This document shows positions 1 through 64,000 of a DNA stretch of 64,000 nt, in pieces. The position numbers and the translations under genes are program-made. Below the pieces are notes generated by a model. That model had not been told where the DNA came from. It was given only the letters and a program-made list of their open reading frames with translations, and searched no databases. Origin of the DNA: Moheibacter sediminis (GTDB lineage: Bacteria > Bacteroidota > Bacteroidia > Flavobacteriales > Weeksellaceae). How positions within the stretch are numbered: the stretch's first letter is position 1; each line of letters opens with the position of its first letter. The stretch is from positions 62,001 through 126,000 of the forward strand of contig NZ_FWXS01000007.1 in NCBI RefSeq assembly GCF_900176425.1, given 5' to 3'.

Positions 1-975
1 TTTCCTGCGAATTGGAATACAGACGCTTCCGGAAAAGTTGTGACGATTTCTGATTTAGATGGAAAATGGTTGGAATTGACCACAAATGGTGCATTCATCA
101 TGCAGTCTGTGAGGTCTTTACCTGAAAATTTCACATTTGAATTTGACCTTTATGTTGCGCCTTCCTTTTCATATTACGACCAGCCTTTATGGTTGGGAAT
201 GGTGAATTTGAATTCACAGAAAGAATTTCCGATCTGGAAAAGATTTTGGGAAAAACGAGGAAAAGAAAAACGAAACGGAGTGCTTTTGCAGATGCATCCG
301 CAACAAGAAGGCGGTCAGAAACTCGGATTCAGTGAATATGAAATCTGGGAACACGGAAACAAACCTTTTTCCAATGTTTTGAAAGGAATTAAAAATTTCA
401 ACTTAAACAATAATAATTTGGTCAAAGTTCAAATTTGGCGACAAGGAAAAAGACTGCGCGTTTATTTCGGTGATGAAAAAATCTGGGATCTGCCTCAGGC
501 TTTTGATGGAAATTCTAAAATCAATTCTTTGATTTTCAGTAGGGGAGAAGCGAAAGAAGGAAATTATTTTTACTTATCCAACATTCGATTGGCGACCAGC
601 GGAGAAGATGTGCGCTCCCAAATTTTAAAAGACGGAAAATATTCGACCAACGCGATTTTGTTCAATTCAGGTTCTTCCAAATTAAAGTCAGAATCTGATT
701 CATCCATCAAAAAAATTGCAGATATTTTGAAAGAAAATCCCGATTTGAGGCTTAAAATCATCGGGCATACAGATGCGGATGGTGATCAAAATGCCAATTT
801 GAGATTATCAAAAGAAAGAGCCGAATCGGTCAAAAATGAATTGATAAATATATATGGCATCAATTCTTCTAAATTACAAACTGATGGAAAAGGCGAGAGC
901 GAACCGGTCGCAGAAAATTCAACTTCTGAAGGCAAAGCGCAGAACAGAAGAGTAGAATTTATCAGAATAAATTAG
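1..975 (+). CDS. OmpA-family outer-membrane/peptidoglycan-binding protein, 5' end outside window
   Basis: The reading frame is open from base 1, so the protein begins before the window; the GTG at 40 is only an internal codon. The visible part has a beta-rich region (about residues 15-200, containing a GNYFYLSNIRLA stretch that resembles a concanavalin/LamG-like fold) and then a C-terminal OmpA domain. That domain shows the peptidoglycan-binding signature: FNSGSSKLK, IIGHTDADGD, LSKERAESVK and a closing AQNRRVEF. OmpA domains bind meso-diaminopimelate in the cell wall from the periplasm, so this is probably an outer-membrane anchored protein. The exact role of the N-terminal module is not known. 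It stands alone, with a weak hairpin after it. Confidence 0.85.
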   Translation, partial: FPANWNTDASGKVVTISDLDGKWLELTTNGAFIMQSVRSLPENFTFEFDLYVAPSFSYYDQPLWLGMVNLNSQKEFPIWKRFWEKRGKEKRNGVLLQMHPQQEGGQKLGFSEYEIWEHGNKPFSNVLKGIKNFNLNNNNLVKVQIWRQGKRLRVYFGDEKIWDLPQAFDGNSKINSLIFSRGEAKEGNYFYLSNIRLATSGEDVRSQILKDGKYSTNAILFNSGSSKLKSESDSSIKKIADILKENPDLRLKIIGHTDADGDQNANLRLSKERAESVKNELINIYGINSSKLQTDGKGESEPVAENSTSEGKAQNRRVEFIRIN

Positions 976-995
976 AATCCTCCAAATCTATAATT

Positions 996-1027
996 GAGAG
1001 CTGTTTCGTTTCTGAAGCAGCTCTTTC
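996..1027 (+). terminator. possible hairpin terminator after OmpA gene
   Basis: AGAGCTGTTTC pairs with GAAGCAGCTCT around a short GTTTCT-type loop, followed by a short T/C-rich tail. The T-run is weak, so termination activity is uncertain. Confidence 0.4.
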
Positions 1028-1131
1028 TCGTAGAAGTCAATCCCAGAGGCTTTTTTGGAAAGGTTTTTGATTTTTGTTAGAATATTATTAACTAAATATC
1101 ATTAAATAACTGATTGTAAATTAATTAAATT

Positions 1132-2073
1132 ATGAGAAAATTAATTCTTCCATTTTTAGTGCTAAGTTTTTTAGTAACATTTTCGTGTAAATCTGAAAAT
1201 TCATCTGATGCATCAGAAAACGTAAGTCAGGACGATGCAAACGAAATCATTGGCTACAATAATGCTCTTATCAAATTAAATGACGCGCAGCATAAGTACC
1301 TTGAAATTATCAATAATAATCTTGGTAAGATCGAAACTGGATTGCAAAATCCAAATGACCGATTTGCTTTTTCGGGATTATTTCCACCGACTTATTTTAA
1401 ACCTGTGTCAACTTTTAACGAGCCAAAGGCTGAAGAACCGGGAAATGCTTTTTCAAAAGAAGATCGTCAATTTTTCAAATCCAATATAAAGACTTTGAAT
1501 GAAACTTTTCAAAACGTTCAAACTAAATACGAAGAATTAAAAAATTATCTGAAAGCAGAAGATTTCAAAGACGATAATGGTGCAAAAGGGAAACAGTTGA
1601 TAGGAGAAATCGATGCTTTTATCGCAAATTACAACAAGACAAACGAAGCCATCACAGCAAAACTGTCAACAGTTGCAGATGGTGCTGAAAGAAAAATCCT
1701 CAAAGACCATCCTTTGAAAGACTACATTTTTGCTTTCAAAGATGATTCAAAAGCCATCAATGAATTTGTAAATATCGCTTACGAATCACCTGAAAATTAT
1801 AAATCCATCGAAACCAAATTACAAGCATCTTACGATAAAATTGAAAAATTAAATAAACAACATACAGCGATGACAGCTCCTGACGGGAAAGAATTTCCAG
1901 GTCGCGATGGTTCTTTCAAAAGATTCAATGATGAAATCAATGACTTTTTGGTAGATGCCCGAAAAATTATGAGAGAAGCTTCAACCAGTGGAGAATTGAC
2001 AGAATACAATTTGGAATCCTTTAGCCGAAACGAAGAATCAATCAGAAATGCTTATAACAATTTCGTTGATTAA
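1132..2073 (+). CDS. DUF3829-like lipoprotein
   Basis: A 313-residue protein with a lipoprotein signal peptide: a hydrophobic stretch ends in VTFSC, so Cys19 would be the lipidated residue. The mature part is almost entirely helical and charged, starting with a YNNALIKLNDAQHKYLEIINNN helix, which resembles the DUF3829 (YiiG-type) family. Its function is unknown. Its last four bases overlap the end of the convergent thioesterase gene. The start is the first ATG, directly before the signal peptide. Family assignment is by general pattern only. Confidence 0.6.
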   Translation: MRKLILPFLVLSFLVTFSCKSENSSDASENVSQDDANEIIGYNNALIKLNDAQHKYLEIINNNLGKIETGLQNPNDRFAFSGLFPPTYFKPVSTFNEPKAEEPGNAFSKEDRQFFKSNIKTLNETFQNVQTKYEELKNYLKAEDFKDDNGAKGKQLIGEIDAFIANYNKTNEAITAKLSTVADGAERKILKDHPLKDYIFAFKDDSKAINEFVNIAYESPENYKSIETKLQASYDKIEKLNKQHTAMTAPDGKEFPGRDGSFKRFNDEINDFLVDARKIMREASTSGELTEYNLESFSRNEESIRNAYNNFVD

Positions 2074-2489
2074 TTATTTTCAGAAAATAACTCTTCCATT
2101 CGGTCAATCATGTATTGAGGACAACGGACGGGACGTCGGGTTTTCATGTCGATGAATGCAAGGACACAATTCCCAATTGTTAATAACTCTTGCTTTTCAT
2201 TGTAGATTTCATACTCGAATTGTATGCGTGCGCTCCTCGGAATTTCCAAAACAGTAGTTTTGATTTGTAAGACCTCATCATAGTATGCAGGTCTTACAAA
2301 TTTTAAATTTAATTCTACAACTGGAAGCATGATGCCGCTGTCTTCCAGTTCTTTATAGGGAAGCCCTATTTCACGGAAGAATTCAACTCGTGCTACCTCG
2401 CAATAAGTCGCATAATTTCCATGATAAACAACACCCATTTGATCTGTTTCACCGTATCTTACACGTAAAGAAATTGTTGACGAAAGCAT
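2070..2489 (-). CDS. acyl-CoA thioesterase, hotdog fold (YbgC/4HBT type)
   Basis: A 139-residue protein of normal length for single-domain 4-hydroxybenzoyl-CoA-thioesterase-like enzymes. The N-terminal signature RYGETDQMGVVYHGNY holds the expected catalytic Asp (about residue 16) and the following HGNY, and CEVARVEFFRE continues the hotdog helix. The family hydrolyses short or medium acyl-CoA thioesters in the cytoplasm; the true substrate is not known. It is transcribed away from dnaA and ends against the DUF3829 lipoprotein gene with a 4-bp overlap. Confidence 0.88.
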   Translation of the reverse strand: MLSSTISLRVRYGETDQMGVVYHGNYATYCEVARVEFFREIGLPYKELEDSGIMLPVVELNLKFVRPAYYDEVLQIKTTVLEIPRSARIQFEYEIYNEKQELLTIGNCVLAFIDMKTRRPVRCPQYMIDRMEELFSENN

Positions 2490-2591
2490 GTTAAAGTTTT
2501 ACATTAAATTAATACAAAGATATTTTTAAAAAGTCAATACCCCATCTGTTTTTTTTACTAAAAATTTGTTAGCAATTTTGTTACGGCAAAA

Positions 2592-2614
2592 AATTCTACT
2601 ACATTAGTAGAATT
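2592..2614. promoter_or_regulatory. perfect 23-bp palindrome between thioesterase gene and dnaA
   Basis: AATTCTACTA and TAGTAGAATT are perfect inverted 10-bp arms around CAT. The site lies about 60 bp before the dnaA start and just after a CAATTTTG box (near 2573-2580) that resembles a Bacteroidota -7 element, so it would fall near the transcription start of dnaA. There is no T-run, so it does not look like a terminator. An operator is the simplest reading; this is inference. Confidence 0.5.
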
Positions 2615-2672
2615 AATGAAGATTATATCTGCTGAAACTAATTATTAAATCATTTAGAATACTAAATTAACT

Positions 2673-4103
2673 ATGGGAAAAACTGCCGAATCGGTCTGGA
2701 AAAATTGTTTGAATTTCGTAGAGGATAACATTCAGGAACAAGCTTTCAAGACTTGGTTCATTCCCATTCAGCCTGTGAAATTAAATGAAAATGTGCTCAC
2801 TATCCAAGTTCCTAGTAAGTTTTTTTACGAGTGGTTGGAAGAGCATTATATAAAACTGTTGAAAATTTCTTTGCAAAAAGAACTAGGAAAGGAAGCTAAG
2901 TTGGTTTACAGCATCGTGATGGATCAGAAATATTCCGGAAAAGAAGCTTATACTGTTAAAATTCCGAGTTCAAATAAAGAAAAAATGCTGCCTCAGGAAG
3001 TTGATGCACCTATGCCTATTGACAGCAAAAAAGTTAAAAATCCGTTTATTATTCCCGGATTGCAGAAAATCAAAATTGATTCTCAATTAAATACAGGATA
3101 TAATTTTCATAATTTCATAGAAGGAGAAACCAACCGTTTGGCGCGTTCTGCCGGAAAAGCAGTTGCGAAACGTCCGGGCGGGACTTCGTTCAATCCACTG
3201 TTCATCTATGGTGGAGTAGGATTAGGGAAAACGCATTTGGCACATGCTATCGGTTTGGAAGCGAAAGAAAATCATCCAGATAAAACCGTTTTATATGTTT
3301 CTACTGAGAAATTTACACAACAATTTATAGAAGCTGTACGAAATAACAACCGAAATGATTTCATTCATTTTTACCAAATGATTGACATTCTGATTATGGA
3401 CGACGTTCAGTTTTTGTCCGGCAAAAAAGCAACGCAAGATGTTTTTTTCCATATATTCAATCACTTACACCAAAGAGGTAATCAGATTATTTTGACTTCT
3501 GATAAACCACCAGTGGATATTCAGGACATGGAACAGCGATTGATTTCCCGTTTCAAATGGGGTCTTTCTGCAGACTTGCAGGCACCTGATTATGATACGC
3601 GATTGTCAATTTTGAATTATAAAATTGAAAAAGACGGAATCGAAATGCCGGAAGATGTTTTGGATTACATTGCAAAAAGCATCAAAACCAACGTGCGCGA
3701 ACTGGAAGGTTCTTTGAATTCAATCATTGCACAGGCAACGCTCAACAAGAAAGAGATCACGCTGGAATTAACGCAGAAAACTTTGTCAAATTTCATCAAC
3801 AATACAAGAAAAGAAATTTCCATCGACTACATCCAGAGAACAGTTTGTGATTATTTCAAAATTCCAATTGACGAAATTCAGTCAAAAACCAGAAAGCGAG
3901 ATGTGGTACAGGCGAGACAATTAGCGATGTATTTTGCGAAAAAATTCACAAAAGCATCTTTGTCAAGCATTGGTTCTCAGATAGGAAACCGCGACCACGC
4001 AACGGTTCTTCATGCTTGTAAAACCGTGAAAAATTTATCAGAAACCGATAAAGTTTTCCGTGGGTATGTTGAAGAATTGAGCCGCAAAATTTCAGTTGAA
4101 TAA
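2673..4103 (+). CDS. dnaA: chromosomal replication initiator DnaA
   Basis: Full-length 476-residue DnaA, which binds DnaA boxes at oriC, opens the duplex and loads the helicase. Domain I (about 1-90) begins with VWKNCLNFVEDNIQEQAFKTWF. The AAA+ domain has Walker A GGVGLGKTHLAHA near residue 180, Walker B ILIMDDVQFL near 240 and the sensor region LISRFKWGLSADLQ. Domain IV carries the DNA-binding signature RDHATVLHACKTV near residue 441. No cluster of TTATNCACA boxes was seen in the 180 bp upstream, so oriC is probably not directly here. The phosphatase gene follows after about 20 bp. Confidence 0.98.
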   Translation: MGKTAESVWKNCLNFVEDNIQEQAFKTWFIPIQPVKLNENVLTIQVPSKFFYEWLEEHYIKLLKISLQKELGKEAKLVYSIVMDQKYSGKEAYTVKIPSSNKEKMLPQEVDAPMPIDSKKVKNPFIIPGLQKIKIDSQLNTGYNFHNFIEGETNRLARSAGKAVAKRPGGTSFNPLFIYGGVGLGKTHLAHAIGLEAKENHPDKTVLYVSTEKFTQQFIEAVRNNNRNDFIHFYQMIDILIMDDVQFLSGKKATQDVFFHIFNHLHQRGNQIILTSDKPPVDIQDMEQRLISRFKWGLSADLQAPDYDTRLSILNYKIEKDGIEMPEDVLDYIAKSIKTNVRELEGSLNSIIAQATLNKKEITLELTQKTLSNFINNTRKEISIDYIQRTVCDYFKIPIDEIQSKTRKRDVVQARQLAMYFAKKFTKASLSSIGSQIGNRDHATVLHACKTVKNLSETDKVFRGYVEELSRKISVE

Positions 4104-4125
4104 ATTTCAACAAAAATAATTGACC

Positions 4126-4560
4126 ATGAAAATTTTAATGGTTTGCTTAGGGAATATCTGTCGGTCGCCGCTGGCAGAAGGTATTTTACGTTCTAAACTC
4201 AATGAAAGATTTCACATCGATTCGGCAGGCACCGGAGATTGGCATGTCGGAAATTGTCCCGATAAACGCTCTGTTTCTGTTGCGAAAAAATATGGAATTG
4301 ATATTTCCGCACAGCGTGCAAGACAATTTAATCCGAAAGATTTTGATGAATTTGATTTGATTTATGTGATGGATGAATCGAATTTTCAAGATGTGATTTC
4401 ATTGGCAAAAAACGAAAACCACAAGTCTAAAGTTAAATTGATTCTGGGAGATAAAAATGTTCCCGATCCTTATTACGGCGGCGATGAAGGTTTTGAAAAT
4501 GTATTTCAAATACTGGATGAAGTTGCTGCTCAAATTGCCACAAAAATTTCTAAAAAATGA
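4126..4560 (+). CDS. low-molecular-weight protein-tyrosine phosphatase
   Basis: A 144-residue protein starting at ATG 4126; a TTG two codons earlier is possible but less likely. The N-terminal P-loop VCLGNICRSP fits the CX5R active site, and VPDPYYGG near the C-terminus supplies the general-acid Asp, both typical of LMW-PTP enzymes that dephosphorylate tyrosine in the cytoplasm. It lies 22 bp after dnaA and overlaps the next gene by ATGA, so the three probably form one transcription unit. The physiological substrate is unknown. Confidence 0.93.
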   Translation: MKILMVCLGNICRSPLAEGILRSKLNERFHIDSAGTGDWHVGNCPDKRSVSVAKKYGIDISAQRARQFNPKDFDEFDLIYVMDESNFQDVISLAKNENHKSKVKLILGDKNVPDPYYGGDEGFENVFQILDEVAAQIATKISKK

Positions 4561-5264
4561 ATTCAGTGAAATTGTATTTGATTCCGACACTTTTGGGAAA
4601 TGATGATTTCGAAAGATCAATTCCCAGATGGAATTTAGAAATAATAAATTCAATTAATGTCTTTGTGGTTGAAAATGAGAAATCTGCCAGAAAATTCATC
4701 AAAACAGTTTTACCTGAAAAGAAACAATCGGAACTTGAACTTCATTTATTAAATAAAAATACGAGCGATTCTGAATTATCTGAATTATCAAAATTACTTT
4801 CAGGAAATAGAAATATAGGGATTCTTTCCGAGGCCGGATTACCTGCTGTTGCTGATCCAGGAGCGAAATTGGTGCGATTGGCTCATAAGAAAAATGTTGA
4901 ATTAGTACCTTTGGTTGGGCCTTCTTCTATTCTTTTGGCATTGATGGCTTCCGGTATGAATGGTCAGCAATTTGCATTTCATGGGTATCTCCCGATTGAT
5001 AAATTTGAACGTAAAAAATCAATCCAAAAATTAGAATCTGACAGTCGAACCAATGGCTGTACGCAGATTTTTATGGAAACGCCTTACAGAAATAACCAGC
5101 TTTTAGAGGATTTGGTTAAAACCTGTAATTCTTCGACTTTGATATGTGTTGCTTGTAATTTGACAATGGAAGATGAATTCATTTCCACCAAAACTGCCAG
5201 AGAATGGGCACAAAAAAAGACGGACTTTCATAAAAAGCCCGCCATTTTTTTATTAGAATCTTAA
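4557..5264 (+). CDS. RsmI-like SAM-dependent methyltransferase (tetrapyrrole-methylase fold)
   Basis: A 235-residue protein translationally coupled to the phosphatase through an ATGA overlap. It carries tetrapyrrole/RsmI methylase motifs: LSEAGLPAVADPG, VPLVGPSSILLALMASG and FAFHGYLP. RsmI methylates the ribose of C1402 in 16S rRNA, but true RsmI is about 285 residues. This shorter form lacks the usual C-terminal part, so it may be a paralogue with another target. The last 40 bases hold an imperfect GC hairpin followed by a T-run that may end transcription against the convergent OmpA gene. Confidence 0.85.
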   Translation: MNSVKLYLIPTLLGNDDFERSIPRWNLEIINSINVFVVENEKSARKFIKTVLPEKKQSELELHLLNKNTSDSELSELSKLLSGNRNIGILSEAGLPAVADPGAKLVRLAHKKNVELVPLVGPSSILLALMASGMNGQQFAFHGYLPIDKFERKKSIQKLESDSRTNGCTQIFMETPYRNNQLLEDLVKTCNSSTLICVACNLTMEDEFISTKTAREWAQKKTDFHKKPAIFLLES

Positions 5265-5271
5265 TTAATTA

Positions 5272-6105
5272 TTATTTCGTTTCCGGTGCCTGACCGATCA
5301 ATTCCATAAACTCATCTAACTTAGGAGTAATGATGATTTGCGTACGACGGTTTCTAGCTTTACCTTCTTCTGTTGCATTAGTTGCAATAGGATTGTACTC
5401 GCCACGTCCGCCGGCAGTCAAACGTTTAGGGTCAACTCCATGTTGGTTTTGTAATGCCTGAACCACAGAAGATGCACGAAGCGTACTCAAATCCCAGTTG
5501 TTACGGATGTTTGCTTTGTTAATAGGCACATTGTCAGTATTACCTTCAATTAACACGTCATAATCTTTGTAATCTTTGATGATTTTAGCAATTTTAGCAA
5601 GTGTTTCATTTGCTGCAGGGCTGATTTCGTAGCTTCCTGATTTGTACAACATATTATCAGAAAGTGAAATGTAAACCACACCTTTTAATACCTGTACATC
5701 AACTTCTTTCAAGTCTTCTCTGCTCATAGAACGTGTCAAGTTGTTTGTCAACACCATGTTCAAAGAGTCATTCTTTCTTGTAATTTCAGTTAAATGCTTG
5801 ATGTATTTGTTGGAAGCGTTGATTTCATTAACCAATTTCTCAATATTTACGCCACCCTGTTTGCTTCCCGCCAAACAGTCGGTAAGTGCATCTTGCAATC
5901 TTGCTAAATTGCTTCTTTCGGAAGCTAGCTGATCCTGTAAGCCTTCAACACGGGATTTTGTAGAAGCCAGTTCAGTTTGGCAGCCTTGATTTTCTGCAAA
6001 TACACTATTGAATCTGTTTTGTAGCTCGTCATATTTCTTCTGAGGTACACAACTTGTTAAAACAACCGCCGCGAAGGCAGCTACTGATAAAATGGATAAT
6101 TTCAT
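5272..6105 (-). CDS. OmpA-family lipoprotein with coiled coil
   Basis: A 277-residue lipoprotein: the signal peptide ends in VVLTSC (Cys about residue 18). Residues about 25-115 form a heptad-like coiled coil (KKYDELQNRFNSVF onwards), followed by an OmpA domain with GSYEISPAANETL, VLIEGNTDNVPI, LSTLRASSVVQAL and RNRRTQI. It would be anchored in the outer membrane by lipid and bind peptidoglycan, like Pal/YiaD-type proteins. The NTDN variant of the usual TDN motif is still consistent with binding. It is convergent with the RsmI-like gene. Confidence 0.92.
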   Translation of the reverse strand: MKLSILSVAAFAAVVLTSCVPQKKYDELQNRFNSVFAENQGCQTELASTKSRVEGLQDQLASERSNLARLQDALTDCLAGSKQGGVNIEKLVNEINASNKYIKHLTEITRKNDSLNMVLTNNLTRSMSREDLKEVDVQVLKGVVYISLSDNMLYKSGSYEISPAANETLAKIAKIIKDYKDYDVLIEGNTDNVPINKANIRNNWDLSTLRASSVVQALQNQHGVDPKRLTAGGRGEYNPIATNATEEGKARNRRTQIIITPKLDEFMELIGQAPETK

Positions 6106-6211
6106 AAAAATTTATTTACTTATATTTCAACTAACGATATTTTACAGGTTTTAGTTTGTTGGATTTTAACATTTCTTAATCCGCAAATTCTATTCCAAAA
6201 TTTTAACAAAT

Positions 6212-6238
6212 AAAAAACCCGGGTAAATTCCCGGGTTT
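6212..6238 (-). terminator. rho-independent terminator after kbp
   Basis: AAACCCGGG at 6215-6223 pairs perfectly with CCCGGGTTT at 6230-6238 (6-base loop). On the minus strand it is followed by a run of T, 19 bp past the kbp stop codon. Confidence 0.88.
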
Positions 6239-6256
6239 GAAACTCTTTTTTTATTC

Positions 6257-6715
6257 TTAACTCTGTGGAGGAATGTACAATACCTGCCCTGGATAAATTT
6301 TGTCAACATGAACAAGCATTGGCTTATTTGCTTCGAAAATTGTATTGTATTTGTTGGGATCACCGTAAACTTCTTTCGAAATTTTTGAAAGATTGTCACC
6401 ACTTTTTACAGTATACATCGTTTTAGAGAGGTCTGGCAATTCAAATTTTAAAGGTTCAGCCAAAGTCAAATTGTCATCAACTCCTTCGACTCCATCTACA
6501 TTCCCGGCAGCAGTCAATAATCTTTGTTTTTCATCTAAATTTTTTGCTGTTCCTGAAACTTGTATTTTGTCTCCCTCAGCTGTGAAAGTTACTTTTGATA
6601 AGTCAAAGCCATATTTAGATACGTGTTCTTTAACTTTTTGTGCTTTTTCTGCTGGAGTTTCGGAACCTCCGAAAACTTTTTCACCCGCATTTTTAATGAA
6701 CGAAAATAGTCCCAT
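6257..6715 (-). CDS. kbp: BON-LysM protein, Kbp (YgaU) homologue
   Basis: A 152-residue protein that matches the domain order of E. coli Kbp/YgaU: an N-terminal MGLFSFIKNAGEKVFG helix, a BON domain (about 25-90, ending in NVDGVEGVDDNLTL) and a C-terminal LysM domain (about 100-150, YTVKSGDNLSKISKEVYGD ... KIYPGQVLYIP). E. coli Kbp is a soluble potassium-binding protein. No signal peptide is visible here, which fits that family. Single-gene unit with its own strong terminator. Potassium binding is inferred from homology. Confidence 0.9.
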   Translation of the reverse strand: MGLFSFIKNAGEKVFGGSETPAEKAQKVKEHVSKYGFDLSKVTFTAEGDKIQVSGTAKNLDEKQRLLTAAGNVDGVEGVDDNLTLAEPLKFELPDLSKTMYTVKSGDNLSKISKEVYGDPNKYNTIFEANKPMLVHVDKIYPGQVLYIPPQS

Positions 6716-6868
6716 AATAGTTTAATATTTTTTTTGGTTAATAATTAATTAAAGGTAAAACAATTTTTATTCCATTTTAATTTTGTTAATAAATTTAATT
6801 TAGATTTAATTCTGACTTCATTTTGCAGAAAACCGTTGAATTCTCTAACTTGCAACGACTTTACAAAC

Positions 6869-7903
6869 ATGGCTACAAAAATTCTTTTAATCTACACAGG
6901 AGGTACAATCGGAATGGCTAAAGATTATTCCAATCAATCCTTGAAACCATTTGATTTTGAAAATTTAATAAAATACATTCCGGAATTATCTTTAATTGAC
7001 AGTGAAATCAGTTATACAGGTTTTGATAAACCGATTGATTCATCTGACATGAATCCAAATCACTGGATTGAATTGGCAGAAATCATCAGTAAAAATTATG
7101 AAAAGTATGACGGATTTGTAGTTTTACACGGAACTGATACGATGGCTTATACCGCTTCGGCAATTAGTTTTATGTTGAGCGGATTGCAAAAGCCTGTAAT
7201 TTTTACAGGTTCACAATTGCCTGTAGGGGATTTGAGGACAGATGCTAAAGAGAATCTAATTACCTCGATTCATTTTGCATCTTTGCATGAAAATGGCAAA
7301 CCGAGAATTGGTGAAGTTTGTGTTTATTTCGAATATAAATTATTGCGCGCAAATCGTACCACAAAAATAAATGCGGAAAATTTTGATGCATTTGAATCTC
7401 CGAATTATCCCGATTTAGGTGAATCGGGAATTCATTTAGACGTAAGAAAACACGTTTTAAGAACTGAAAATGAGGTTCGATTCTCTGTAAATAAAAATCT
7501 AAATACCGAATTGGGATTAATTAAAATTTTTCCTGGAATGAGTCAGGCTTTTATCGAAAACATGTTTGATACGCCCAAGCTTAAAGCAATGATCATCGAA
7601 GCATTTGGTTCAGGAAATGTATTTTCACAGGATTGGTTCAAAGATTTACTTCGAAAAAAATCAAATGAAGGAATGTACATAATAGTCAATACGCAATGCG
7701 CCGGTGGAATGGTGGAAATCGGTCGTTACGAAACAAGCGAGATTTTTGTGGAAATCGGAGCGCTGAACGGATTTGATTTGACGACTGAAGCTTCGGTTGC
7801 CAAAACGATATTTTTGTTAGGTCAAAATTTAACTCCGGAAGAGTTTAGAAATCAATATGAAAGTGATTTACGGGGAGAATTGACCCATTTGACTGAATAT
7901 TAA
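6869..7903 (+). CDS. ansA: type I L-asparaginase
   Basis: A 344-residue cytoplasmic asparaginase that hydrolyses asparagine to aspartate and ammonia. The first catalytic-Thr motif YTGGTIGM lies at about residues 10-17 and the second HGTDTMAYTAS near 90; VIFTGSQLPVGDLRTDAKEN follows. Length and the absence of a signal peptide fit the type I (AnsA) form. ATG 6869 places TGGTIG close to the N-terminus; an upstream TTG at 6836 would add 11 residues without similarity. Stands alone before the tRNA-Ser gene. Confidence 0.93.
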   Translation: MATKILLIYTGGTIGMAKDYSNQSLKPFDFENLIKYIPELSLIDSEISYTGFDKPIDSSDMNPNHWIELAEIISKNYEKYDGFVVLHGTDTMAYTASAISFMLSGLQKPVIFTGSQLPVGDLRTDAKENLITSIHFASLHENGKPRIGEVCVYFEYKLLRANRTTKINAENFDAFESPNYPDLGESGIHLDVRKHVLRTENEVRFSVNKNLNTELGLIKIFPGMSQAFIENMFDTPKLKAMIIEAFGSGNVFSQDWFKDLLRKKSNEGMYIIVNTQCAGGMVEIGRYETSEIFVEIGALNGFDLTTEASVAKTIFLLGQNLTPEEFRNQYESDLRGELTHLTEY

Positions 7904-7913
7904 TTACGCATTT

Positions 7914-7944
7914 TTTGCGTATAACCTTTTTTTACTTAGTTTTG
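7914..7944 (+). promoter_or_regulatory. Bacteroidota-type promoter of tRNA-Ser
   Basis: TTTG at 7914-7917 and TAGTTTTG at 7937-7944 are separated by 19 bp, matching the TTTG-N19-21-TAnnTTTG consensus; the tRNA starts 12 bp later. The -33 box lies in a small TACGCA/TGCGTA inverted repeat right after ansA. Confidence 0.75.
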
Positions 7945-7955
7945 CAAACCCAAAT

Positions 7956-8042
7956 AGAGAGGTGTCCGAGTGGTTGAAGGAGCTACCCTGGAAAGGTAGT
8001 ATGCGGGTAACTGTATCGAGGGTTCGAATCCCTTCCTCTCTG
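7956..8042 (+). tRNA. tRNA-Ser (anticodon GGA)
   Basis: Acceptor arms AGAGAGG (7956-7962) and CCTCTCT (8035-8041) pair fully, with discriminator G8042. The anticodon stem CTACC/GGTAG encloses the loop with GGA at 7990-7992. A long variable arm (TATGCGGGTAACTGTA region) and the T-loop GGTTCGAATCC identify a class II serine tRNA. CCA is not encoded. The 3' end from 8027 is the integration site of the island that follows. Confidence 0.97.
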
Positions 8043-8045
8043 CAA
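8027..8045 (+). repeat. left attachment site (attL)
   Basis: AATCCCTTCCTCTCTGCAA, covering the T-arm and acceptor 3' strand of tRNA-Ser plus three bases. It is repeated exactly at 21313-21331; the bases on each side differ (G/A here, T/T at the right copy), which sets the core at 19 bp. Confidence 0.92.
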
Positions 8046-8077
8046 ATAAGAAATTTACTTAAGTTTAGTTGAGATTT

Positions 8078-8108
8078 AAATGCGCTGAAAATCAGCGCAT
8101 TTTTTATT
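8078..8108 (+). terminator. terminator after tRNA-Ser, supplied by the island
   Basis: AAATGCGCTGA and TCAGCGCATTT form a perfect 11-bp stem with an AAA loop, followed by TTTATTT. It lies inside the left end of the integrated element, so after integration the tRNA transcript would end on element DNA. Confidence 0.88.
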
Positions 8109-8157
8109 TCATTACAATTTTTCGAATCATCTAAACTCAAATAAAATTAAAAAATAC

Positions 8158-8179
8158 GTCCTTTTTACCGTCCCCTTTT
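8158..8179 (+). repeat. left pair of GTCC(CC)TTTT repeats, candidate integrase arm sites
   Basis: GTCCTTTTT at 8158-8166 and GTCCCCTTTT at 8170-8179, starts 12 bp apart, in the same orientation as the pair at 21225-21246 near the right end. They also sit directly before a TATCTTTA box and a TTTATCGATAAA palindrome (8186-8197) ahead of the integrase start, so occupancy could also control integrase expression. Confidence 0.6.
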
Positions 8180-8206
8180 ATTATCTTTATCGATAAATAA
8201 TTCAAG

Positions 8207-9502
8207 ATGGCAAGTGTAACTTTTGTATTGAAGGAAAATAAATCTCCTACCTCTATAATCTTGTTGTTCAGGTATGATAACAAAAGAGTGAAGATTTACA
8301 CCAAACAGGTTGTTGACCCAAAGTTTTGGGATAAGCAAAAACGAAGGGTGCGGAATTCAATTAAAGCTGATTTTTCTATTAATGGAACCTTAAACGAAAT
8401 GGAAAATGTGATTCTGGAACTTTTTGAAAGGATTACACAGGAGTTTGGTCGGAAACCGGAGCCAAAGGAATTAAAGAATCTCTTTGAACTGGAATATTTT
8501 GAGAGCAAACCCCAGTTTTCCAAAAAGAAACATAAATCTTTACTGGAAGTGTTTGATGAATACGAAAAACGGATGCTTGCGGAAAACAAGCCAAAATCGG
8601 CAGAAAAATACAGTGAGGTAAAAAAGGGATTAATCGAATTTGGCAAAAAGTATAAATATGAAATTCAATTTGAAACCATAAATGAAAATTTCAGAAATGA
8701 TTTTATTGAATATATGCGTACGGAAAAACTCTATGCAGAAACAACTATCCACCGCAAACTTAAGTTTGTAAAAACAATTATTAACTACGCTATTGACTGC
8801 AAATACATCAGGGAGATGAATATAAATTTGAAACGGTTTGTTACTCCCTATACAGAGGCGGATACCATATCATTAACGCAGTCAGAGTTGGAAGAAATTG
8901 AGAATCTGGATTTATCCAAAAGCCCTAAACTTGACAGGGTAAGGGACAAATTTTTATTGGGTTGTTACACAGGGTTAAGATTCTCAGATTTTATCAGAAT
9001 CAATAAAAATCATATAGAAGATGGAAAATACCTTGTAATTAAACAGAAGAAGACTGATAAGATAATCACACAACCATTTTGGAATTCCGTCAAACTTATA
9101 TTTGAAAAATACGAGTATAATCTTCCCAAGCCTATTTCGGAAAGTAATTTCAATTCTTATTTAAAGGAAGTAACTAAGCTGTGTGAAACTCTCAAACGAG
9201 AGCAGGAGATAAAGCAGAATGTAAAAGGAAAAGTGGTCAGGATAACTAAACCTCGACATTTGTTAGTTACAAGTCATACTGCACGCCGGACTTTTTCAAC
9301 CTTGAAGGCAGAAAGTGGTTGGGATTTAGAGGATATTTCGACTGCTACTGGACACGCAAGTATAAAAACGCTCAGAACTTATATCAAACTAAATGACAAG
9401 CAGAAAGCAGACCGTCTTGCAAAAATTCATGACAATATGGAAGAAAAGAAGCAGGGGAAGAATAAAGAAGCAAAGGTTGTTCAAATGAAGGTGTCTAATT
9501 AA
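8207..9502 (+). CDS. tyrosine recombinase / integrase
   Basis: A 431-residue site-specific recombinase of the Bacteroidota type: an N-terminal arm-binding region (about 1-90), a SAM-like core-binding domain (about 110-210) and a catalytic domain. Visible catalytic elements are the box I Arg in GCYTGLRFSDF (near 265), HTARRTFST (His-x-x-Arg, near 360) and TGHASIKTLRTYIK, with the final His and the nucleophilic Tyr. It should integrate and excise the element at the tRNA-Ser repeat next to it. The C-terminus after the Tyr is a charged tail. The unknown gene follows 11 bp later. Confidence 0.95.
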   Translation: MASVTFVLKENKSPTSIILLFRYDNKRVKIYTKQVVDPKFWDKQKRRVRNSIKADFSINGTLNEMENVILELFERITQEFGRKPEPKELKNLFELEYFESKPQFSKKKHKSLLEVFDEYEKRMLAENKPKSAEKYSEVKKGLIEFGKKYKYEIQFETINENFRNDFIEYMRTEKLYAETTIHRKLKFVKTIINYAIDCKYIREMNINLKRFVTPYTEADTISLTQSELEEIENLDLSKSPKLDRVRDKFLLGCYTGLRFSDFIRINKNHIEDGKYLVIKQKKTDKIITQPFWNSVKLIFEKYEYNLPKPISESNFNSYLKEVTKLCETLKREQEIKQNVKGKVVRITKPRHLLVTSHTARRTFSTLKAESGWDLEDISTATGHASIKTLRTYIKLNDKQKADRLAKIHDNMEEKKQGKNKEAKVVQMKVSN

Positions 9503-9513
9503 ATTTTATATTA

Positions 9514-10326
9514 ATGGAATCCTATAAATATCAAGAACTGAGGAAACGGAATAAAGAGGCTGCTATACGGTTTTCTCGGATTTACCAATCTAAAAACTTA
9601 TCGGAATACAATCTAACGTCGGATGAGAGAGAACGTGAAGCAGAGTTTATTAAAAAATATATGGATAGCTATTCTAATAAAGTTGGGATTTTGTTTTCTG
9701 AAATAATTACGGACAAGGAATTTTCGGCAGAGGAAAAGGAAACGTTTGTAAAGGAAATGTTTAAACCTCATCTTGTTCAGTTTTTGAGAATTTTTGAAAG
9801 AATGAGAAATGATGGGTTCAAAACAGGAAACCATATTGGCGGAAAAACATACGATTCCTATCTGATGGAAAAATTCCTTGAGGTGGATTTTGGGCATTTT
9901 GTGGATAATGAATATAAGATTTCTGAGATTGCTCGTCTGTATCAAAATAATGATATTTTGTCCAATTATTCACCGCTTCTTACTTACTTAAATACTACAT
10001 ACAATTCAATAATGAATCATGATTACGATAATACAATTTTTGTAAATAAAGTAGCTTTAGATTTGCTCAATGAATTTATGAAAGAATTTTGTATTGATCC
10101 CTACAGTGATATTAGTTTCATTTTTCAACAGATGAAAAAAGATCATTTGCTTAGGAATGTTCCTCACAAAGAATTTATGTGTTGGTTGAAAGATGAGAAA
10201 CTAATCCGAGAAAAAGATTATGATAAAATTTACGGCATAGGAAATTTTAAATCACTTGATAAATCAACCAGTAGTGCAAGACTAAATCATTATTTTAGAC
10301 TCAAAGAAAAATATCTGGAACTATAA
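9514..10326 (+). CDS. element protein of unknown function
   Basis: A 270-residue, highly charged, mostly helical protein without signal peptide or membrane segment. I do not recognise the family. The C-terminal 70 residues (FIFQQMKKDHLLRNVPHKEFMCWLKDE... then TSSARLNHYFRL) look like a compact helical, perhaps DNA-binding, domain. It lies 11 bp after the integrase, in the same orientation and apparently co-transcribed, so a role in recombination control or in element regulation is possible but unproven. Confidence 0.7.
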   Translation: MESYKYQELRKRNKEAAIRFSRIYQSKNLSEYNLTSDEREREAEFIKKYMDSYSNKVGILFSEIITDKEFSAEEKETFVKEMFKPHLVQFLRIFERMRNDGFKTGNHIGGKTYDSYLMEKFLEVDFGHFVDNEYKISEIARLYQNNDILSNYSPLLTYLNTTYNSIMNHDYDNTIFVNKVALDLLNEFMKEFCIDPYSDISFIFQQMKKDHLLRNVPHKEFMCWLKDEKLIREKDYDKIYGIGNFKSLDKSTSSARLNHYFRLKEKYLEL

Positions 10327-10332
10327 TTCCGG

Positions 10333-10362
10333 AAATCGGAAATAACAGCCATAAATCGGAAA
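10333..10362. repeat. two AAATCGGAAA repeats 20 bp apart before the HTH gene
   Basis: AAATCGGAAA occurs at 10333-10342 and 10353-10362, exactly 20 bp apart (about two helical turns), in the 71-bp gap before the excisionase-like gene. This fits an operator bound by a dimeric regulator, possibly the HTH protein itself. Confidence 0.5.
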
Positions 10363-10397
10363 CCGAGTAAACTCAATTTTGTGCCAAACAAATAACA

Positions 10398-10688
10398 ATG
10401 GTACAATTTATAACACTTTCGGTAGATGATTTAGAAGCGATTATTAAACGGTCAGTTTTAGATGCTTTAGGTTCTCAAAATCCAAGTAATCAGTTGGACG
10501 ATGATGAATTCTTCACTCGAAAAGAAACTGCCAGAAAACTTCATATATCACTCGGCACATTAGACTCCTATTCTAAGTTAGGGCTTATAAAAGCAGAGAA
10601 AATCGGACATCGTGTTCTCTACAAAAAATCTGAGATAAACGAGGCTCTGAGAGAGAAGATAAACTCGATAAAATTCAAGTCTAAATAG
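10398..10688 (+). CDS. excisionase/MerR-like helix-turn-helix protein
   Basis: A 96-residue protein. Residues about 40-90 form a winged helix-turn-helix of the excisionase (HTH_17) type: FFTRKETARKLHISLGTLDSYSKLG, then IKAEKIGHRVLYKKSEINEAL. The N-terminal 35 residues are a separate helix. Such proteins direct excision or regulate replication and integrase genes in Bacteroidota mobile elements. It is followed 7 bp later by the Rep-like gene, so the two are probably one operon. Confidence 0.85.
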   Translation: MVQFITLSVDDLEAIIKRSVLDALGSQNPSNQLDDDEFFTRKETARKLHISLGTLDSYSKLGLIKAEKIGHRVLYKKSEINEALREKINSIKFKSK

Positions 10689-10695
10689 TAAGGTT

Positions 10696-11598
10696 GTGAT
10701 AGACTATCAAGTTAGCAAGGTTACGCACCTGCCTAAGGATTTATTAGATAGATATTACCGATCTGAAAAAAATATGATACCATTTGAATGGAGAGGTACT
10801 ATGTACAAGCCAATTTATCACAGTGGAAATGAACTATTAGTAAAAAGTTTTAATGCAGAGTTAGAAGGAATAAGATTAAATCTAAGAAATGATGAGTTAA
10901 TTGTCAGTAATTCTCTCCATAAATTTCAAAAGGAAAATAATTACTCAGACTTTGCTCATTCAGAGTTAGTTGAAAGTATAGATAGATTGTCTGAATTTTT
11001 GGGTATCAATTCAAAGCTGTTCAAACTTTCAAAGCTGGAAATAGGTGTAAATACTGAAACTGAATATGCTGATGAATATTGGAATTCAATATTGCACTAT
11101 AAAAATAAACCATTTAATAGTATGTTGAAAGGGACGAAGGCTTATGGTAAAAAGATAATTATGGAGCAGATAAGTGTAAAATCTTATAATAAAACAACGG
11201 AAAACTATTTACATTATGGTGAGGCAATTAGAAGAAACTTGTTAAGAACTGAAATTGAACTTAGAGGTAAGAAGCAAATGGTTGTTGCTCCGAATTTAGA
11301 ATCTTTAAAGAGTAAAGATGTAATATGTAAATTGAGAACTAAATTTCTTTATTATTTTGAGCGAATTATTTTTGATGAATTATTTGATTTGAAGGGGATT
11401 AAAAATCAGGATTTAGAACTTTTGTTTGCTGGTAAAAATTCGGATTATTGGAAAACCTTCAGAAAAGTCAATATGGAAAGTTATAAGAAACGTAAACAAA
11501 AATATAATCGCCTGCATTCCGAGCGTAAAATCGAAAGTTTCAATGATGAAATATTTTTACAAATAATACAAAAAATGGATTATTTGATTAATGAATAA
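10696..11598 (+). CDS. putative replication initiator (rolling-circle/phage-type Rep)
   Basis: A 300-residue protein starting at GTG 10696, 7 bp after the HTH gene. Its core has the pattern seen in plasmid and filamentous-phage Rep proteins: KLEIGVNTE, then a central MLKGTKAYGKK, ISVKSYNKT and LRTEIELRGKKQM. No clear HUH motif was found, so the family call is tentative. If correct, the excised circle could replicate, using the repeat-rich DNA just downstream as origin. The alternative is an uncharacterised element protein. Confidence 0.5.
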   Translation: MIDYQVSKVTHLPKDLLDRYYRSEKNMIPFEWRGTMYKPIYHSGNELLVKSFNAELEGIRLNLRNDELIVSNSLHKFQKENNYSDFAHSELVESIDRLSEFLGINSKLFKLSKLEIGVNTETEYADEYWNSILHYKNKPFNSMLKGTKAYGKKIIMEQISVKSYNKTTENYLHYGEAIRRNLLRTEIELRGKKQMVVAPNLESLKSKDVICKLRTKFLYYFERIIFDELFDLKGIKNQDLELLFAGKNSDYWKTFRKVNMESYKKRKQKYNRLHSERKIESFNDEIFLQIIQKMDYLINE

Positions 11599-11686
11599 TT
11601 TGCTTTTTCCAAACATGCTATATGTGTGGAAAAAGGGGAACATAAATAATAACTACAATTAATCCAATAAATATTATTTCAGAGTT

Positions 11687-11848
11687 GAGACAGTGAGACA
11701 ATCATTAAAAAATGATAAATTCTTAGAAAGAAGTAGAAAAGTAGGTGTAGAAGAGAATAAGTTACATTCTTAACCTCAAAATCTTGAGACAATTGAAATG
11801 TAGTATGTTTTTTGAGGACTTGTCTCGCAAATTTTTTCAATCTGTCTC
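11687..11848. repeat. five GAGACA/TGTCTC motifs, candidate origin iterons
   Basis: GAGACA at 11687-11692, 11695-11700 and 11786-11791; TGTCTC (the inverse) at 11821-11826 and 11843-11848. The middle copies face each other as TTGAGACAA and TTGTCTCG. The set starts 89 bp after the Rep-like gene. Confidence 0.45.
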
Positions 11849-12119
11849 ATTAAAAATAAGGTAATTAATTGTATTGTAGGTAGTTTGTGGCAAATTTGAA
11901 TTTTATAAAATAAATATTTAAAAGCGATAGTGTAGAGTCAGATGAAGCTATTTTCAATTTTTAATTTAGAGAGAAGGAATAAAGTAACTTTATTATCTTT
12001 GTTCCAGATAAAAATATAATAAAAGACCTTTTAAAGGTTTTAGAATATAGTACTTTTTAAAAGTCCTTGTTTACAGGAATCGGCAAAATTCATCAAACAG
12101 TTAGGACGGATATAATAAA

Positions 12120-12232
12120 GTACGCCAGTTTGGCGTACCTGCTCCGTTATTTCTGTTTAGGCTTTGCCGAGCCTCTGTAAGCTAACGTGATGCACGGTAC
12201 GCTTTTTTTATTGCGTTTACGGTTTCCCGTAA
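12120..12232 (+). ncRNA. structured hairpin cluster of unknown role (attenuator, small RNA or oriT)
   Basis: GTACGCCA/TGGCGTAC (12120-12138, loop GTT) is a perfect hairpin. Its right arm contains GCGTACC (12133-12139), which can instead pair with GGTACGC at 12196-12202, followed by seven T. Between them lies GGCT/AGCC (12160-12173). A further hairpin, TTACGG/CCGTAA, is at 12217-12232. The two alternative pairings with a T-run look like an attenuator, but an origin-of-transfer structure is equally possible. Confidence 0.45.
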
Positions 12233-12320
12233 GGATTTCCAAAGTACTCAAACTAATTTTGAAAATTTTAATGCAAATCAATAATAATTTGTGTTAGATG
12301 AATAAAATTTTAGGAAATCT

Positions 12321-12779
12321 ATGAATACTATAAAATACGAAAAAAGTAACCTACATATATTCAGCTTACATATTGTTAGCCTTTTGATTGGGAGTGCTAT
12401 TTATATTCTTTTTAGAACCTCTACTCTTAAAATATTCTCGTGGTTTGAGGCAATCGGAATTAATGTTATTGAGAGCAATTTGAGAAAAAAAAGCGTTCTC
12501 ATTTCTCAATATTTTCCTGATTGGTTCTTGTATTCACTTCCTGATGGTTTGTGGATTTTTTCATATGTATGTCTAATGCTTAGCATCTGGAGAAAGTCGA
12601 TTTCCAAACAAAATACATTTTGGATAAGTATAGTGCCCTTAGTTGCTATAGGATCAGAAATATTACAATTTTTTGGATTAGTACAAGGAACTTTTGATAT
12701 GGTAGATGTTCTCTGTTATTTGATAGGTTTCTTTCTACCCTTTTTAATTTTAAATAAATCAATTAATTATAAATTTTAA
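12321..12779 (+). CDS. small integral membrane protein, unknown
   Basis: A 152-residue protein with four predicted membrane segments: about residues 13-32, 72-90, 98-115 and 122-143. The motif pattern SLPDGLWIFSY, then GSEILQF and DMVDVLCYLIG, is loosely similar to VanZ-like membrane proteins, but I cannot assign a family with confidence. The next gene begins 11 bp downstream, so the two may be expressed together. Confidence 0.65.
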   Translation: MNTIKYEKSNLHIFSLHIVSLLIGSAIYILFRTSTLKIFSWFEAIGINVIESNLRKKSVLISQYFPDWFLYSLPDGLWIFSYVCLMLSIWRKSISKQNTFWISIVPLVAIGSEILQFFGLVQGTFDMVDVLCYLIGFFLPFLILNKSINYKF

Positions 12780-12789
12780 AACGTAAATT

Positions 12790-13338
12790 ATGAAAAGAAG
12801 TGTAAAGCACTCAATCTCAGCTATGGCTTTAGCATCATTCATGTTCATTGCATTTGGAAGTATGGATGATGACAAAAATGAATCAGATTCAAGTTCGGGA
12901 GGGACATCCGTAAATGCAGATGTCTCAACTACTAAAAAAATTGGAGAAACTTTACCCACAAAGTATTTTGATGTAACCGTGAATTCAGCAGGTGTTGATG
13001 ACAGAGTTAATACTGGAAACGAATTTTCTAATCTTCCCAGAGAAGAAGGAACTCGGTATTTGATAATTAATACCACTTTCAAAAATACAAGTAATGAAAG
13101 TAGAGCAATTTTTGAAGGAGAAGTATTAATAAATTATAATGGGCAAGAATATTTGTATGACAAGTCTGAAGTTGTAATGGCTGAGGGTTGGGGTTTATTC
13201 TTTGACCAAATTAATCCTTTAACTTCAAAAACTACTAACATAGTTTATAAAATACCTGCTGAAATTAAAGGAGTAGCCTATTATAGACCAGGACGTTCAG
13301 GTAAAAAGGATTTAATTGAACTTGGAAATATAGAATAA
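12790..13338 (+). CDS. secreted DUF4352-like protein
   Basis: A 182-residue exported protein. Residues 1-25 form a signal peptide without the lipobox Cys (AFGSMDDD), followed by a Ser/Asp-rich linker and an immunoglobulin-like beta domain. The pattern GETLPTKYFDVTVNSA, RYLIINTTFKNTSNE and TNIVYKIP matches the DUF4352 (telokin-like) type. These domains sit on the cell surface or in the periplasm, function unknown. A strong terminator follows, separating it from hsdR. Confidence 0.72.
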   Translation: MKRSVKHSISAMALASFMFIAFGSMDDDKNESDSSSGGTSVNADVSTTKKIGETLPTKYFDVTVNSAGVDDRVNTGNEFSNLPREEGTRYLIINTTFKNTSNESRAIFEGEVLINYNGQEYLYDKSEVVMAEGWGLFFDQINPLTSKTTNIVYKIPAEIKGVAYYRPGRSGKKDLIELGNIE

Positions 13339-13360
13339 CGAAGAAACTAAAAATATTAAT

Positions 13361-13389
13361 AAAAAGCGAACAGCAATGTTCGCTTTTTT
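13361..13389 (+). terminator. terminator after DUF4352 gene
   Basis: AGCGAACA (13365-13372) pairs with TGTTCGCT (13377-13384), loop GCAA; A-run before and six T after. Confidence 0.88.
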
Positions 13390-13421
13390 GTTTTCTATCA
13401 TCTGTTTTTTATATTAACGAT

Positions 13422-13429
13422 TATATTTG
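13422..13429 (+). promoter_or_regulatory. -7 box of the hsd operon promoter
   Basis: TATATTTG matches TAnnTTTG. It lies 28 bp before the hsdR TTG start; a T-rich stretch upstream could serve as the -33 region but is not a clear TTTG at the right spacing. Confidence 0.55.
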
Positions 13430-13456
13430 CAGCACACAATATGAGGATATTATAAT

Positions 13457-15802
13457 TTGACGTCATTTTCAGAACACGACACAAGAGCCAAGTTTATTGA
13501 CCCACAGCTAAAATCGGCTGAATGGGAAGAATCTTGTATTGTTCGGGAATATTACTTTACAGACGGTAGAAAACTTTCTGGAAACAAGAGAGGAGAACGC
13601 TTATTTGTAGATTATCTTTTAAGATATAAAAATGTCCCATTGGCAATAATTGAAGCTAAACGCTACGATAAACAGCCAACAGAAGGCTTGCAACAAGCCA
13701 TTGACTATGCTCAAAAATTAAAAATTGATTTTGTTTACTCCAGTAACGGTAAGCAAATTTATGAGTTTTGTATTTCTATGGGAAAAGGAGATTTTATTTC
13801 AAATTATCCCAACCCTGAAGAGCTATACAATAGGATTTTCATTCAAAAAAATGGTATAAAAGAAAAACTACTAAGTATTCCATTTTACCTGACTGGGGAT
13901 TTTAAACCTCGATATTATCAGGAAATTGCGGTAAATAAAGTTGTAGAAGCAATTGCAGAAGATAAAAAACGTATCCTTTTGACTTTGGCAACTGGAACAG
14001 GAAAAACTTTTATTGCGTTCCAAATAGCCTATAAATTGTTTACAGCTCGTTGGACTGTGGACAAAATGGAGCGAAGACCGAAAATTCTGTTTTTGGCTGA
14101 CCGAAATATTTTGGCTGACCAAGCTATCAACACATTCAATCCTTTAGAAAAAGATTTGGTAAAAATCAATGGGGATGAGATAAAAAGTAGAAATGGGAAG
14201 GTTCCGACCAATGCCAATGTATTTTTTGCCATCTATCAGGCTATTGCTGAAAAAGAAAATATTGGAGGTTTTTACAAACAATATCCCACTGATTTTTTTG
14301 ACATTGTTATCATAGACGAATGTCATCGAGGTTCTGCCAATGAAAATGGTTCTTGGAGAGATATTTTAGATTATTTCAGTACAGCTGTTCATTTAGGACT
14401 TACAGCAACTCCGAAACGTAACGATAACGTAAACACTTATAATTACTTCGGAAAACCTGTTTATGAATACTCTCTCAAAGATGGAATTAATGACGGATTT
14501 TTGACACCTTACAAAGTCAAACGTATTAGAACCAATATTGACGAATACATTCCAACAAAAGACGACATTGTAGTAAGTGGAGAGCTTGAGGATAGAATGT
14601 ATGGACTTTCAGATTTTGAAAATAAAATTATTGTTGAAGACAGGACGGACTTAATAGCTCGGGCAATTCTGATGAATATCCGAGAAATGGATAAAACCAT
14701 TGTGTTTTGTGTCAATCAACAACACGCTTTGATGATGCGAGATGCAATCAACAAGCACAAATCTGTAAACGACCCACATTATTGTGTGAGAGTTACAAGC
14801 GATGAAGGAGATATTGGAAAACAACTTTTGGAGAGATTTCAGGATAATGATAAAGACATTCCTGTAATTCTTACCTCATCTCAGATGCTTACCACTGGCG
14901 TAGATGCCCGAAATGTAAGAAATGTTGTTTTAGTTCGGGTCATCAATTCAATGGTAGAATTTAAGCAAATTGTAGGTAGAGGAACTCGTGTTTTTGACAA
15001 TAAAGATTTTTTTACTATTCTCGATTTTACGGGAGCAACAAATAATTTTTATGATAAAGAATGGGACGGATTGCCAGATGAAGAAATCATAATTGATGGT
15101 GGAGATGATGTAAACCCCAAACCACCAACAAAGCCAAAGCCTAAACCAAATCCAACTGGCGATAATGACGATACAGGCGATGACGGCTTCATAACACCTG
15201 AACCGCCAAAAGAAAAAATTGTAGTCAAACTAAGTAACGGACGTAATCTTCGTATTACAGACATAGAAATTCGTTACGTTGGAGATGATGGAAGACCGCT
15301 TACAGTTTCTGAGTTTTTGGAAAAGTTAATTGAATTTTTACCCAATTTATTCAGTAGTGAAAAACAACTTCGAGAATTGTGGAGCAAGCCCGAAACAAGA
15401 GAGGAACTTCTCACGAAATTAGGACAAACAGGTTTTGACGATGAGCAAATTGAAACGCTCCAAAAGATGTTTGAAGCAGAAGAAAGCGATGTGTTTGATT
15501 TGCTTGCATTTATAAGTTACAGTAAAGAATTGGTAACAAGAACGCACCGAGCAGAAACCACCAAACAGAAATCAGATTTTTTTAAAACATACGAAAATGA
15601 AAAGGCTCAACAATTTTTATATTTTGTATTAGACCGATACAAAAGAGACGGAATTGAAGAGTTGAAAAGAGATAAACTTTCCGAACTCATTCAGTTGAAT
15701 GGATTAGGAACAACGCAGGAAGCTGCCAAGGTTTTTGGCAATGCGAATAATTTAATTAATGCCTTTTACAAATTACAGCAAGTAATGTATCAGGCAGTGT
15801 AA
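13457..15802 (+). CDS. hsdR: type I restriction enzyme, R subunit (EcoEI-like)
   Basis: A 781-residue endonuclease/translocase subunit. The N-terminal nuclease domain has the PD-(D/E)xK pattern FVDYLL ... AIIEAKRYDK (about 50-70). The SF2 motor has TGTGKT (near 180), DECHRGS (near 286), LTATP (near 314) and QIVGRGTRVF (near 503). A Pro/Lys/Asp-rich linker at about 552-585 leads to the C-terminal region that contacts HsdM. The only workable start is TTG 13457, since an in-frame stop lies at 13442 and the next ATG is far inside. hsdM follows after 4 bp. Confidence 0.96.
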   Translation: MTSFSEHDTRAKFIDPQLKSAEWEESCIVREYYFTDGRKLSGNKRGERLFVDYLLRYKNVPLAIIEAKRYDKQPTEGLQQAIDYAQKLKIDFVYSSNGKQIYEFCISMGKGDFISNYPNPEELYNRIFIQKNGIKEKLLSIPFYLTGDFKPRYYQEIAVNKVVEAIAEDKKRILLTLATGTGKTFIAFQIAYKLFTARWTVDKMERRPKILFLADRNILADQAINTFNPLEKDLVKINGDEIKSRNGKVPTNANVFFAIYQAIAEKENIGGFYKQYPTDFFDIVIIDECHRGSANENGSWRDILDYFSTAVHLGLTATPKRNDNVNTYNYFGKPVYEYSLKDGINDGFLTPYKVKRIRTNIDEYIPTKDDIVVSGELEDRMYGLSDFENKIIVEDRTDLIARAILMNIREMDKTIVFCVNQQHALMMRDAINKHKSVNDPHYCVRVTSDEGDIGKQLLERFQDNDKDIPVILTSSQMLTTGVDARNVRNVVLVRVINSMVEFKQIVGRGTRVFDNKDFFTILDFTGATNNFYDKEWDGLPDEEIIIDGGDDVNPKPPTKPKPKPNPTGDNDDTGDDGFITPEPPKEKIVVKLSNGRNLRITDIEIRYVGDDGRPLTVSEFLEKLIEFLPNLFSSEKQLRELWSKPETREELLTKLGQTGFDDEQIETLQKMFEAEESDVFDLLAFISYSKELVTRTHRAETTKQKSDFFKTYENEKAQQFLYFVLDRYKRDGIEELKRDKLSELIQLNGLGTTQEAAKVFGNANNLINAFYKLQQVMYQAV

Positions 15803-15806
15803 GGAT

Positions 15807-17297
15807 ATGAAAGTAGTGAATTTACAATCAAGAATAGACAGAATTACAGACATTCTCCGCAGAGACGATGGAATAAGCGGAGCAATGCACTATACCGAGC
15901 AAATCAGTTGGATTTTATTTTTAAAATATCTACACGATTACGAAGAAACTAAAGCCTCTGATGCTCTCATTGATGGCAAACAATACAAATACATCATTGA
16001 CACCAAGTTCCGTTGGGATAATTGGGCTTATCCACTCAAAGAAGATGGAATGTATGATTTGAAAGGAGCAATGGGAGGAGATGACCTCATCCAGTTTGTA
16101 AACAACGAACTGTTTCCTTACTTGCAAAGTTTCAAATCCAATCCGCAGGAAGTAAAAACTGTAAAATATAAAATTGGAGCAGTTTTCGAGTTTATCAATA
16201 ACCGAATTGCAAGCGGACACACACTAAGAGAAGTCATAGAAAATATTGCAGACCTTAGTTTTCAAAGTCAGGAAGACTTATTTGAGCTAAGTATTATTTA
16301 TGAAAACCTGCTCAAAGGAATGGGAAGCGATGGCGGAAATTCAGGGGAATTCTACACGCCTCGTCCTGTTATCAAAGCAATGGTTGATGTGCTTGAACCA
16401 AATGTAAATGATACCATTTATGACGGTGCGGTTGGAAGTGCAGGATTCTTGATTCAAGCATTTGATTACGTGATACAAAAGAAAAATGAGTACAGCACCA
16501 CTCAATTAAAACACATCAAAGAAGGGATGTTTTTCGGAAACGAGAAGACACCTTTGGCGTATGTAATGGGAGTGATGAATATGATTTTGCACGGTATCGA
16601 AAGCCCGAACATCTACAAGCAAAATACGCTTACCCAAAATATCCGAGATTTTCAGGAGAAAGACCGTTACTCCGTAATCCTCGCCAATCCGCCTTTTGGT
16701 GGTAAGGAAAAGAAGGAAGTCCAAAATAATTTTCCAGTTGAAAGTTCTGCAACAGAATTATTGTTTTTGCAACATTTTATGAAAAAATTGGCTTTGAATG
16801 GAAAAGCAGGTATTGTCATTCCCGAAGGAGTTTTGTTTCAAGCCAATAACGCATTTACGGCTGTAAAAAAGGATTTGTTAGATAATTTTAATCTTCATAC
16901 GGTATTGAGTTTACCAATGGGTATATTCTTACCATATAGCCCTGTTAAAACGAGTATTTTATTTTTTGAACGTAAAGGCGGAACACAAGATGTTTGGTAT
17001 TACGAAATTAATTTAGAAAAGAAACTCACAAAAAATAAACCGATACAATACGAGCATATTGCTGACTTTGTAGAATTGTATAAAACACGTGCTACAACAG
17101 AAAATTCTTGGCTTGTAACCGCTGACGAAATACGAAAGCGTAATTACGATTTGAGTGGTAAAAATCCAACAAAGCAAAAAGAAATAATCCATCAATCTCC
17201 AAACGAAATTTTAGCAGACATCCAAAGCAATGATAAAAATATCAATTTGCTTTTGGCTGAAATTGACAACTTAATTCAGAAAGGTTATGAAAGATAA
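15807..17297 (+). CDS. hsdM: type I DNA methyltransferase, M subunit
   Basis: A 496-residue N6-adenine methyltransferase subunit. The N-terminal HsdM helical domain covers about 1-130; the catalytic domain has the SAM-binding motif TIYDGAVGSAGFLI (near 205) and the catalytic motif NPPFGG (near 294). GEFYTPRPVIKAM before motif I is typical. Motif I reads DGAVGSAG rather than the common DPACGSGG, a modest variant that should still bind SAM. It ends inside the start of hsdS (11-bp overlap), indicating coupled translation. Confidence 0.96.
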   Translation: MKVVNLQSRIDRITDILRRDDGISGAMHYTEQISWILFLKYLHDYEETKASDALIDGKQYKYIIDTKFRWDNWAYPLKEDGMYDLKGAMGGDDLIQFVNNELFPYLQSFKSNPQEVKTVKYKIGAVFEFINNRIASGHTLREVIENIADLSFQSQEDLFELSIIYENLLKGMGSDGGNSGEFYTPRPVIKAMVDVLEPNVNDTIYDGAVGSAGFLIQAFDYVIQKKNEYSTTQLKHIKEGMFFGNEKTPLAYVMGVMNMILHGIESPNIYKQNTLTQNIRDFQEKDRYSVILANPPFGGKEKKEVQNNFPVESSATELLFLQHFMKKLALNGKAGIVIPEGVLFQANNAFTAVKKDLLDNFNLHTVLSLPMGIFLPYSPVKTSILFFERKGGTQDVWYYEINLEKKLTKNKPIQYEHIADFVELYKTRATTENSWLVTADEIRKRNYDLSGKNPTKQKEIIHQSPNEILADIQSNDKNINLLLAEIDNLIQKGYER

Positions 17298-19134
17298 GTT
17301 GCCAAAAGGTTGGGAAGAAACTACATTAAATGATGTTTGTGAAATTATTACAGATGGCACACATCACACTCCAAAATACGAAGAGAAAGGAGTTATCTTC
17401 CTATCGTCTAAAAATGTAACTAAAGGACAAATCAATTGGAATGATGTTAAATATGTGTCTGAGGAATTGCACAATCAACTACAAAAAAGAGTATCTCCCA
17501 AAATCAATGATATACTTTTAGCTAAAAACGGAACTACCGGAGTTGCTGCAATCGTAGACAGAGAATTAGTATTTGATATTTATGTGAGCTTAGCTTTACT
17601 TCGCCCCAAAAATGATATATTACCCAAATTCTTGCTTAACTTCATAAATTCACCTAAGGCAAAAGAACAATTTAATTCGAGGCTAAAAGGGGTTGGTGTC
17701 CCAAATCTTCATTTGAGGGAAATCAAAGAAGTTAGTCTTAATATACCTTCCCTCGATGAGCAAAAGCAAATTGTTTCAGTTTTAGATAAAACTTTTGAAA
17801 AATTAGACCCAACGATTGCTTTGATAGAAGAAAATATCCAAAAATTAAAACAACTTAATGAAAGTGTTTTAGATGAGGTGTTTAGAAACTCTGATAAGTT
17901 TGTTTCCTTTTTAGATTATGTATCTGTGAGTCGAAAAACCATAACTCCCGAACACGATAAAGAATATAGTATAATTGGACTTGAAAATATCGAAAGTAAT
18001 TCAGGGAAACTGGTGAATTTTAAGCCAATTAAGGGTTCGGAGAGCATTAGCAGTAAAGTTATTTTCAAAAAAGAAAATATTTTATATGGCAAGTTAAGAC
18101 CATATTTAAATAAAGTTTATTTGGCTGAATTTGATGGAATTGCAACAACTGAAATTATTCCATTTACAGTAGATAAAAATATGTTCGACGAAAAATATAT
18201 TTTGTATTTTTTGAGGTCTCCTTTTTTCTTGGAAAAAGTGAATTTGAGTTGTTCGGGAGCAAGAATGCCAAGAGTAACTACTGAATTTTGGAAGACATTA
18301 TTAATTCCATTCCTCACAATATCTGAACAACAACGCATAGTTGAGTATCTAAATCAAACAACCGAGAAAAATCAAAAACTAAACCTACACTACCAAAATA
18401 AATTAGAGGCTTTAAAAAGGCTAAAAAACAGCGTATTGGATAGTGCGTTTAAAGGAGAGTTGAGGAGAGCAAAAGTTATTCCTATTACTCAACCAGTAAT
18501 TGATCCATATTTTGCACGAACTAAGAAATTCAATGCAAAGAAAAAAGCAGATAAACAAGCGATGATTATTGCCCTCGCATTGGAAGCTCACGAAAAAATT
18601 GGAAAATCATTATACCGAACAAAAGGAGAAAAAACAGTTGAGATTCTTGAAAAACACCTAAATTTAGATTTTGGAAGAGAAGCAATAAAAATGACTGCTG
18701 GACCCGCTGATTTTAAGCATTTGGTGAACGTAGTAGAACCTTTGGCAAATGAAAAAAAATGGTTCTACACGCAGGAAATAAAAGGAGAAAATTACGATGG
18801 TCATAAATACATAAAAGCCGAAAATTTTAATCCATTTATGATGAGATGTGTACAAGATTTGAAAACTAATTTGAATGAAGTAAAGAGAGTCATCAATCTT
18901 TTTGCAGATATGAAAACTACCCGAATTGCGGAAGTCATTGCAACTACCTACACAGGTTGGAATAACTTAATTGTCCGAAAATCTCACATTGATAGCGATG
19001 CTATAGTGTCAGAAGCAAGAGAAAACTGGCACGAAGCAAAACTGAAAATTGACCGTCAAGAATTTTTTGATGCAATCGAATGGTTGAAAAAGAATAATCT
19101 TACTCCCAAAGGGAATGGGAAAGAAGTAAATTAA
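17287..19134 (+). CDS. hsdS: type I specificity subunit with extra C-terminal domain
   Basis: A 615-residue protein; ordinary HsdS is 380-460. Residues 1-195 form target-recognition domain 1 and its spacer helix (GWEETTLNDVCEIITDG ... LDEQKQIVSVLDKTFEKLD). Residues about 205-390 form the second domain and spacer, closing with VLDSAFKGEL, where HsdS normally ends. About 220 further residues follow, mainly helical, with RTKGEKTVEILEKHLNL, MTAGPADFKHLVNVVEPLA and KKWFYTQE. The two half-sites of the DNA target cannot be read from sequence. The extension may be a regulatory or DNA-binding module; that is inference. Confidence 0.93.
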   Translation: MKDKLPKGWEETTLNDVCEIITDGTHHTPKYEEKGVIFLSSKNVTKGQINWNDVKYVSEELHNQLQKRVSPKINDILLAKNGTTGVAAIVDRELVFDIYVSLALLRPKNDILPKFLLNFINSPKAKEQFNSRLKGVGVPNLHLREIKEVSLNIPSLDEQKQIVSVLDKTFEKLDPTIALIEENIQKLKQLNESVLDEVFRNSDKFVSFLDYVSVSRKTITPEHDKEYSIIGLENIESNSGKLVNFKPIKGSESISSKVIFKKENILYGKLRPYLNKVYLAEFDGIATTEIIPFTVDKNMFDEKYILYFLRSPFFLEKVNLSCSGARMPRVTTEFWKTLLIPFLTISEQQRIVEYLNQTTEKNQKLNLHYQNKLEALKRLKNSVLDSAFKGELRRAKVIPITQPVIDPYFARTKKFNAKKKADKQAMIIALALEAHEKIGKSLYRTKGEKTVEILEKHLNLDFGREAIKMTAGPADFKHLVNVVEPLANEKKWFYTQEIKGENYDGHKYIKAENFNPFMMRCVQDLKTNLNEVKRVINLFADMKTTRIAEVIATTYTGWNNLIVRKSHIDSDAIVSEARENWHEAKLKIDRQEFFDAIEWLKKNNLTPKGNGKEVN

Positions 19135-19142
19135 ATAGACTT

Positions 19143-20972
19143 ATGGAAGCAAGACAATTAGATTTATTTGACTATAATGGTTTACCGATTATACATTCCG
19201 TTGTAGAGGCATTTCCTGATACTGAGTTTGAAGAATTAGAATACAAATCGGCACAAGGTGGACTTCCTAATGATTTTTGGAAAACCTATTCAGGTTTTGC
19301 AAATACTGCGGGGGGTATTATCATTTTGGGTGTTTCAGAAAAAATTGGAGTTTTGAGAATTGATGGACTTACAAATGAAAATATCCAAAAAATTCAAATA
19401 GATTTTTGGAATTCTGTAAATAACCCCGATACGGTCAACATTAATCTTTTAAGAAATGAGGATGTAAGAGTACTGGAAACGGAAGGGAAAAAACTACTTG
19501 CATTTAATATTCCATTAGCAAAACGGAATGAGAAGCCTATTTTTTTAACTAAAAATCCCTTTAAAAATACATATAAGAGAAATTTTGAAGGAGATTACAA
19601 GTGTACAGATGCTGAGGTAAGGAGGATGTTAGCTGATGCCGATACTACATTGCATCACGACAGTCGTATCTTGGAAAATTTCACTTTAAATGATATTGAT
19701 TTGAATAGTTTGAAGAAATACCGCCAACTTTTTTCTGCTAATAATTCGTCGCATCCTTGGTTAGTTTTGGATGATAAAGAGTTGTTAAGAAAACTTGGAG
19801 GGTATAGGATTGATAGAACTACTAAAATTGAAGGGATTACTTTAGCAGGTGTTGTGATGTTCGGAAAAGAGGCAAGTATAACTGATAGAGAGTGTGCTCC
19901 TAATTTTTTTCCAGATTTCAGAGAAATATTATCAGATGACGAAAATATACGATGGACAGACCGTGTATATCCTGATGGTACTTGGGAAGCTAATCTGTTT
20001 GAATTTTATATGAAAGTTTGGCCTATAATATCATCAAAACTTCCAAAACCTTTTCAAATCGAGAAAGGAAGAAGAAAAGATGAAACCCCTACTCATATTG
20101 CATTGAGAGAGGCATTTGTAAATAGTTTAGTTCATACTGATTATTCAGCCCCCGGAAATATCATAATAGAAATGAGAAAGGATAGATATACTTTTTCTAA
20201 TCCGGGAACTCTTTTAGTATCCAAATATCAATATTATAGCGGAGGAATAAGTGAGTGTAGAAATCCTAATCTTCAAAAAATGTTTATGATGATGGGAAGT
20301 GCTGAAAAAGCAGGAAGTGGGGTCAATAAGATTATGTCGGGTTGGGAGTATGCTCACTGGAGAAGACCTTATATTGAGACTTTTACACAACCTGATAGAG
20401 TGGAGTTGAATTTGCCAATGTTCAGTATGATTCCAGAAGAAACCTTATCTGAATTGAAGCAAATCTTTGGAGAAGATGTTATTTCAATTGGGAAGGATCA
20501 ATTAATAATCCTATCCTTCTGTCAAATTGAGGGTGAAATAACTAATAACAGATTGCAAAATAATCTACAAAGACACAAAGTTGATATTACTCAAATGTTG
20601 CAAGATTTATGTAAAAAAGGATATTTAATATCTGAAAACAGCGGAAGATGGACCACATATCATCTCAATAAAAATTTCAATGTGGACACCTCAAATGTGG
20701 ACACCTCAAATGTGGACACCTCAAATGTGGACACCTCAAATGTGGACACTTCAATTTCCATCAAAACTTCCTCTTCAAAATTAACTGATAAAATATTATT
20801 TTTCTGTCAAAGTGATTTTAAAACAATTAGAGAAATTGCTATTTATGTAGATAGAACCGAAAAACATTTAAAGAATAGGGTAATCAATCAACTGGTAAAA
20901 GATGGTAAATTAAGCAGAAAATATTCTGAATTACCAAATCACCCAGAGCAGGCATATAAAAAATCAGAATAA
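19143..20972 (+). CDS. AlbA_2-domain protein with C-terminal ATPase-like and winged-helix regions
   Basis: A 609-residue protein 8 bp after hsdS, clearly in the same operon. An AlbA_2 (Schlafen-type) domain lies at about 25-160: EFEELEYKSAQGGLP, GFANTAGGIIILGVSE and YKRNFEGDYKC. A histidine-kinase-like ATPase-fold region of the RecG-related type follows near 320-420: ALREAFVNSLVHTDYS, FSNPGTLL and GSAEKAGSGVNKIMSGW. Residues about 440-510 and 545-600 look like winged helices, separated by five NVDTS repeats. Such proteins occur as regulators or as partners in defence islands; a direct role in restriction is unproven. Confidence 0.88.
   Translation: MEARQLDLFDYNGLPIIHSVVEAFPDTEFEELEYKSAQGGLPNDFWKTYSGFANTAGGIIILGVSEKIGVLRIDGLTNENIQKIQIDFWNSVNNPDTVNINLLRNEDVRVLETEGKKLLAFNIPLAKRNEKPIFLTKNPFKNTYKRNFEGDYKCTDAEVRRMLADADTTLHHDSRILENFTLNDIDLNSLKKYRQLFSANNSSHPWLVLDDKELLRKLGGYRIDRTTKIEGITLAGVVMFGKEASITDRECAPNFFPDFREILSDDENIRWTDRVYPDGTWEANLFEFYMKVWPIISSKLPKPFQIEKGRRKDETPTHIALREAFVNSLVHTDYSAPGNIIIEMRKDRYTFSNPGTLLVSKYQYYSGGISECRNPNLQKMFMMMGSAEKAGSGVNKIMSGWEYAHWRRPYIETFTQPDRVELNLPMFSMIPEETLSELKQIFGEDVISIGKDQLIILSFCQIEGEITNNRLQNNLQRHKVDITQMLQDLCKKGYLISENSGRWTTYHLNKNFNVDTSNVDTSNVDTSNVDTSNVDTSISIKTSSSKLTDKILFFCQSDFKTIREIAIYVDRTEKHLKNRVINQLVKDGKLSRKYSELPNHPEQAYKKSE
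20679..20753 (+). repeat. five tandem 15-bp repeats coding NVDTS
   Basis: AATGTGGACACCTCA repeats exactly at 20679, 20694, 20709 and 20724; the fifth copy (20739-20753) has one C-to-T change. Since 15 is divisible by three, copy-number changes would shorten or lengthen the linker without shifting frame. Confidence 0.95.
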
Positions 20973-21312
20973 AACAATTGATCTCTAATTAACAAGCAAT
21001 AACCGAAAAGCGGTTGAGTCTATAATATGGTAAAATTTTTAATTTTAGATATTCAAATGCTATTCTGAGTTTATATAAAAAAAATACCTTGCAAACTGTG
21101 TTGAGAAAATACGAACTATTTGGAAATAGAGTAAACAATGTTTTAAGATAGATAAATAAACAGCTCTGTATGGTATAGAAAGTAATCACAATTTCAACTG
21201 CCTAAGTTGAAAATTTAAAAATAAGTCCCCTTTTGCGTCCCTTTTTCTAAATAACATTCAATTTTATTTATGTAACTAATTTTATTTCAATTTATTATAA
21301 CTAAAACAGTTT
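20973..21312. other. non-coding right end of the island
   Basis: No gene is supported between the AlbA_2 stop and the right repeat. The stretch is AT-rich and holds the right pair of GTCCCCTTTT-type repeats (21225-21246) and nothing else I recognise. Confidence 0.6.
21225..21246 (+). repeat. right pair of GTCC(CC)TTTT repeats, candidate integrase arm sites
   Basis: GTCCCCTTTT at 21225-21234 and GTCCCTTTTT at 21237-21246; starts 12 bp apart, the same spacing and direction as the left pair, 67 bp before attR. Confidence 0.6.
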
Positions 21313-21331
21313 AATCCCTTCCTCTCTGCAA
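21313..21331 (+). repeat. right attachment site (attR)
   Basis: AATCCCTTCCTCTCTGCAA, identical to 8027-8045. The bases before it do not continue the tRNA, so this is the orphan copy created by integration. Confidence 0.92.
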
Positions 21332-21492
21332 TTACAAATGGCACTATTGTAAGACGAATGGCGCTTTTTTTGTCTCAAAATTTGAGTTATATTTGGGCTG
21401 ATTCAGATTGTAAATTTTATACTTCATTAAATTTAAATCATTATCATTTTGAATCAAATTCAATTTTATTACTTTTAGAATTCATTAAACTT

Positions 21493-21954
21493 ATGTCAAA
21501 AAAGAAAATTCTATACATCGATTTAGATGGTGTGGTTGTGGATTTAATGCTTGAAGTCGAACGTGAACTCAAGGCAGATGATCAAAATTACAAAGGAATA
21601 GATGAGCTTATAGATAATTCCGAAACCGTTTTTCTAAATGCCCCACCAATGCTTCATGCAATTGAAGCAATCGAAGAACTGGAAAAATATTATGATGTTT
21701 TTATACTTTCTACTGCGCCTTGGGGCAATATTCATGCTTGGTCACAGAAAAGAATCTGGGTCGAACGTCATTTACCTTCTCTTTATAAAAAACTAATCCT
21801 AACTCACCGCAAAGACTTACTCAAAGGTGATTTCCTTATTGACGACCGCACCAAAAATGGTGCTGCCGAATTCTCAGGTGAGCATATTCATATTTTTGAA
21901 CCGAAATTTCCTGATTGGGACAGTGTTCTAAATTATTTAGTTCCTAAAAATTAA
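21493..21954 (+). CDS. 5'(3')-deoxyribonucleotidase-like HAD phosphatase
   Basis: A 153-residue protein of the 5' nucleotidase, deoxy (NT5C) family. The N-terminal HAD motif I YIDLDGVVVD, motif II FILSTAPWGN and the LIDDRTKNG acidic motif are present, and AWSQKRIWVERHLP fits the family. It would dephosphorylate deoxyribonucleoside monophosphates in the cytoplasm. The ATG at 21493 gives the expected N-terminus; the frame is open back to 21358 but that part is not protein-like. It is the first chromosomal gene after the island. Confidence 0.88.
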   Translation: MSKKKILYIDLDGVVVDLMLEVERELKADDQNYKGIDELIDNSETVFLNAPPMLHAIEAIEELEKYYDVFILSTAPWGNIHAWSQKRIWVERHLPSLYKKLILTHRKDLLKGDFLIDDRTKNGAAEFSGEHIHIFEPKFPDWDSVLNYLVPKN

Positions 21955-21969
21955 TATTAGAATTATATT

Positions 21970-22680
21970 TTGAAAACATTTCATTCAGCAAATAAAAAAT
22001 CTTCCATCCTCGAAAGGCTAGAGCCGAGCTTTACATTTGTAGATTTTATCATGATGGCATTTATGTCCTATCAATATTTCAAATTGTGGATGCAACCGGG
22101 AATAGGAGATGCTGAAAAGATTTTCCAAATGGCGGCATTGATGGGTTTCGAATTCATTATGGTGCATTCTGGTGTTTTTATGGCTGTGATGCCGCGCAAA
22201 CTTTCGTTGTTTCTTTTCGTTCCTGCTTATGGTTTGTTTGCTTGGGCATTTAATAGTATAATTGGTGGCGGAAATCTGGTAGTTTACATTTATATGTTTG
22301 CTGTATTCAACCGGATGCGTTTTGCTTTTTTCAATGTAGATGAAAATTTGAAAAACAAACAAATCGGACGGTCAGTCTTTGCTGCCATGACTTATTTCTT
22401 TTTGTTATTTGGAGTTGCTTTTGGAAGTTCAGTTTTACCTGAATTTGGATTAAATGACGTAAATCTCACACGCATCGGATATGACCAGGCCAAAACACAC
22501 GGCGGACTTTTTCTTGATGAACCACAAACAGCTATTTGTGCCGGAGCATTGTACTATTTATTTTTAGCAATGTATGCTTTGCCGGGAAAATGGTTCTGGA
22601 ACGAGGCTAAATTAAACAAATGGTCAGCGGACATGGAGACTCGCATGGAAAAAATGAAACAGAAAAAGGATAATAATTAA
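21970..22680 (+). CDS. integral membrane protein, unknown
   Basis: A 236-residue protein with about five hydrophobic segments (roughly 50-65, 75-95, 95-115, 130-150 and 185-205) and a charged C-terminal tail. I do not recognise the family. TTG 21970, 15 bp after the nucleotidase stop, is a possible start; ATG 22051 would remove 27 residues. The gene probably shares a transcript with the nucleotidase. Confidence 0.7.
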   Translation: MKTFHSANKKSSILERLEPSFTFVDFIMMAFMSYQYFKLWMQPGIGDAEKIFQMAALMGFEFIMVHSGVFMAVMPRKLSLFLFVPAYGLFAWAFNSIIGGGNLVVYIYMFAVFNRMRFAFFNVDENLKNKQIGRSVFAAMTYFFLLFGVAFGSSVLPEFGLNDVNLTRIGYDQAKTHGGLFLDEPQTAICAGALYYLFLAMYALPGKWFWNEAKLNKWSADMETRMEKMKQKKDNN

Positions 22681-22691
22681 ATCTATAAATT

Positions 22692-23351
22692 CTAAAAATA
22701 TTTTGAAATTTTTTGCAATTCCAATTCATTAAAATCAGAAACGACAATATTAGCTAGCGAATAATCTTGTTGAAATGTATTCATACTTTTAAATCCCGCG
22801 CAAAAAATTTCTGCGCGGTGCGCAGCCAGAATACCGTTCGTAGAATCTTCGATGACCATACAGTTTTCTTTGGATTCTTGAGCGATTTCAGCTGCTAACA
22901 AAAAGATTTCCGGATGAGGTTTGGATGCTTTCAAGTCTGCGCCGCTAATTTTTCCAGTGAAATATTTCTCCAAACCAAATTTCTCAAACACCATATCAAT
23001 GGTAGTTCGAGTAGCAGAAGAAGCCAAAACCAATTTCACATCATTTTGATAATAATGTTGAATCAAATCCCGCACGCCCGGCACCAAATCAAATTCCAAA
23101 TCATTGTAAAAATAATCTTTAAAAGCAGCACGCTTGCCAGTCATTAATTCATCGGTAGAATTTTTCAGGTTAAATTTTTCGATGATGGTCTCGAAAACTT
23201 TTTGTGTAGAGGCGCCCGTGAAAGTTGAATACAATTCCTCCGAAACATAAATTCCCAAACCTTCGAAAGTTTTATAATATGCCTTTCGGTGCAAAGGTTC
23301 CGTATCTACAATCACGCCGTCCATGTCAAACAAAACTGCTTTCAGTGCCAT
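22692..23351 (-). CDS. HAD-superfamily phosphatase (beta-phosphoglucomutase-like)
   Basis: A 219-residue HAD hydrolase with motif I LFDMDGVIVDTEPLH, a helical cap, the motif II region LVLASSATRTTID, Lys in ISGADLKASKPHPEIF and motif IV MVIEDSTNGILAA. This arrangement is shared by beta-phosphoglucomutases and small sugar-phosphate phosphatases; the substrate is not predictable. It is divergent from the tamB locus. Confidence 0.9.
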   Translation of the reverse strand: MALKAVLFDMDGVIVDTEPLHRKAYYKTFEGLGIYVSEELYSTFTGASTQKVFETIIEKFNLKNSTDELMTGKRAAFKDYFYNDLEFDLVPGVRDLIQHYYQNDVKLVLASSATRTTIDMVFEKFGLEKYFTGKISGADLKASKPHPEIFLLAAEIAQESKENCMVIEDSTNGILAAHRAEIFCAGFKSMNTFQQDYSLANIVVSDFNELELQKISKYF

Positions 23352-23588
23352 TTTCTCATTTTAGTTCAACAAATATAATAGTATTTGAGCCTGAGAAATT
23401 TTATAGCTTCATATAATTTTTATAACATATACCAAGTAGGAGATGAAACTGGAAGAGCAAAATTACGCACAAACTTAAATTTCAGAAGAAAGCAAGTTCT
23501 GTATGTTTTGTTAAATTTTAACAAAAGTGGTATCAATTTTGAAAGGTTTAACTTGGTTAAGGAAATTATCTTTGTTAAAATCTGGGCT

Positions 23589-26500
23589 TTGAAATTCAAA
23601 TTCAACACAAAAAAAGTACTGAAACGCATTGGGATTACAATTTTAACGATTGTGATTCTTATTATTTTACTCATTTTGAGTTTGAGGATTCCCGCAGTTC
23701 AGAATTTCGTAAAAGACAAATTGGTCGTTTATCTCGAAGATAAAATTCAAACCAAAGTCAGTTTAGAAAAGGTTTATATTGCTTTTCCCAATCGTGTCAT
23801 TATGCAAAACCTTTATTTGCAGGGGCAAGATGTCGATACACTTTTATCGGTTCGTGATTTTGATGTTGGGTTAAATATGTGGAAATTGCTCGATTCCAAA
23901 GCCGACATTACTTCAATTGATTTGGAAGGAATTCGTGCCAATGTGGTTCGAAAACCAGATGGAACTTTCAATTTTGATTACATCATTGATGCTTTTGCTA
24001 CAAAAGAAGAAGAGGAGGAGTCCAAGCCATTTATCATTTCTTTGGATAAAATTAAATTGCAGGATATTGGCGTAACTTTCAAAGATCAACAATCAAAAAA
24101 TGACATTAATTTATATTTCAAATCTTTCAATACTCGTGTCAAAACTTTTGATTTAGAACAAAATAATTATGCCGTCAATGATATTAATATAGATGGTTTA
24201 AAATTGAAGTTAAAACAAGATTTAGTAGCTGAAGTGGCAGAAAATGTTGAAGAAACGGTTGATTCTTTGAGCCGGCAAAATCCTTTGAAAATTGATTTAA
24301 ACAAAATAAAACTGACCAATTTCGATATTGACTACGGCGATGACAATACCAAAACTTTTGCAAAAGTTATTTTCAAAGAATTGAGTACGGGAATTAACAA
24401 ATTGGATTTAGAGAATTCTGCTTTTGACATCGATAATCTTTTACTTTCCGGTGCAAATATCAATGCAAATTTATACTTACCATCAGAAAATCCTAATTCT
24501 GAAGTTGAAGAAGAAACGCAAACTGAAACTTCCGTAAATCCAATGAAAATTTTATTGGATAAATTGACTTTGGAAGATGTAAAAGTTATTTACAACAACA
24601 CTGCAATTGTGTCGACAAAAGAAGGAATGGATTTCAATCATTTGAATTTTTCAAAATTAAATCTCGAAGTTCAGGATTTCAAAATGGAAAATAACCAGTT
24701 TACGGGAAGCGTAGAGTCAGCTGAAATTCAGGAAAACCGTGGATTGAACATCGAAAAATTTGAAACAGATTTCGTTTACGAAGAAAAGCAAGCATATCTC
24801 AAAAATTTATACCTGCAAACGCCGAAAACCATTTTACGAGATGAAATTGTTCTTAATTATAATTCAATAAACCAATTAAGCGAAGATTTAGGAAATGTGG
24901 AAATTTCAGCCGATATCAGAAAATCAAAAGTTTCTTTTGCAGATATTTTGATGCTCGTTCCCTCGTTGAAAAATACCGTTCCATTTAATAAATATCCAAA
25001 TGCGACGCTCAATATAGATGCCGAATTAACCGGAATTGTAAACGATTTATTGATTCATAATCTGAAAGTTTCAGGATTGGATAAATTGAAAATTGATGCT
25101 AACGGACGAATCAAAAGTGCGATGAATCCTGAAAATTTAAATTACGATTTAAACATCAAAGAACTTTCTTCATCTGCCAAATTGATTTATAATTTGGTTC
25201 CGAAAAATACAATTCCGTCCAACATTTCTCTGCCCTCATATTTCACGGTTCGAGGAAAAGCAAAAGGAACAACAGAAGTCATCGATGCCAATCTGAAACT
25301 GACTTCTACTCTCGGAAATGCTTCTGTAATTGCGAATGTCGATATGCGTAGAAAAGATCGCGAATTGTATAATGTAAAAGCAAATCTTCAAAATCTTCAA
25401 ATAGGAAAAATTATTCAGAACAAAGATTTAGGCGCAATTTCGGCACAGATTTCTGCGAAAGGCGAAAGCTTTGATTTTACAAGAGCAAATGCTGATTTGA
25501 CAGGAAAAGTTGCTTATTTTGATTACAATAGTTACCGTTATAAAAATTTAGATTTAAAAGGAAAAATCAACAATGGAAATTACAATATAGAACTGAATTC
25601 TAATGATCCGAATGCCGATTTGAATCTGATTGCTTCGGGAGCTTATAACGAAACAAACCCAACTGTAAAAGTAAACGGAGAAATTACAAAACTGGATTTG
25701 AACAAATTAGGGTTTTATGCGGAACCTATGATTCTTGCTGGAAAAATTGATGCGGATTTTACCAATTTAAATCCTGACGAATTGAATGGATATTTAAATC
25801 TTCAGAATTTTGCATTGTCAGACACAAAAGATATTTTCCCGATTCAGGAAATGACTTTAAATGCCGTATCCACAACTGATTCAACAAAAATAAATTTTAC
25901 TTCTCAAATTGCAGATTTAGAATTGAAAGGAAAATACAAAATCACACAGATTTTTGGCTCGTTGCAGCGAACGGTTAATCAATATTATCAGTTTCAGCCT
26001 GTAGATAGTCTGACGAAAGTTGATTCGGGACAATATTTTACTTTGAATGCAAAAATCAAAGATGATGATTTGATCAGAAAATTTGTTCCTGAATTAAAAA
26101 GTTTTCAAACCATCAACATTACCGGAAATTACGATGCAGATTTGCAGAAAATTGAATTGGATGCACAAATTCCACAAGTTGCTTATGGCGAATATTCAGT
26201 CGAAAATACATCTTTAAAAATCACAAATGAAAATCAGGCATTGCAATATGATTTGAATGTTGCAGGACTTAACAGCGAAAGTTTTGCGCTGAATAAACTT
26301 AGTGTCAGTGGCGATATTGCGGACAATATCATTAATTATAACATTACCAAAAAAGACGACAAAGACGTTGATCAATTTCTGATAGCCGGAAACGTAAAAT
26401 CGATTGATGAAATCACAGAAATTTCTTTGAATCCAAATGGTTTAAAATTAAATTATATGGATTGGACGGTCGCTGAAAATAATAAAATTCAATTTGGGAA

Positions 26501-28595
26501 AAATGGAATTTTCGCGGATAATTTTAGGATTTCAAAAAGTGGAAATGAAATTTTAGTTCAGTCAGAAAGCAACGAACAGAACAGTCCTTTGAATGTGAAT
26601 TTTACCAATTTCGAAATCGAAACGATTACCGAGATGATTAAAAAAGATTCGCTTCTGGCACAGGGAACGATTAACGGAAATGTGCAGTTGAAAAATTTAA
26701 CGGAAAATCTGACTTTTACTTCAGATTTAAATATTACCAATTTCAGATTTTACGGAAGCCAAATCGGTGACATTGCGATAAAAGTTGACAATGCTTCTGA
26801 AAACCTTTTGAATGCTGATGTAGCATTGACCGGAAATAACAATGACGTCAGAATTCTTGGAAACTACAATACTGCAGAAAGTACTTTTGACCTGAATATG
26901 GATATCAATCAGATTCAAATGCAAAGCATTCAGGGATTTTCGATGAATGCCATCAAAGAAACCGAAGGTTATCTTTCAGGTAAATTAAATATCACTGGAA
27001 ATACAGATGCGCCGGTGATTTTGGGATACATCAGATTTAACGATGTCGGGTTGCAAATTGCACAGACCGGAAGTGATTTCAGAGGAATCAGAGATCAGAT
27101 TGACTTTACGCGAAGAGGAATTGATTTTGATGACTTCCAAATCAATGATAAAGACGGAAATTTCCTCAATATTGATGGAGAAATTCTGACGCAAACTTAC
27201 CGTGATTTTGCTTTCAGATTAGATATTTATTCGAGAGATTTCAAAGTGGTTGATTCTGAGAAAAATAATGATGCCATGATGTACGGTGTATTGGCAATTG
27301 ATACGGATTTACAAATTCGCGGTGATTTGAATTTACCCAAAGTGGACGGGACTTTAGCGGTTTCAAATGATACAGATTTTACTTTTGTATTGCCACAATC
27401 TTCGCCTTCCTTGCAGGAAAGAGATGGAATTGTTGAATTCATTGACAAAGACCAACCGGTTCTGAATGAAACCATTGAAGATGCTTTGGATTCTCAAACC
27501 AATTTCACAGGAATGGATGTAAATGTCAACATTGAACTTAACAAAGAAGCCAAATTATCCATCATCATCGACAAAGCCAACGGAGATTTTGTTGAATTAC
27601 AAGGCGAAGCGGAATTGACAGGAGGAATCGACCCTTCCGGAAAAACAACACTTGTCGGTGTTTATCAGGTAGAAGAAGGCGGTTATGAACTTTCGGTAAG
27701 TTTACTGAAACGTAGATTTGACATCCAAAAAGGAAGTACAATTACCTGGACAGGCGAGCCAACTGCGGCAACTTTAGACATCACCGCAATTTATAAAACC
27801 GAAGCTGCACCGATTGATTTAGTTGAACAGCAGTCAAATTTAGAATCTTCTGAAATGAATCAGTTCAAACAAAGAATTCCATTCAATACATTGTTGATTT
27901 TGAAAGGTGAATTGATGAAACCCGAAATCACTTTTGACATTACAACGGATGAAGAAAACAGTTCCATTTCTACATTGGTAAAGGATGGTGTGGACGCAAA
28001 ACTGGCAATGCTTCGCGAAGAAGAATCAGAAATGAACAAACAGGTTTTTGCATTATTGTTGTTAAATCGTTTTGTAGGAGAAAATCCTTTCGAAAGCGGT
28101 GCGGGACTTTCGGCAGAAATGATGGCGAGACAAAGTGTAAGTAAAATTCTTTCGCAGCAATTGAATAATTTAAGTGCGGATTTGATCAAAGGTGTAGATT
28201 TAAATTTTGATTTGGAATCAAGCGAAGATTACACAACCGGACAGAAAAATACCAGAACTGATTTGAATGTTGACGTAAGTAAAAGATTGCTCAACGACCG
28301 CCTGAAAGTTTCGGTCGGAAGTAATTTTGGAGTAGAAGGGGAGGCTCGTCAAAATGAAAATACAACCAACATAGCCGGAAATGTGACTATAGATTACAGC
28401 TTATCGAGAGACGGCAGATACATGCTTCGCGCTTATCGCAAAGATGAGTATCAGGTTGCCTTGCAGGGGCAGATTGTGGAAACGGGAGTTGGATTTATCA
28501 TCACTTTGGATTATGATCAATTCAAAGAAATTTTCCGAAAATCCAAACAGGAGCAGGACAAGAAAACTAAAAAAGAAGTGATAGATTTTAAATAA
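23589..28595 (+). CDS. tamB: translocation/assembly module TamB (AsmA/DUF490 family)
   Basis: A very long periplasm-spanning protein, about 1668 residues from TTG 23589. An N-terminal membrane anchor (ITILTIVILIILLILSL) precedes a beta-rich repeat body. The C-terminal DUF490 domain carries ELQGEAELTGGIDPSGKTTL, GVYQVEEGGYELS and the closing SKRLLNDRLKVSVGSNFG. TamB-type proteins form a hydrophobic groove moving lipids or outer-membrane proteins across the periplasm. No ATG lies between 23385 and the anchor; TTG 23589 (or 23553) gives a normal N-terminus. The stop overlaps the ATG of tamL (TAATG). Confidence 0.93.
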   Translation: MKFKFNTKKVLKRIGITILTIVILIILLILSLRIPAVQNFVKDKLVVYLEDKIQTKVSLEKVYIAFPNRVIMQNLYLQGQDVDTLLSVRDFDVGLNMWKLLDSKADITSIDLEGIRANVVRKPDGTFNFDYIIDAFATKEEEEESKPFIISLDKIKLQDIGVTFKDQQSKNDINLYFKSFNTRVKTFDLEQNNYAVNDINIDGLKLKLKQDLVAEVAENVEETVDSLSRQNPLKIDLNKIKLTNFDIDYGDDNTKTFAKVIFKELSTGINKLDLENSAFDIDNLLLSGANINANLYLPSENPNSEVEEETQTETSVNPMKILLDKLTLEDVKVIYNNTAIVSTKEGMDFNHLNFSKLNLEVQDFKMENNQFTGSVESAEIQENRGLNIEKFETDFVYEEKQAYLKNLYLQTPKTILRDEIVLNYNSINQLSEDLGNVEISADIRKSKVSFADILMLVPSLKNTVPFNKYPNATLNIDAELTGIVNDLLIHNLKVSGLDKLKIDANGRIKSAMNPENLNYDLNIKELSSSAKLIYNLVPKNTIPSNISLPSYFTVRGKAKGTTEVIDANLKLTSTLGNASVIANVDMRRKDRELYNVKANLQNLQIGKIIQNKDLGAISAQISAKGESFDFTRANADLTGKVAYFDYNSYRYKNLDLKGKINNGNYNIELNSNDPNADLNLIASGAYNETNPTVKVNGEITKLDLNKLGFYAEPMILAGKIDADFTNLNPDELNGYLNLQNFALSDTKDIFPIQEMTLNAVSTTDSTKINFTSQIADLELKGKYKITQIFGSLQRTVNQYYQFQPVDSLTKVDSGQYFTLNAKIKDDDLIRKFVPELKSFQTINITGNYDADLQKIELDAQIPQVAYGEYSVENTSLKITNENQALQYDLNVAGLNSESFALNKLSVSGDIADNIINYNITKKDDKDVDQFLIAGNVKSIDEITEISLNPNGLKLNYMDWTVAENNKIQFGKNGIFADNFRISKSGNEILVQSESNEQNSPLNVNFTNFEIETITEMIKKDSLLAQGTINGNVQLKNLTENLTFTSDLNITNFRFYGSQIGDIAIKVDNASENLLNADVALTGNNNDVRILGNYNTAESTFDLNMDINQIQMQSIQGFSMNAIKETEGYLSGKLNITGNTDAPVILGYIRFNDVGLQIAQTGSDFRGIRDQIDFTRRGIDFDDFQINDKDGNFLNIDGEILTQTYRDFAFRLDIYSRDFKVVDSEKNNDAMMYGVLAIDTDLQIRGDLNLPKVDGTLAVSNDTDFTFVLPQSSPSLQERDGIVEFIDKDQPVLNETIEDALDSQTNFTGMDVNVNIELNKEAKLSIIIDKANGDFVELQGEAELTGGIDPSGKTTLVGVYQVEEGGYELSVSLLKRRFDIQKGSTITWTGEPTAATLDITAIYKTEAAPIDLVEQQSNLESSEMNQFKQRIPFNTLLILKGELMKPEITFDITTDEENSSISTLVKDGVDAKLAMLREEESEMNKQVFALLLLNRFVGENPFESGAGLSAEMMARQSVSKILSQQLNNLSADLIKGVDLNFDLESSEDYTTGQKNTRTDLNVDVSKRLLNDRLKVSVGSNFGVEGEARQNENTTNIAGNVTIDYSLSRDGRYMLRAYRKDEYQVALQGQIVETGVGFIITLDYDQFKEIFRKSKQEQDKKTKKEVIDFK

Positions 28596-30925
28596 TGGCA
28601 AAAATGATTCATAAATACCTGAGATTTTTTTTCGCTTCCGGATTAGCGTTGTTGATTCATTCGTGTAGCAATACCAAATATCTTCAGGACGGTGAATTGC
28701 TTTATACCGGAGCGGAAATTAAGATTGAAGATGATTCGATTTCCAACAAGGAAAAGAAAGCATTGAAAGCTGAGTTAGAAGAAAATCTAACGCCAAAACC
28801 CAATTCTACCATTTTAGGACTTCGTCCGAAATTATATTTTTACAATTCAACGAAAGAACCGGAAAAGCAAAAAGGGTTTCGCTATTGGCTGAAATACAAA
28901 ATAGGAGAGGAGCCGGTTTTGTTGCAGGATGTAGATAGAGAATTTAACAAAGATATCATTGAAAATTATTCCGAAAACAAAGGATTCTTCAATGTAAATG
29001 CTTCTTACGATACGGTTGCCAAAAACAAAAAAGCGGAAGTGATTTACACCGTTCGTCCGGGGACGAGATATAAAATCAGCGAAGTTAATTTTGAAAAAGA
29101 TTCAACTTTAATTAATTCAGAAATTCAGAAAACAGCTGACAAATCTTTTTTGAAAGTCGGAAATTATTTTGATTTTGATGTAATTAAAGCGGAACGTGAA
29201 AGAATTGATAAAAACCTAAAAGAAAACGGATTTTATTATTTCAGTCCGGACAATATCATCGTGCAGGCAGACAGCACAGTAACGACAAATCACAATGTAG
29301 ATTTGAATGTAAAACTCAAAGATAATACACCGAAACTCGCCACAGAACAATTTACAATTGACAAAGTAATTGTCTTCCCAAACTACAATATCCAAGATGT
29401 AAAAGACGGAAAATACAATGTGCCAATGCGCGCCGATTCGCTTGCGCCTTATGTTTACGAAGACATTTTTGTAGTTGATCCTGATGATAAATTCAAACCC
29501 AAAATCTTTGACCGCGTTTTGTATTTTGAACAGGGAGATTTGTACAACCGTGCCGACCATAATCTTTCTTTGAGCCGATTGATTAATTTGGGCGTTTTCA
29601 AATTTGTCAAAAATGAATTTGTTGTTTCGGATTCAATTAATAATAAATTCGATGTTTACTATATGCTCACGCCGCGCAAGATTCAGTCTTTGCGTTTAGA
29701 AGCTTTGGGTAGGACAAATTCAGCCAATTACGCAGGAAGTGAATTAAATTTAAACTGGACACACCGAAATATTTTCCGTGGTGCAGAACAATTGAAAGTT
29801 GCTGTTTATGGTGCATTTGATGTACAAATCGGAGGGCCAGCAGATGCAGCAAATATGTTTCGTGCAGGAGCCAATGCGCAGTTGTCTTTTCCCAGAATCA
29901 TCGCACCTTTTCGTTTTCCATCATCCAGTGCCTACATTCCCAGAACTAATATCAGTATAGGATATGAATTCCAGAACCGTACAGATCTATACACACTCAA
30001 TAATTTCAACGCTTCATTTGGGTATGTTTGGAAAGAAAACGAAAGAAAAGAACATGATTTGAAAATCATCGATATCACTTATGTTGCTCCTGCAAACGAA
30101 ACTGATAAATTTTTAGCTCTTGCAGCAGACAATATTTATTTAAGTAGAATTACAGATCAGCAATTGATTTTCGGGCCAACGTATGCTTATACTTATACAA
30201 CGACGATGCTTCCTCGAAAAAATACGATTTATTACCGTGGAATGTTGGATTTAGCAGGGAATTTAACGGGTTTACTTTCGGGAGCCAATGCGAAAGAAGG
30301 AGACCAGAAAACCATTTTTGATGTTCCGTTTAGTCAATATTTAAAAATGGAAAATGACTTCAGGTTTTATCATAAATTCAGTGAAAAAAGTTCGTTTGCT
30401 TCGCGAATTATCGCAGGAGTCGCTTATCCATATGGGAATTCGGTTGATATACCTTTTTCACGTCAGTTTTTTGTAGGTGGAAGCAACAGCATCAGAGCAT
30501 TCCGTGCACGAACTTTAGGCCCGGGAAGTTATGATCCAAGAAGCCAGGAAGAAGATGCATTTTTCTTTGACCAATCGGGTGATGTGAAATTGGAACTCAA
30601 TGCAGAGTACCGTTTTAATGTATACAACTTTCTGAATTTAGCGGCTTTCGTCGATGCGGGAAATATCTGGCTAGTCAATGAAGATGCACAACGTCCCGGT
30701 GCTAAATTTTCAAGCGAATGGATGAGCGAAATAGCAGTAGGAGCGGGGTTAGGTGTTCGTTTGGATTTTTCGATTTTGGTTTTGAGATTGGATTTGGCAA
30801 TGCCTTTGCGTGTTCCTTACTATGAAAAAGGCGATCGCTGGACTTTTGATAAAATCGATTTCGGAAGCAGTGACTGGCGAAAAGACAATTTGATTCTTAA
30901 TATTGCAATCGGATATCCGTTCTAA
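28595..30925 (+). CDS. tamL: TamA/TamL-type Omp85 outer-membrane protein with lipoprotein signal
   Basis: A 776-residue Omp85-family barrel, partner of TamB. The signal peptide ends in LLIHSC, so the protein is probably a lipoprotein, as described for the TamA counterpart of Bacteroidota. POTRA-like domains (VIYTVRPGTRYKISEVNF and others) fill about 40-400, and a 16-strand barrel follows, with SRQFFVGGSNSIRAFRARTLGPG (the conserved Omp85 loop region) and a C-terminal aromatic strand ending in YPF. Overlap with tamB by one base implies coupled translation. Confidence 0.92.
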   Translation: MAKMIHKYLRFFFASGLALLIHSCSNTKYLQDGELLYTGAEIKIEDDSISNKEKKALKAELEENLTPKPNSTILGLRPKLYFYNSTKEPEKQKGFRYWLKYKIGEEPVLLQDVDREFNKDIIENYSENKGFFNVNASYDTVAKNKKAEVIYTVRPGTRYKISEVNFEKDSTLINSEIQKTADKSFLKVGNYFDFDVIKAERERIDKNLKENGFYYFSPDNIIVQADSTVTTNHNVDLNVKLKDNTPKLATEQFTIDKVIVFPNYNIQDVKDGKYNVPMRADSLAPYVYEDIFVVDPDDKFKPKIFDRVLYFEQGDLYNRADHNLSLSRLINLGVFKFVKNEFVVSDSINNKFDVYYMLTPRKIQSLRLEALGRTNSANYAGSELNLNWTHRNIFRGAEQLKVAVYGAFDVQIGGPADAANMFRAGANAQLSFPRIIAPFRFPSSSAYIPRTNISIGYEFQNRTDLYTLNNFNASFGYVWKENERKEHDLKIIDITYVAPANETDKFLALAADNIYLSRITDQQLIFGPTYAYTYTTTMLPRKNTIYYRGMLDLAGNLTGLLSGANAKEGDQKTIFDVPFSQYLKMENDFRFYHKFSEKSSFASRIIAGVAYPYGNSVDIPFSRQFFVGGSNSIRAFRARTLGPGSYDPRSQEEDAFFFDQSGDVKLELNAEYRFNVYNFLNLAAFVDAGNIWLVNEDAQRPGAKFSSEWMSEIAVGAGLGVRLDFSILVLRLDLAMPLRVPYYEKGDRWTFDKIDFGSSDWRKDNLILNIAIGYPF

Positions 30926-30987
30926 CAATTCATTTTATTTTTTTTCAGATAACTTTGGCAAAGTAGTTGAATATAAACCTCATGTAA

Positions 30988-31176
<189 letters not shown>

Positions 31177-31198
31177 TAATTTTACTTTGAACAAATGA

Positions 31199-31238
31199 AA
31201 AATTGCGTCAGGTCGACTATCTGACGCAATTTTTTTTA
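31199..31238 (+). terminator. terminator after the DUF5670 gene
   Basis: AATTGCGTCAG (31201-31211) pairs with CTGACGCAATT (31221-31231), loop of 9; eight T follow. Confidence 0.9.
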
Positions 31239-31341
31239 GAATTAATTCAAATCAATCATATTTCCTTTGGAATGGTATTTGGTTCTGAATAAATTAAGTA
31301 TGAAATAGATAGATTTTAAGTTTAATTAAAAATTCGAAACT

Positions 31342-31656
31342 ATGCAGACCAAACACATCGACACCCAAGCCCAGTTAAGAGAAGCAAAATCCGACCTTAA
31401 ATTACAAATGGTCGAAACTGATCGTGAATTGAAGGAAAATTGGATTTTTGCAATGATTGACAAATTATTAGGTGGTAAAAAAAAGAAATCTAAAATAGAC
31501 GAAACTACGCGTGACAATTTGAAATTCCTTGCTTCTCAACAGTCCAAAAAGATAGATTTAGGGAAAGTGGGTAAAGTTGCATTGTCGATAGGTTTGACCA
31601 TTGCGGCACCAATTATCGCTAAAAAATTGCTGGATTTAAAGAAAAACAAAATCTAA
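31342..31656 (+). CDS. small protein of unknown function
   Basis: A 104-residue protein with a charged helical N-terminus (DTQAQLREAKSDLKLQMVETDRELKE), a Lys-rich middle and one hydrophobic segment at about 78-96 (KVALSIGLTIAAPIIAKKLL). It looks like a tail-anchored membrane protein with a coiled-coil head. No family recognised. It precedes the SemiSWEET gene by 7 bp. Confidence 0.65.
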   Translation: MQTKHIDTQAQLREAKSDLKLQMVETDRELKENWIFAMIDKLLGGKKKKSKIDETTRDNLKFLASQQSKKIDLGKVGKVALSIGLTIAAPIIAKKLLDLKKNKI

Positions 31657-31663
31657 TCACAAT

Positions 31664-31921
31664 ATGGAAGACATCATCGGTACAACAGCAGGCGTTTTGA
31701 CTTCCGTAGCGATGGTGCCCCAACTCCTCAAAGTTATCAAAGAAAAAAATGTGGAAGACATCTCCGGTCTTATGCTTGGCGTTTTGATTACAGGGCTTTC
31801 ACTTTGGGTTTGGTATGGGTTTATGAAAGGTGAATGGCCTATAATTTTGTCCAATTCCTTTGCCATTTTAGTCAATTTAATTTTGGCATTTTGTGTTTTT
31901 AAATTTAAACACAAAAATTAA
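31664..31921 (+). CDS. SemiSWEET sugar transporter (PQ-loop family)
   Basis: An 85-residue protein with three membrane helices. The first holds the MVPQLLKVIKEKNVEDIS PQ-loop signature, which defines SemiSWEET transporters; these form dimers equivalent to half a SWEET and carry sugars by facilitated diffusion. Substrate unknown. Ends 9 bp before the convergent beta-lactamase-like gene. Confidence 0.9.
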   Translation: MEDIIGTTAGVLTSVAMVPQLLKVIKEKNVEDISGLMLGVLITGLSLWVWYGFMKGEWPIILSNSFAILVNLILAFCVFKFKHKN

Positions 31922-31930
31922 TTTTCTATT

Positions 31931-33286
31931 TTATTTCTTTTTTAGAACTTTCTTTTTTTGCTTTAAAGAATCAATTTCCTGTTTGTTCTTTTTGAGGTTG
32001 TCATTGATGGATTTCTGTTTGGTGCTGTCAATTTCTTTTTGAAGCTGATTCAAAGAATCTTCAGCTCCTGTGGAACCGGAAGAACCGGTTTCAAGCGCAC
32101 TCTGGAACGGATAATCTCCAAATAAACTGACCAACCTAAACGTACTGTAAATCGTACGGTTTCTGCGGTTTCCCAAAGCAATGATTACAGTTTGGTTTTG
32201 ATAATCACGTACATAAGTGGAATTATTTCCGTGCCACCAACCGTTATGGTAAAGAATTTTGTTGCCATTGTCCCATTCCATCAAACGGATACCCAATCCA
32301 TAATTTTTTACTCCTTTGCTTTCGTAACTGTAACCTTTCCAAGCTTCTTCTTTTAATTTTTTCGGAAGAAATTTATCGGAATACATCGCAATATCCATTT
32401 TGAGCAAGTCTCTTGGAGTTGAATAAATATTTTTGTCTCCATAAGTGGCATCAAGATGGTCATAAGCCCATTCTTTTCCATTGTATTCATAAGACTTGGA
32501 AACTTTTGCAGAATCTTTTTTGAAATCAAACACAAAAGTATTGGTCATTCCCAACGGTTTGAAAATCATATAATCCATGGCTTCGGCATATTTCATTCCC
32601 GTTACTTTTTCTATGATTAAAGCCAATAAAACGAAGTTGGTATTATTGTAATAGAATTTTTTTCCGGCTTTTGCCATTGCTTCTGGTTTTGAATTAATTA
32701 GAACATTTAAAACATCTTCATTGGTCATCATTTTGGTTTTGTCCCAGTATTTTTTGTCTTCAGAAAGATGTAAATAATTAGGAAGGCCGCTTCGGTGGCT
32801 CATCAGATCCTGAATGGTAACATCCTCATATGGAAATCCTTTCAGGTATTCATCGACTTTGTCGTTGAGTTTTAATTTTTTATTTTCAACTAATTTCAGG
32901 ATGGCAAGTCCGGTCATGACTTTTGTTATGGATGCAATGTGCAAAGGTGTTTCAGATGTAAGTTCTTTTTTTGTTCCGATATCTGAAAAGCCTGAATATC
33001 CTTCGTATAAAATTTTTCCGTTTTGGGCTACGAGAAATCCGCCACTTACATTTTTATGAAGCCAAAATTCTTTGTAAAAACGGTCAAGTAAACCATATTT
33101 ATTTGCTTTATCTATAAGATTTGTAGATGCAAATTCAAATTCGTTTGCCCAATTGAGTGAATCATATCTTGGAATCGAATCTTTGTATTTTTCTGTAGAA
33201 GTTAGGTTTAAGTTTTCGTCTGTTTTTTTACAATTTATCAGTGTTAAGGAAATTATGGCAATCATCGCCCACATCCATTCTTTCAT
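31931..33286 (-). CDS. beta-lactamase-fold serine hydrolase lipoprotein
   Basis: A 451-residue lipoprotein: the signal ends in TLINC (Cys 19). The serine-hydrolase (beta-lactamase class C/penicillin-binding) fold has the nucleophile motif ASITKVMTG (SxxK), YNNTNF (YxN) and HNGWWHG at the third motif (HxG). The C-terminal 60 residues are an unusual charged Lys/Glu/Ser coiled coil (STKQKSINDNLKKNKQEID). Substrate unknown; periplasmic or surface-exposed. Confidence 0.88.
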   Translation of the reverse strand: MKEWMWAMIAIISLTLINCKKTDENLNLTSTEKYKDSIPRYDSLNWANEFEFASTNLIDKANKYGLLDRFYKEFWLHKNVSGGFLVAQNGKILYEGYSGFSDIGTKKELTSETPLHIASITKVMTGLAILKLVENKKLKLNDKVDEYLKGFPYEDVTIQDLMSHRSGLPNYLHLSEDKKYWDKTKMMTNEDVLNVLINSKPEAMAKAGKKFYYNNTNFVLLALIIEKVTGMKYAEAMDYMIFKPLGMTNTFVFDFKKDSAKVSKSYEYNGKEWAYDHLDATYGDKNIYSTPRDLLKMDIAMYSDKFLPKKLKEEAWKGYSYESKGVKNYGLGIRLMEWDNGNKILYHNGWWHGNNSTYVRDYQNQTVIIALGNRRNRTIYSTFRLVSLFGDYPFQSALETGSSGSTGAEDSLNQLQKEIDSTKQKSINDNLKKNKQEIDSLKQKKKVLKKK

Positions 33287-33352
33287 TCTTTCCGCTTTTT
33301 GAGGGACAATTTAATATAAAACTCAAAAACCTGAATCAAATTTAACTTTTTG

Positions 33353-34090
33353 CTAAGACTTTTTTATCTGTGCAGAATTGAATTCACTTAATAAAATTCC
33401 CGTTGCCATAGCGACATTCAGGCTTTCGGTTTGCTGAAGTTTTCCAAATCTGGGAATCGTGATTCTATGGGAAACAAAAGGAATCAGTTCATCAGAAATT
33501 CCATTGGCTTCGTTGCCCATTAGTAAGATAGCATCGCTTGGGAAATCCATTTTGTAAATATTTTTTCCATCCATAAAAGTTCCTAAAATCGGATTTTTAT
33601 AGGTTGAAAAAACTTCTTTTAAATCTACATAATTGACCTGAACGCGCAAAAAAGAACCCATTGTTGCTTGAATTACTTTAGAGTTGTAGATATCCACCGT
33701 TTCATACGAACATATAATCTGCTCAATTCCAAACCAATCCGCCAATCTGATGATGGTTCCCAAATTTCCCGGATCGCGAATGTCATCCAATGCGATGACC
33801 AATCCATTTAAATTCATTTTTTTTTGCTGAGGGATTTCACACAAGGCTAAAGCGGTGTTGGGCTGGACTAGCTGGCTGATTTTTTTGAGTTCATTTTCAG
33901 AAATTAAAATTTGCTCAACCGATTTTGAATTGAATATTGCCGAAGTGGTATAAATTTTGTCAATCCTGAAAGGACTTTTAATAAGTTCGTCGATGATTTT
34001 AACACCTTCAACCGTGAACTTGTTATATTTTTGCCTAAATTTTTTTTTGACAAGCGAATTGATTAGCTTGCTATCACTATTAGTTAACAT
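33353..34090 (-). CDS. TrmH/SpoU-family RNA 2'-O-methyltransferase
   Basis: A 245-residue SPOUT methyltransferase. The N-terminal substrate-binding region starts with INSLVKKKFRQKYNKFTVEGVK; the catalytic domain has LDDIRDPGNLGTIIRLADWFG, LLMGNEANGIS and IPRFGKLQQTESLNVAMATGILL, the usual three SpoU motifs. Target RNA and position unknown. ATG 34090 is chosen over an upstream GTG because it removes 8 residues that read into the divergent gene; the two starts are only 5 bp apart. Confidence 0.9.
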   Translation of the reverse strand: MLTNSDSKLINSLVKKKFRQKYNKFTVEGVKIIDELIKSPFRIDKIYTTSAIFNSKSVEQILISENELKKISQLVQPNTALALCEIPQQKKMNLNGLVIALDDIRDPGNLGTIIRLADWFGIEQIICSYETVDIYNSKVIQATMGSFLRVQVNYVDLKEVFSTYKNPILGTFMDGKNIYKMDFPSDAILLMGNEANGISDELIPFVSHRITIPRFGKLQQTESLNVAMATGILLSEFNSAQIKKS

Positions 34091-34095
34091 CTGAA

Positions 34096-36693
34096 ATGAG
34101 GTATCTAACCACAAAGATAATATTATTCATCGGTTTTCTGTTGATTGTGTACAGTTGCAGTACAACCAAAAAAGTGCCTGAAGGAGAATTTTTGTTGACT
34201 AAAAATAAATTTGAATTTGATGGAAAAGAAAAACCATTCAAATCAGAACTTCAAGATTATGTAAAACAACGTCCCAATAGTAAATTCCTCCAAATAATTC
34301 CATTTCAGCTTCTTTTATACAATATGAATCCTGCAGAATTGGATACGGTTTTTGAGGAATATTATGATTTGACCCAAAAGAAAAGAACGCAGGAATCTCT
34401 GGATAGCTTGTTTTTGAAAAACGGATTAGAGAAATATGTAGGAAGAAATTTCTGGCTAAAAAGATTCATTTATAATTCAGGAAAACCACCTGTTATAATA
34501 GATACTGCAATGTCAGCATTCTCTGAAACCAATCTGGAGGGATTTTATTTTGACAAAGGTTATTTTGATGCCCATGTGCAGTCATCGCACAATTTGGACA
34601 GCTCTTCTAAAAAAGGACAGGTTAATTATAAAATTAATCCCGGGGAGGCATCATTTATCAATTCTTACAAAACTCAGATTACTGATACTATTGTCAAAGG
34701 AATCTATGAAAGAACAATTGAAAGGAGCAACGTAAAATCAGGAAATCGTTATGACATGGATGATTTCGTTGCGGAAAAAGACAGAATTGTCGAAATGATG
34801 AGAAACCGCGGTTATTATAAATTTAATGATTTGGGTAATGATGTGGAATTTACCGCTGATACAACACACAGTGACAAAGCATTGGATGTGACTTTGCTCA
34901 TTCCGGCAGAAAAAAAATCAGATTCCACTCATTTGAACAAAATATTTAAACGCTACAGATACAATCAAATTCATATTTATCCTGATTCTGGTCCTGTACC
35001 AAGCGGGCAGCCAAAACCGGAATATTTTGATACAATTTACGAAGGTTATCATTTACATTATGTCAATCCGGAAATGAAACATCGACCGAAATTTTTTACA
35101 GACGCAATGGTGGTAAGAGAAAAAGGTTTATACAGATACGATTCAGAAGTTCAAACCAAAAGAAATATTTTAAAAAGAGAAGGGGTAAATCTGGTAGCAT
35201 TCACTGATTCTGTGGCTTTGGATTCTTTGTTAAATGTCAAGATTTACATCACCCCCAAAAAGAAATATGATTTATTCTACGGAGCAGATTTGTCTTGGTC
35301 GGAATTTATGAATTTTGGTGTTTCTCCGCGGGTAACATTATTGGCTAGAAATTTATTCAGAGGCGGAGAAAATCTGGAAACCACATTCAGAGGAACTTTA
35401 GGAAATGTAAACGAAAAATTCTCAGATGACGGAACTTTTTTCAATGCATTTGAAATGAGTTTCAACACGGCTTTGAAATTTCCTTATTTGGTTTTTCCCT
35501 TTAATCTCGACGGCGTTTTTCCGAAAAGATATTTCAAACAAACTGATTTGAGATTAGGAGCCGGTGTTCAGCGGAATATAGGATTGGGTCGTGTAACTTA
35601 TAGCACTGGAATGGATTATAATATTTCATTTCGCGATACCCACGAACACCGTCTGAGTATTTTCAATACTGAGTTCATCACAAATCTCGAGAAAGAAAAA
35701 TATTTTGATGTTTTTGTTGCAGATAGAGGGATCAGGGATAATATGTTTGGCCAATATTTTATTTATGATGAAAACGTTGGTATTCAGTATAATGCTAATT
35801 TGATTTCTGATGATGAAGTCATCAATCTACTCTTAAATGATGTGGGTTTTTTAAATTCACTGGATGAAGAAACTGGAGCAAGAGACCTGAGTGTTTTTGC
35901 AAATATGTATTTCCGTAAGCAGACCATCACGCAAGATGTTTTGATTTCTTCCATGATTTATCAATACAATTATGACGAAAGCAAAAGAACCCGGGTAAAG
36001 CACCCTTGGTTTTTCCGTGGAAGGATTGAACTCGCAGGAAATGTTCCGGCATTATTGGACAATGCATTCGGATTTGAAAAAACTCAGATGGCTTCGGGGA
36101 AAGAATCGGGAATGTTGTTCAATGTTCCTTATTCTCAATTCATTAAAGTAGATTTAGACGTAAGGAAATATTTCAATTTAAGTCCAAAATCAAGTATTGC
36201 AACACGTGCATTTGTCGGGTTGATTGAGCCTTACGGAAATGCCGATTTCATTCCATTTTCGAGAAGTTATACCGCAGGTGGTGCTAACGATATGCGTGCT
36301 TGGGTGGCAGCAACTTTGGGTCCGGCAGACATTCCACGTTTTGATGGGGGAGAAGATATTTTTGCGATTTCTAATATGAAGTTACTTTTGAGTGCCGAAT
36401 ATAGATTTAACATTACAGGCATTTTCAACGGGGCATTTTTCGTCGATGCCGGAAATATCTGGGGAACCGATAAAGACTACGAACCTTCTTTGTTTCAATT
36501 CAAAGATTTTTACAAAGAAATGGGAGTAGGTTCAGGGTTAGGGCTTAGACTGGACTTGACTTATTTTTTGATCAGAGCAGATTTCGCTTATAAAATTCAT
36601 GATCCATCTTTCGAAGAAGGAAACAGATGGCGTTTCAACGATTTCAATATTTTGCGCCCGCGACTGGCATTTGGTATCAATTATCCTTTTTAA
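34096..36693 (+). CDS. second TamA/BamA-like Omp85 outer-membrane lipoprotein
   Basis: An 865-residue Omp85 barrel protein related in layout to tamL. The signal ends in LLIVYSC, followed by STTKKVPEGEFLLTKN, very like the SNTKYLQDGELLYTG of tamL. POTRA-like repeats fill about 35-420, and the barrel ends with SYTAGGANDMRAWVAATLGP, VDAGNIW and YPF. Probably moves or inserts proteins or lipids at the outer membrane. It is 3.2 kb from tamL, suggesting an old duplication. Partner protein unknown. Confidence 0.88.
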   Translation: MRYLTTKIILFIGFLLIVYSCSTTKKVPEGEFLLTKNKFEFDGKEKPFKSELQDYVKQRPNSKFLQIIPFQLLLYNMNPAELDTVFEEYYDLTQKKRTQESLDSLFLKNGLEKYVGRNFWLKRFIYNSGKPPVIIDTAMSAFSETNLEGFYFDKGYFDAHVQSSHNLDSSSKKGQVNYKINPGEASFINSYKTQITDTIVKGIYERTIERSNVKSGNRYDMDDFVAEKDRIVEMMRNRGYYKFNDLGNDVEFTADTTHSDKALDVTLLIPAEKKSDSTHLNKIFKRYRYNQIHIYPDSGPVPSGQPKPEYFDTIYEGYHLHYVNPEMKHRPKFFTDAMVVREKGLYRYDSEVQTKRNILKREGVNLVAFTDSVALDSLLNVKIYITPKKKYDLFYGADLSWSEFMNFGVSPRVTLLARNLFRGGENLETTFRGTLGNVNEKFSDDGTFFNAFEMSFNTALKFPYLVFPFNLDGVFPKRYFKQTDLRLGAGVQRNIGLGRVTYSTGMDYNISFRDTHEHRLSIFNTEFITNLEKEKYFDVFVADRGIRDNMFGQYFIYDENVGIQYNANLISDDEVINLLLNDVGFLNSLDEETGARDLSVFANMYFRKQTITQDVLISSMIYQYNYDESKRTRVKHPWFFRGRIELAGNVPALLDNAFGFEKTQMASGKESGMLFNVPYSQFIKVDLDVRKYFNLSPKSSIATRAFVGLIEPYGNADFIPFSRSYTAGGANDMRAWVAATLGPADIPRFDGGEDIFAISNMKLLLSAEYRFNITGIFNGAFFVDAGNIWGTDKDYEPSLFQFKDFYKEMGVGSGLGLRLDLTYFLIRADFAYKIHDPSFEEGNRWRFNDFNILRPRLAFGINYPF

Positions 36694-36750
36694 ATTTGAA
36701 TTAATGATATTTCAGAATTACACTGATAAATCAACTTTAAACTTCAAACA

Positions 36751-36782
36751 TTGAACTTTAAACAAAAAAATAATTAGTTTTG
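36751..36782 (+). promoter_or_regulatory. promoter of fructose-bisphosphate aldolase gene
   Basis: TTG at 36751-36753, 21 bp, then TAGTTTTG at 36775-36782, matching the Bacteroidota consensus; the gene starts 36 bp later. Confidence 0.65.
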
Positions 36783-36817
36783 TAAAGCAATTCAAACAAT
36801 CTTTTAAAACAACAACT

Positions 36818-37888
36818 ATGAGCAGAAAATTCCCTGCCGGTGTAGCAACCGGTTCCTTAGTAAAAGAAATCATTCAGGATGCAAAAGAAAATAAATATGC
36901 ACTTCCGGCTTGTAATGTAATTGGTTCAAGTACTGTAAATGCAGCCATGGAAGCCGCAGCAGAAGTAAATTCACCAATTATTATTCAGTTTTCAAATGGT
37001 GGTGCAGCATTCAACGCAGGCAAAGGTTTAAAAGGTGAAAATCAGCTCGCAGCCATCAAAGGTTCAGTTGCAGGTGCATTGCATATTCACACTTTGGCGG
37101 AAGCTTACGGAGCAACAGTTATTTTACACACAGACCACTGCGCAAAAAATCTTTTGCCTTGGATCGATGGTGTGATGGATGCTAACGAAACTTATTACAA
37201 ACAAACAGGTAAAACACTTTTCAGTTCACACATGTTGGATTTTTCCGAAGAACCTTTGGAAGAAAATGTAGAACTTTCTAAAAAATATTTGGAAAGAATG
37301 GACAAAGTGGATATGACTTTGGAAGTTGAATTAGGAATTACCGGAGGTGAGGAAGACGGCGTTGACAACAGTGGTGTTGATAATTCATTGTTATATACAC
37401 AGCCTGAGGAAGTTGCTTATGTTTATGAGCAATTGAAACAGGTAAGTAACAATTTCTGGGTAGCAGCTGCATTTGGAAATGTTCACGGAGTTTACAAACC
37501 AGGAAATGTAGTTTTGACACCTAAAATTTTAGATAATTCTCAGAAATATATTCAGGAGAAATTTAATACGAAAACCAATCCTGTTGACTTCGTATTCCAT
37601 GGCGGGTCTGGTTCTACATTGGAAGAAATCCGAGAAGCAATTGGATATGGTGTTATCAAAATGAATATCGATACCGATTTGCAGTTTGCTTTCATGGAAG
37701 GAATCAGAGATTATTTCGGTTCGAAATCAGAATATTTAAAAGCCCAAATCGGAAATCCGGACGGAGCAGACAAACCGAATAAAAAAATCTACGATCCACG
37801 TGTTTGGGTGAGAGAAGGTGAAGTAACATTTAAGAAAAGATTGATCCAGGCATTTGAAGATTTGAACAACGTTGGAAGACTTGGATAA
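36818..37888 (+). CDS. fbaA: class II fructose-bisphosphate aldolase
   Basis: A 356-residue zinc-dependent aldolase that cleaves fructose-1,6-bisphosphate in glycolysis (and the reverse in gluconeogenesis). HTDHC (near 104-108) provides a zinc-binding His and the catalytic Asp region; EVELGITGGEEDGVDN and FHGGSGSTLEEI complete the site. Length fits the long (type A) form found in E. coli and Bacteroidota. It is followed after 33 bp by accD, which may be co-transcribed. Confidence 0.95.
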   Translation: MSRKFPAGVATGSLVKEIIQDAKENKYALPACNVIGSSTVNAAMEAAAEVNSPIIIQFSNGGAAFNAGKGLKGENQLAAIKGSVAGALHIHTLAEAYGATVILHTDHCAKNLLPWIDGVMDANETYYKQTGKTLFSSHMLDFSEEPLEENVELSKKYLERMDKVDMTLEVELGITGGEEDGVDNSGVDNSLLYTQPEEVAYVYEQLKQVSNNFWVAAAFGNVHGVYKPGNVVLTPKILDNSQKYIQEKFNTKTNPVDFVFHGGSGSTLEEIREAIGYGVIKMNIDTDLQFAFMEGIRDYFGSKSEYLKAQIGNPDGADKPNKKIYDPRVWVREGEVTFKKRLIQAFEDLNNVGRLG

Positions 37889-37921
37889 AAATATTTTAAT
37901 AATAAAGAAGAAAAAGGAAAA

Positions 37922-38782
37922 ATGGCTTGGTTCAGAAGAAATAAAAAAAATATAACCACATCAACCGAGGAGAAAAAAGACGTTCCAAAAGGACTCTGGT
38001 ACAAATCTCCAAGTGGAAAAATCATAGGTACAGAAGAATTAAAGGCAAATCTTTATGTAAGTCCTGATGATGATTTTCACGTACAGATAGGCAGTCAGGA
38101 ATATTTTGAAATTCTTTTTGACGAAGCCAAATTCAAAGAATTAGATGCCAAAGTAGAAAGCAAAGATCCGCTGAATTGGGCAGATACGCAGAAGTACAAA
38201 GACCGTCTGAAAGATGTAAAAAAGAAAACCGGTTTGACAGATGCCATCCGCAATGCAACCGGAAAGATGAACGGAAGAGAAGTAGTGGTTTCTGCTATGG
38301 ACTTCAAATTTATCGGAGGTTCTTTGGGTTCGGTAATGGGAGAAAAAATCGTGAGAGCGATTGATTATGCTATTAAAAATCACCTTCCTTACGTATTGAT
38401 CACTCAATCAGGTGGTGCGCGTATGATGGAAGCAGCGATTTCCTTGATGCAGTTAGCAAAAGTAGAAGCCAAATTATCACAGCTTTCAGACGAAAAAATC
38501 CCTTACATTACCGTTTTGACGAATCCAACTTTTGGTGGAATTACAGCTTCATTTGGATCCATTGGAGATTTGGTATTGGCAGAGCCGGGAGCGTTGATCG
38601 GATTTGCAGGACCCCGTGTTATAAAAGAAACTATAGGTAGAGATTTACCAGAAGGATTCCAAACTTCTGAATTTCTTTTGGAAAAAGGCTTCATCGATAT
38701 GATTGTACACCGCAAAATGCTTAAAAAGCAGTTGACCGATTCTATCAATATGTTGATGCCTGAAAATATTTCAAAAAAATAA
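37922..38782 (+). CDS. accD: acetyl-CoA carboxylase carboxyltransferase subunit beta, without zinc-ribbon cysteines
   Basis: A 286-residue subunit of the enzyme that makes malonyl-CoA for fatty acids. The carboxyltransferase core is standard: [38 protein letters not shown] and [13 protein letters not shown]. In E. coli the N-terminus carries a C4 zinc ribbon (KCDSC, CPKC); here the aligned stretches read KSPSG and VSPDDD, so all four Cys are gone although the PKGLWYK frame around them remains. I believe this is shared by flavobacteria. Confidence 0.95.
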
Positions 38783-38789
38783 TTTAAAT

Positions 38790-38822
38790 TTTGCTTTTAA
38801 ATAAAAGGTTTGTTTATATTTG
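38790..38822 (+). promoter_or_regulatory. promoter of the tRNA-Gly/tRNA-Leu pair
   Basis: TTTG (38790-38793), 21 bp, then TATATTTG (38815-38822); tRNA-Gly begins 11 bp later. Confidence 0.75.
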
Positions 38823-38832
38823 CATCCCGTTT

Positions 38833-38905
<73 letters not shown>

Positions 38906-38932
38906 CAAATTGAAATAATAAAAGTACCCTAA

Positions 38933-39019
38933 GCCCTGGTGGTGGAATTGGTAGACACGCAGGACTTAAAATCCTGTGCTCATTAGAGCGTGCGGGTTCA
39001 AGTCCCGCCTGGGGTACCA
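38933..39019 (+). tRNA. tRNA-Leu (anticodon TAA)
   Basis: Starts GCCCTGG, has a class II long variable arm, the anticodon stem CAGGA/TCCTG around TAA (38967-38969) and the T-arm GCGGGTTCAAGTCCCGC. The acceptor includes several G-T pairs. The 3' end is followed by an encoded CCA (39017-39019). Confidence 0.95.
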
Positions 39020-39060
39020 AACAGGACAAGTGATCAGGTTGATTGTTTGTCCTGTTTTTG
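39020..39060 (+). terminator. terminator after tRNA-Leu
   Basis: AACAGGACAA (39020-39029) pairs with TTGTCCTGTT (39047-39056), loop 17, T-run after. Confidence 0.82.
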
Positions 39061-39066
39061 TTTGGC

Positions 39067-39564
39067 GCTAATTCATTGTAAATCTGGGCAATGTATCAAC
39101 ATGTTGATTTACCACTTTCATCAAAACTCAAATCTGATTATCACTAATTTAATATTTATAAAAAACATCAAATCACCTATGATGTCATTGGGAAAAGAAT
39201 ATGAAGTCGATGAACTCTGTACTTATAAAAATCGGAAATAAAGAAAAAAGAATCTGGATTGTCTACGCATTGGAATGAATAAGTAAGAAGATAGTTTCAT
39301 TCAATATCGGAAGAAGAACCAATCAAACTTTGAAATCAGTCATTGAAACTTTACATCTCTCAGAGATAAAGAAAATATTTACCGATAAACTTAAAAGCTA
39401 TAAATCTTTAATCCAAAAAGAAATTCATAAAATAACTCGTTTTGCCATTAGTTCTAATTCTTGACACTCAGAACTCATTGAAAAGAGTGAACCGCAGAAC
39501 AATTTGTTTTTCGAAAAGTATAATCATGTTGAATTCAATTCTGAAAATTTACTTTTGGAGTTGA
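39067..39564 (+). pseudogene. decayed IS1-family transposase
   Basis: Conceptual translation in shifting frames recovers an IS1-type transposase: KNIKSPMMSLGKEYEVDELCTY, then IWIVYALE, a stop, KKIVSFNIGRRTNQTLKSVI and IFTDKLKSYKSLIQKEIHKIT; later LKRVNRRTICFSKSII and LKIYFWS. At least one in-frame stop and two frameshifts are visible, and the N-terminal zinc-finger part is missing or unrecognisable. No terminal inverted repeats were found. It is inactive. Confidence 0.8.
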
Positions 39565-39659
39565 AATTCAAACTTCAATATTTCCAAAGTATTGTAGATG
39601 ATGTTAGTATTAAGATTGTTTAATAATTGAAAAATAGAAAATTTAGATTTTCATTTATT

Positions 39660-39677
39660 CTAAATTTCTTCTAAATT
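39660..39677 (+). promoter_or_regulatory. response-regulator operator 1 (11-bp direct repeat)
   Basis: CTAAATT-TCTT-CTAAATT: two 7-bp half-sites with starts 11 bp apart, as OmpR/PhoB-type regulators use. A TAAATTTG -7 box (39685-39692) follows, its TTTG 11 bp after the repeat, and the regulator start is at 39697. The repeat replaces the -33 box, the usual place for an activator. Confidence 0.65.
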
Positions 39678-39696
39678 GAAATGTTAAATTTGTTAA

Positions 39697-40371
39697 ATGA
39701 AGATACTAATCATAGAAGACGAAGAAGAACTTTCTAAAAGTATAGTTGAATATCTCTCAGAAGAAAAGTATTTGTGTGAGTCTGTATCCACCTTTGCGCA
39801 AGCTATGGAAAAAATAGAGGGATACAATTATGATTGTATATTACTGGATATAACTCTTCCCGACGGTAATGGACTGAAAATTTTAGAAGAATTAAAGAAA
39901 GAAAATAAACAGGACGGGGTAATTATTATTTCAGCAAAAAACTCATTAGATGATAGAGTGATGGGGCTAAATATTGGAGCTGATGATTACCTTACCAAAC
40001 CATTTCATTTATCGGAACTAAATGCACGTATTTATTCTATTATCCGTAGAAAACAGTTTAATAATTCCAACATCATAAAGCAGGAGGAATTAGAAATAGA
40101 CTTATTGGGAAAGTCCGTTTCCATTAACGGGGAATCCATTTCACTAACCAAAAAAGAATTTGATTTACTTATTTATTTCATTGGAAATAAAAACCGGGTG
40201 CTATCCAAAAGTACATTGGCAGAACATCTTTCAGGAGATTTTGCAGATATGCTCGACAATCATGATTTTGTATATGCGCACGTTAAAAATCTGAAAAAAA
40301 AATTAAGCGATGCCAGTGGAGAGCAGCATATAAAAACGGTTTACGGGACTGGATATAAATGGGAAGGATGA
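39697..40371 (+). CDS. OmpR/PhoB-family response regulator
   Basis: A 224-residue regulator: receiver domain (about 1-115) with acidic pocket IIEDEEE, phospho-acceptor Asp in CILLDITLPDG (near 52), Ser in IIISAKN and Lys in YLTKPF; then a winged-helix DNA-binding domain with ISLTKKEFDLLIYF and a closing KTVYGTGYKWEG. Overlaps the kinase by 13 bp. Its nearest paralogue in the window is the regulator at 56518-57189. It probably binds the repeats at 39660, 41656 and 42470. Confidence 0.95.
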   Translation: MKILIIEDEEELSKSIVEYLSEEKYLCESVSTFAQAMEKIEGYNYDCILLDITLPDGNGLKILEELKKENKQDGVIIISAKNSLDDRVMGLNIGADDYLTKPFHLSELNARIYSIIRRKQFNNSNIIKQEELEIDLLGKSVSINGESISLTKKEFDLLIYFIGNKNRVLSKSTLAEHLSGDFADMLDNHDFVYAHVKNLKKKLSDASGEQHIKTVYGTGYKWEG

Positions 40372-41651
40372 AAAATTTATTACAAAAATCACTCAGACAG
40401 CTTACTATATTTGCATTTATTGTGTTTCTATTGAGCATTCCGTCTTATTTATTTTTAGTTGACTGGATCTGGCTTAAAGAATTAGATGAAAACAATGAAC
40501 TTACTGCTCAAAGGATTGAAAATGAATTTAATGAACAGAATATTAGTGATGAAAAATTAACTGAAAGTATTCAGTTTTGGAATGAAATCCAACCAGTAAG
40601 TAGAATTGAATTTACAGCACAACCGTTTCTAAAAGATAGTTTTTATACCATTAGACGACAAAATCCATATTCTGCGAAAGAATCTGTTGATCGTTTTCGC
40701 GGTTTGAAAACCAACATTGAAATCAATAATCAAAACTATATATTGATAGTTGAAACCAATGTTGAAGAAACCGAAGAAACTGTCGGTTACATTGCAATGG
40801 TTACTCTCTTGTTTTTTCTGATATTAGTTATAGGCTTCTGGATATTAAATAGGAAACTTTCCAAAAAACTATGGCAACCATTTCAGGACACTTTACAGAA
40901 ATTAAAATCATTTGAATTAAATAATCAGCAGAGGATTGATTTTCAGACAACAGATACCATTGAATTTGCTGAACTGAATGCTACTTTGGATAAATTGCTC
41001 CAACATAGTATTATTACCTATAAAAGTCAAAAAGAATTTACTGAAAATGCTTCCCATGAACTGCAAACACCCTTGGCTGTACTAAAGAATAAATTGGATA
41101 TATTACTGCAAAGCGATGATTTGACCGAACGGCAATATCATATCGCAGAAGAGATGAACAAAGCTCTGATAAGAAGTTCAAGAACAAATAAAAATCTATT
41201 ATTGCTTGCCAAAATTGAAAACAATCAGTTTGATAATTCTGAATTTATCAGATTTGATAGTCTGTTGTATCAAAGTATCGAAGGGCTTCAGGAACATTTC
41301 AGAGAGAAAAATATAGATATCGAGATTGATATTAATTCAGACATAACAGTAAAAGGAAATATAGGATTGACAGAAGTTTTGATTAATAACCTTTTGGTCA
41401 ATGCTGTTAGACATACTTTAGTGGGAAGCTCGATGCAGGTAATATTATCGCAATCTGGTTTTGAAGTGAGAAATTCGGGAGAAAAGGAACTTAATGCTGA
41501 TTTATTATTCAAAAGATTTTCAAAATTGTCAGAGGACAATAGTGGGAGTGGGTTAGGATTATCAATTATTGATGAGATATGTAAACTTCATCATTGGAAA
41601 GTGAATTATCAATTTGAAAATAATTATCATATTTTTTCTGTTCATTTTTAA
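40359..41651 (+). CDS. sensor histidine kinase
   Basis: A 430-residue inner-membrane kinase with two membrane segments (about 13-35 and 145-165) flanking a periplasmic domain of about 110 residues. The phospho-acceptor is in FTENASHELQTPLAVLKNKL, the N-box is INNLLVNAVRHT, and SGSGLGLSIIDEIC is the glycine-rich loop. The nucleotide-binding segment that usually reads DxG is VRNSG here. Input signal unknown; the neighbouring genes suggest envelope lipid or outer-membrane stress. Confidence 0.93.
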   Translation: MGRMKNLLQKSLRQLTIFAFIVFLLSIPSYLFLVDWIWLKELDENNELTAQRIENEFNEQNISDEKLTESIQFWNEIQPVSRIEFTAQPFLKDSFYTIRRQNPYSAKESVDRFRGLKTNIEINNQNYILIVETNVEETEETVGYIAMVTLLFFLILVIGFWILNRKLSKKLWQPFQDTLQKLKSFELNNQQRIDFQTTDTIEFAELNATLDKLLQHSIITYKSQKEFTENASHELQTPLAVLKNKLDILLQSDDLTERQYHIAEEMNKALIRSSRTNKNLLLLAKIENNQFDNSEFIRFDSLLYQSIEGLQEHFREKNIDIEIDINSDITVKGNIGLTEVLINNLLVNAVRHTLVGSSMQVILSQSGFEVRNSGEKELNADLLFKRFSKLSEDNSGSGLGLSIIDEICKLHHWKVNYQFENNYHIFSVHF

Positions 41652-41655
41652 AATT

Positions 41656-41673
41656 CAAAATTTCTTCTAAATT
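41656..41673 (+). promoter_or_regulatory. response-regulator operator 2 (11-bp direct repeat)
   Basis: CAAAATT-TCTT-CTAAATT, half-sites 11 bp apart. A TTTG lies 10 bp after it (41684-41687) and the next gene starts at 41704. Same architecture as the site before the regulator gene. Confidence 0.65.
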
Positions 41674-41703
41674 GAAACAGTCATTTGTATCAAAATAAAT
41701 ACA

Positions 41704-42462
41704 ATGGCATTACAGGAAGAATTTGAAAAACAAGGCAACTGGCTTTTTACATACAGAAGTTTTTTGCCGATAATTATTTTACTGATTGGTACAGTTTTTT
41801 ACCTGAGGACAGAATTATATCCCGAAACATTTTTTCTGGAAGAGACTCCCTACGAGATTTATTTTGAGAGGCTTTGTCTATTTATCAGTTTATTTGGTTT
41901 GGTAATCAGAATTTACACAGTCGGGCATACATCTGCAAACACTTCGGGCAGAAACACAACAGAGCAAATAGCAGATAGTATCAATACGACAGGGATTTAT
42001 TCACTTGTGCGTCATCCACTCTATTTAGGGAATTTTTTCATGTGGTTGGGAATTGCTCTTCTCTGCGGTAATATTTGGTTTGTGATTATTTTTTGTCTTT
42101 TTTACTGGGTGTATTATGAGCGAATCATGTTTGCAGAGGAACAATTTTTACGAAAGAAATTTGGTGAAAATTATATTGAATGGTCTGAAAAAACACCTGC
42201 ATTCATTCCAAACTTAAAATTTAAAAATTTTGTAAAACCCGGTCTTCAGTTTAGTTGGAAGAAAGTTCTGAAAAAAGAAAAAAACGGTTTGGCGGCTGTA
42301 TTTTTGATTTTTGCATTTTTTGATGTAATTGGAGAATTAATCGAACGCCATACGCATTTTGATTATTTCTTAATCCTAGTGTGTATAGCAACCTTCTTTT
42401 TGTACTTAATCTTGAAATACTTAAAAAAACATACAAATATCCTAAATGAAAGTGGAAGATAA
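41704..42462 (+). CDS. isoprenylcysteine/phospholipid methyltransferase-family membrane protein (LmtA-like)
   Basis: A 252-residue membrane protein with about six hydrophobic segments. The conserved ICMT/PEMT motif SLVRHPLYLGNFFMWLG (near 100-115) and the downstream YYERIMFAEEQFLRKKFGENY form the SAM-binding methyltransferase core. Relatives methylate isoprenylcysteines, phospholipids or the lipid A 1-phosphate. Its place in a regulon with a PAP2 phosphatase makes a role in lipid A or other envelope lipids plausible; this is inference. Confidence 0.82.
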   Translation: MALQEEFEKQGNWLFTYRSFLPIIILLIGTVFYLRTELYPETFFLEETPYEIYFERLCLFISLFGLVIRIYTVGHTSANTSGRNTTEQIADSINTTGIYSLVRHPLYLGNFFMWLGIALLCGNIWFVIIFCLFYWVYYERIMFAEEQFLRKKFGENYIEWSEKTPAFIPNLKFKNFVKPGLQFSWKKVLKKEKNGLAAVFLIFAFFDVIGELIERHTHFDYFLILVCIATFFLYLILKYLKKHTNILNESGR

Positions 42463-42469
42463 CCTGATT

Positions 42470-42487
42470 CAAAATTTCTTCAAAATT
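42470..42487 (+). promoter_or_regulatory. response-regulator operator 3 (11-bp direct repeat)
   Basis: CAAAATT-TCTT-CAAAATT with half-sites 11 bp apart; CAGTTTTG box with its TTTG (42498-42501) 10 bp after the repeat. The receptor gene starts at 42519. Confidence 0.65.
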
Positions 42488-42518
42488 GGTTTGCAGTTTT
42501 GCTCAAAAATTAAAAAGA

Positions 42519-44930
42519 ATGGTGAAATCATTAAAGTTAGCAATTTTTATTTTCATGACATTTTCTGCGGTGTCTTATGCCCAGGTACCGTCAGTTACGA
42601 TTTCAGGAACTGTCAAAAGTAAATCAGATCAATCTGCATTACCCTATGCTTATGTTGATTTATTCAGCAAAAAAGAACCAATAATTATTTCAGGAGCAGT
42701 CACAGATGAAGAGGGTAGATTTTCATTACCTGAAATCGAACCGGGAAATTACATACTTGAAATATCATATTTAGGGTTTGAAACGAAACAAGAATCCATT
42801 TATGTTGGAAGTCTATCAGAATTTATAGAATTACCTGTCTTTGAACTTAACGAAGAATTAACCGTTTTAGAAAGTGCAGTCATTACAGGCGCAGTCAGTG
42901 GCGTAAGCAATAAATTGGACAAAAAAACTTATTCATTAGAAGACAATATCAGTCAAAGCGGAGGTTCTGTTTTGCAAAGTATGCAGAATCTACCCGGCGT
43001 GACTATACACGATGGGAAAGTACAATTGAGGGGAAGTGATAAAATTACTGTTTTGATTGACGGAAAGCAGACATCATTGACGGGTTTTGGAAGCCAGAAA
43101 GGATTGGAAAACATCCCTGCATCGGCGATTGATAAAATTGAAATCATCAACAATCCATCTTCAAAATATGATGCAAATGGTAATGCAGGTATCATCAACA
43201 TCATCATGAAAAAAAACAAGAAAAATGGATGGAATGGTAAAGTTGGACTGACCACAGGTTTGGGTTCGCTTTGGGAGAGAAAAGAAAACCTTCCAACAAT
43301 AAGACCGCAGTACACTTTAACTCCAAAAATTAATCCTTCGGTTTCGCTTAATTATAGGAAAGACAAGGTCAATTTCTTTTTACAGGCGGATAATCTTTAT
43401 ACAGAAACACTTAATAAAAATGAATATGTAACCCGAACTTATGATGACGGAACTGTTCTTCATTCGCAATTTAAACGCAATAGAAACACAAATTATCTTA
43501 CAGTAAATACGGGAATTGACTGGTACATCAATGATAAAAATACATTGACTATATCAGGTATGTACGGAAATGAAAAAATCATAGACAAAGGAGATCAGCC
43601 AATATTTAATGCAGACTATTCTGAAAGAAAAAGACTTTGGCAGTTTTTGGAGGATGAAGTGCTTACTACTGCGATGGTTTCAACTTCATTCCAACATAAA
43701 TTTGATGAACCAGGACATCAATTGAACATTGCTTTCAATTATACATTTCATAGGGAAGATGAGAAGTATTTCTATGATAATTTTTTGCCTAATTCTACAG
43801 GTTGGGATGATTTCAAATTATTGGCAGATGAGCAGGTTTATGATTTTAATTTAGATTATTCCAAACCTTTGAAATATGGACGTTTAGAAGCAGGGATTAA
43901 ATTTCGAAATAGGAGTATTCCAACCGATATGCAATTCTTTCCGGGAGAAAATTCAGTGATGGATCTGGATGCAGATGGTCAGGCAACTTATAAAGAATTG
44001 ATACCTGCTGTATATGGTAATTATGTTTTTGAAAATGAAAAATGGGAGGCAGAATTAGGCTTACGTCTGGAGTATGTGAAAATTCGATATGATGTGGATG
44101 CAAACCACAATACTTATAAAAGTGATGGTTATGACTATACGCAACCTTTTCCTAATCTTCGTTTAGCTTATAAACTCAATGATAATAATAAAATTTCAAT
44201 TTTCTACAACCGAAGAGTTGACCGTCCAAATGAGGTTGACATCCGAATCTTCCCCAAATATGATGATGCTGAAATTATTAAAGTCGGAAATCCAAGTCTG
44301 CGCGCTCAATTCACAAATTCCATAGAATTAGGCTATAAAAATACATGGAGTTCAGGTCATTTGTATGGTGCTCTTTATCATCGGTTTGCTGATGGAACTA
44401 TTACACGAATTTCCAGCATCGTTCCGGGAAATATTCTGGTGTATGCTATATTTCAAAATGCAGGAAGAAGTTACAATTCAGGTATAGAGACTATTTGGAA
44501 TCAGAAAATATCGAATATTTATTCCTTCAATTTCAATGGAAATATTTACAGAAATCAAATCAATTCCTTTACAGTGGAAAACCTATATCCTGAACCTAAC
44601 ATATATTCCGCGCCCGAACAAACAGCTATTTCAGGAAATCTGAAACTGAACAATACATTTCGATTTGCAAAAAATTGGGATGCACAAATATCAGCTACAT
44701 ACCTGGCACCGGATATTATTCCGCAGGGAAAAATAGGTTTCAGATATTCATTGGATGCGGGTGTGAAAAAATCAATTCAAAACGGGAAAGGAGAAATTTT
44801 CTTAAATGCCAATGATTTATTTAATACAATGGTTATAAAGAGAAAGATAGAGGGTTCAGGTTTTAGCTATACCAGTGATGATTATTATGAAACACAGGTG
44901 GTTCGGATTGGATATAGTTACAAGTTTTAA
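42519..44930 (+). CDS. outer-membrane beta-barrel protein, TonB-dependent receptor type
   Basis: A roughly 803-residue protein from ATG 42519 (the frame opens earlier but the N-terminus then lacks a signal peptide). After the signal peptide comes a carboxypeptidase-regulatory-like domain (VTISGTVKSKSDQSALPYAYVDLF ... GRFSLPEIEPGNYILEISYLGFE), then a plug with VLQSMQNLPGVTIHDGKVQLRG and VLIDGKQTSL, and a large barrel ending in IGYSYKF. Substrate unknown. It stands between the methyltransferase and the HD gene, probably controlled by the adjacent two-component system. Confidence 0.9.
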   Translation: MVKSLKLAIFIFMTFSAVSYAQVPSVTISGTVKSKSDQSALPYAYVDLFSKKEPIIISGAVTDEEGRFSLPEIEPGNYILEISYLGFETKQESIYVGSLSEFIELPVFELNEELTVLESAVITGAVSGVSNKLDKKTYSLEDNISQSGGSVLQSMQNLPGVTIHDGKVQLRGSDKITVLIDGKQTSLTGFGSQKGLENIPASAIDKIEIINNPSSKYDANGNAGIINIIMKKNKKNGWNGKVGLTTGLGSLWERKENLPTIRPQYTLTPKINPSVSLNYRKDKVNFFLQADNLYTETLNKNEYVTRTYDDGTVLHSQFKRNRNTNYLTVNTGIDWYINDKNTLTISGMYGNEKIIDKGDQPIFNADYSERKRLWQFLEDEVLTTAMVSTSFQHKFDEPGHQLNIAFNYTFHREDEKYFYDNFLPNSTGWDDFKLLADEQVYDFNLDYSKPLKYGRLEAGIKFRNRSIPTDMQFFPGENSVMDLDADGQATYKELIPAVYGNYVFENEKWEAELGLRLEYVKIRYDVDANHNTYKSDGYDYTQPFPNLRLAYKLNDNNKISIFYNRRVDRPNEVDIRIFPKYDDAEIIKVGNPSLRAQFTNSIELGYKNTWSSGHLYGALYHRFADGTITRISSIVPGNILVYAIFQNAGRSYNSGIETIWNQKISNIYSFNFNGNIYRNQINSFTVENLYPEPNIYSAPEQTAISGNLKLNNTFRFAKNWDAQISATYLAPDIIPQGKIGFRYSLDAGVKKSIQNGKGEIFLNANDLFNTMVIKRKIEGSGFSYTSDDYYETQVVRIGYSYKF

Positions 44931-44941
44931 AAAAAAGAAAT

Positions 44942-45529
44942 ATGAATTTGATTCTAAGAGAAACAGAGAAATACATTCGATCATTTCTCAAAGATAATCT
45001 TTCCGAAAAACTGCTTTTTCATAACATCAGTCATACTTATGAGGTGGTAGAGGCTGTGAAAGAAATCGGAACGACCTGTAATTTATCTCTTAAGGAAATG
45101 ATCATTGTTGAAGTAGCTGCATGGTTTCATGATTGCGGATATGCTCATGCTTATCACGGACATGAAGAAGAAAGTAAAAAAATAGCAAAAGCTTTTTTAG
45201 AAAGTTTAAAATGGGATTCGGCAAATATCACTGCAGTACTGAAATGTATAGATGCGACTAAATTTCCACAGTATCCTGATTCTTTAATCGACAAAATTCT
45301 GTGCGATGCAGACATGTATCATTTTACGCGAGCAAGTTATCTTAAATATGAGAAGGCATTAAGATTTGAATTTGAAGTTTTCCTTGGTTTGACTTTTACT
45401 GATGAACAGTGGAATAATGAAAACATTTGTGTGATGGATGGTCATACCTATCAAACTGAGTATGGCAAGCAGGTCTTGACTAAATTTAAAGACATTAATC
45501 TTCAATTATTAATAAATAAACAAGTATAA
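44942..45529 (+). CDS. HD-domain phosphohydrolase
   Basis: A 195-residue cytoplasmic protein with the HD metal-binding set: HNISHTYEVVEA (first His), AAWFHDCGYAH (HD pair) and ILCDADMYHF (last Asp). HD proteins cleave phosphomonoesters or cyclic/deoxynucleotides; the substrate is unknown. It is 11 bp after the receptor gene and ends 1 bp before the PAP2 gene, so it belongs to the same operon. Confidence 0.88.
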   Translation: MNLILRETEKYIRSFLKDNLSEKLLFHNISHTYEVVEAVKEIGTTCNLSLKEMIIVEVAAWFHDCGYAHAYHGHEEESKKIAKAFLESLKWDSANITAVLKCIDATKFPQYPDSLIDKILCDADMYHFTRASYLKYEKALRFEFEVFLGLTFTDEQWNNENICVMDGHTYQTEYGKQVLTKFKDINLQLLINKQV

Positions 45530-45530
45530 A

Positions 45531-46316
45531 ATGTCGTCAAACATCACAAAAATATTGATGTATATCACAGTTCTGGTTTCATACACGACAAATCTGTTTG
45601 CTCAAACAGAAATAGATATTGTAAATCCTGTTTTAAATGATACATTATCAAATATCAGTATCCAAGAAAATCGTCTGAATTATAAAAATCTGATTGTTCC
45701 TGTTGTTTTTGTAAGCTATGGAATTGCAAGTTTAAAAGTGAATGAGCTTCAGCAATTGAATCTTTCAACCCGAACTGAAATTCACGAGCACAGTCCAGAT
45801 CATATTAGATTGGATAATTATACTCAGTATGCACCTGCAGTAATGGTATATGGATTGAATGCTGCAGGGATAAAAGGAAAGAATAATTTTAAGGACAGAA
45901 CAATTATCTACGCATCTTCACAATTGATTTCAGCTGCTTTTGTTGTCCCATTAAAACATATAGTAGGGGAAGAACGTCCAGACGGCTCTAATAATAAATC
46001 ATTTCCTTCAGGGCATACAGCAACAGCATTCTCTTCAGCACAATTCATGTTTCGGGAATACAAAGATTCTAACTTTCTTTTGAGCATTTCAGGCTATTCG
46101 TTTGCTGTTTTTACAGGAGTTTACAGAGCTTTGAATGATAAGCATTGGGTAGGCGATATTGTAGCTGGTGCAGGCTTTGGAATTCTATCGACAGAACTTG
46201 CTTATTTTTTATACCCTAAAATAAGTTCCGCTTTTTCAGGAAAAAATAATGATACGATGGTTATACCTTTTTATCAAAATAAAAGTTTTGGGATAGGCTT
46301 GGTAAAAAGATTTTAG
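45531..46316 (+). CDS. PAP2-family membrane lipid phosphatase
   Basis: A 261-residue protein with a signal peptide (ends near LFAQ) and several membrane helices. The three PAP2 motifs are KHIVGEERP, PSGHTATAFSSAQ and YRALNDKHWVGDIVAG. Enzymes of this family remove phosphate from lipid A, undecaprenyl pyrophosphate or phosphatidic acid at the periplasmic face. Together with the methyltransferase upstream it suggests remodelling of lipid phosphate groups. Start ATG 45531 overlaps the HD gene region. Confidence 0.9.
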   Translation: MSSNITKILMYITVLVSYTTNLFAQTEIDIVNPVLNDTLSNISIQENRLNYKNLIVPVVFVSYGIASLKVNELQQLNLSTRTEIHEHSPDHIRLDNYTQYAPAVMVYGLNAAGIKGKNNFKDRTIIYASSQLISAAFVVPLKHIVGEERPDGSNNKSFPSGHTATAFSSAQFMFREYKDSNFLLSISGYSFAVFTGVYRALNDKHWVGDIVAGAGFGILSTELAYFLYPKISSAFSGKNNDTMVIPFYQNKSFGIGLVKRF

Positions 46317-46390
46317 ATTAGATGAATCAAACATGTTGACTTTATTTAGTTTTTTATTATCCAATATTCATCATAAAATTCATTGTTAAT

Positions 46391-46422
46391 AAATAAAGAA
46401 ACCGAACATTTCTGTCCGGTTT
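46391..46422 (-). terminator. terminator after hom
   Basis: AAACCG...CGGTTT with inner ACA/TGT pairs; on the minus strand it is followed by a T-rich stretch 26 bp past the hom stop. Confidence 0.6.
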
Positions 46423-46447
46423 ACTCACAATTTAAACCTAATAAAAC

Positions 46448-47623
46448 TTAAAATCCGATTACGGAAATCTCCTTATTTTCTACAATTCCCGAATTTTTCA
46501 AATCATTCAGATTGATGGTTCCGGTAATGTATTCGTAATTTTTACTTTTGTAGTGTTCATCGATGTTTTGAAACAATTTAGCATTGAAATGAATGTCCGG
46601 ATGAAAACCCACATAAAACTTTCTCGTCACGGGAACATCGCCATGAAATCCATTTCTGACTCCTTTTCTCAATTCATATTTATAATCATAACGAAGCGCA
46701 GAAATATCACTCAAAACCGCTGAAGAAGTAGGGAATCTGCCGGCACCTTTTCCATACAAAAATTGTTCGTCCGCCAATGCACTTCCAATCAAAACCCCGT
46801 TGAATTCATTGTTGACCAATCCCAGAGTTTTCGTTTTTTCAATAAAAGTTGGAATTACTGTCGGGATTAATTCCTGCGTTTCCGCATCCAGATTGCAGCT
46901 CGCAATCAACTTGATGATTTGCCCTTTTTCACTTGCGTATTGGAAATCTTCCGGTTTCAGCGAAGTAATTCCTTTGGTCAAAATGTCTTCCGTCGAAACC
47001 AATCTCCCAAAAGCATGCAAAATGATAATGCTCAATTTATTTGCAGCATCAAATCCTTCCACATCCAAAGTTGGGTCACTTTCCGCGAAACCATTTTCCT
47101 GTGCGGCTTTCAGTGCGCTTTCATAACTTTCATTTTCCGAACGCATTTTAGTCAAAATGTAATTCGTCGAACCATTGACAATTCCTTGGATGTAATTCAA
47201 CAAATCATTGTCATAATATTCCTCCAGATTTCTCAAAATCGGAACGCTTCCGCAAACCGCGGCTTCATAAAGAAAGGAAACATTTTTCTCCCGTTGCAAT
47301 TCAATCAATTCTAAATGATTTTCAGCAATCATTTTTTTGTTGGCGCTGACAACTGATTTTCCGCTGTTCATAGCTGTTTTTACGATTTCAAAAGCTGCGT
47401 CCGCATCGTCAATCAGTTCCACAACCACGTCGATTTCCTCATCGTTCAAAATGTCATTCGCCTCTGTGGAAAATAATTCCGACGGAGCATTTCTCTTTTT
47501 GTCAGGATGTTTGATGACAATTTTTTTGATGTGGGCATTCAATTGTGGCTTTTCTGAAAGAACCTGATAAATCCCTTCACCCACCACACCAAATCCAAAT
47601 AATCCTATGTTTAATTTTTTCAT
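46448..47623 (-). CDS. hom: homoserine dehydrogenase
   Basis: A 391-residue oxidoreductase making homoserine from aspartate semialdehyde (threonine and methionine pathway). NAD(P)-binding motif GLFGFGVVGEGIYQ at the N-terminus; VVSANKKMIAEN, YEAAVCGSVPILR and GIVNGSTNYILTKM form the substrate site, with ESDPTLDVEGFDAANKL later. No regulatory ACT domain is recognisable at the C-terminus, so it may not be feedback-inhibited. It lies 280 bp after metB in the same direction, with a repeat element between. Confidence 0.94.
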   Translation of the reverse strand: MKKLNIGLFGFGVVGEGIYQVLSEKPQLNAHIKKIVIKHPDKKRNAPSELFSTEANDILNDEEIDVVVELIDDADAAFEIVKTAMNSGKSVVSANKKMIAENHLELIELQREKNVSFLYEAAVCGSVPILRNLEEYYDNDLLNYIQGIVNGSTNYILTKMRSENESYESALKAAQENGFAESDPTLDVEGFDAANKLSIIILHAFGRLVSTEDILTKGITSLKPEDFQYASEKGQIIKLIASCNLDAETQELIPTVIPTFIEKTKTLGLVNNEFNGVLIGSALADEQFLYGKGAGRFPTSSAVLSDISALRYDYKYELRKGVRNGFHGDVPVTRKFYVGFHPDIHFNAKLFQNIDEHYKSKNYEYITGTINLNDLKNSGIVENKEISVIGF

Positions 47624-47650
47624 TTAATTCGATTTAATTTTAAAAGAGTC

Positions 47651-47691
47651 AAGCACCGACCCTACAGTTTACCGCAACATAACCGGTGCTT
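47651..47691 (-). terminator. hairpin between metB and hom
   Basis: AAGCACCG and CGGTGCTT pair (8 bp, loop 25), followed on the minus strand by TTGACTCTTTT. It could end the metB transcript. Confidence 0.4.
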
Positions 47692-47748
47692 TTCTCATCA
47701 TTTAAAAACTATGAACTGATTTTATTTTTTTAATTATCCAACTTTTAA

Positions 47749-47888
47749 TTGGGCGCATCCCTGTTGCGATTCAAATCATTTATAAATTTCAAAAGGGTAT
47801 CGCAACACGGTCGGGCTCTCGTCACTCGCTTTCCCGTGAAAAACGGGAAGAGCTCAAACAGATGCCTCCATCCCTTGCGCGGGACAAC
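47749..47888. repeat. intergenic repeat-like palindromic element
   Basis: A compact, GC-richer block beginning GGGCGCATCCCTG and closing TCCCTTGCGCGGG. It has stems TGTTGCGAT/ATCGCAACA (47762-47770/47799-47807), TTCCCGT/ACGGGAA (47831-47849) and outer GCGCA/TGCGC, plus a GGTCGGGCTCTC segment. This recalls a widespread flavobacterial intergenic repeat, but only one copy is in the window. Confidence 0.55.
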
Positions 47889-47902
47889 CGATAATTATTA
47901 TT

Positions 47903-49084
47903 TTATTGAGCTTCTAACTTCTGACCTTTAACTTCTAACTTCAAAGTCCCCAAAGCATTTTCGATGTCTTTGATCAAATCCTCCACATCTTCAATTCCAC
48001 ATGAAAGACGGATCAAAGAATCCTGAACCCCTGAGCTCAACCTTTTTTCTCTTGGGATCGAAGCATGAGTCATTTGTGCAGGATGACAAAGCAAACTTTT
48101 TACGCCGCCTAAACTTTCTGCCAATTTGAAATAATTGGTTGAAGTCACAAATTGGTTTGCAGCTTCTACCGTATCTTCTTTCAAACTAAATGAGATCACA
48201 CCGCCGAAAAGTCCGTTTTGTTGTCTTTTTGCAATTTCGTGGTTCTTGTGTGTAGTTAATCCGGGGTAATAAACTTTGTCTATTTCCTGCCTCGTTGTCA
48301 GATATTCTGCAATTTTACTCGCATTTTCGCTTTGTTGTCTGACCCTTAATTCTAAGGTTTCTATACCACGTATCGCCAAAAAACAATCCCACGGACCTAA
48401 AATTCCTCCGGTTGCATTTTGTATGAATTTGATTTTTTCTGATAATTCAGGTGTTTTTGTAACCACCAATCCCGCAACCAAATCCGAATGACCGGCAATG
48501 TATTTGGTCGCGCTATGGATGATGATGTCCGCTCCCAATTCGAAAGGCAATTGTGCTACCGGACTGGCAAAGGTATTGTCCACCACTACAAGTGCCCCGA
48601 ATGGTTTTGCGATTTCAGAAACTTTCTGAATATCTGTTACTTTCAAAGTTGGATTGGTCGGAGACTCGATCCAGATGAATTTTGTTTTTTCATTGATGAA
48701 TTCAAGGATGTTTTCAGCATCGGTCGTGTCAACATAGTGAATTTTGATGCCTAATTTTTCGTAAATGTGTGTGAATAGTCTGTATGCCCCTCCGTAAATA
48801 TCATCAACCGCAATGATTTCATCGCCGCTCGAAAGTAATTTAGCTACAGCATCGATTGCTGCCAATCCGGTCGCAAAAGCAAATGCATTGTCTCCGCCTT
48901 CCAATTTTGCAATGATGTCTTCCAAAGCTTTTCGGGTTGGATTGTTGCTTCTTGCATAATCGTAACCTTTGTGAACGCCTGGCGCTTCCTGTACAAAAGT
49001 GGAGGTTTGGTAAACCGGAACTGAAATAGAACCCGTCAATGGATCTACCGGTACTGAATGGATGATGTCTGTAATTCTGCTCAT
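47903..49084 (-). CDS. metB: cystathionine gamma-synthase-type PLP enzyme
   Basis: A 393-residue trans-sulfuration enzyme that binds PLP through the Lys in HSATKYIAGHSDLVAG. PVYQTSTFVQEAPG, RSNNPTRKALE and GLAAIDAV at the N-terminus and GVQDSLIRLSCGIED near the C-terminus are typical. It would join activated homoserine with cysteine, or with sulfide; the choice between cystathionine gamma-synthase, gamma-lyase and O-acetylhomoserine sulfhydrylase cannot be made from sequence alone. The SAM riboswitch upstream supports a biosynthetic role in methionine. Confidence 0.9.
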   Translation of the reverse strand: MSRITDIIHSVPVDPLTGSISVPVYQTSTFVQEAPGVHKGYDYARSNNPTRKALEDIIAKLEGGDNAFAFATGLAAIDAVAKLLSSGDEIIAVDDIYGGAYRLFTHIYEKLGIKIHYVDTTDAENILEFINEKTKFIWIESPTNPTLKVTDIQKVSEIAKPFGALVVVDNTFASPVAQLPFELGADIIIHSATKYIAGHSDLVAGLVVTKTPELSEKIKFIQNATGGILGPWDCFLAIRGIETLELRVRQQSENASKIAEYLTTRQEIDKVYYPGLTTHKNHEIAKRQQNGLFGGVISFSLKEDTVEAANQFVTSTNYFKLAESLGGVKSLLCHPAQMTHASIPREKRLSSGVQDSLIRLSCGIEDVEDLIKDIENALGTLKLEVKGQKLEAQ

Positions 49085-49152
49085 TTTATAAGATTTTTTA
49101 ATGTTACTATTTTGATTTAAAATCTCACCAAGAGCAGCATCAGAAAAGCCAA

Positions 49153-49190
49153 AATAAAAAAAGGCTCCTCTGATAAGTCAGAAGAGCCTT
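49153..49190 (-). terminator. riboswitch-controlled terminator before metB
   Basis: AAGGCTC-C-TCTGA and TCAGA-A-GAGCCTT form an interrupted 12-bp stem around TAAG, with seven T on the minus strand, between the SAM riboswitch and metB. Confidence 0.85.
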
Positions 49191-49225
49191 GTATATATTT
49201 TGTGTATATCTAAAACTGTGTCTGT

Positions 49226-49333
49226 ACCTATCTTTCCGCTTTGCAGCGGCTGGACGTAGCACCTTTCTTCCTTTTACAGAAGAGGTTGCTAAAGCTTCAA
49301 CGGGCCATTTCCCTCAGCTTTTCTTGATAAGAA
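49226..49333 (-). promoter_or_regulatory. SAM-I (S-box) riboswitch
   Basis: Read on the minus strand: TTCTTATCAAGAA, TGAGGGAAATGGCCCGTTGAAG, GCAACC, GGTGCTAC and GCCGCTGCAAAGCGGAAAGATAGG follow the SAM-I consensus in order, including the CTTATCAAGA start, GAGGGA, GGCCC and AGATAGG P1 return. A terminator follows, then metB 68 bp later. High SAM should end transcription and turn off metB (and perhaps hom). Confidence 0.93.
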
Positions 49334-49454
49334 TAATTGTTATGAACTTCTCGGTTGCAAATTTAATGCTGAATAATTTAATTATCCAAATTAAATTTCA
49401 ATAAAATTAAAAATAACTTATAATTAACTGATTTATTGTGTTTTATGAAGTTAA

Positions 49455-49961
49455 TTATAACCCCAAGCTTACACCAAAGATAGGTCTGAGTCCTGTTGAG
49501 AATAAACTATCGTCTTCTTTGTAAAGCACATTGTACATCAATCCGCCAAAAAATTGAACTCTTCCGGAACTTCTGTAACCGCCTCCGGCCCAAAGCGCAC
49601 TTTCATCAAAGTTATATTTATTGGAGCCTCCAAATTCATAATCATATTTCTGTGAACCGATGTAATGTTCAAAATGTGTTCTGATAAATATGTTCTGGAT
49701 CGGATAAAAATTTACATAAGGTCCGAAATTGAAAAGATTTTGTCTGGAATCACTCCATTTCGAATATTGATACCCCGCTGTCACACCCGCTTCGAGCATC
49801 GGCATGATTTCATATCCGGCAAACGGAGAAATGGCAAATCCAAAATAATCATTGCTTCCAAAACTTAATCCGAGACCGCCTCCAAAACGCCATTTGGAGG
49901 TTTCTTGTGAGAAAGAATTTACAGAACAAATTAAGGCAAAAAGTATAATTATTTTTTTCAT
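49455..49961 (-). CDS. small outer-membrane beta-barrel protein
   Basis: A 168-residue exported protein with a signal peptide ending near SVNSFSQ and alternating hydrophobic and polar residues of an 8-strand barrel (FGGGLGLSFG, ISPFAGYEIMPMLEAGVTAGYQYS, ending in GVSLGL). Resembles opacity-type outer-membrane porin-like proteins; function unknown. Confidence 0.82.
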   Translation of the reverse strand: MKKIIILFALICSVNSFSQETSKWRFGGGLGLSFGSNDYFGFAISPFAGYEIMPMLEAGVTAGYQYSKWSDSRQNLFNFGPYVNFYPIQNIFIRTHFEHYIGSQKYDYEFGGSNKYNFDESALWAGGGYRSSGRVQFFGGLMYNVLYKEDDSLFSTGLRPIFGVSLGL

Positions 49962-49991
49962 GAGCTAAATTAGATAGCTGCAAAGATGAAA

Positions 49992-50534
49992 TTATTTTTT
50001 AGGAATTCCTAAGATTTCAGTAGCTCCCAGACAATGGATTCCATGTTTGTCATAAGTGGTTTTGGAATTGATTTGGACGGTTTGTAAAGATTCTTTTTGT
50101 AGATTTTGGATGGCTTTTTTGAGCTTGCCTTTTACTTTTCCTTTGGGCGCATAAAAAATCTCATTGTTGACGATGTAGCAATCTTGATTTTCCATCGTTT
50201 TTCTGGATTTGTCTGAATAAAAAAACATTCTGTATTTAGTCAAATACAAATTTCCATCTTTGAGTTCGAGAGGTTCTCCGCTGAGTTTTTTGATGTTGGG
50301 ATTGGCGTTGGAATTGAGTTTTCCGAGTAGGATTCCGTTGTTATTTTTGGTGAAATCTGTGGCTTGCGAATCTTGTTTTCCTTTCAAATTATAATACACT
50401 TTTAAATTGGATTCCGATTCGATTTTAATTCCAATTAATTCATCGTAATTGAAATAAATTTCTCCCGGACTTTGCGCATTCATCCATCCCGAAAAACATA
50501 AAAAAGTTAAGGTCAAAACTAAATTTTTCATCAT
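49992..50534 (-). CDS. secreted protein of unknown function
   Basis: A 180-residue protein with a signal peptide (LVLTLTFLCFSGWMNAQS). The mature part is beta-rich with GEIYFNYDELIGIKIESESNLKVYYNLKG and contains one Cys pair near the middle and end. No family recognised. It stands 30 bp before the barrel gene on the same strand and may share its transcript. Confidence 0.7.
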   Translation of the reverse strand: MMKNLVLTLTFLCFSGWMNAQSPGEIYFNYDELIGIKIESESNLKVYYNLKGKQDSQATDFTKNNNGILLGKLNSNANPNIKKLSGEPLELKDGNLYLTKYRMFFYSDKSRKTMENQDCYIVNNEIFYAPKGKVKGKLKKAIQNLQKESLQTVQINSKTTYDKHGIHCLGATEILGIPKK

Positions 50535-50614
50535 TCAAATTTTCGTTTTTATAGAAAAAATTAGACCAAATCAACTCTTTCAATTTATTTTTTACCTTTA
50601 ATGAAATTTCAAAT

Positions 50615-51235
50615 TTGTCCAAATTCAAAAAACATAAAAAGATTTATTACGTTCCCGGAATCATTAGTTTGATTGTAATTCCTTTGATTTTGTGGCATTA
50701 TGGAACGCAATACATTCAGGAAAATGATTACAGAGTGTTGGGTTTTAATATGCCTCCAAAGGATTATATGGAAGAAGAAGAGTTTGCTGAAGTTTTTGCC
50801 GATATGAAATATGATGATGTCAAAGTACCATCAAATTTTTCATATGAAACAGAGCTCAAATATTTAAATTTAGTTAAAGATTTACAAGAAAAAAATATTG
50901 ATAAAACAGCCATTCGATTTCAGCTTACTGAAGATAATACTTATGGAGATATTGTTAACTTGTTAAACATAATGGAAAAAGCTGAACAGCCAAGGTATGG
51001 TTGGAAACTTGAAGAAAATACTTTTGAGGTAATTCATATCAAACAACATAATGAAGATGTGATGATGTGTGGAACTTTTTTTTTACATCATGACTTAGAA
51101 TCTGTAATTAAGTCTGATCTTAATGTGAAAGAATTCATCCAAAAAATTCCAAAATATTTTTATCCAATACTAATTGGCTATTTAATTTTGATGATCTGCG
51201 CCATTTTCCGTCCCAGAATTTTCATTCCATTGTAG
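50615..51235 (+). CDS. membrane-anchored protein of unknown function
   Basis: A 206-residue protein with hydrophobic segments at both ends (about 13-30 and 185-203) and an acidic soluble region between them. TTG 50615 is the likely start; the nearby ATG 50601 is in another frame and leads to an early stop. No family recognised. Divergent from the secreted-protein gene. Confidence 0.6.
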   Translation: MSKFKKHKKIYYVPGIISLIVIPLILWHYGTQYIQENDYRVLGFNMPPKDYMEEEEFAEVFADMKYDDVKVPSNFSYETELKYLNLVKDLQEKNIDKTAIRFQLTEDNTYGDIVNLLNIMEKAEQPRYGWKLEENTFEVIHIKQHNEDVMMCGTFFLHHDLESVIKSDLNVKEFIQKIPKYFYPILIGYLILMICAIFRPRIFIPL

Positions 51236-51295
51236 TTTTTACTGATTGATTTACAGTGAAATATAAGGTTTAGTGATTTATCCAAAAATAATTTT

Positions 51296-51303
51296 TATAT
51301 TTG
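51296..51303 (+). promoter_or_regulatory. -7 box of the RNA helicase promoter
   Basis: TATATTTG, 151 bp before the helicase start, so the transcript has a long leader. Confidence 0.6.
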
Positions 51304-51308
51304 CACCC

Positions 51309-51453
51309 GTTTTCTGGGTAGAAAACACGAATGTATAAAGATCATTTTGGGTTTTATTAGGCTGCGTAGCCATTTAAGTTCATCTTTTTCGCATTCGATT
51401 TAACAATCTCCGGTGCGAAGGCAGATGACCGATTACCGGCAAATAAAAATTTT
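51309..51453 (+). promoter_or_regulatory. structured 5' leader of the DEAD-box helicase mRNA
   Basis: Hairpins GTTTTCT/AGAAAAC (51309-51326) and GGCT/AGCC (51360-51371). TCATCT plus TTCGCA pair with TGCGAA plus AGATGA (51380-51428). CCGGT/ACCGG (51410-51439) crosses this stem, so the two can alternate or form a pseudoknot. A switchable leader fits a cold-induced gene; function not shown. Confidence 0.5.
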
Positions 51454-53298
51454 ATGATTACATTTCACGAATTAGGCTTGAACAAAAAGTTGTTACAAGC
51501 CGTGGACGAATTAGGTTTCGTTAACCCAACTCCCATCCAACAACAAGCCATCCCGCAAATCCTTGAATCTGAGAAAGATTTAATTGCTTTGGCACAAACC
51601 GGAACCGGTAAAACTGCCGCTTTCGGATTACCTATTTTAGAAAAATTAGATGCAGACAGCAGAACCGTTCAGGCAATTATTCTTTGCCCGACACGTGAAC
51701 TTTGTTTGCAGATTACCAAGGATTTAGAAAATTTCGCCAAGTTTTTAGGAAACGTAGCGATCCAGCCGGTTTATGGTGGAGCAGATGCTTTGAAACAAAT
51801 CAATGGTTTGAAGAAAAATCCACAAATCGTGGTAGGAACGCCTGGTAGAACTTTGGATTTGATCAAACGTGGTGCATTGAAAATCAACAACATAAATTGG
51901 TTGGTTTTAGATGAAGCAGACGAAATGTTGAACATGGGATTCCGTGAAGACATCGATTCGATTTTGGAAACAACGCCCTCAGAAAAACAAGTTTTGTTGT
52001 TTTCTGCAACGATGATGAAAGAGGTTCGCAGAATCGCTTCTGAATACATGCACAAGCCGGAAGAAATTTCAATCGGAAAAACAAATGAAGGTTCAAATGA
52101 CGTTGAGCACCATTATTATATGGTTCGTGCAAATGATCGTTATTTGGCGTTGAAACGTTTGGCGGACATCAATCCAAATGTTTACGGAATCGTATTTTGT
52201 AGAACAAGAAGAGAAACCAAAGAAGTTGCAGATGCCTTGATCGAAGATGGATACAATGCAGATGCTTTACATGGTGATTTATCTCAGGCTCAACGTGATA
52301 CTGTAATGGATAAATTCCGTAGAAAACAATTGCAATTATTGGTTGCGACGGACGTTGCAGCACGTGGAATCGATGTGAATGAATTGACGCACGTTATCAA
52401 CTACAATTTACCGGATGATCCGGAAGTGTATGTACACAGAAGCGGACGTACAGGTAGAGCGGGAAACAAAGGAGTTTCTATCGTGATTGTACATTCAAGA
52501 GAAGGAAGAAAACTGAAAGATCTTGAAAGAATCATCGGTAAAAAAATCGAAGCGAAACAAGTTCCAACCGGAAAAGAAATTGTTGAAAAACGTTTGTTTG
52601 CGACGATTGATAAAATTGAAAAAATCGATGTTGATTATTCTCAAATCGAACCGTACTTGGAAACCATTTCTCAAAAATTGGAATGGATGGATCGTGATGA
52701 ATTATTGAAACGTTTTGTTTCTTTGGAATTCACAACTTTCTTGGATTACTACAAACATGCAAAAGATTTGAATGTTTCAGAATCCGGAAGAGAGGAAAGA
52801 GGTGGTAAAATCCGTGGTGGAAATGTTCACGGAATGACTAGATTCCATATCAATGTTGGACAGAAACAACAAATCAAAATTCCTAATTTAATTGGATTAA
52901 TCAACGAAAAAACGCGTAAGCGTGATATAGAAATCGGAAAAATTGAGATATTGAGAAACTTCTCATTTTTCGAAGCTGATTCTGCGCACGAACAATTGAT
53001 TTTAGAGTCATTTAAAGGTGATGGCGAAATCGAAGTTCAAATCTCAATCCCTGAAAAGAAAGAAGGTAGAGGAGGAGACAGAAATGAAAGAAGTGATCGT
53101 GGCGGCGAAAGAAGAGGAGGTTACGGAAGCAAAGGAGGCGACCGCAGAAGCAGTGGTAACGGATACAAAAAAAGTTCCGGTTCTGGATCTGGAGGAAACA
53201 GAAGAAGCGGTGGTGGAGATTTCAAATCGAAATCTAAATCAGGAGGCGGTTCAAGCTCTAGCTTTGCAAGCCGTTCTAAAGGTAAAAGAAGCAGATAA
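51454..53298 (+). CDS. deaD: DEAD-box ATP-dependent RNA helicase (CsdA/DeaD type)
   Basis: A 614-residue RNA helicase. Q-motif and Walker A AQTGTGKTAAF (near 48), VLDEADEML (near 152), SATMMKEV, and motif VI VHRSGRTGRAG are all present. A DbpA/CsdA RNA-binding domain lies at about 455-535 (RFHINVGQKQQIKIPNLIGLI). The C-terminus is a Gly/Arg/Ser-rich tail with repeated RGG- and SGGG-like runs. Such enzymes help ribosome assembly and mRNA turnover in the cold. A cold-shock gene follows 89 bp later. Confidence 0.95.
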   Translation: MITFHELGLNKKLLQAVDELGFVNPTPIQQQAIPQILESEKDLIALAQTGTGKTAAFGLPILEKLDADSRTVQAIILCPTRELCLQITKDLENFAKFLGNVAIQPVYGGADALKQINGLKKNPQIVVGTPGRTLDLIKRGALKINNINWLVLDEADEMLNMGFREDIDSILETTPSEKQVLLFSATMMKEVRRIASEYMHKPEEISIGKTNEGSNDVEHHYYMVRANDRYLALKRLADINPNVYGIVFCRTRRETKEVADALIEDGYNADALHGDLSQAQRDTVMDKFRRKQLQLLVATDVAARGIDVNELTHVINYNLPDDPEVYVHRSGRTGRAGNKGVSIVIVHSREGRKLKDLERIIGKKIEAKQVPTGKEIVEKRLFATIDKIEKIDVDYSQIEPYLETISQKLEWMDRDELLKRFVSLEFTTFLDYYKHAKDLNVSESGREERGGKIRGGNVHGMTRFHINVGQKQQIKIPNLIGLINEKTRKRDIEIGKIEILRNFSFFEADSAHEQLILESFKGDGEIEVQISIPEKKEGRGGDRNERSDRGGERRGGYGSKGGDRRSSGNGYKKSSGSGSGGNRRSGGGDFKSKSKSGGGSSSSFASRSKGKRSR

Positions 53299-53387
53299 GC
53301 AGTTCTTTCTTTAAGATTTTTTTAACTTATTTTAGTGTTTGGTTAAATTTATTTATATATTTTTACCAATAATTAAATTTTTATAGA

Positions 53388-53579
53388 ATGAACAGAGGTA
53401 CCGTAAAGTTTTTCAATGAATCAAAAGGATATGGATTCATTAAAGATGACGCTTCAGGAAAAGAGTATTTTGTGCACGTAACAGGTCTTGTTGACAGAGT
53501 TCGTGAAAACGAAGAAGTTACATTTGACATTGAAGATGGCAAAAAAGGACAAAATGCAGTAAATGTTAGAAGAGCTTAA
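53388..53579 (+). CDS. cold-shock domain protein
   Basis: A 63-residue single cold-shock domain: RGTVKFFNESKGYGFIKDD holds RNP1 (KGYGFI) and EYFVHVTGL holds RNP2. It binds single-stranded RNA and would melt mRNA structure. Slightly short of the usual 66-70 residues but complete. It follows the DEAD-box helicase, giving a cold-adaptation pair, and has its own strong terminator. Confidence 0.93.
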   Translation: MNRGTVKFFNESKGYGFIKDDASGKEYFVHVTGLVDRVRENEEVTFDIEDGKKGQNAVNVRRA

Positions 53580-53608
53580 TTAGTTTATATAAGATTTACA
53601 ACATGACA

Positions 53609-53642
53609 AAAAAGGTTCTGCATAAGCGGAACCTTTTTGTTT
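53609..53642 (+). terminator. terminator after cold-shock gene
   Basis: AAAAAGGTTC pairs with GAACCTTTTT around TGCATAAGCG; T-run follows. Confidence 0.88.
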
Positions 53643-53663
53643 TTTATATAATTTGGAAAAAAT

Positions 53664-54107
53664 TTAATCTTTCTTTTTCAAAAATCTTCCTTTTAAATTG
53701 AACTCAAAATCAGCGCCATTCGTCAATTCAACTTCATAAGTGTGTAATTCTTTTTCGATTTTATTGATTTTCTCTTTCTTGTGATTTTCCATTAAATATT
53801 CCATGATTTTTTTCGGAATAAATTCAGTTGGCAATACAGTGCCATTGCTCTGAACTTTTTTCCAGTACCCGAGATTGTCAAATTCAATTTTTACTTGATT
53901 GTCCAAAACAGTTTCAAATTCTTTCTTTCCCTCTTCCTCTTTTCTCAGTGCCTGCGTTATTTTTTGATTAGGAAAATTATGAGAAATGAAATCACGTGCC
54001 GTTCTTGGAAGTTCCCATTCATCAATGGTTTTTTCCTGCGCACTCAAATGAACTCCTGACAAAATCAGGAAAAAGAGTAAAAGTGTTTTTGATAAATTTT
54101 GAATCAT
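53664..54107 (-). CDS. PepSY-like secreted protein 3
   Basis: A 147-residue protein from ATG 54107 (an upstream in-frame Met would add a non-signal stretch). Signal peptide ends near LSAQ. Two PepSY-like (DUF2874) repeats follow: LPRTARDFISHNFPNQKITQALR and FIPKKIMEYLMENH ... KINKIEKELHTYEVELTNG. It has its own TAACTTTG -7 box and a terminator from the upstream gene, so it is probably transcribed separately. The family is periplasmic; function unknown. Confidence 0.85.
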   Translation of the reverse strand: MIQNLSKTLLLFFLILSGVHLSAQEKTIDEWELPRTARDFISHNFPNQKITQALRKEEEGKKEFETVLDNQVKIEFDNLGYWKKVQSNGTVLPTEFIPKKIMEYLMENHKKEKINKIEKELHTYEVELTNGADFEFNLKGRFLKKKD

Positions 54108-54185
54108 TAGTATAGTATTAAATTCAAAGTTAACAATCGTAGTTTTTGTTTGCAACATTATTTCGACAATTCATTCGAAAACAAG

Positions 54186-54210
54186 AATCCTGCTATACGC
54201 TAACAGGATT
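54186..54210 (-). terminator. terminator after PepSY-like gene 2
   Basis: AATCCTG and CAGGATT pair with an 11-base loop; on the minus strand TCTTGTTTTC follows. Confidence 0.6.
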
Positions 54211-54232
54211 TATATAATCTAAAAAAAGAATT

Positions 54233-54697
54233 CTAATTTTCAATTCCTATGAAAGTACCGTCAGCATTGAATTTCAAATCAACATCATTTGAAATTTCAA
54301 CTTGAAATCCATAAGTTTCTTTGTCAATTCCTTCTATAAAAAATGAAGAATAATTGGCCTGTGCATAACTCAAAATTGCTTCAGGAATCAAGGCATTGGG
54401 AACTTGCTGCATATTTCCGTCGATGTCCGTCCAAAAGCCATTTGTATCAAAATCAATCTCGAAATTATTGCTCAACCAAACTTCATACAAAGTTCCGTCA
54501 TTGTCTGCTGCGTTTTTCCTCACCACACGATTTGCTGTTGCTCCCGTAAAATTTGATTCGATTAAATTGCGGCTCGCTTCCGGCAATTCGGCTAACGAAA
54601 TGTTCGTTTCATTGTTGTTGTCATCGTCATTGTTGCATGCTGTGAAAGAAAATAGAATTCCCGCAACAACGATTGTTTTTAGAAAAATTAGTTTCAT
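54233..54697 (-). CDS. PepSY-like lipoprotein 2
   Basis: A 154-residue lipoprotein: signal ends in FSFTAC, followed by an Asn/Asp-rich linker. PepSY-like repeats start at LPEASRNLIESNFTGATANRVVRK and LIPEAILSYAQANY, with FEIDFDTNGFW between. Related in layout to its two neighbours. Only 21 bp separate it from gene 1, so they form one operon. Confidence 0.85.
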   Translation of the reverse strand: MKLIFLKTIVVAGILFSFTACNNDDDNNNETNISLAELPEASRNLIESNFTGATANRVVRKNAADNDGTLYEVWLSNNFEIDFDTNGFWTDIDGNMQQVPNALIPEAILSYAQANYSSFFIEGIDKETYGFQVEISNDVDLKFNADGTFIGIEN

Positions 54698-54718
54698 ATA
54701 TGTGTTCGGATTTAATTA

Positions 54719-55171
54719 TTAATCATCAATTCTTAAAAAATCTCCGTTCAATTTGAATTCCAGATCCAAACCATTTGTCAATTCCACATCATAAGAATTT
54801 GAATCTTTTTCTATTTTAGAAATTTTGTGCGTTGGAAAATTTTTAGAAACATAAGATGTGATTTTCTTAGGAATGAATCCTGTAGGAATAACCGCATCAT
54901 TTTCTCCATCCACTTCTTCCCAATTTCCGTTGCCGTCAAACTCGATTTTCACACCATTGTCGAGCCAAACTTCATAATCGGTGCTGATCATTCCTTTGTC
55001 TTTAATTGCTTGACTTACTTTTTGTCCGGAGAAATTTTTAGAAATGAAATCTTGGGCAGTTTTAGGAAGCTCAGTTGTTTTGATGACAGTTTCCTGCGCA
55101 TTTACCTGGAAACTCAAAACAAAAACTCCTAATGTCATAACCGCTTTTACTAAATTGAATTTTGTGTTCAT
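54719..55171 (-). CDS. PepSY-like secreted protein 1
   Basis: A 150-residue exported protein (signal ends near VNAQ). Two PepSY-like repeats: LPKTAQDFISKNFSGQKVSQAI with a VKIEFDGNGNWEEVDG hairpin, and FIPKKITSYVSKNFPTHKISKIEKDSNSYDVELTNG. First gene after the operator at 55210-55227. PepSY-like modules are thought to act in the periplasm, often as inhibitors or sensors; the true role is unknown. Confidence 0.87.
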   Translation of the reverse strand: MNTKFNLVKAVMTLGVFVLSFQVNAQETVIKTTELPKTAQDFISKNFSGQKVSQAIKDKGMISTDYEVWLDNGVKIEFDGNGNWEEVDGENDAVIPTGFIPKKITSYVSKNFPTHKISKIEKDSNSYDVELTNGLDLEFKLNGDFLRIDD

Positions 55172-55209
55172 AACTGTTGTTTTTAATTATGAGACAAATT
55201 TCAGGAAGG

Positions 55210-55227
55210 ATTCTGGAAAGAATTGGG
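55210..55227 (-). promoter_or_regulatory. regulator operator before PepSY-like operon
   Basis: On the minus strand: CCCAATT-CTTT-CCAGAAT, half-sites 11 bp apart; TTTG follows 11 bp later (plus-strand 55195-55198). Nearly the same sequence precedes the regulator gene at 57189. Confidence 0.65.
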
Positions 55228-55245
55228 AATAATGAATTTTACGAA

Positions 55246-56517
55246 TTATTTTTTCTCCAATTCAAAATAATGCCTGCTATCAAAACGATAATTGATAGAT
55301 AATTCTGGATAAATTTTAACGATGGATTTCACAATCGCTAAACCTAAACCGGTAGAATTTTCATTTTGTTCGTCTTTATAAAACCTTTCAAAAATGAATT
55401 GAGAATTAAGTGGATTTTCGCCCGGATTTTGAATGGATATTTTTTCTGGAGAAATAAAAACGTTTAGAAATCCATTTTGTTCATTGTGAACAATCGCATT
55501 TTTCAATAAATTATTGATTAAAATTCCAGCTAAATCTGCATTCATTTCAAACTGAAAAATTCCATTTTCTTTAATTGTAACATTAATCTTTTTGAATTCA
55601 GTCATCATTTCCAATTCAAACAAAGATTGTTTTATCAACTCATTGAAATTCAAATTTTCTTTATGTTGAAATTGATTATTTTCAATTTTTGACAAAGTTA
55701 AAAGTGATTTATTTAATCTTTTCAAACGATTCAACATCTCATTAATTTCGCCGATTTTATGTGCTTGATTTTCAGTAATGTCTTTTTCTTCGATGAGCAA
55801 TTCTAATTTATTTCCAGCAATAGCCAAAGGTGTTTGCAATTCATGCGAAGCATTGGCGATAAACTGTTTTTGCTGTTCATAAATCTTTTCATTTCGATCG
55901 ATCATTGCAGATAATTCAGCTTCTAATTCGTCAAATTCTATGATTTCAGAATTTGTTTTTTCAAAACCTTTTTTAGTTCCGATTTTATATGATTTCAGAT
56001 TATTTAAAATTATATAAAACGGACTCCAAGCCTTTTTCAAAATGAAATGATTGATGAGGATGATGCTACCGACAAGCGCTATGTAAAGAGCTGATAAAGC
56101 AATGAGTAGGTTTTCTATAAATTCATCTTCTTCAACCGTCGAAGTATAAATTTCTAACTGATAATTCTGATTTTGATTTTTAAAAATAGTCTGTAAAATC
56201 CTCACAGGCTCGTCGTCATTGTCATAAGCCATGTACATTTTGGAATTGTAAATATGGATTTTTTTCGAATAATTTCCTATCGGTAAAGGTGTGATTTTGA
56301 ATTGAGCAATGCCGTAGTCAACCGTTTGTAAAATTTCAGAATCCGATTCAATTTCATGCAAAATTCTGATGCGGCTGTCTTTGAGTCCGTCGTCAATATT
56401 ATCGTAAACCTCCTCAATAATCAAGAGGTAAAATGATGCAGCCCAAATCGCGATAATTCCCAAAATGGCAATCACTAAATAACGAAGCGTTGAATATTTA
56501 AGCGATTTATTTTTCAT
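55246..56517 (-). CDS. sensor histidine kinase
   Basis: A 423-residue membrane kinase, paralogue of the one at 40359-41651. Two membrane segments (about 10-30 and 138-160) enclose a periplasmic domain of about 105 residues. FIANASHELQTPLAIAGNKL carries the phospho-acceptor His; INNLLKNAIVHNE is the N-box; NSTGLGLAIVKSIV is the Gly-rich loop. The segment usually reading DxG is IQNPG here. It immediately follows its regulator gene (stop and start touching). Confidence 0.93.
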   Translation of the reverse strand: MKNKSLKYSTLRYLVIAILGIIAIWAASFYLLIIEEVYDNIDDGLKDSRIRILHEIESDSEILQTVDYGIAQFKITPLPIGNYSKKIHIYNSKMYMAYDNDDEPVRILQTIFKNQNQNYQLEIYTSTVEEDEFIENLLIALSALYIALVGSIILINHFILKKAWSPFYIILNNLKSYKIGTKKGFEKTNSEIIEFDELEAELSAMIDRNEKIYEQQKQFIANASHELQTPLAIAGNKLELLIEEKDITENQAHKIGEINEMLNRLKRLNKSLLTLSKIENNQFQHKENLNFNELIKQSLFELEMMTEFKKINVTIKENGIFQFEMNADLAGILINNLLKNAIVHNEQNGFLNVFISPEKISIQNPGENPLNSQFIFERFYKDEQNENSTGLGLAIVKSIVKIYPELSINYRFDSRHYFELEKK

Positions 56518-57189
56518 TTAGATTAATTTATAACCAACACCGTAAACTGCTTGAATGTCAGTGTCAGCTTGTGCTTCATTGAGTTTTTTGCGTAAATTTT
56601 TGATTTGTGAATACACAAAATCTAAACTGTCTGATTGTTCGGCATGGTCACCCCAAACGTATTCAGCAATCGATGTTTTGGTAATCAATCTTTCAGGATT
56701 GGTGATGAAATAATACAATAAATCAAACTCTTTTCGGTTCAGAATTAATTCTTCATCATTGACTTTTACAGTTCGATTTTCCGGTTCAACCTGGACATTT
56801 CGCCAATTAACAAAATTGCTTCCATTTTGATTTTTTCTTCTGATTGCAGATTTTACACGTGCGGTCAATTCAGCCAAATGAAAAGGTTTCGCGAGGTAAT
56901 CATCAGCGCCCAATTCCAACCCTAAAACTTTGTCATCGATGGAATCTTTAGCCGAAATTATGATGACGGCTTCATTCTTTTTATTTTTTTTTAATTCTGA
57001 AAGCAATTCCAATCCGTTTCCGCCGGGAAGCATAATATCCAGAAGGATGCAGTCATATTCATAAGAAATGATTTTGTCCAAAGCTGAATGAAATTCTGAA
57101 GCCGATTCGATGAGATAATTGTCTTTTTCAAGCGAATCTTTCATCACTTGCAACAATTCTTTTTCGTCTTCTATAATCAGGATTTTCAT
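56518..57189 (-). CDS. OmpR/PhoB-family response regulator
   Basis: A 223-residue regulator closely related to the one at 39697. Acidic pocket IIEDEKE, phospho-Asp in CILLDIMLPGGNG, Lys in YLAKPFH; winged-helix domain with LNRKEFDLLYYFI and AVYGVGYKLI. It likely binds the operators at 55210-55227 and 57232-57249, so it controls itself and the PepSY-like genes. The signal is unknown. Confidence 0.94.
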   Translation of the reverse strand: MKILIIEDEKELLQVMKDSLEKDNYLIESASEFHSALDKIISYEYDCILLDIMLPGGNGLELLSELKKNKKNEAVIIISAKDSIDDKVLGLELGADDYLAKPFHLAELTARVKSAIRRKNQNGSNFVNWRNVQVEPENRTVKVNDEELILNRKEFDLLYYFITNPERLITKTSIAEYVWGDHAEQSDSLDFVYSQIKNLRKKLNEAQADTDIQAVYGVGYKLI

Positions 57190-57231
57190 ACTACGAATTT
57201 AAACCAAAAATGAAGGCAAAATTAGAATTGA

Positions 57232-57249
57232 ATTCTGGAAGAAATTGGG
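57232..57249 (-). promoter_or_regulatory. regulator operator before the second two-component system
   Basis: On the minus strand: CCCAATT-TCTT-CCAGAAT, half-sites 11 bp apart; TAATTTTG -7 box with TTTG exactly 11 bp after the repeat (plus-strand 57217-57220). Confidence 0.65.
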
Positions 57250-57253
57250 AATT

Positions 57254-57769
57254 TTAAGTCAGGACAAATCGCCAAGGTTTGTTTTTCCAGATTTCTCCGG
57301 CATAGTCGATACCGATTCTTGCGGTTGTGATGATGGTTCCTTGTATTTGAGAATATTCAATCCAAATTCGATTTGAAGTTTCTAAATCTTCACCGTAAAA
57401 GGATTTGTCCAATTGAAGCATTCTTCCTAATCTTCCGGGACCGATACAATTTTCAACGCCACGAATCAAAACTGCTTGCGGATGATTTTCTTTTCCAGTC
57501 ACGAAATTCAGCATCCAATACATTCCGTAAATCAGGTAAACATAAATTTTTCCACCATCTTGAAACATAATATCGGTGCGTGGAGTTCGTCCTTTGCTGG
57601 CGTGACAAGCCAAATCATCTCCTCCAAAATAAGCTTCAGTTTCTATGATTTTGGAACGAATGACTTCTCCGTTCCCAAAATCACGCACTAAAGTTTTTCC
57701 AATTAAATTTTCTGCAACGAAAAGTGCATCGTTGTTTTGGAAAAAATCATTTGGAATTCTTTTATTCAA
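57254..57769 (-). CDS. DNA-3-methyladenine glycosylase (AAG/MPG family)
   Basis: A 171-residue base-excision repair enzyme that removes alkylated purines. IIETEAYFGGDDLACHASKG contains the catalytic Glu (near 44) and substrate-binding residues; TDIMFQDGGKIYVYLIYGMYWMLNFVT and LIRGVEN ... GPGRLGR match the family. Somewhat shorter than the usual 190-200 residues, with a compact C-terminus. It follows the small secreted-protein gene by 6 bp. Confidence 0.92.
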   Translation of the reverse strand: MNKRIPNDFFQNNDALFVAENLIGKTLVRDFGNGEVIRSKIIETEAYFGGDDLACHASKGRTPRTDIMFQDGGKIYVYLIYGMYWMLNFVTGKENHPQAVLIRGVENCIGPGRLGRMLQLDKSFYGEDLETSNRIWIEYSQIQGTIITTARIGIDYAGEIWKNKPWRFVLT

Positions 57770-57775
57770 AATGTA

Positions 57776-58228
57776 TTATTCTAAATTAATTTCTGGTAAT
57801 ATAATTTCAATTTGATTTTTATCATCAATCTTGAATTTGATTTGTTCAACAGGAATTGCAAATGTGTAAGTTTTAAATACTCCAGCATGATCTTTCATTT
57901 TTTCGGTAATCTGTATTGTATAATTTTCAATTTGTTTAAAATATCTATCAATAATCATTTGTGGTTCCATGCAAAATTTACCACTTCTATTTGAAATAAA
58001 TTCTTTAGAAAAAGAATTAGATTCTAAATTGAAAATATAAAATGAGCTTGCTTCATTTAAATCACTTAATTCAGATAAATATGAAGTAGAAGGTAAGTAA
58101 ATCTTATCTATTTTAAAGTTATCAGAATTTATTTTGCCACTGTATTTGAAATTAATATGACAACATGCTTGAGAGTAGTTGAAGCAACTAATTAATAGGA
58201 ATAGAAATGTAAAGATGGTTTTGCTCAT
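57776..58228 (-). CDS. secreted protein of unknown function
   Basis: A 150-residue protein with a signal peptide (FTFLFLLISCFNYSQ). The mature part has a ACCHINFKYSG start with a Cys pair and a beta-rich body; the C-terminal part repeats IKFKIDDKNQIEIILP. No family recognised. It is adjacent to the glycosylase gene with a gap of 6 bp, so both are probably on one transcript. Confidence 0.65.
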   Translation of the reverse strand: MSKTIFTFLFLLISCFNYSQACCHINFKYSGKINSDNFKIDKIYLPSTSYLSELSDLNEASSFYIFNLESNSFSKEFISNRSGKFCMEPQMIIDRYFKQIENYTIQITEKMKDHAGVFKTYTFAIPVEQIKFKIDDKNQIEIILPEINLE

Positions 58229-58242
58229 AAAGCTAATGTAAA

Positions 58243-58277
58243 CAAAAATGCTGCTTAAAATTCAATCAAGCAGCATT
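58243..58277 (-). terminator. terminator after frr
   Basis: AATGCTGCTT and AAGCAGCATT pair perfectly, loop 11; TTTTTGTTT follows on the minus strand, 27 bp past the frr stop. Confidence 0.88.
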
Positions 58278-58303
58278 GTATTTTTTATAAGTTTAGAATA
58301 ATT

Positions 58304-58858
58304 TTAAACCGTCATTACTTCTTTTTCTTTTGCAGCAAGGATTTCTTCCGTTTTTACAACGAATTTATCAGTCAATCCCTGAACTCTGTCTTCATAACTT
58401 TTCTTCAAATCATCTGAAGCGTCTTCAGCTTTTTTGATGTCATTGTTGGCATCTTTACGCGAATTTCGGATGCTTACTTTTGCGTGTTCTGCTTCCGCTT
58501 TTGCCATTTTTACCAATTCTTTTCTACGTTCTTCTGTCACAGGCGGGATGCTGATGATGATCATATCACCATTGTTAGACGGCGCAAAACCCAAATTGGC
58601 ATTGATGATTGCTTTTTCAATTTCATTGATCAAACCTTTTTCCCATGGCTGGATGGTCAAAGTCCGAGCATCGGGCGTACTGATATTGGCAGCCTGACTG
58701 ACCGGAGTAGAATTTCCGTAATAGTCAAATCTCACTGTAGAAAGCATCCCGGGAGTCGCTTTTCCGGCGCGTAATTTCATCAATTCTTTATCTAAATGTT
58801 CCAATGCTTTCTGCATTTGGTCCTTTGCTTCTTCCAATATTAAATCTAATTCTTCCAT
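58304..58858 (-). CDS. frr: ribosome recycling factor
   Basis: A 184-residue protein that splits ribosomes after termination together with EF-G. LRAGKATPGMLSTVRFDYYG, PVSQAANISTPDARTLTIQPW and the long helical part with TEERRKELVKMAKAEAEHAKVSIRNSRKDAN are hallmark RRF sequence; length is standard. It follows pyrH in the conserved pyrH-frr order, 78 bp downstream. Confidence 0.98.
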   Translation of the reverse strand: MEELDLILEEAKDQMQKALEHLDKELMKLRAGKATPGMLSTVRFDYYGNSTPVSQAANISTPDARTLTIQPWEKGLINEIEKAIINANLGFAPSNNGDMIIISIPPVTEERRKELVKMAKAEAEHAKVSIRNSRKDANNDIKKAEDASDDLKKSYEDRVQGLTDKFVVKTEEILAAKEKEVMTV

Positions 58859-58936
58859 GTTTTAATCTTTTTTCGAAATCCGAAATTAGTTTTGCGAATA
58901 TATAATATCTAATCTTAAATTTAAAATTCAACATTT

Positions 58937-59641
58937 TTAATTTACCAGGGTACCGATGTTTTCACCTTTGATTAATTTCTCCAGATTTCCTCTCGTATTC
59001 ATATCAAACACAATAATCGGTAAATTATTTTCCTGACTCAAAGTGAAAGCCGTCATGTCCATTACGTTCAATCCTTTTTGGTAAACTTCATCAAAAGAAA
59101 GCGTATCAAACTTAGTCGCAGTCGGATCTTTTTCAGGATCAGCAGTGTAAATGCCATCAACACGTGTTCCTTTCAAAATCACGTCAGCATCGATTTCAAT
59201 TGCTCTCAAAGTCGCCGCAGTATCGGTTGTGAAATACGGATTCCCCGTTCCCGCACCGAAAATTACAACTCTTCCTTTTTCGAGATGGCGTGTTGCTCTT
59301 CTTTTGATGAATGGCTCAGCGATTTGTTCCATTCGGATGGCGGTTTGCAAACGTGTATAAACACCCGCTTCCTCAAGTGCAGACTGCAATGCCATCGAAT
59401 TGATGACCGTTGCCAGCATTCCCATATAATCTCCTTGAACTCTATCCATTCCGTTAGCAGCACCGGCTACACCTCGGAAAATATTTCCGCCGCCGATTAC
59501 GATTGCTACTTCAACTCCTAAACCTATCACTGATTTTATTTCTTCAGCATATTCTTTAAGTCTTTCAGGGTCAATTCCGTACTGACGGTCGCCCATCAAT
59601 GCTTCGCCACTTAATTTCAGGAGTATTCTTTTGTATTTCAT
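58937..59641 (-). CDS. pyrH: uridylate kinase (UMP kinase)
   Basis: A 234-residue amino-acid-kinase-fold enzyme making UDP from [17 protein letters not shown] and [12 protein letters not shown] form the phosphate-binding part; [19 protein letters not shown] and [13 protein letters not shown] complete the substrate site. Full normal length. First gene of the pyrH-frr unit. Confidence 0.98.
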
Positions 59642-59881
59642 AATTGTGAATTATTGGGATTTTGCAGTGCAAATATAGTAAAGTGAAAAGTGAAATTAGA
59701 GAGACGAGGAGTTTTTATTTTAAATTTTAAATGCTAAATTTTGAATGTTTGTAATCCAAGTAATTTAAAAATTACTCCAATTCAACCAAAGCATTTTTTG
59801 GTAAAGATTTTATTCGTTTGGAGATTTTGGATTCTGTGCACATTTTAAATCAATTGATAAAATCAAATTTATTGAATTTAA

Positions 59882-60922
59882 TTATAAACTTTCTAAAAAC
59901 TTCATCACATCCACGCCATCAGCATAATCTGTGAGAGACGGCTTTTGTGTATCGCCAAATTTTATTTCGAAATTATTTCCAACAACACATTGGATTTTTT
60001 CTTCGTTTTGAATTAATTCATTTTTGACTTCATTCAAATCTTCGTAAAATTCATAATTGATTACACCAATCGGACTGAATAATTCTTCAGATTTCTTTAA
60101 AACGACAAAATTATTATCCAGAAAATCTTCACTTCCCATCAAGTAAATTGCACGATTGTAATCGTAATTATTAGAATATTTGGTGTGATTGATGATGTGA
60201 CTCCAATCAAAAAATGATTCAAATATTTTATCTGTATTAAATCCTTTCGGCAAATAAATTTTGGTCACATTTCTGCATCCTAAACCAAAATACCTGAAAA
60301 TGTCTTCTGATAATTTTTTCAAATCTTGCTCCGTTTCATTTCCATTTAAAACAGCCAAGGAAGTTCTATTTTTGCGAATGATATGCGGAATTTCTTTGAA
60401 GTAAAACTCAAAATATCTTGCCGTATTATTACTTCCGGTGGCAATGACAGCATCATGATTTTTCAATCTTTCGACTTTTTGAATTGTATTTTTTAACGCA
60501 TCAAATTCCAATAAATAATCAATAACAAAACTCATCAAAATATCGTCTTTTGAAGAAGTTTTCACAATTGCATGGTGTCCGGAAAGTAAAACCGAAATCA
60601 AATCATGAAATCCCACGAGCGGAATATTTCCCGCCATGATGATGCCTACACCTTTAGAATTTTGCGTTTCGGAATAATCTTTAACCCAATTATTTAGATT
60701 TTCTTTGGTCAAAATTTTTCCCCATTGTTCCAGACAAAATTTCAAATTGTCTTGCGTAAACCACGGATTATGGATTTCAGCTAATTTTAATTTTGCAAAA
60801 AATTCATCTTGTAAATATTTGAATTTAGAATGATTTGAATCTTTATCTGTTTCATTTTCAGTGATGAATGAAAAAAACTGACCTAAATCATAAATTGCGG
60901 AAATACGGCTTGGAATTGACAT
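59882..60922 (-). CDS. acyl-CoA reductase (LuxC family)
   Basis: A 346-residue NAD(P)H-dependent reductase of the aldehyde-dehydrogenase superfamily that turns acyl-CoA or acyl-thioester into aldehyde. GIIMAGNIPLVGFHDLISVLLSG is typical of the LuxC family, and FRYFGLGCRNVTKIYLP holds the likely nucleophilic Cys. It is shorter than marine LuxC (about 480). It diverges from the ferredoxin gene 119 bp away, a pairing I have seen as common in flavobacteria. Physiological acyl substrate unknown. Confidence 0.85.
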   Translation of the reverse strand: MSIPSRISAIYDLGQFFSFITENETDKDSNHSKFKYLQDEFFAKLKLAEIHNPWFTQDNLKFCLEQWGKILTKENLNNWVKDYSETQNSKGVGIIMAGNIPLVGFHDLISVLLSGHHAIVKTSSKDDILMSFVIDYLLEFDALKNTIQKVERLKNHDAVIATGSNNTARYFEFYFKEIPHIIRKNRTSLAVLNGNETEQDLKKLSEDIFRYFGLGCRNVTKIYLPKGFNTDKIFESFFDWSHIINHTKYSNNYDYNRAIYLMGSEDFLDNNFVVLKKSEELFSPIGVINYEFYEDLNEVKNELIQNEEKIQCVVGNNFEIKFGDTQKPSLTDYADGVDVMKFLESL

Positions 60923-61041
60923 ATAGTATAAAAAAATGTGGTAATTTTGGAGTGCAAATTTAGTGAATTAGAAAGTAGTAATAAACGGTTCTTATTCATT
61001 TAAAATTTAAGATTCAAAATATAAAATAAAAGAGAATAATA

Positions 61042-61392
61042 ATGGCAATCATAATCACTGATGAATGTATCAACTGTGGAGCGTGTGAACCTGAGTGCCC
61101 AAATACTGCAATCTACGAAGCAGCAGTGGATTGGCGATACGCCGACGGAACTGAACTTTCAGGAAATATAATCAATATAGATGGGAAATCTTTCGACGCC
61201 GATGAAGCGCAAGAGCCTGTGAGCGATGAAGTTTATTTCATTGTTCCCGATAAATGTACGGAATGTAAAGGCTTTCACGAAGAACCGCAATGTGCCGCCG
61301 TTTGTCCTGTTGACTGTTGTGTGCCCGATGATGATCATGTGGAAAGCGATGAACGTTTATTGAGTAAAAAGGCATTTATGCACAAAGAATAA
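61042..61392 (+). CDS. 2[4Fe-4S] ferredoxin
   Basis: A 116-residue protein with two iron-sulfur motifs: [12 protein letters not shown] near the start, and [22 protein letters not shown] near residues 72-94, where a spacer lengthens the second CxxC...C group. The layout is that of bacterial-type 2[4Fe-4S] ferredoxins with an insertion between clusters. It probably supplies electrons to redox enzymes; the divergent acyl-CoA reductase may be related but does not need it chemically. Confidence 0.92.
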
Positions 61393-61450
61393 ATTGAATT
61401 AATCAAAAAAATAAAACGCAAAACTTACAACACAAAAACAAAATTTATTT

Positions 61451-62524
61451 ATGAAAATCCACAATTTTAGCGCAGGTCCTTGCATCCTTCCACAGGAAGT
61501 TTTCCAAAAAATGTCAGAAGCAGTTTTGGACTTCAACGGTTCAGGTTCTTCCATTATGGAAATTTCCCACAGAAGAGCAGATGCTCAGGAAGTTATAGAT
61601 ACCGCAATCCAATTGGTAAAAGATTTAATGAATGTGCCTGATACGCACGAAGTGATTTTCACCCAAGGTGGGGCTTCCTTGCAGTTTGTGATGGTTCCTT
61701 TTAATTTGATGAAATTAAACGGAGGAAAAGCAGCTTACACCGAAACCGGAGCTTGGGCAAAAAGCGCTATCAAAGAAGCACAAAGAATGGGAGAAGTTCA
61801 GATTATTGCTTCTTCGGCAGATAAAAATTTCAATTATGTGCCGAAAGGATATACCATTCCTTCAGATGTAGATTATTTTCACTGCACATCCAACAATACT
61901 ATTTTCGGTACACAGATGAAATCTTTCCCTGACAGTCCTGTTCCTGTGGTTTGTGATATGTCTTCTGATATTTTGAGCAAGCCGGTTGACGTTTCTAAAT
62001 TTGATGTCATTTATGCCGGAGCACAGAAAAATATGGGTCCTGCGGGAAGTGTTGTAACGATTGTCAATAAAGAAGTTTTGGGTAAAACCGGAAGAAATAT
62101 TCCTGCATATTTAGATTTTCAAACGCACATTGACAAAGGAAGCGCATTTAATACTTGGCCTGTTTTGGCGGTGTATGGTGTGATGTTGAATTTGCAGTGG
62201 TTGAAAAATTTAGGTGGTGTTCCTGAAATTACAAAAAGAAATCAGGCAAAAGCTGAATTGATGTATGCTGAAATTGACAGAAATGCTTTATTCACAGGAA
62301 CTGCAGAAGTAGAAGACCGTTCTGAAATGAATGCAACTTTTGTTTTGAAAGATGAAAGTTTGAAAGCTGAATTCAATAAATTGTGGAAAGAAGCCGGAAT
62401 TTCAAGCTTGGAAGGACACAGAGATGTTGGCGGATACCGCGCAAGCATGTACAATGCTTTACCGATTGAAAGTGTTCAGGTTTTGGTTGACGTAATGAAA
62501 CAATTTGAACAGAAATTCGGATAA
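61451..62524 (+). CDS. serC: phosphoserine aminotransferase
   Basis: A 357-residue class V PLP transaminase that makes 3-phosphoserine. MKIHNFSAGPCILPQ is the signature N-terminus; MEISHR, YAGAQKNMGPAGSVVTI carries the PLP Lys, and GHRDVGGYRASMYNA closes the active site. It is followed 28 bp later by serA, so serine synthesis genes are in one operon. Confidence 0.97.
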   Translation: MKIHNFSAGPCILPQEVFQKMSEAVLDFNGSGSSIMEISHRRADAQEVIDTAIQLVKDLMNVPDTHEVIFTQGGASLQFVMVPFNLMKLNGGKAAYTETGAWAKSAIKEAQRMGEVQIIASSADKNFNYVPKGYTIPSDVDYFHCTSNNTIFGTQMKSFPDSPVPVVCDMSSDILSKPVDVSKFDVIYAGAQKNMGPAGSVVTIVNKEVLGKTGRNIPAYLDFQTHIDKGSAFNTWPVLAVYGVMLNLQWLKNLGGVPEITKRNQAKAELMYAEIDRNALFTGTAEVEDRSEMNATFVLKDESLKAEFNKLWKEAGISSLEGHRDVGGYRASMYNALPIESVQVLVDVMKQFEQKFG

Positions 62525-62552
62525 TTTTTAAGATTTAATACAAATTACAGAA

Positions 62553-63512
62553 ATGAAAATATTAGCAAACGACGGAATTTCAAAAGCAGGTAAAGATTAT
62601 CTTGAAAAAGAAGGATTTTTAGTTATCACAGCATTTGTCGCACAAGATCAACTCGCAAATTTCATCAACGAAAACAATATAGAAGTACTTTTGGTAAGAA
62701 GTGCTACCAAAGTTCGTAAAGAATTAATCGATGCAACCAATCTCAAAATCATCGGTCGCGGTGGAGTAGGAATGGATAACATCGATGTGGAATACGCGCA
62801 GTCCAAAGGAATTTTGGTTATCAATACACCTGCTGCTTCTTCAGCTTCAGTTGGAGAAATGGTGATGGCGCACGCTTATTCATTGTACAGAAATTTACAC
62901 ATGTCCAACCGAAATATGCCGTTGGAAGGTGAAACTAAATTCAACGATTTGAAAAAAGCTTATGGTAAAGCCTTTGAATTGAGAGGTAAAACTATGGGAA
63001 TTATAGGATTCGGGAGAATCGGAAGAGAAGTTGCCAAACTCGCTATCGGAGCAGGAATGAAAGTAATTGCTTATGACAGAAGTTATACAGAAGCAACCGT
63101 TCCTGTTGAATTTTTTGATGGTCAATGTTTGATGTTCCATTTTGATATTCAGAGTTTTGATGAAGTAATTTCTCAATCTGACATCATTACCTTGCATATT
63201 CCGGCACAAGAAGGTTATGTGATTGGTGCGCGTGAAATTGAAAAAATGAAAGACGGTGCGATGATTGTCAATACAGCACGCGGTGGAGTAGTCGATGAAG
63301 AAGCTTTGTTGGAAGCTTTGGAAGACGGAAAACTTCGTGGTGCAGCTTTGGATGTGTTTGAAAAAGAGCCGTTTCCAAGCATAAAATTATTGATGGAAGA
63401 AAGCTTGTCGCTTTCTCCACACTTGGCAGGAAGCACAGAAGAAGCACAAGAACGCATTGGTATTGAATTGGCAGAACAAATTACTACGTTCTACAAACAG
63501 GCAACTGTGTGA
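62553..63512 (+). CDS. serA: D-3-phosphoglycerate dehydrogenase
   Basis: A 319-residue D-2-hydroxyacid dehydrogenase. RGGVGMDNIDVEYA, the NAD motif MGIIGFGRIGREVAK and the catalytic Arg/Glu/His set (NTARGGVVDEEAL, DVFEKEP, LSPHLAGSTEEAQ) are present. It lacks the C-terminal ACT domain of the long type, so it may not be feedback-controlled by serine. The serC-serA order makes it the committed enzyme of serine synthesis. Confidence 0.94.
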   Translation: MKILANDGISKAGKDYLEKEGFLVITAFVAQDQLANFINENNIEVLLVRSATKVRKELIDATNLKIIGRGGVGMDNIDVEYAQSKGILVINTPAASSASVGEMVMAHAYSLYRNLHMSNRNMPLEGETKFNDLKKAYGKAFELRGKTMGIIGFGRIGREVAKLAIGAGMKVIAYDRSYTEATVPVEFFDGQCLMFHFDIQSFDEVISQSDIITLHIPAQEGYVIGAREIEKMKDGAMIVNTARGGVVDEEALLEALEDGKLRGAALDVFEKEPFPSIKLLMEESLSLSPHLAGSTEEAQERIGIELAEQITTFYKQATV

Positions 63513-63533
63513 AAATTTTCTTAAATTTGCACT

Positions 63534-64000
63534 ATGCCGCAGTTCAAACCTTTTAAAGGAATTCGGCCCGTAAAAGATATTGCGGGCTTTTTTTCAACGA
63601 AAACAGTTGATGCTTATAATTCTGAGGAATTGAAAAATGAATTGGAATCAAACGCCGATTCGTTTCTTCATATTATTAAACCGACTTGGGACAAATCGAT
63701 TTCGGAAACGAAATCCAAACACCGGAAAGTTTCAGCGAATTTTGAAGCATTTGCCGAAGGCGAAAAATCTGAAACCGATAAATCTTCCTTTTATATTTAT
63801 CAAATTACGAAACCAACCAAAGAACGTGTTCGTGGAATAATCGGTTTGGTACACATGGATGATTATGAAAATGGAAGCATCAAAAAGCATGAAGAAACGC
63901 TTACAAAACGAACAGAATTGTTTGCTGAGTATTTACAAAATGTAAATTTCCATGCCGAACCGGTTTTATTGACTTATAGTCATAACCAAAGAATTGATTT
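63534..64000 (+). CDS. DUF1015 protein, 3' end outside window
   Basis: Starts at ATG 63534 and stays open to the last base. The N-terminus PQFKPFKGIRPVKDIAGFFS and the motif IKKHEETLTKRTELFAEYL match the DUF1015 family, which in Bacteroidota often stands beside serC and serA. Function is unknown; the neighbourhood suggests a link to phosphoserine or serine metabolism. The gap to serA is only 21 bp, so it is in the same operon. Confidence 0.88.
   Translation, partial: MPQFKPFKGIRPVKDIAGFFSTKTVDAYNSEELKNELESNADSFLHIIKPTWDKSISETKSKHRKVSANFEAFAEGEKSETDKSSFYIYQITKPTKERVRGIIGLVHMDDYENGSIKKHEETLTKRTELFAEYLQNVNFHAEPVLLTYSHNQRID

What the first reader, a model, noticed from the sequence alone, without database searches (positions are those of the whole stretch)
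8027..21331. 13.3 kb island integrated in tRNA-Ser with exact 19-bp att repeats
AATCCCTTCCTCTCTGCAA occurs at both ends and copies the tRNA-Ser 3' end; a tyrosine recombinase gene lies just inside. Content (integrase, HTH, Rep-like, R-M operon plus AlbA_2 protein) makes it a defence-carrying mobile island whose limits can be read to the base.
Basis: partly seen in the sequence, partly recalled or inferred. Interest (0 to 1): 0.75.

Follow-up and report, generated by a model that had tools for sequence, protein, structure and literature searches.

The report
tRNA-inserted island carrying new RNA leader
A 13-kilobase island of apparently mobile DNA sits in a tRNA gene of a flavobacterium-like microbe and carries a restriction-modification system, and between its replication gene and its cargo lies an undescribed structured RNA that recurs in related islands, mostly in front of genes for predicted exported proteins.

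Summary
In detail: exact 19-bp repeats bound 13.3 kb at tRNA-Ser, with a tyrosine recombinase just inside. It is an integrative element of a Weeksellaceae-type genome: integrase, a helical protein, HTH_17 (likely excision factor) and a rolling-circle replication initiator (predicted fold nearest RepDE, Z 12.6). No canonical relaxase or capsid gene was recognised. Cargo includes a type I R-M operon and a Schlafen-AlbA_2 protein. The six closest relatives found lie at ssrA instead; tandem RTCC motifs near both ends look like integrase arm sites. All five congeners have the tRNA-Ser and lack this integrase; only one shows what follows, and the right flank is rearranged.

The surprise is 12049-12216: a rod-shaped structured element with strong covariation, an extra long-range pairing, a promoter box and a U-run, 105 nt before the first cargo gene. 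A covariance model finds 65 copies in 56 of 320 family genomes; Rfam had no match for the eleven copies tested. It usually stands directly before a same-strand gene, mostly one with an exported-like start, and often near an integrase. I read it as a new 5'-leader RNA, probably an attenuator. Structure is well supported; transcription and switching are inferred.

The parts
7956..8043 (+). tRNA-Ser (GGA), integration target, intact
   Evidence: ARAGORN; Rfam tRNA
8027..8045 (+). attL core, 19 bp
   Evidence: exact repeat
8157..8179 (+). left tandem motif pair (RTCC, 12-bp spacing), candidate integrase arm sites
   Evidence: binding inferred
8207..9502 (+). tyrosine recombinase (Phage_integrase + SAM_5; Arm-DNA-bind_5 just below cut-off)
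   Evidence: Pfam
9514..10326 (+). 270-aa mostly helical protein of unknown function; a 29-30% identical protein follows int in sister element L095
10398..10688 (+). HTH_17 protein, probable excision factor (role inferred)
   Evidence: Pfam; PHROGs excisionase family
10696..11598 (+). rolling-circle replication initiator (RepDE-like predicted fold)
   Evidence: alignment; model; fold matches
11683..11855 (.). imperfect palindrome with four TGAGACA copies (limits approximate), candidate replication origin
   Evidence: a guess
11994..12001 (+). TATCTTTG, match to the flavobacterial -7 box TAnnTTTG, upstream of the structured element
   Evidence: consensus from PMC9723704 (passages)
12049..12216 (+). 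structured element read as RNA leader: rod; long-range pairing 12133-12139 with 12196-12202; U-run 12203-12209
12321..12779 (+). 152-aa predicted membrane protein behind the element (VanZ-like and membrane by eye; no Pfam match)
12790..13338 (+). DUF4352 protein (N-terminal hydrophobic segment by eye)
   Evidence: Pfam; 62% identical in L095
13457..15802 (+). HsdR, EcoAI/FtnUII family
   Evidence: NCBIfam NF046051, 904.8 bits, cut-off 550
15807..17297 (+). HsdM
   Evidence: Pfam, PADLOC
17287..19134 (+). HsdS with two Methylase_S stretches
   Evidence: Pfam, PADLOC
19143..20972 (+). SLFN_AlbA_2 + HATPase_c_4 protein
   Evidence: Pfam; PHROG 12156
21224..21246 (+). right tandem motif pair, candidate integrase arm sites
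   Evidence: binding inferred
21313..21331 (+). attR core, 19 bp
   Evidence: exact repeat

Best explanation
The 13.3 kb (8027-21331) is an integrative element. Its tyrosine recombinase recombined a 19-bp core at the 3' end of tRNA-Ser, leaving the tRNA intact; the HTH_17 protein probably directs excision; tandem RTCC motifs near each end are probably bound by the integrase's arm domain. After excision the circle would be copied by a rolling-circle initiator of RepDE-like fold, which may also act as relaxase. The first cargo transcript would start with a ~300-nt leader whose 12049-12216 part is a conserved rod-shaped RNA. In that leader the 3' strand of the apical hairpin can pair with a short tail just before a run of U, so the RNA can probably switch between two folds and attenuate expression of a membrane protein and a DUF4352 protein. 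The remaining cargo is a type I R-M operon and an AlbA_2 protein. Shown: att repeats, gene families, the predicted Rep fold match, the conserved structure and its covariation. Inferred: excision, replication, transfer, arm-site binding, transcription of the leader, RNA switching.
For: Repeats and tRNA; families. Rep: model pLDDT 83.6; Foldseek E 1.4e-7 to RepDE 4cwe; Z 12.6, 5.9 A over 218 residues, the next unrelated fold at Z 6.7; Inoviridae G2P in BFVD; D3, S73, N119, F140, Y164, K166, R184, E186 invariant in 15 of 15 aligned proteins. Gene order int, helical protein, HTH_17, replication protein, then relatives of 12321-12779 and 12790-13338 in L095. RTCC-N7-8-RTCC in 9 of 9 tested end regions of 7 elements, in 0 to 52 of 1000 shuffles each. 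Structured element: in 4 sequences 10 of 46 pairs change on both sides and stay paired. In 52 distinct copies covariation is 0.633 against 0.174 in shuffles and 0.044-0.079 for slid pairings. A structure-blind MAFFT alignment gives the outer rod, 11 of 16 pairs doubly changed. Apical strand-tail complementarity: 0 of 5000 permutations reach the observed value, in two cuts of the data. TAnnTTTG within 80 nt upstream in 42 of 54 loci, 56 of 1080 control stretches. Same-strand ORF within 140 nt 3' in 44 of 54 loci, divergent ORF within 140 nt 5' in 3 of 54. Exported-like next gene in 39 of 49, control ORFs 241 of 762.
Against: No excision product, circle or two-sided empty site was seen; the right flank is rearranged against G009. 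Rep sequence matches to Pfam are below cut-off; Foldseek TM-scores to the two RepDE chains are only 0.44-0.52; the sister's replication protein is no BLAST match to the window's. The single motifs are not enriched in the window: CGTCCCNTTTT with one mismatch 6 against 4.8 expected, TGAGACA 7 against 7.5; the RTCC pattern was shaped on the regions it was then counted in. Alignment A9 was fitted to the R1 structure; that all 46 pairs show a double change is itself weak (shuffles average 35.9), and helices 3, 5 and 8 are paired in only 75-84% of cells. The blind alignment recovers the outer rod only. The other strand of the window element folds at least as well, and reverse strands of strong copies reach 26-29 bits, so the weakest copies (31-38 bits, including L095 and L031) are near that floor. 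Permutation tests and the exported-gene test ignore relatedness of copies. In 14 of 52 copies the apical strand was empty or under 5 letters in the alignment. The U-run count has no control. No RNA-seq, ligand or terminator test.
Confidence: 0.75

Rival explanations
1. The rod is not an RNA regulator but the single-strand origin (or another ssDNA origin) of the rolling-circle replicon, conserved as folded DNA.
For: In the window, L079, L360, L364, L368 and L380 it lies 0.1-0.4 kb downstream of a Rep gene on the same strand. Both strands fold well.
Against: Only 9 of 40 loci chosen by the element alone have a Rep match. The copies mostly have a promoter box and a same-strand gene directly 3'.
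Confidence: 0.12
2. The rod is a mobile hairpin (MITE-like or attC-like cassette junction) that travels with cargo genes.
For: Often in islands; copies stand before many different genes.
Against: Orientation 5' of the gene, covariation and the extra apical-tail pairing point to function at RNA level. No target-site duplication was looked for.
Confidence: 0.08
3. The island is a satellite or remnant of a phage rather than a plasmid-like integrative element.
For: tRNA integration, tyrosine integrase; the Rep fold also matches inovirus G2P; phage protein families match the DUF4352 and AlbA_2 proteins.
Against: No capsid, portal or large-terminase family among ten proteins in Pfam or seven in PHROGs (one chance-level small-terminase match of the HTH protein, E 0.075). 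Scans of viral contigs for Rep relatives: none and one locus.
Confidence: 0.15
4. Ordinary integrative mobilizable element whose Rep is its relaxase, mobilised by a co-resident conjugative element.
For: In Firmicutes, MobT/Rep_trans proteins serve as relaxase and replication initiator (PMC5704250, passages read). In relatives the same slot holds a weak Rep_trans or a clear Rep_1 match.
Against: No coupling protein or oriT identified; relaxase activity of this family is untested.
Confidence: 0.45

Closest known systems
Integrative and mobilizable elements with MobT/Rep_trans (Firmicutes; PMC5704250, passages)
   Same: Integrase, target at the end of a gene, RCR-type initiator, no mating-pore genes recognised
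   Different: Different phylum; Rep is a divergent family below the Pfam cut-offs; relaxase role untested; structured leader
NBU1, NBU2, Tn4555, Tn4399 (Bacteroidota IMEs; PMC5704250, passages)
   Same: Bacteroidota, small element without mating-pore genes; NBU1 and Tn4555 use a tyrosine integrase and an RDF
   Different: Those encode MobP relaxases; none recognised here
EcoAI/FtnUII-type type I restriction-modification
   Same: HsdR equivalog match, HsdM, HsdS
   Different: Followed by a SLFN_AlbA_2/HATPase protein of unknown role
Structured 5' leaders and the Flavo-1 motif of flavobacteria (PMC9723704, passages)
   Same: Structured elements of flavobacteria; TAnnTTTG promoters
   Different: No Rfam family matched the window segment or ten relatives (that Flavo-1 is among the Rfam models is recalled); often in islands, before exported-like genes

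Membership tests
Integrative element at a tRNA gene | direct repeats of the tRNA 3' end at both limits | tested here: met
   exact 19 bp
Integrative element at a tRNA gene | integrase just inside one end | tested here: met
   8207-9502, 161 bp behind attL
Integrative element at a tRNA gene | empty site in related genomes | tested here: inconclusive
   tRNA-Ser without this integrase in 5 of 5 congeners, but four contigs end 42-345 bp behind it; G009 shows the next gene, and the right flank differs
Integrative element at a tRNA gene | excised circle | not testable with these tools
   no reads
Rolling-circle initiator (RepDE/Rep_trans-like) | fold | tested here: met
   predicted model; 4cwe Z 12.6, 5.9 A over 218 residues, next unrelated rows Z 6.7; Foldseek TM 0.44-0.52
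Rolling-circle initiator (RepDE/Rep_trans-like) | Pfam Rep_trans / Rol_Rep_N score | tested here: not met
   Rol_Rep_N 12.6 bits against 23.7; no Rep_trans match listed
Rolling-circle initiator (RepDE/Rep_trans-like) | nicking activity and origin | not tested
   Y164 and K166 invariant in 15; correspondence with the RepD tyrosine not checked
IME | relaxase or oriT usable by a helper | tested here: inconclusive
   no canonical relaxase among 10 proteins; Rep may serve
Type I R-M | HsdR, HsdM, HsdS together | tested here: met
Cis-regulatory RNA | conserved structure supported by covariation | tested here: met
Cis-regulatory RNA | transcribed 5' leader that changes expression | not testable with these tools
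   position, promoter box and U-run only
Known Rfam family | match to any of 4227 models | tested here: not met
   (window segment and ten relatives; the other copies were not scanned)

The most novel reading that the evidence does not exclude
A previously undescribed class of 5'-leader RNA, carried often by integrative islands of Weeksellaceae and scattered other Bacteroidota, acts as a strand-exchange attenuator shared by many different exported or membrane cargo genes: the apical hairpin strand and a pre-U tail compete, so one signal controls the surface and secreted cargo of mobile islands.
Probability: 0.5. Interest if true: 0.8.

Novelty: new variant of a known kind. Interest (0 to 1): 0.62.

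Why it matters
The island itself is a modest addition: a Rep-bearing integrative element without a recognised relaxase, at tRNA-Ser where its closest relatives use ssrA. The RNA matters more. It is a covarying leader in front of many different genes, which suggests that islands of this group share a control point for exported proteins. It gives a ready reporter assay, a covariance model to annotate island cargo, and a way to ask what signal makes an island express its surface genes.

Tried and rejected
Viral-contig scans for Rep relatives: none with the window protein, none with A4, one locus with A3; A2 was too divergent to scan. A genome-contig scan with the single integrase found none; with the alignment it kept 80 of 534 relatives. 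Of 81 entries (those 80 and the window) an RNA gene lies just upstream on the same strand in 6 (4 tmRNA, 1 tRNA-Phe, 1 tRNA-Ser); 69 had none, 6 were cut off. Two further family integrases of 31-34%, each with a stop inside (L034, L035), have no RNA gene beside them. Plasmid search for the rod found nothing. The DNA search with the rod matched 52 of 296 family genomes at E <= 0.001, mostly with pieces under 60 bases; I took up only the three longer relatives. The exact word GGCTTTGCCGAGCCNCT gave 32 stretches of viral contigs; not followed, thought to be chance but not tested. The Rep profile against PDB sequences gave one unrelated chain. TGAGACA occurs at most once per strand in the five relatives scanned, so the origin stays a guess. 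The 270-aa protein model was too poor to search (pLDDT 69.2). 'VanZ-like', the PIN and ASCH names, and the excision role of the HTH_17 protein are by eye, recalled or inferred. Literature searches listed no description of this RNA that I recognised; that speaks only for these queries in this library. I saw passages of PMC5704250 and PMC9723704 and only listings with abstract starts of the rest. The Apibacter contig title gives 1083x coverage, but other contigs of that genome were not at hand to compare.

Selections and dropped rows: of 65 matches I fetched wide context for 40, and added the window, L282-L284 (found by DNA similarity) and the 10 loci with E < 0.01 (its eleventh, L082, E 0.035, was dropped): 54 loci in all. 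A9 has 55 matches, 52 distinct. Two counting rules for the 3' gene gave 49 of 54 (looser) and 44 of 54 (stricter). The ten genomes were my choice among genomes with the element.
Full report
Check of the observation. The 19-bp repeat is exact at 8027-8045 and 21313-21331 and occurs nowhere else in the window with up to two mismatches. The left copy covers the 3' end of an intact tRNA-Ser(GGA), 7956-8043. The integrase starts at 8207. G+C does not set the island apart.

Context. All 6 genus genomes, the window's own included, have the asparaginase gene, and the 5 others have tRNA-Ser behind it; none of the five has this integrase at E <= 1e-40. In four of the five the contig ends 42-345 bp behind the tRNA; in G009 the next gene is the ortholog of window 31931-33286. 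In the window that gene lies 10.6 kb beyond attR, behind a block with a TamB-like gene that G009 keeps elsewhere. So G009 shows a tRNA-Ser without the island, but the right side is rearranged and a two-sided empty site is not shown.

The integrase clade. The six closest integrases found outside the window are at ssrA: Cloacibacterium (62%), C. binzhouense (60%), Apibacter (51%), G120 (43-44%) and two Empedobacter (36%, 33%). Five of them start 148-195 bp behind tmRNA; for Apibacter the element contig begins in the ssrA core and overlaps the ssrA contig. Here the distance is 164 bp and the target is tRNA-Ser. Two more distant family matches (31%, 34%) have no RNA gene beside them. G120 has two ssrA-core copies 10.7 kb apart. 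Between RNA gene and int, and before attR where known, stands a tandem RTCC-N7-8-RTCC motif: 9 of 9 regions of 7 elements, against 0 to 52 of 1000 shuffles. The pattern was shaped on these regions, so the shuffle numbers are a guide, and the single motif is not enriched in the window. I read the pairs as arm sites of the integrase.

The core. The sister element in C. binzhouense carries int, a 262-aa protein 30% identical to the 270-aa protein, HTH_17 (54%), a replication protein, and then relatives of 12321-12779 (54%) and 12790-13338 (62%), followed by other cargo including a PIN-like and an ASCH-like gene; that pair also sits in the Apibacter element (names by eye). The replication slot varies: weak Rol_Rep_N here, weak Rep_trans in the sister, clear Rep_1 in Apibacter. 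The sister's replication protein is no BLAST match to the window's. The window's Rep has relatives in 20 of 296 family genomes, its own included, at E <= 1e-4. Its model (7 sequences, pLDDT 83.6) matches RepDE and a Geobacillus initiator well above other folds by Z (12.6, 12.2, 11.7; next 6.7), though Foldseek TM-scores are low. No canonical relaxase was found among ten proteins. MobT/Rep_trans proteins double as relaxases in Firmicutes (PMC5704250, passages), so self-encoded mobilisation is possible but untested.

Cargo. HsdR is an EcoAI/FtnUII-family equivalog, with HsdM and HsdS. The AlbA_2 protein has a HATPase_c_4 domain and a 15-bp, five-copy repeat encoding NVDTS.

The structured element. 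The gap between Rep and 12321 folds far better than shuffles (z -4.6 plus strand, -6.9 minus), so folding alone does not tell the strand. A DNA search gave three longer relatives of 72-73%, two of them in islands with int and HTH_17. In the 4-sequence alignment 10 of 46 pairs change on both sides and stay paired. The model R1 found 65 matches in 56 of 320 family genomes at E <= 0.01, 10 of 96 held loci below 0.01, and in an order-wide sample 14 of 346 genomes at E <= 0.001, 12 in the same family, own included, and 2 in another. The sister element has a copy in the same slot, 34.3 bits. Reverse strands of strong copies reach 29 bits, so the weakest matches lean on position and sequence signature as well.

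On 52 distinct copies covariation is 0.633 against 0.174 in shuffles and 0.044-0.079 for slid pairings; all 46 pairs show a double change, but shuffles average 35.9; helices 3, 5 and 8 are paired in 75-84% of cells. This alignment is fitted to the structure. A MAFFT alignment made without it gives the outer rod only, 16 pairs, 11 with double changes; 30 column-shuffled alignments gave no structure; 52 of 52 copies form a long rod in their own minimum-energy fold. Beyond the nested pairs, the 3' strand of the apical hairpin is complementary to a tail before the U-run (window: GCGTACC with GGTACGC): mean run 4.75 with the own tail against 3.35 with others, 0 of 5000 permutations as high; in 14 of 52 copies the apical strand was empty or under 5 letters. 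A second cut gives 6.29 against 4.92, again 0 of 5000. Relatedness among copies is not corrected for.

Position. A same-strand ORF of 80 aa or more starts within 140 nt 3' in 44 of 54 loci, a divergent one within 140 nt 5' in 3 of 54. A TAnnTTTG box lies within 80 nt upstream in 42 of 54, against 56 of 1080 control stretches; the consensus is the sigma-A -7 box of flavobacteria (PMC9723704, passages). A U-run lies in the tail in 50 of 52 copies, without a control. The next gene looks exported by a simple hydropathy rule in 39 of 49, control ORFs 241 of 762, Fisher p 3e-11; some copies stand before related genes, so they are not independent.

Islands. Of the 40 loci taken by the element alone, 22 have an integrase hit in the stretch fetched, about 10 kb either side. 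For a background, ten element-bearing genomes of my choice hold 46 integrases in about 46 Mb, which would put one in about 2% of 20-kb windows; one search was somewhat laxer. Counted by hand with the integrases, 10 of the 16 copies that one search lists in those ten genomes lie within 10 kb of one. So copies are often, not always, in or near islands.

Rfam has no match for the window segment or for ten relatives.

Reading. A leader with promoter box, rod, competing pairings and a U-run just before the gene is the layout of a transcription attenuator. The signal is unknown, and transcription itself was not tested. Rivals (replication origin, mobile hairpin) are weighed above.

Verdict. The RNA leader raises the interest.

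Noticed in passing
window 20679-20754: 15-bp tandem repeat, five copies, encodes NVDTS repeats between the ATPase part and the C-terminal part of the AlbA_2 protein; possible length-variable linker.
   Followed up: no
L095 11818-13666; L096 9180-11028: A PIN-like gene (about 500 aa) and an ASCH-like gene (names by eye) recur together as cargo of two related elements; candidate toxin-antitoxin or defence pair.
   Followed up: partly
window 21332-31900: Block with a TamB-like gene lies between attR and the gene that directly follows tRNA-Ser in the congener G009; 21970-22677 has no match in five congeners, 21493-21951 none in the three congeners searched.
   Followed up: partly
window 11683-11855: Four TGAGACA copies in an imperfect palindrome behind the Rep gene (DNA fold z -4.0); candidate nick site. 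The word is not enriched in the window as a whole.
   Followed up: partly
L096 (Apibacter muscae contig, 11492 bp): Element contig begins inside the ssrA core and its title states 1083x coverage; may reflect an excised, replicating form.
   Followed up: no
window 49225-49333 (-): SAM riboswitch, Rfam match above gathering score.
   Followed up: no
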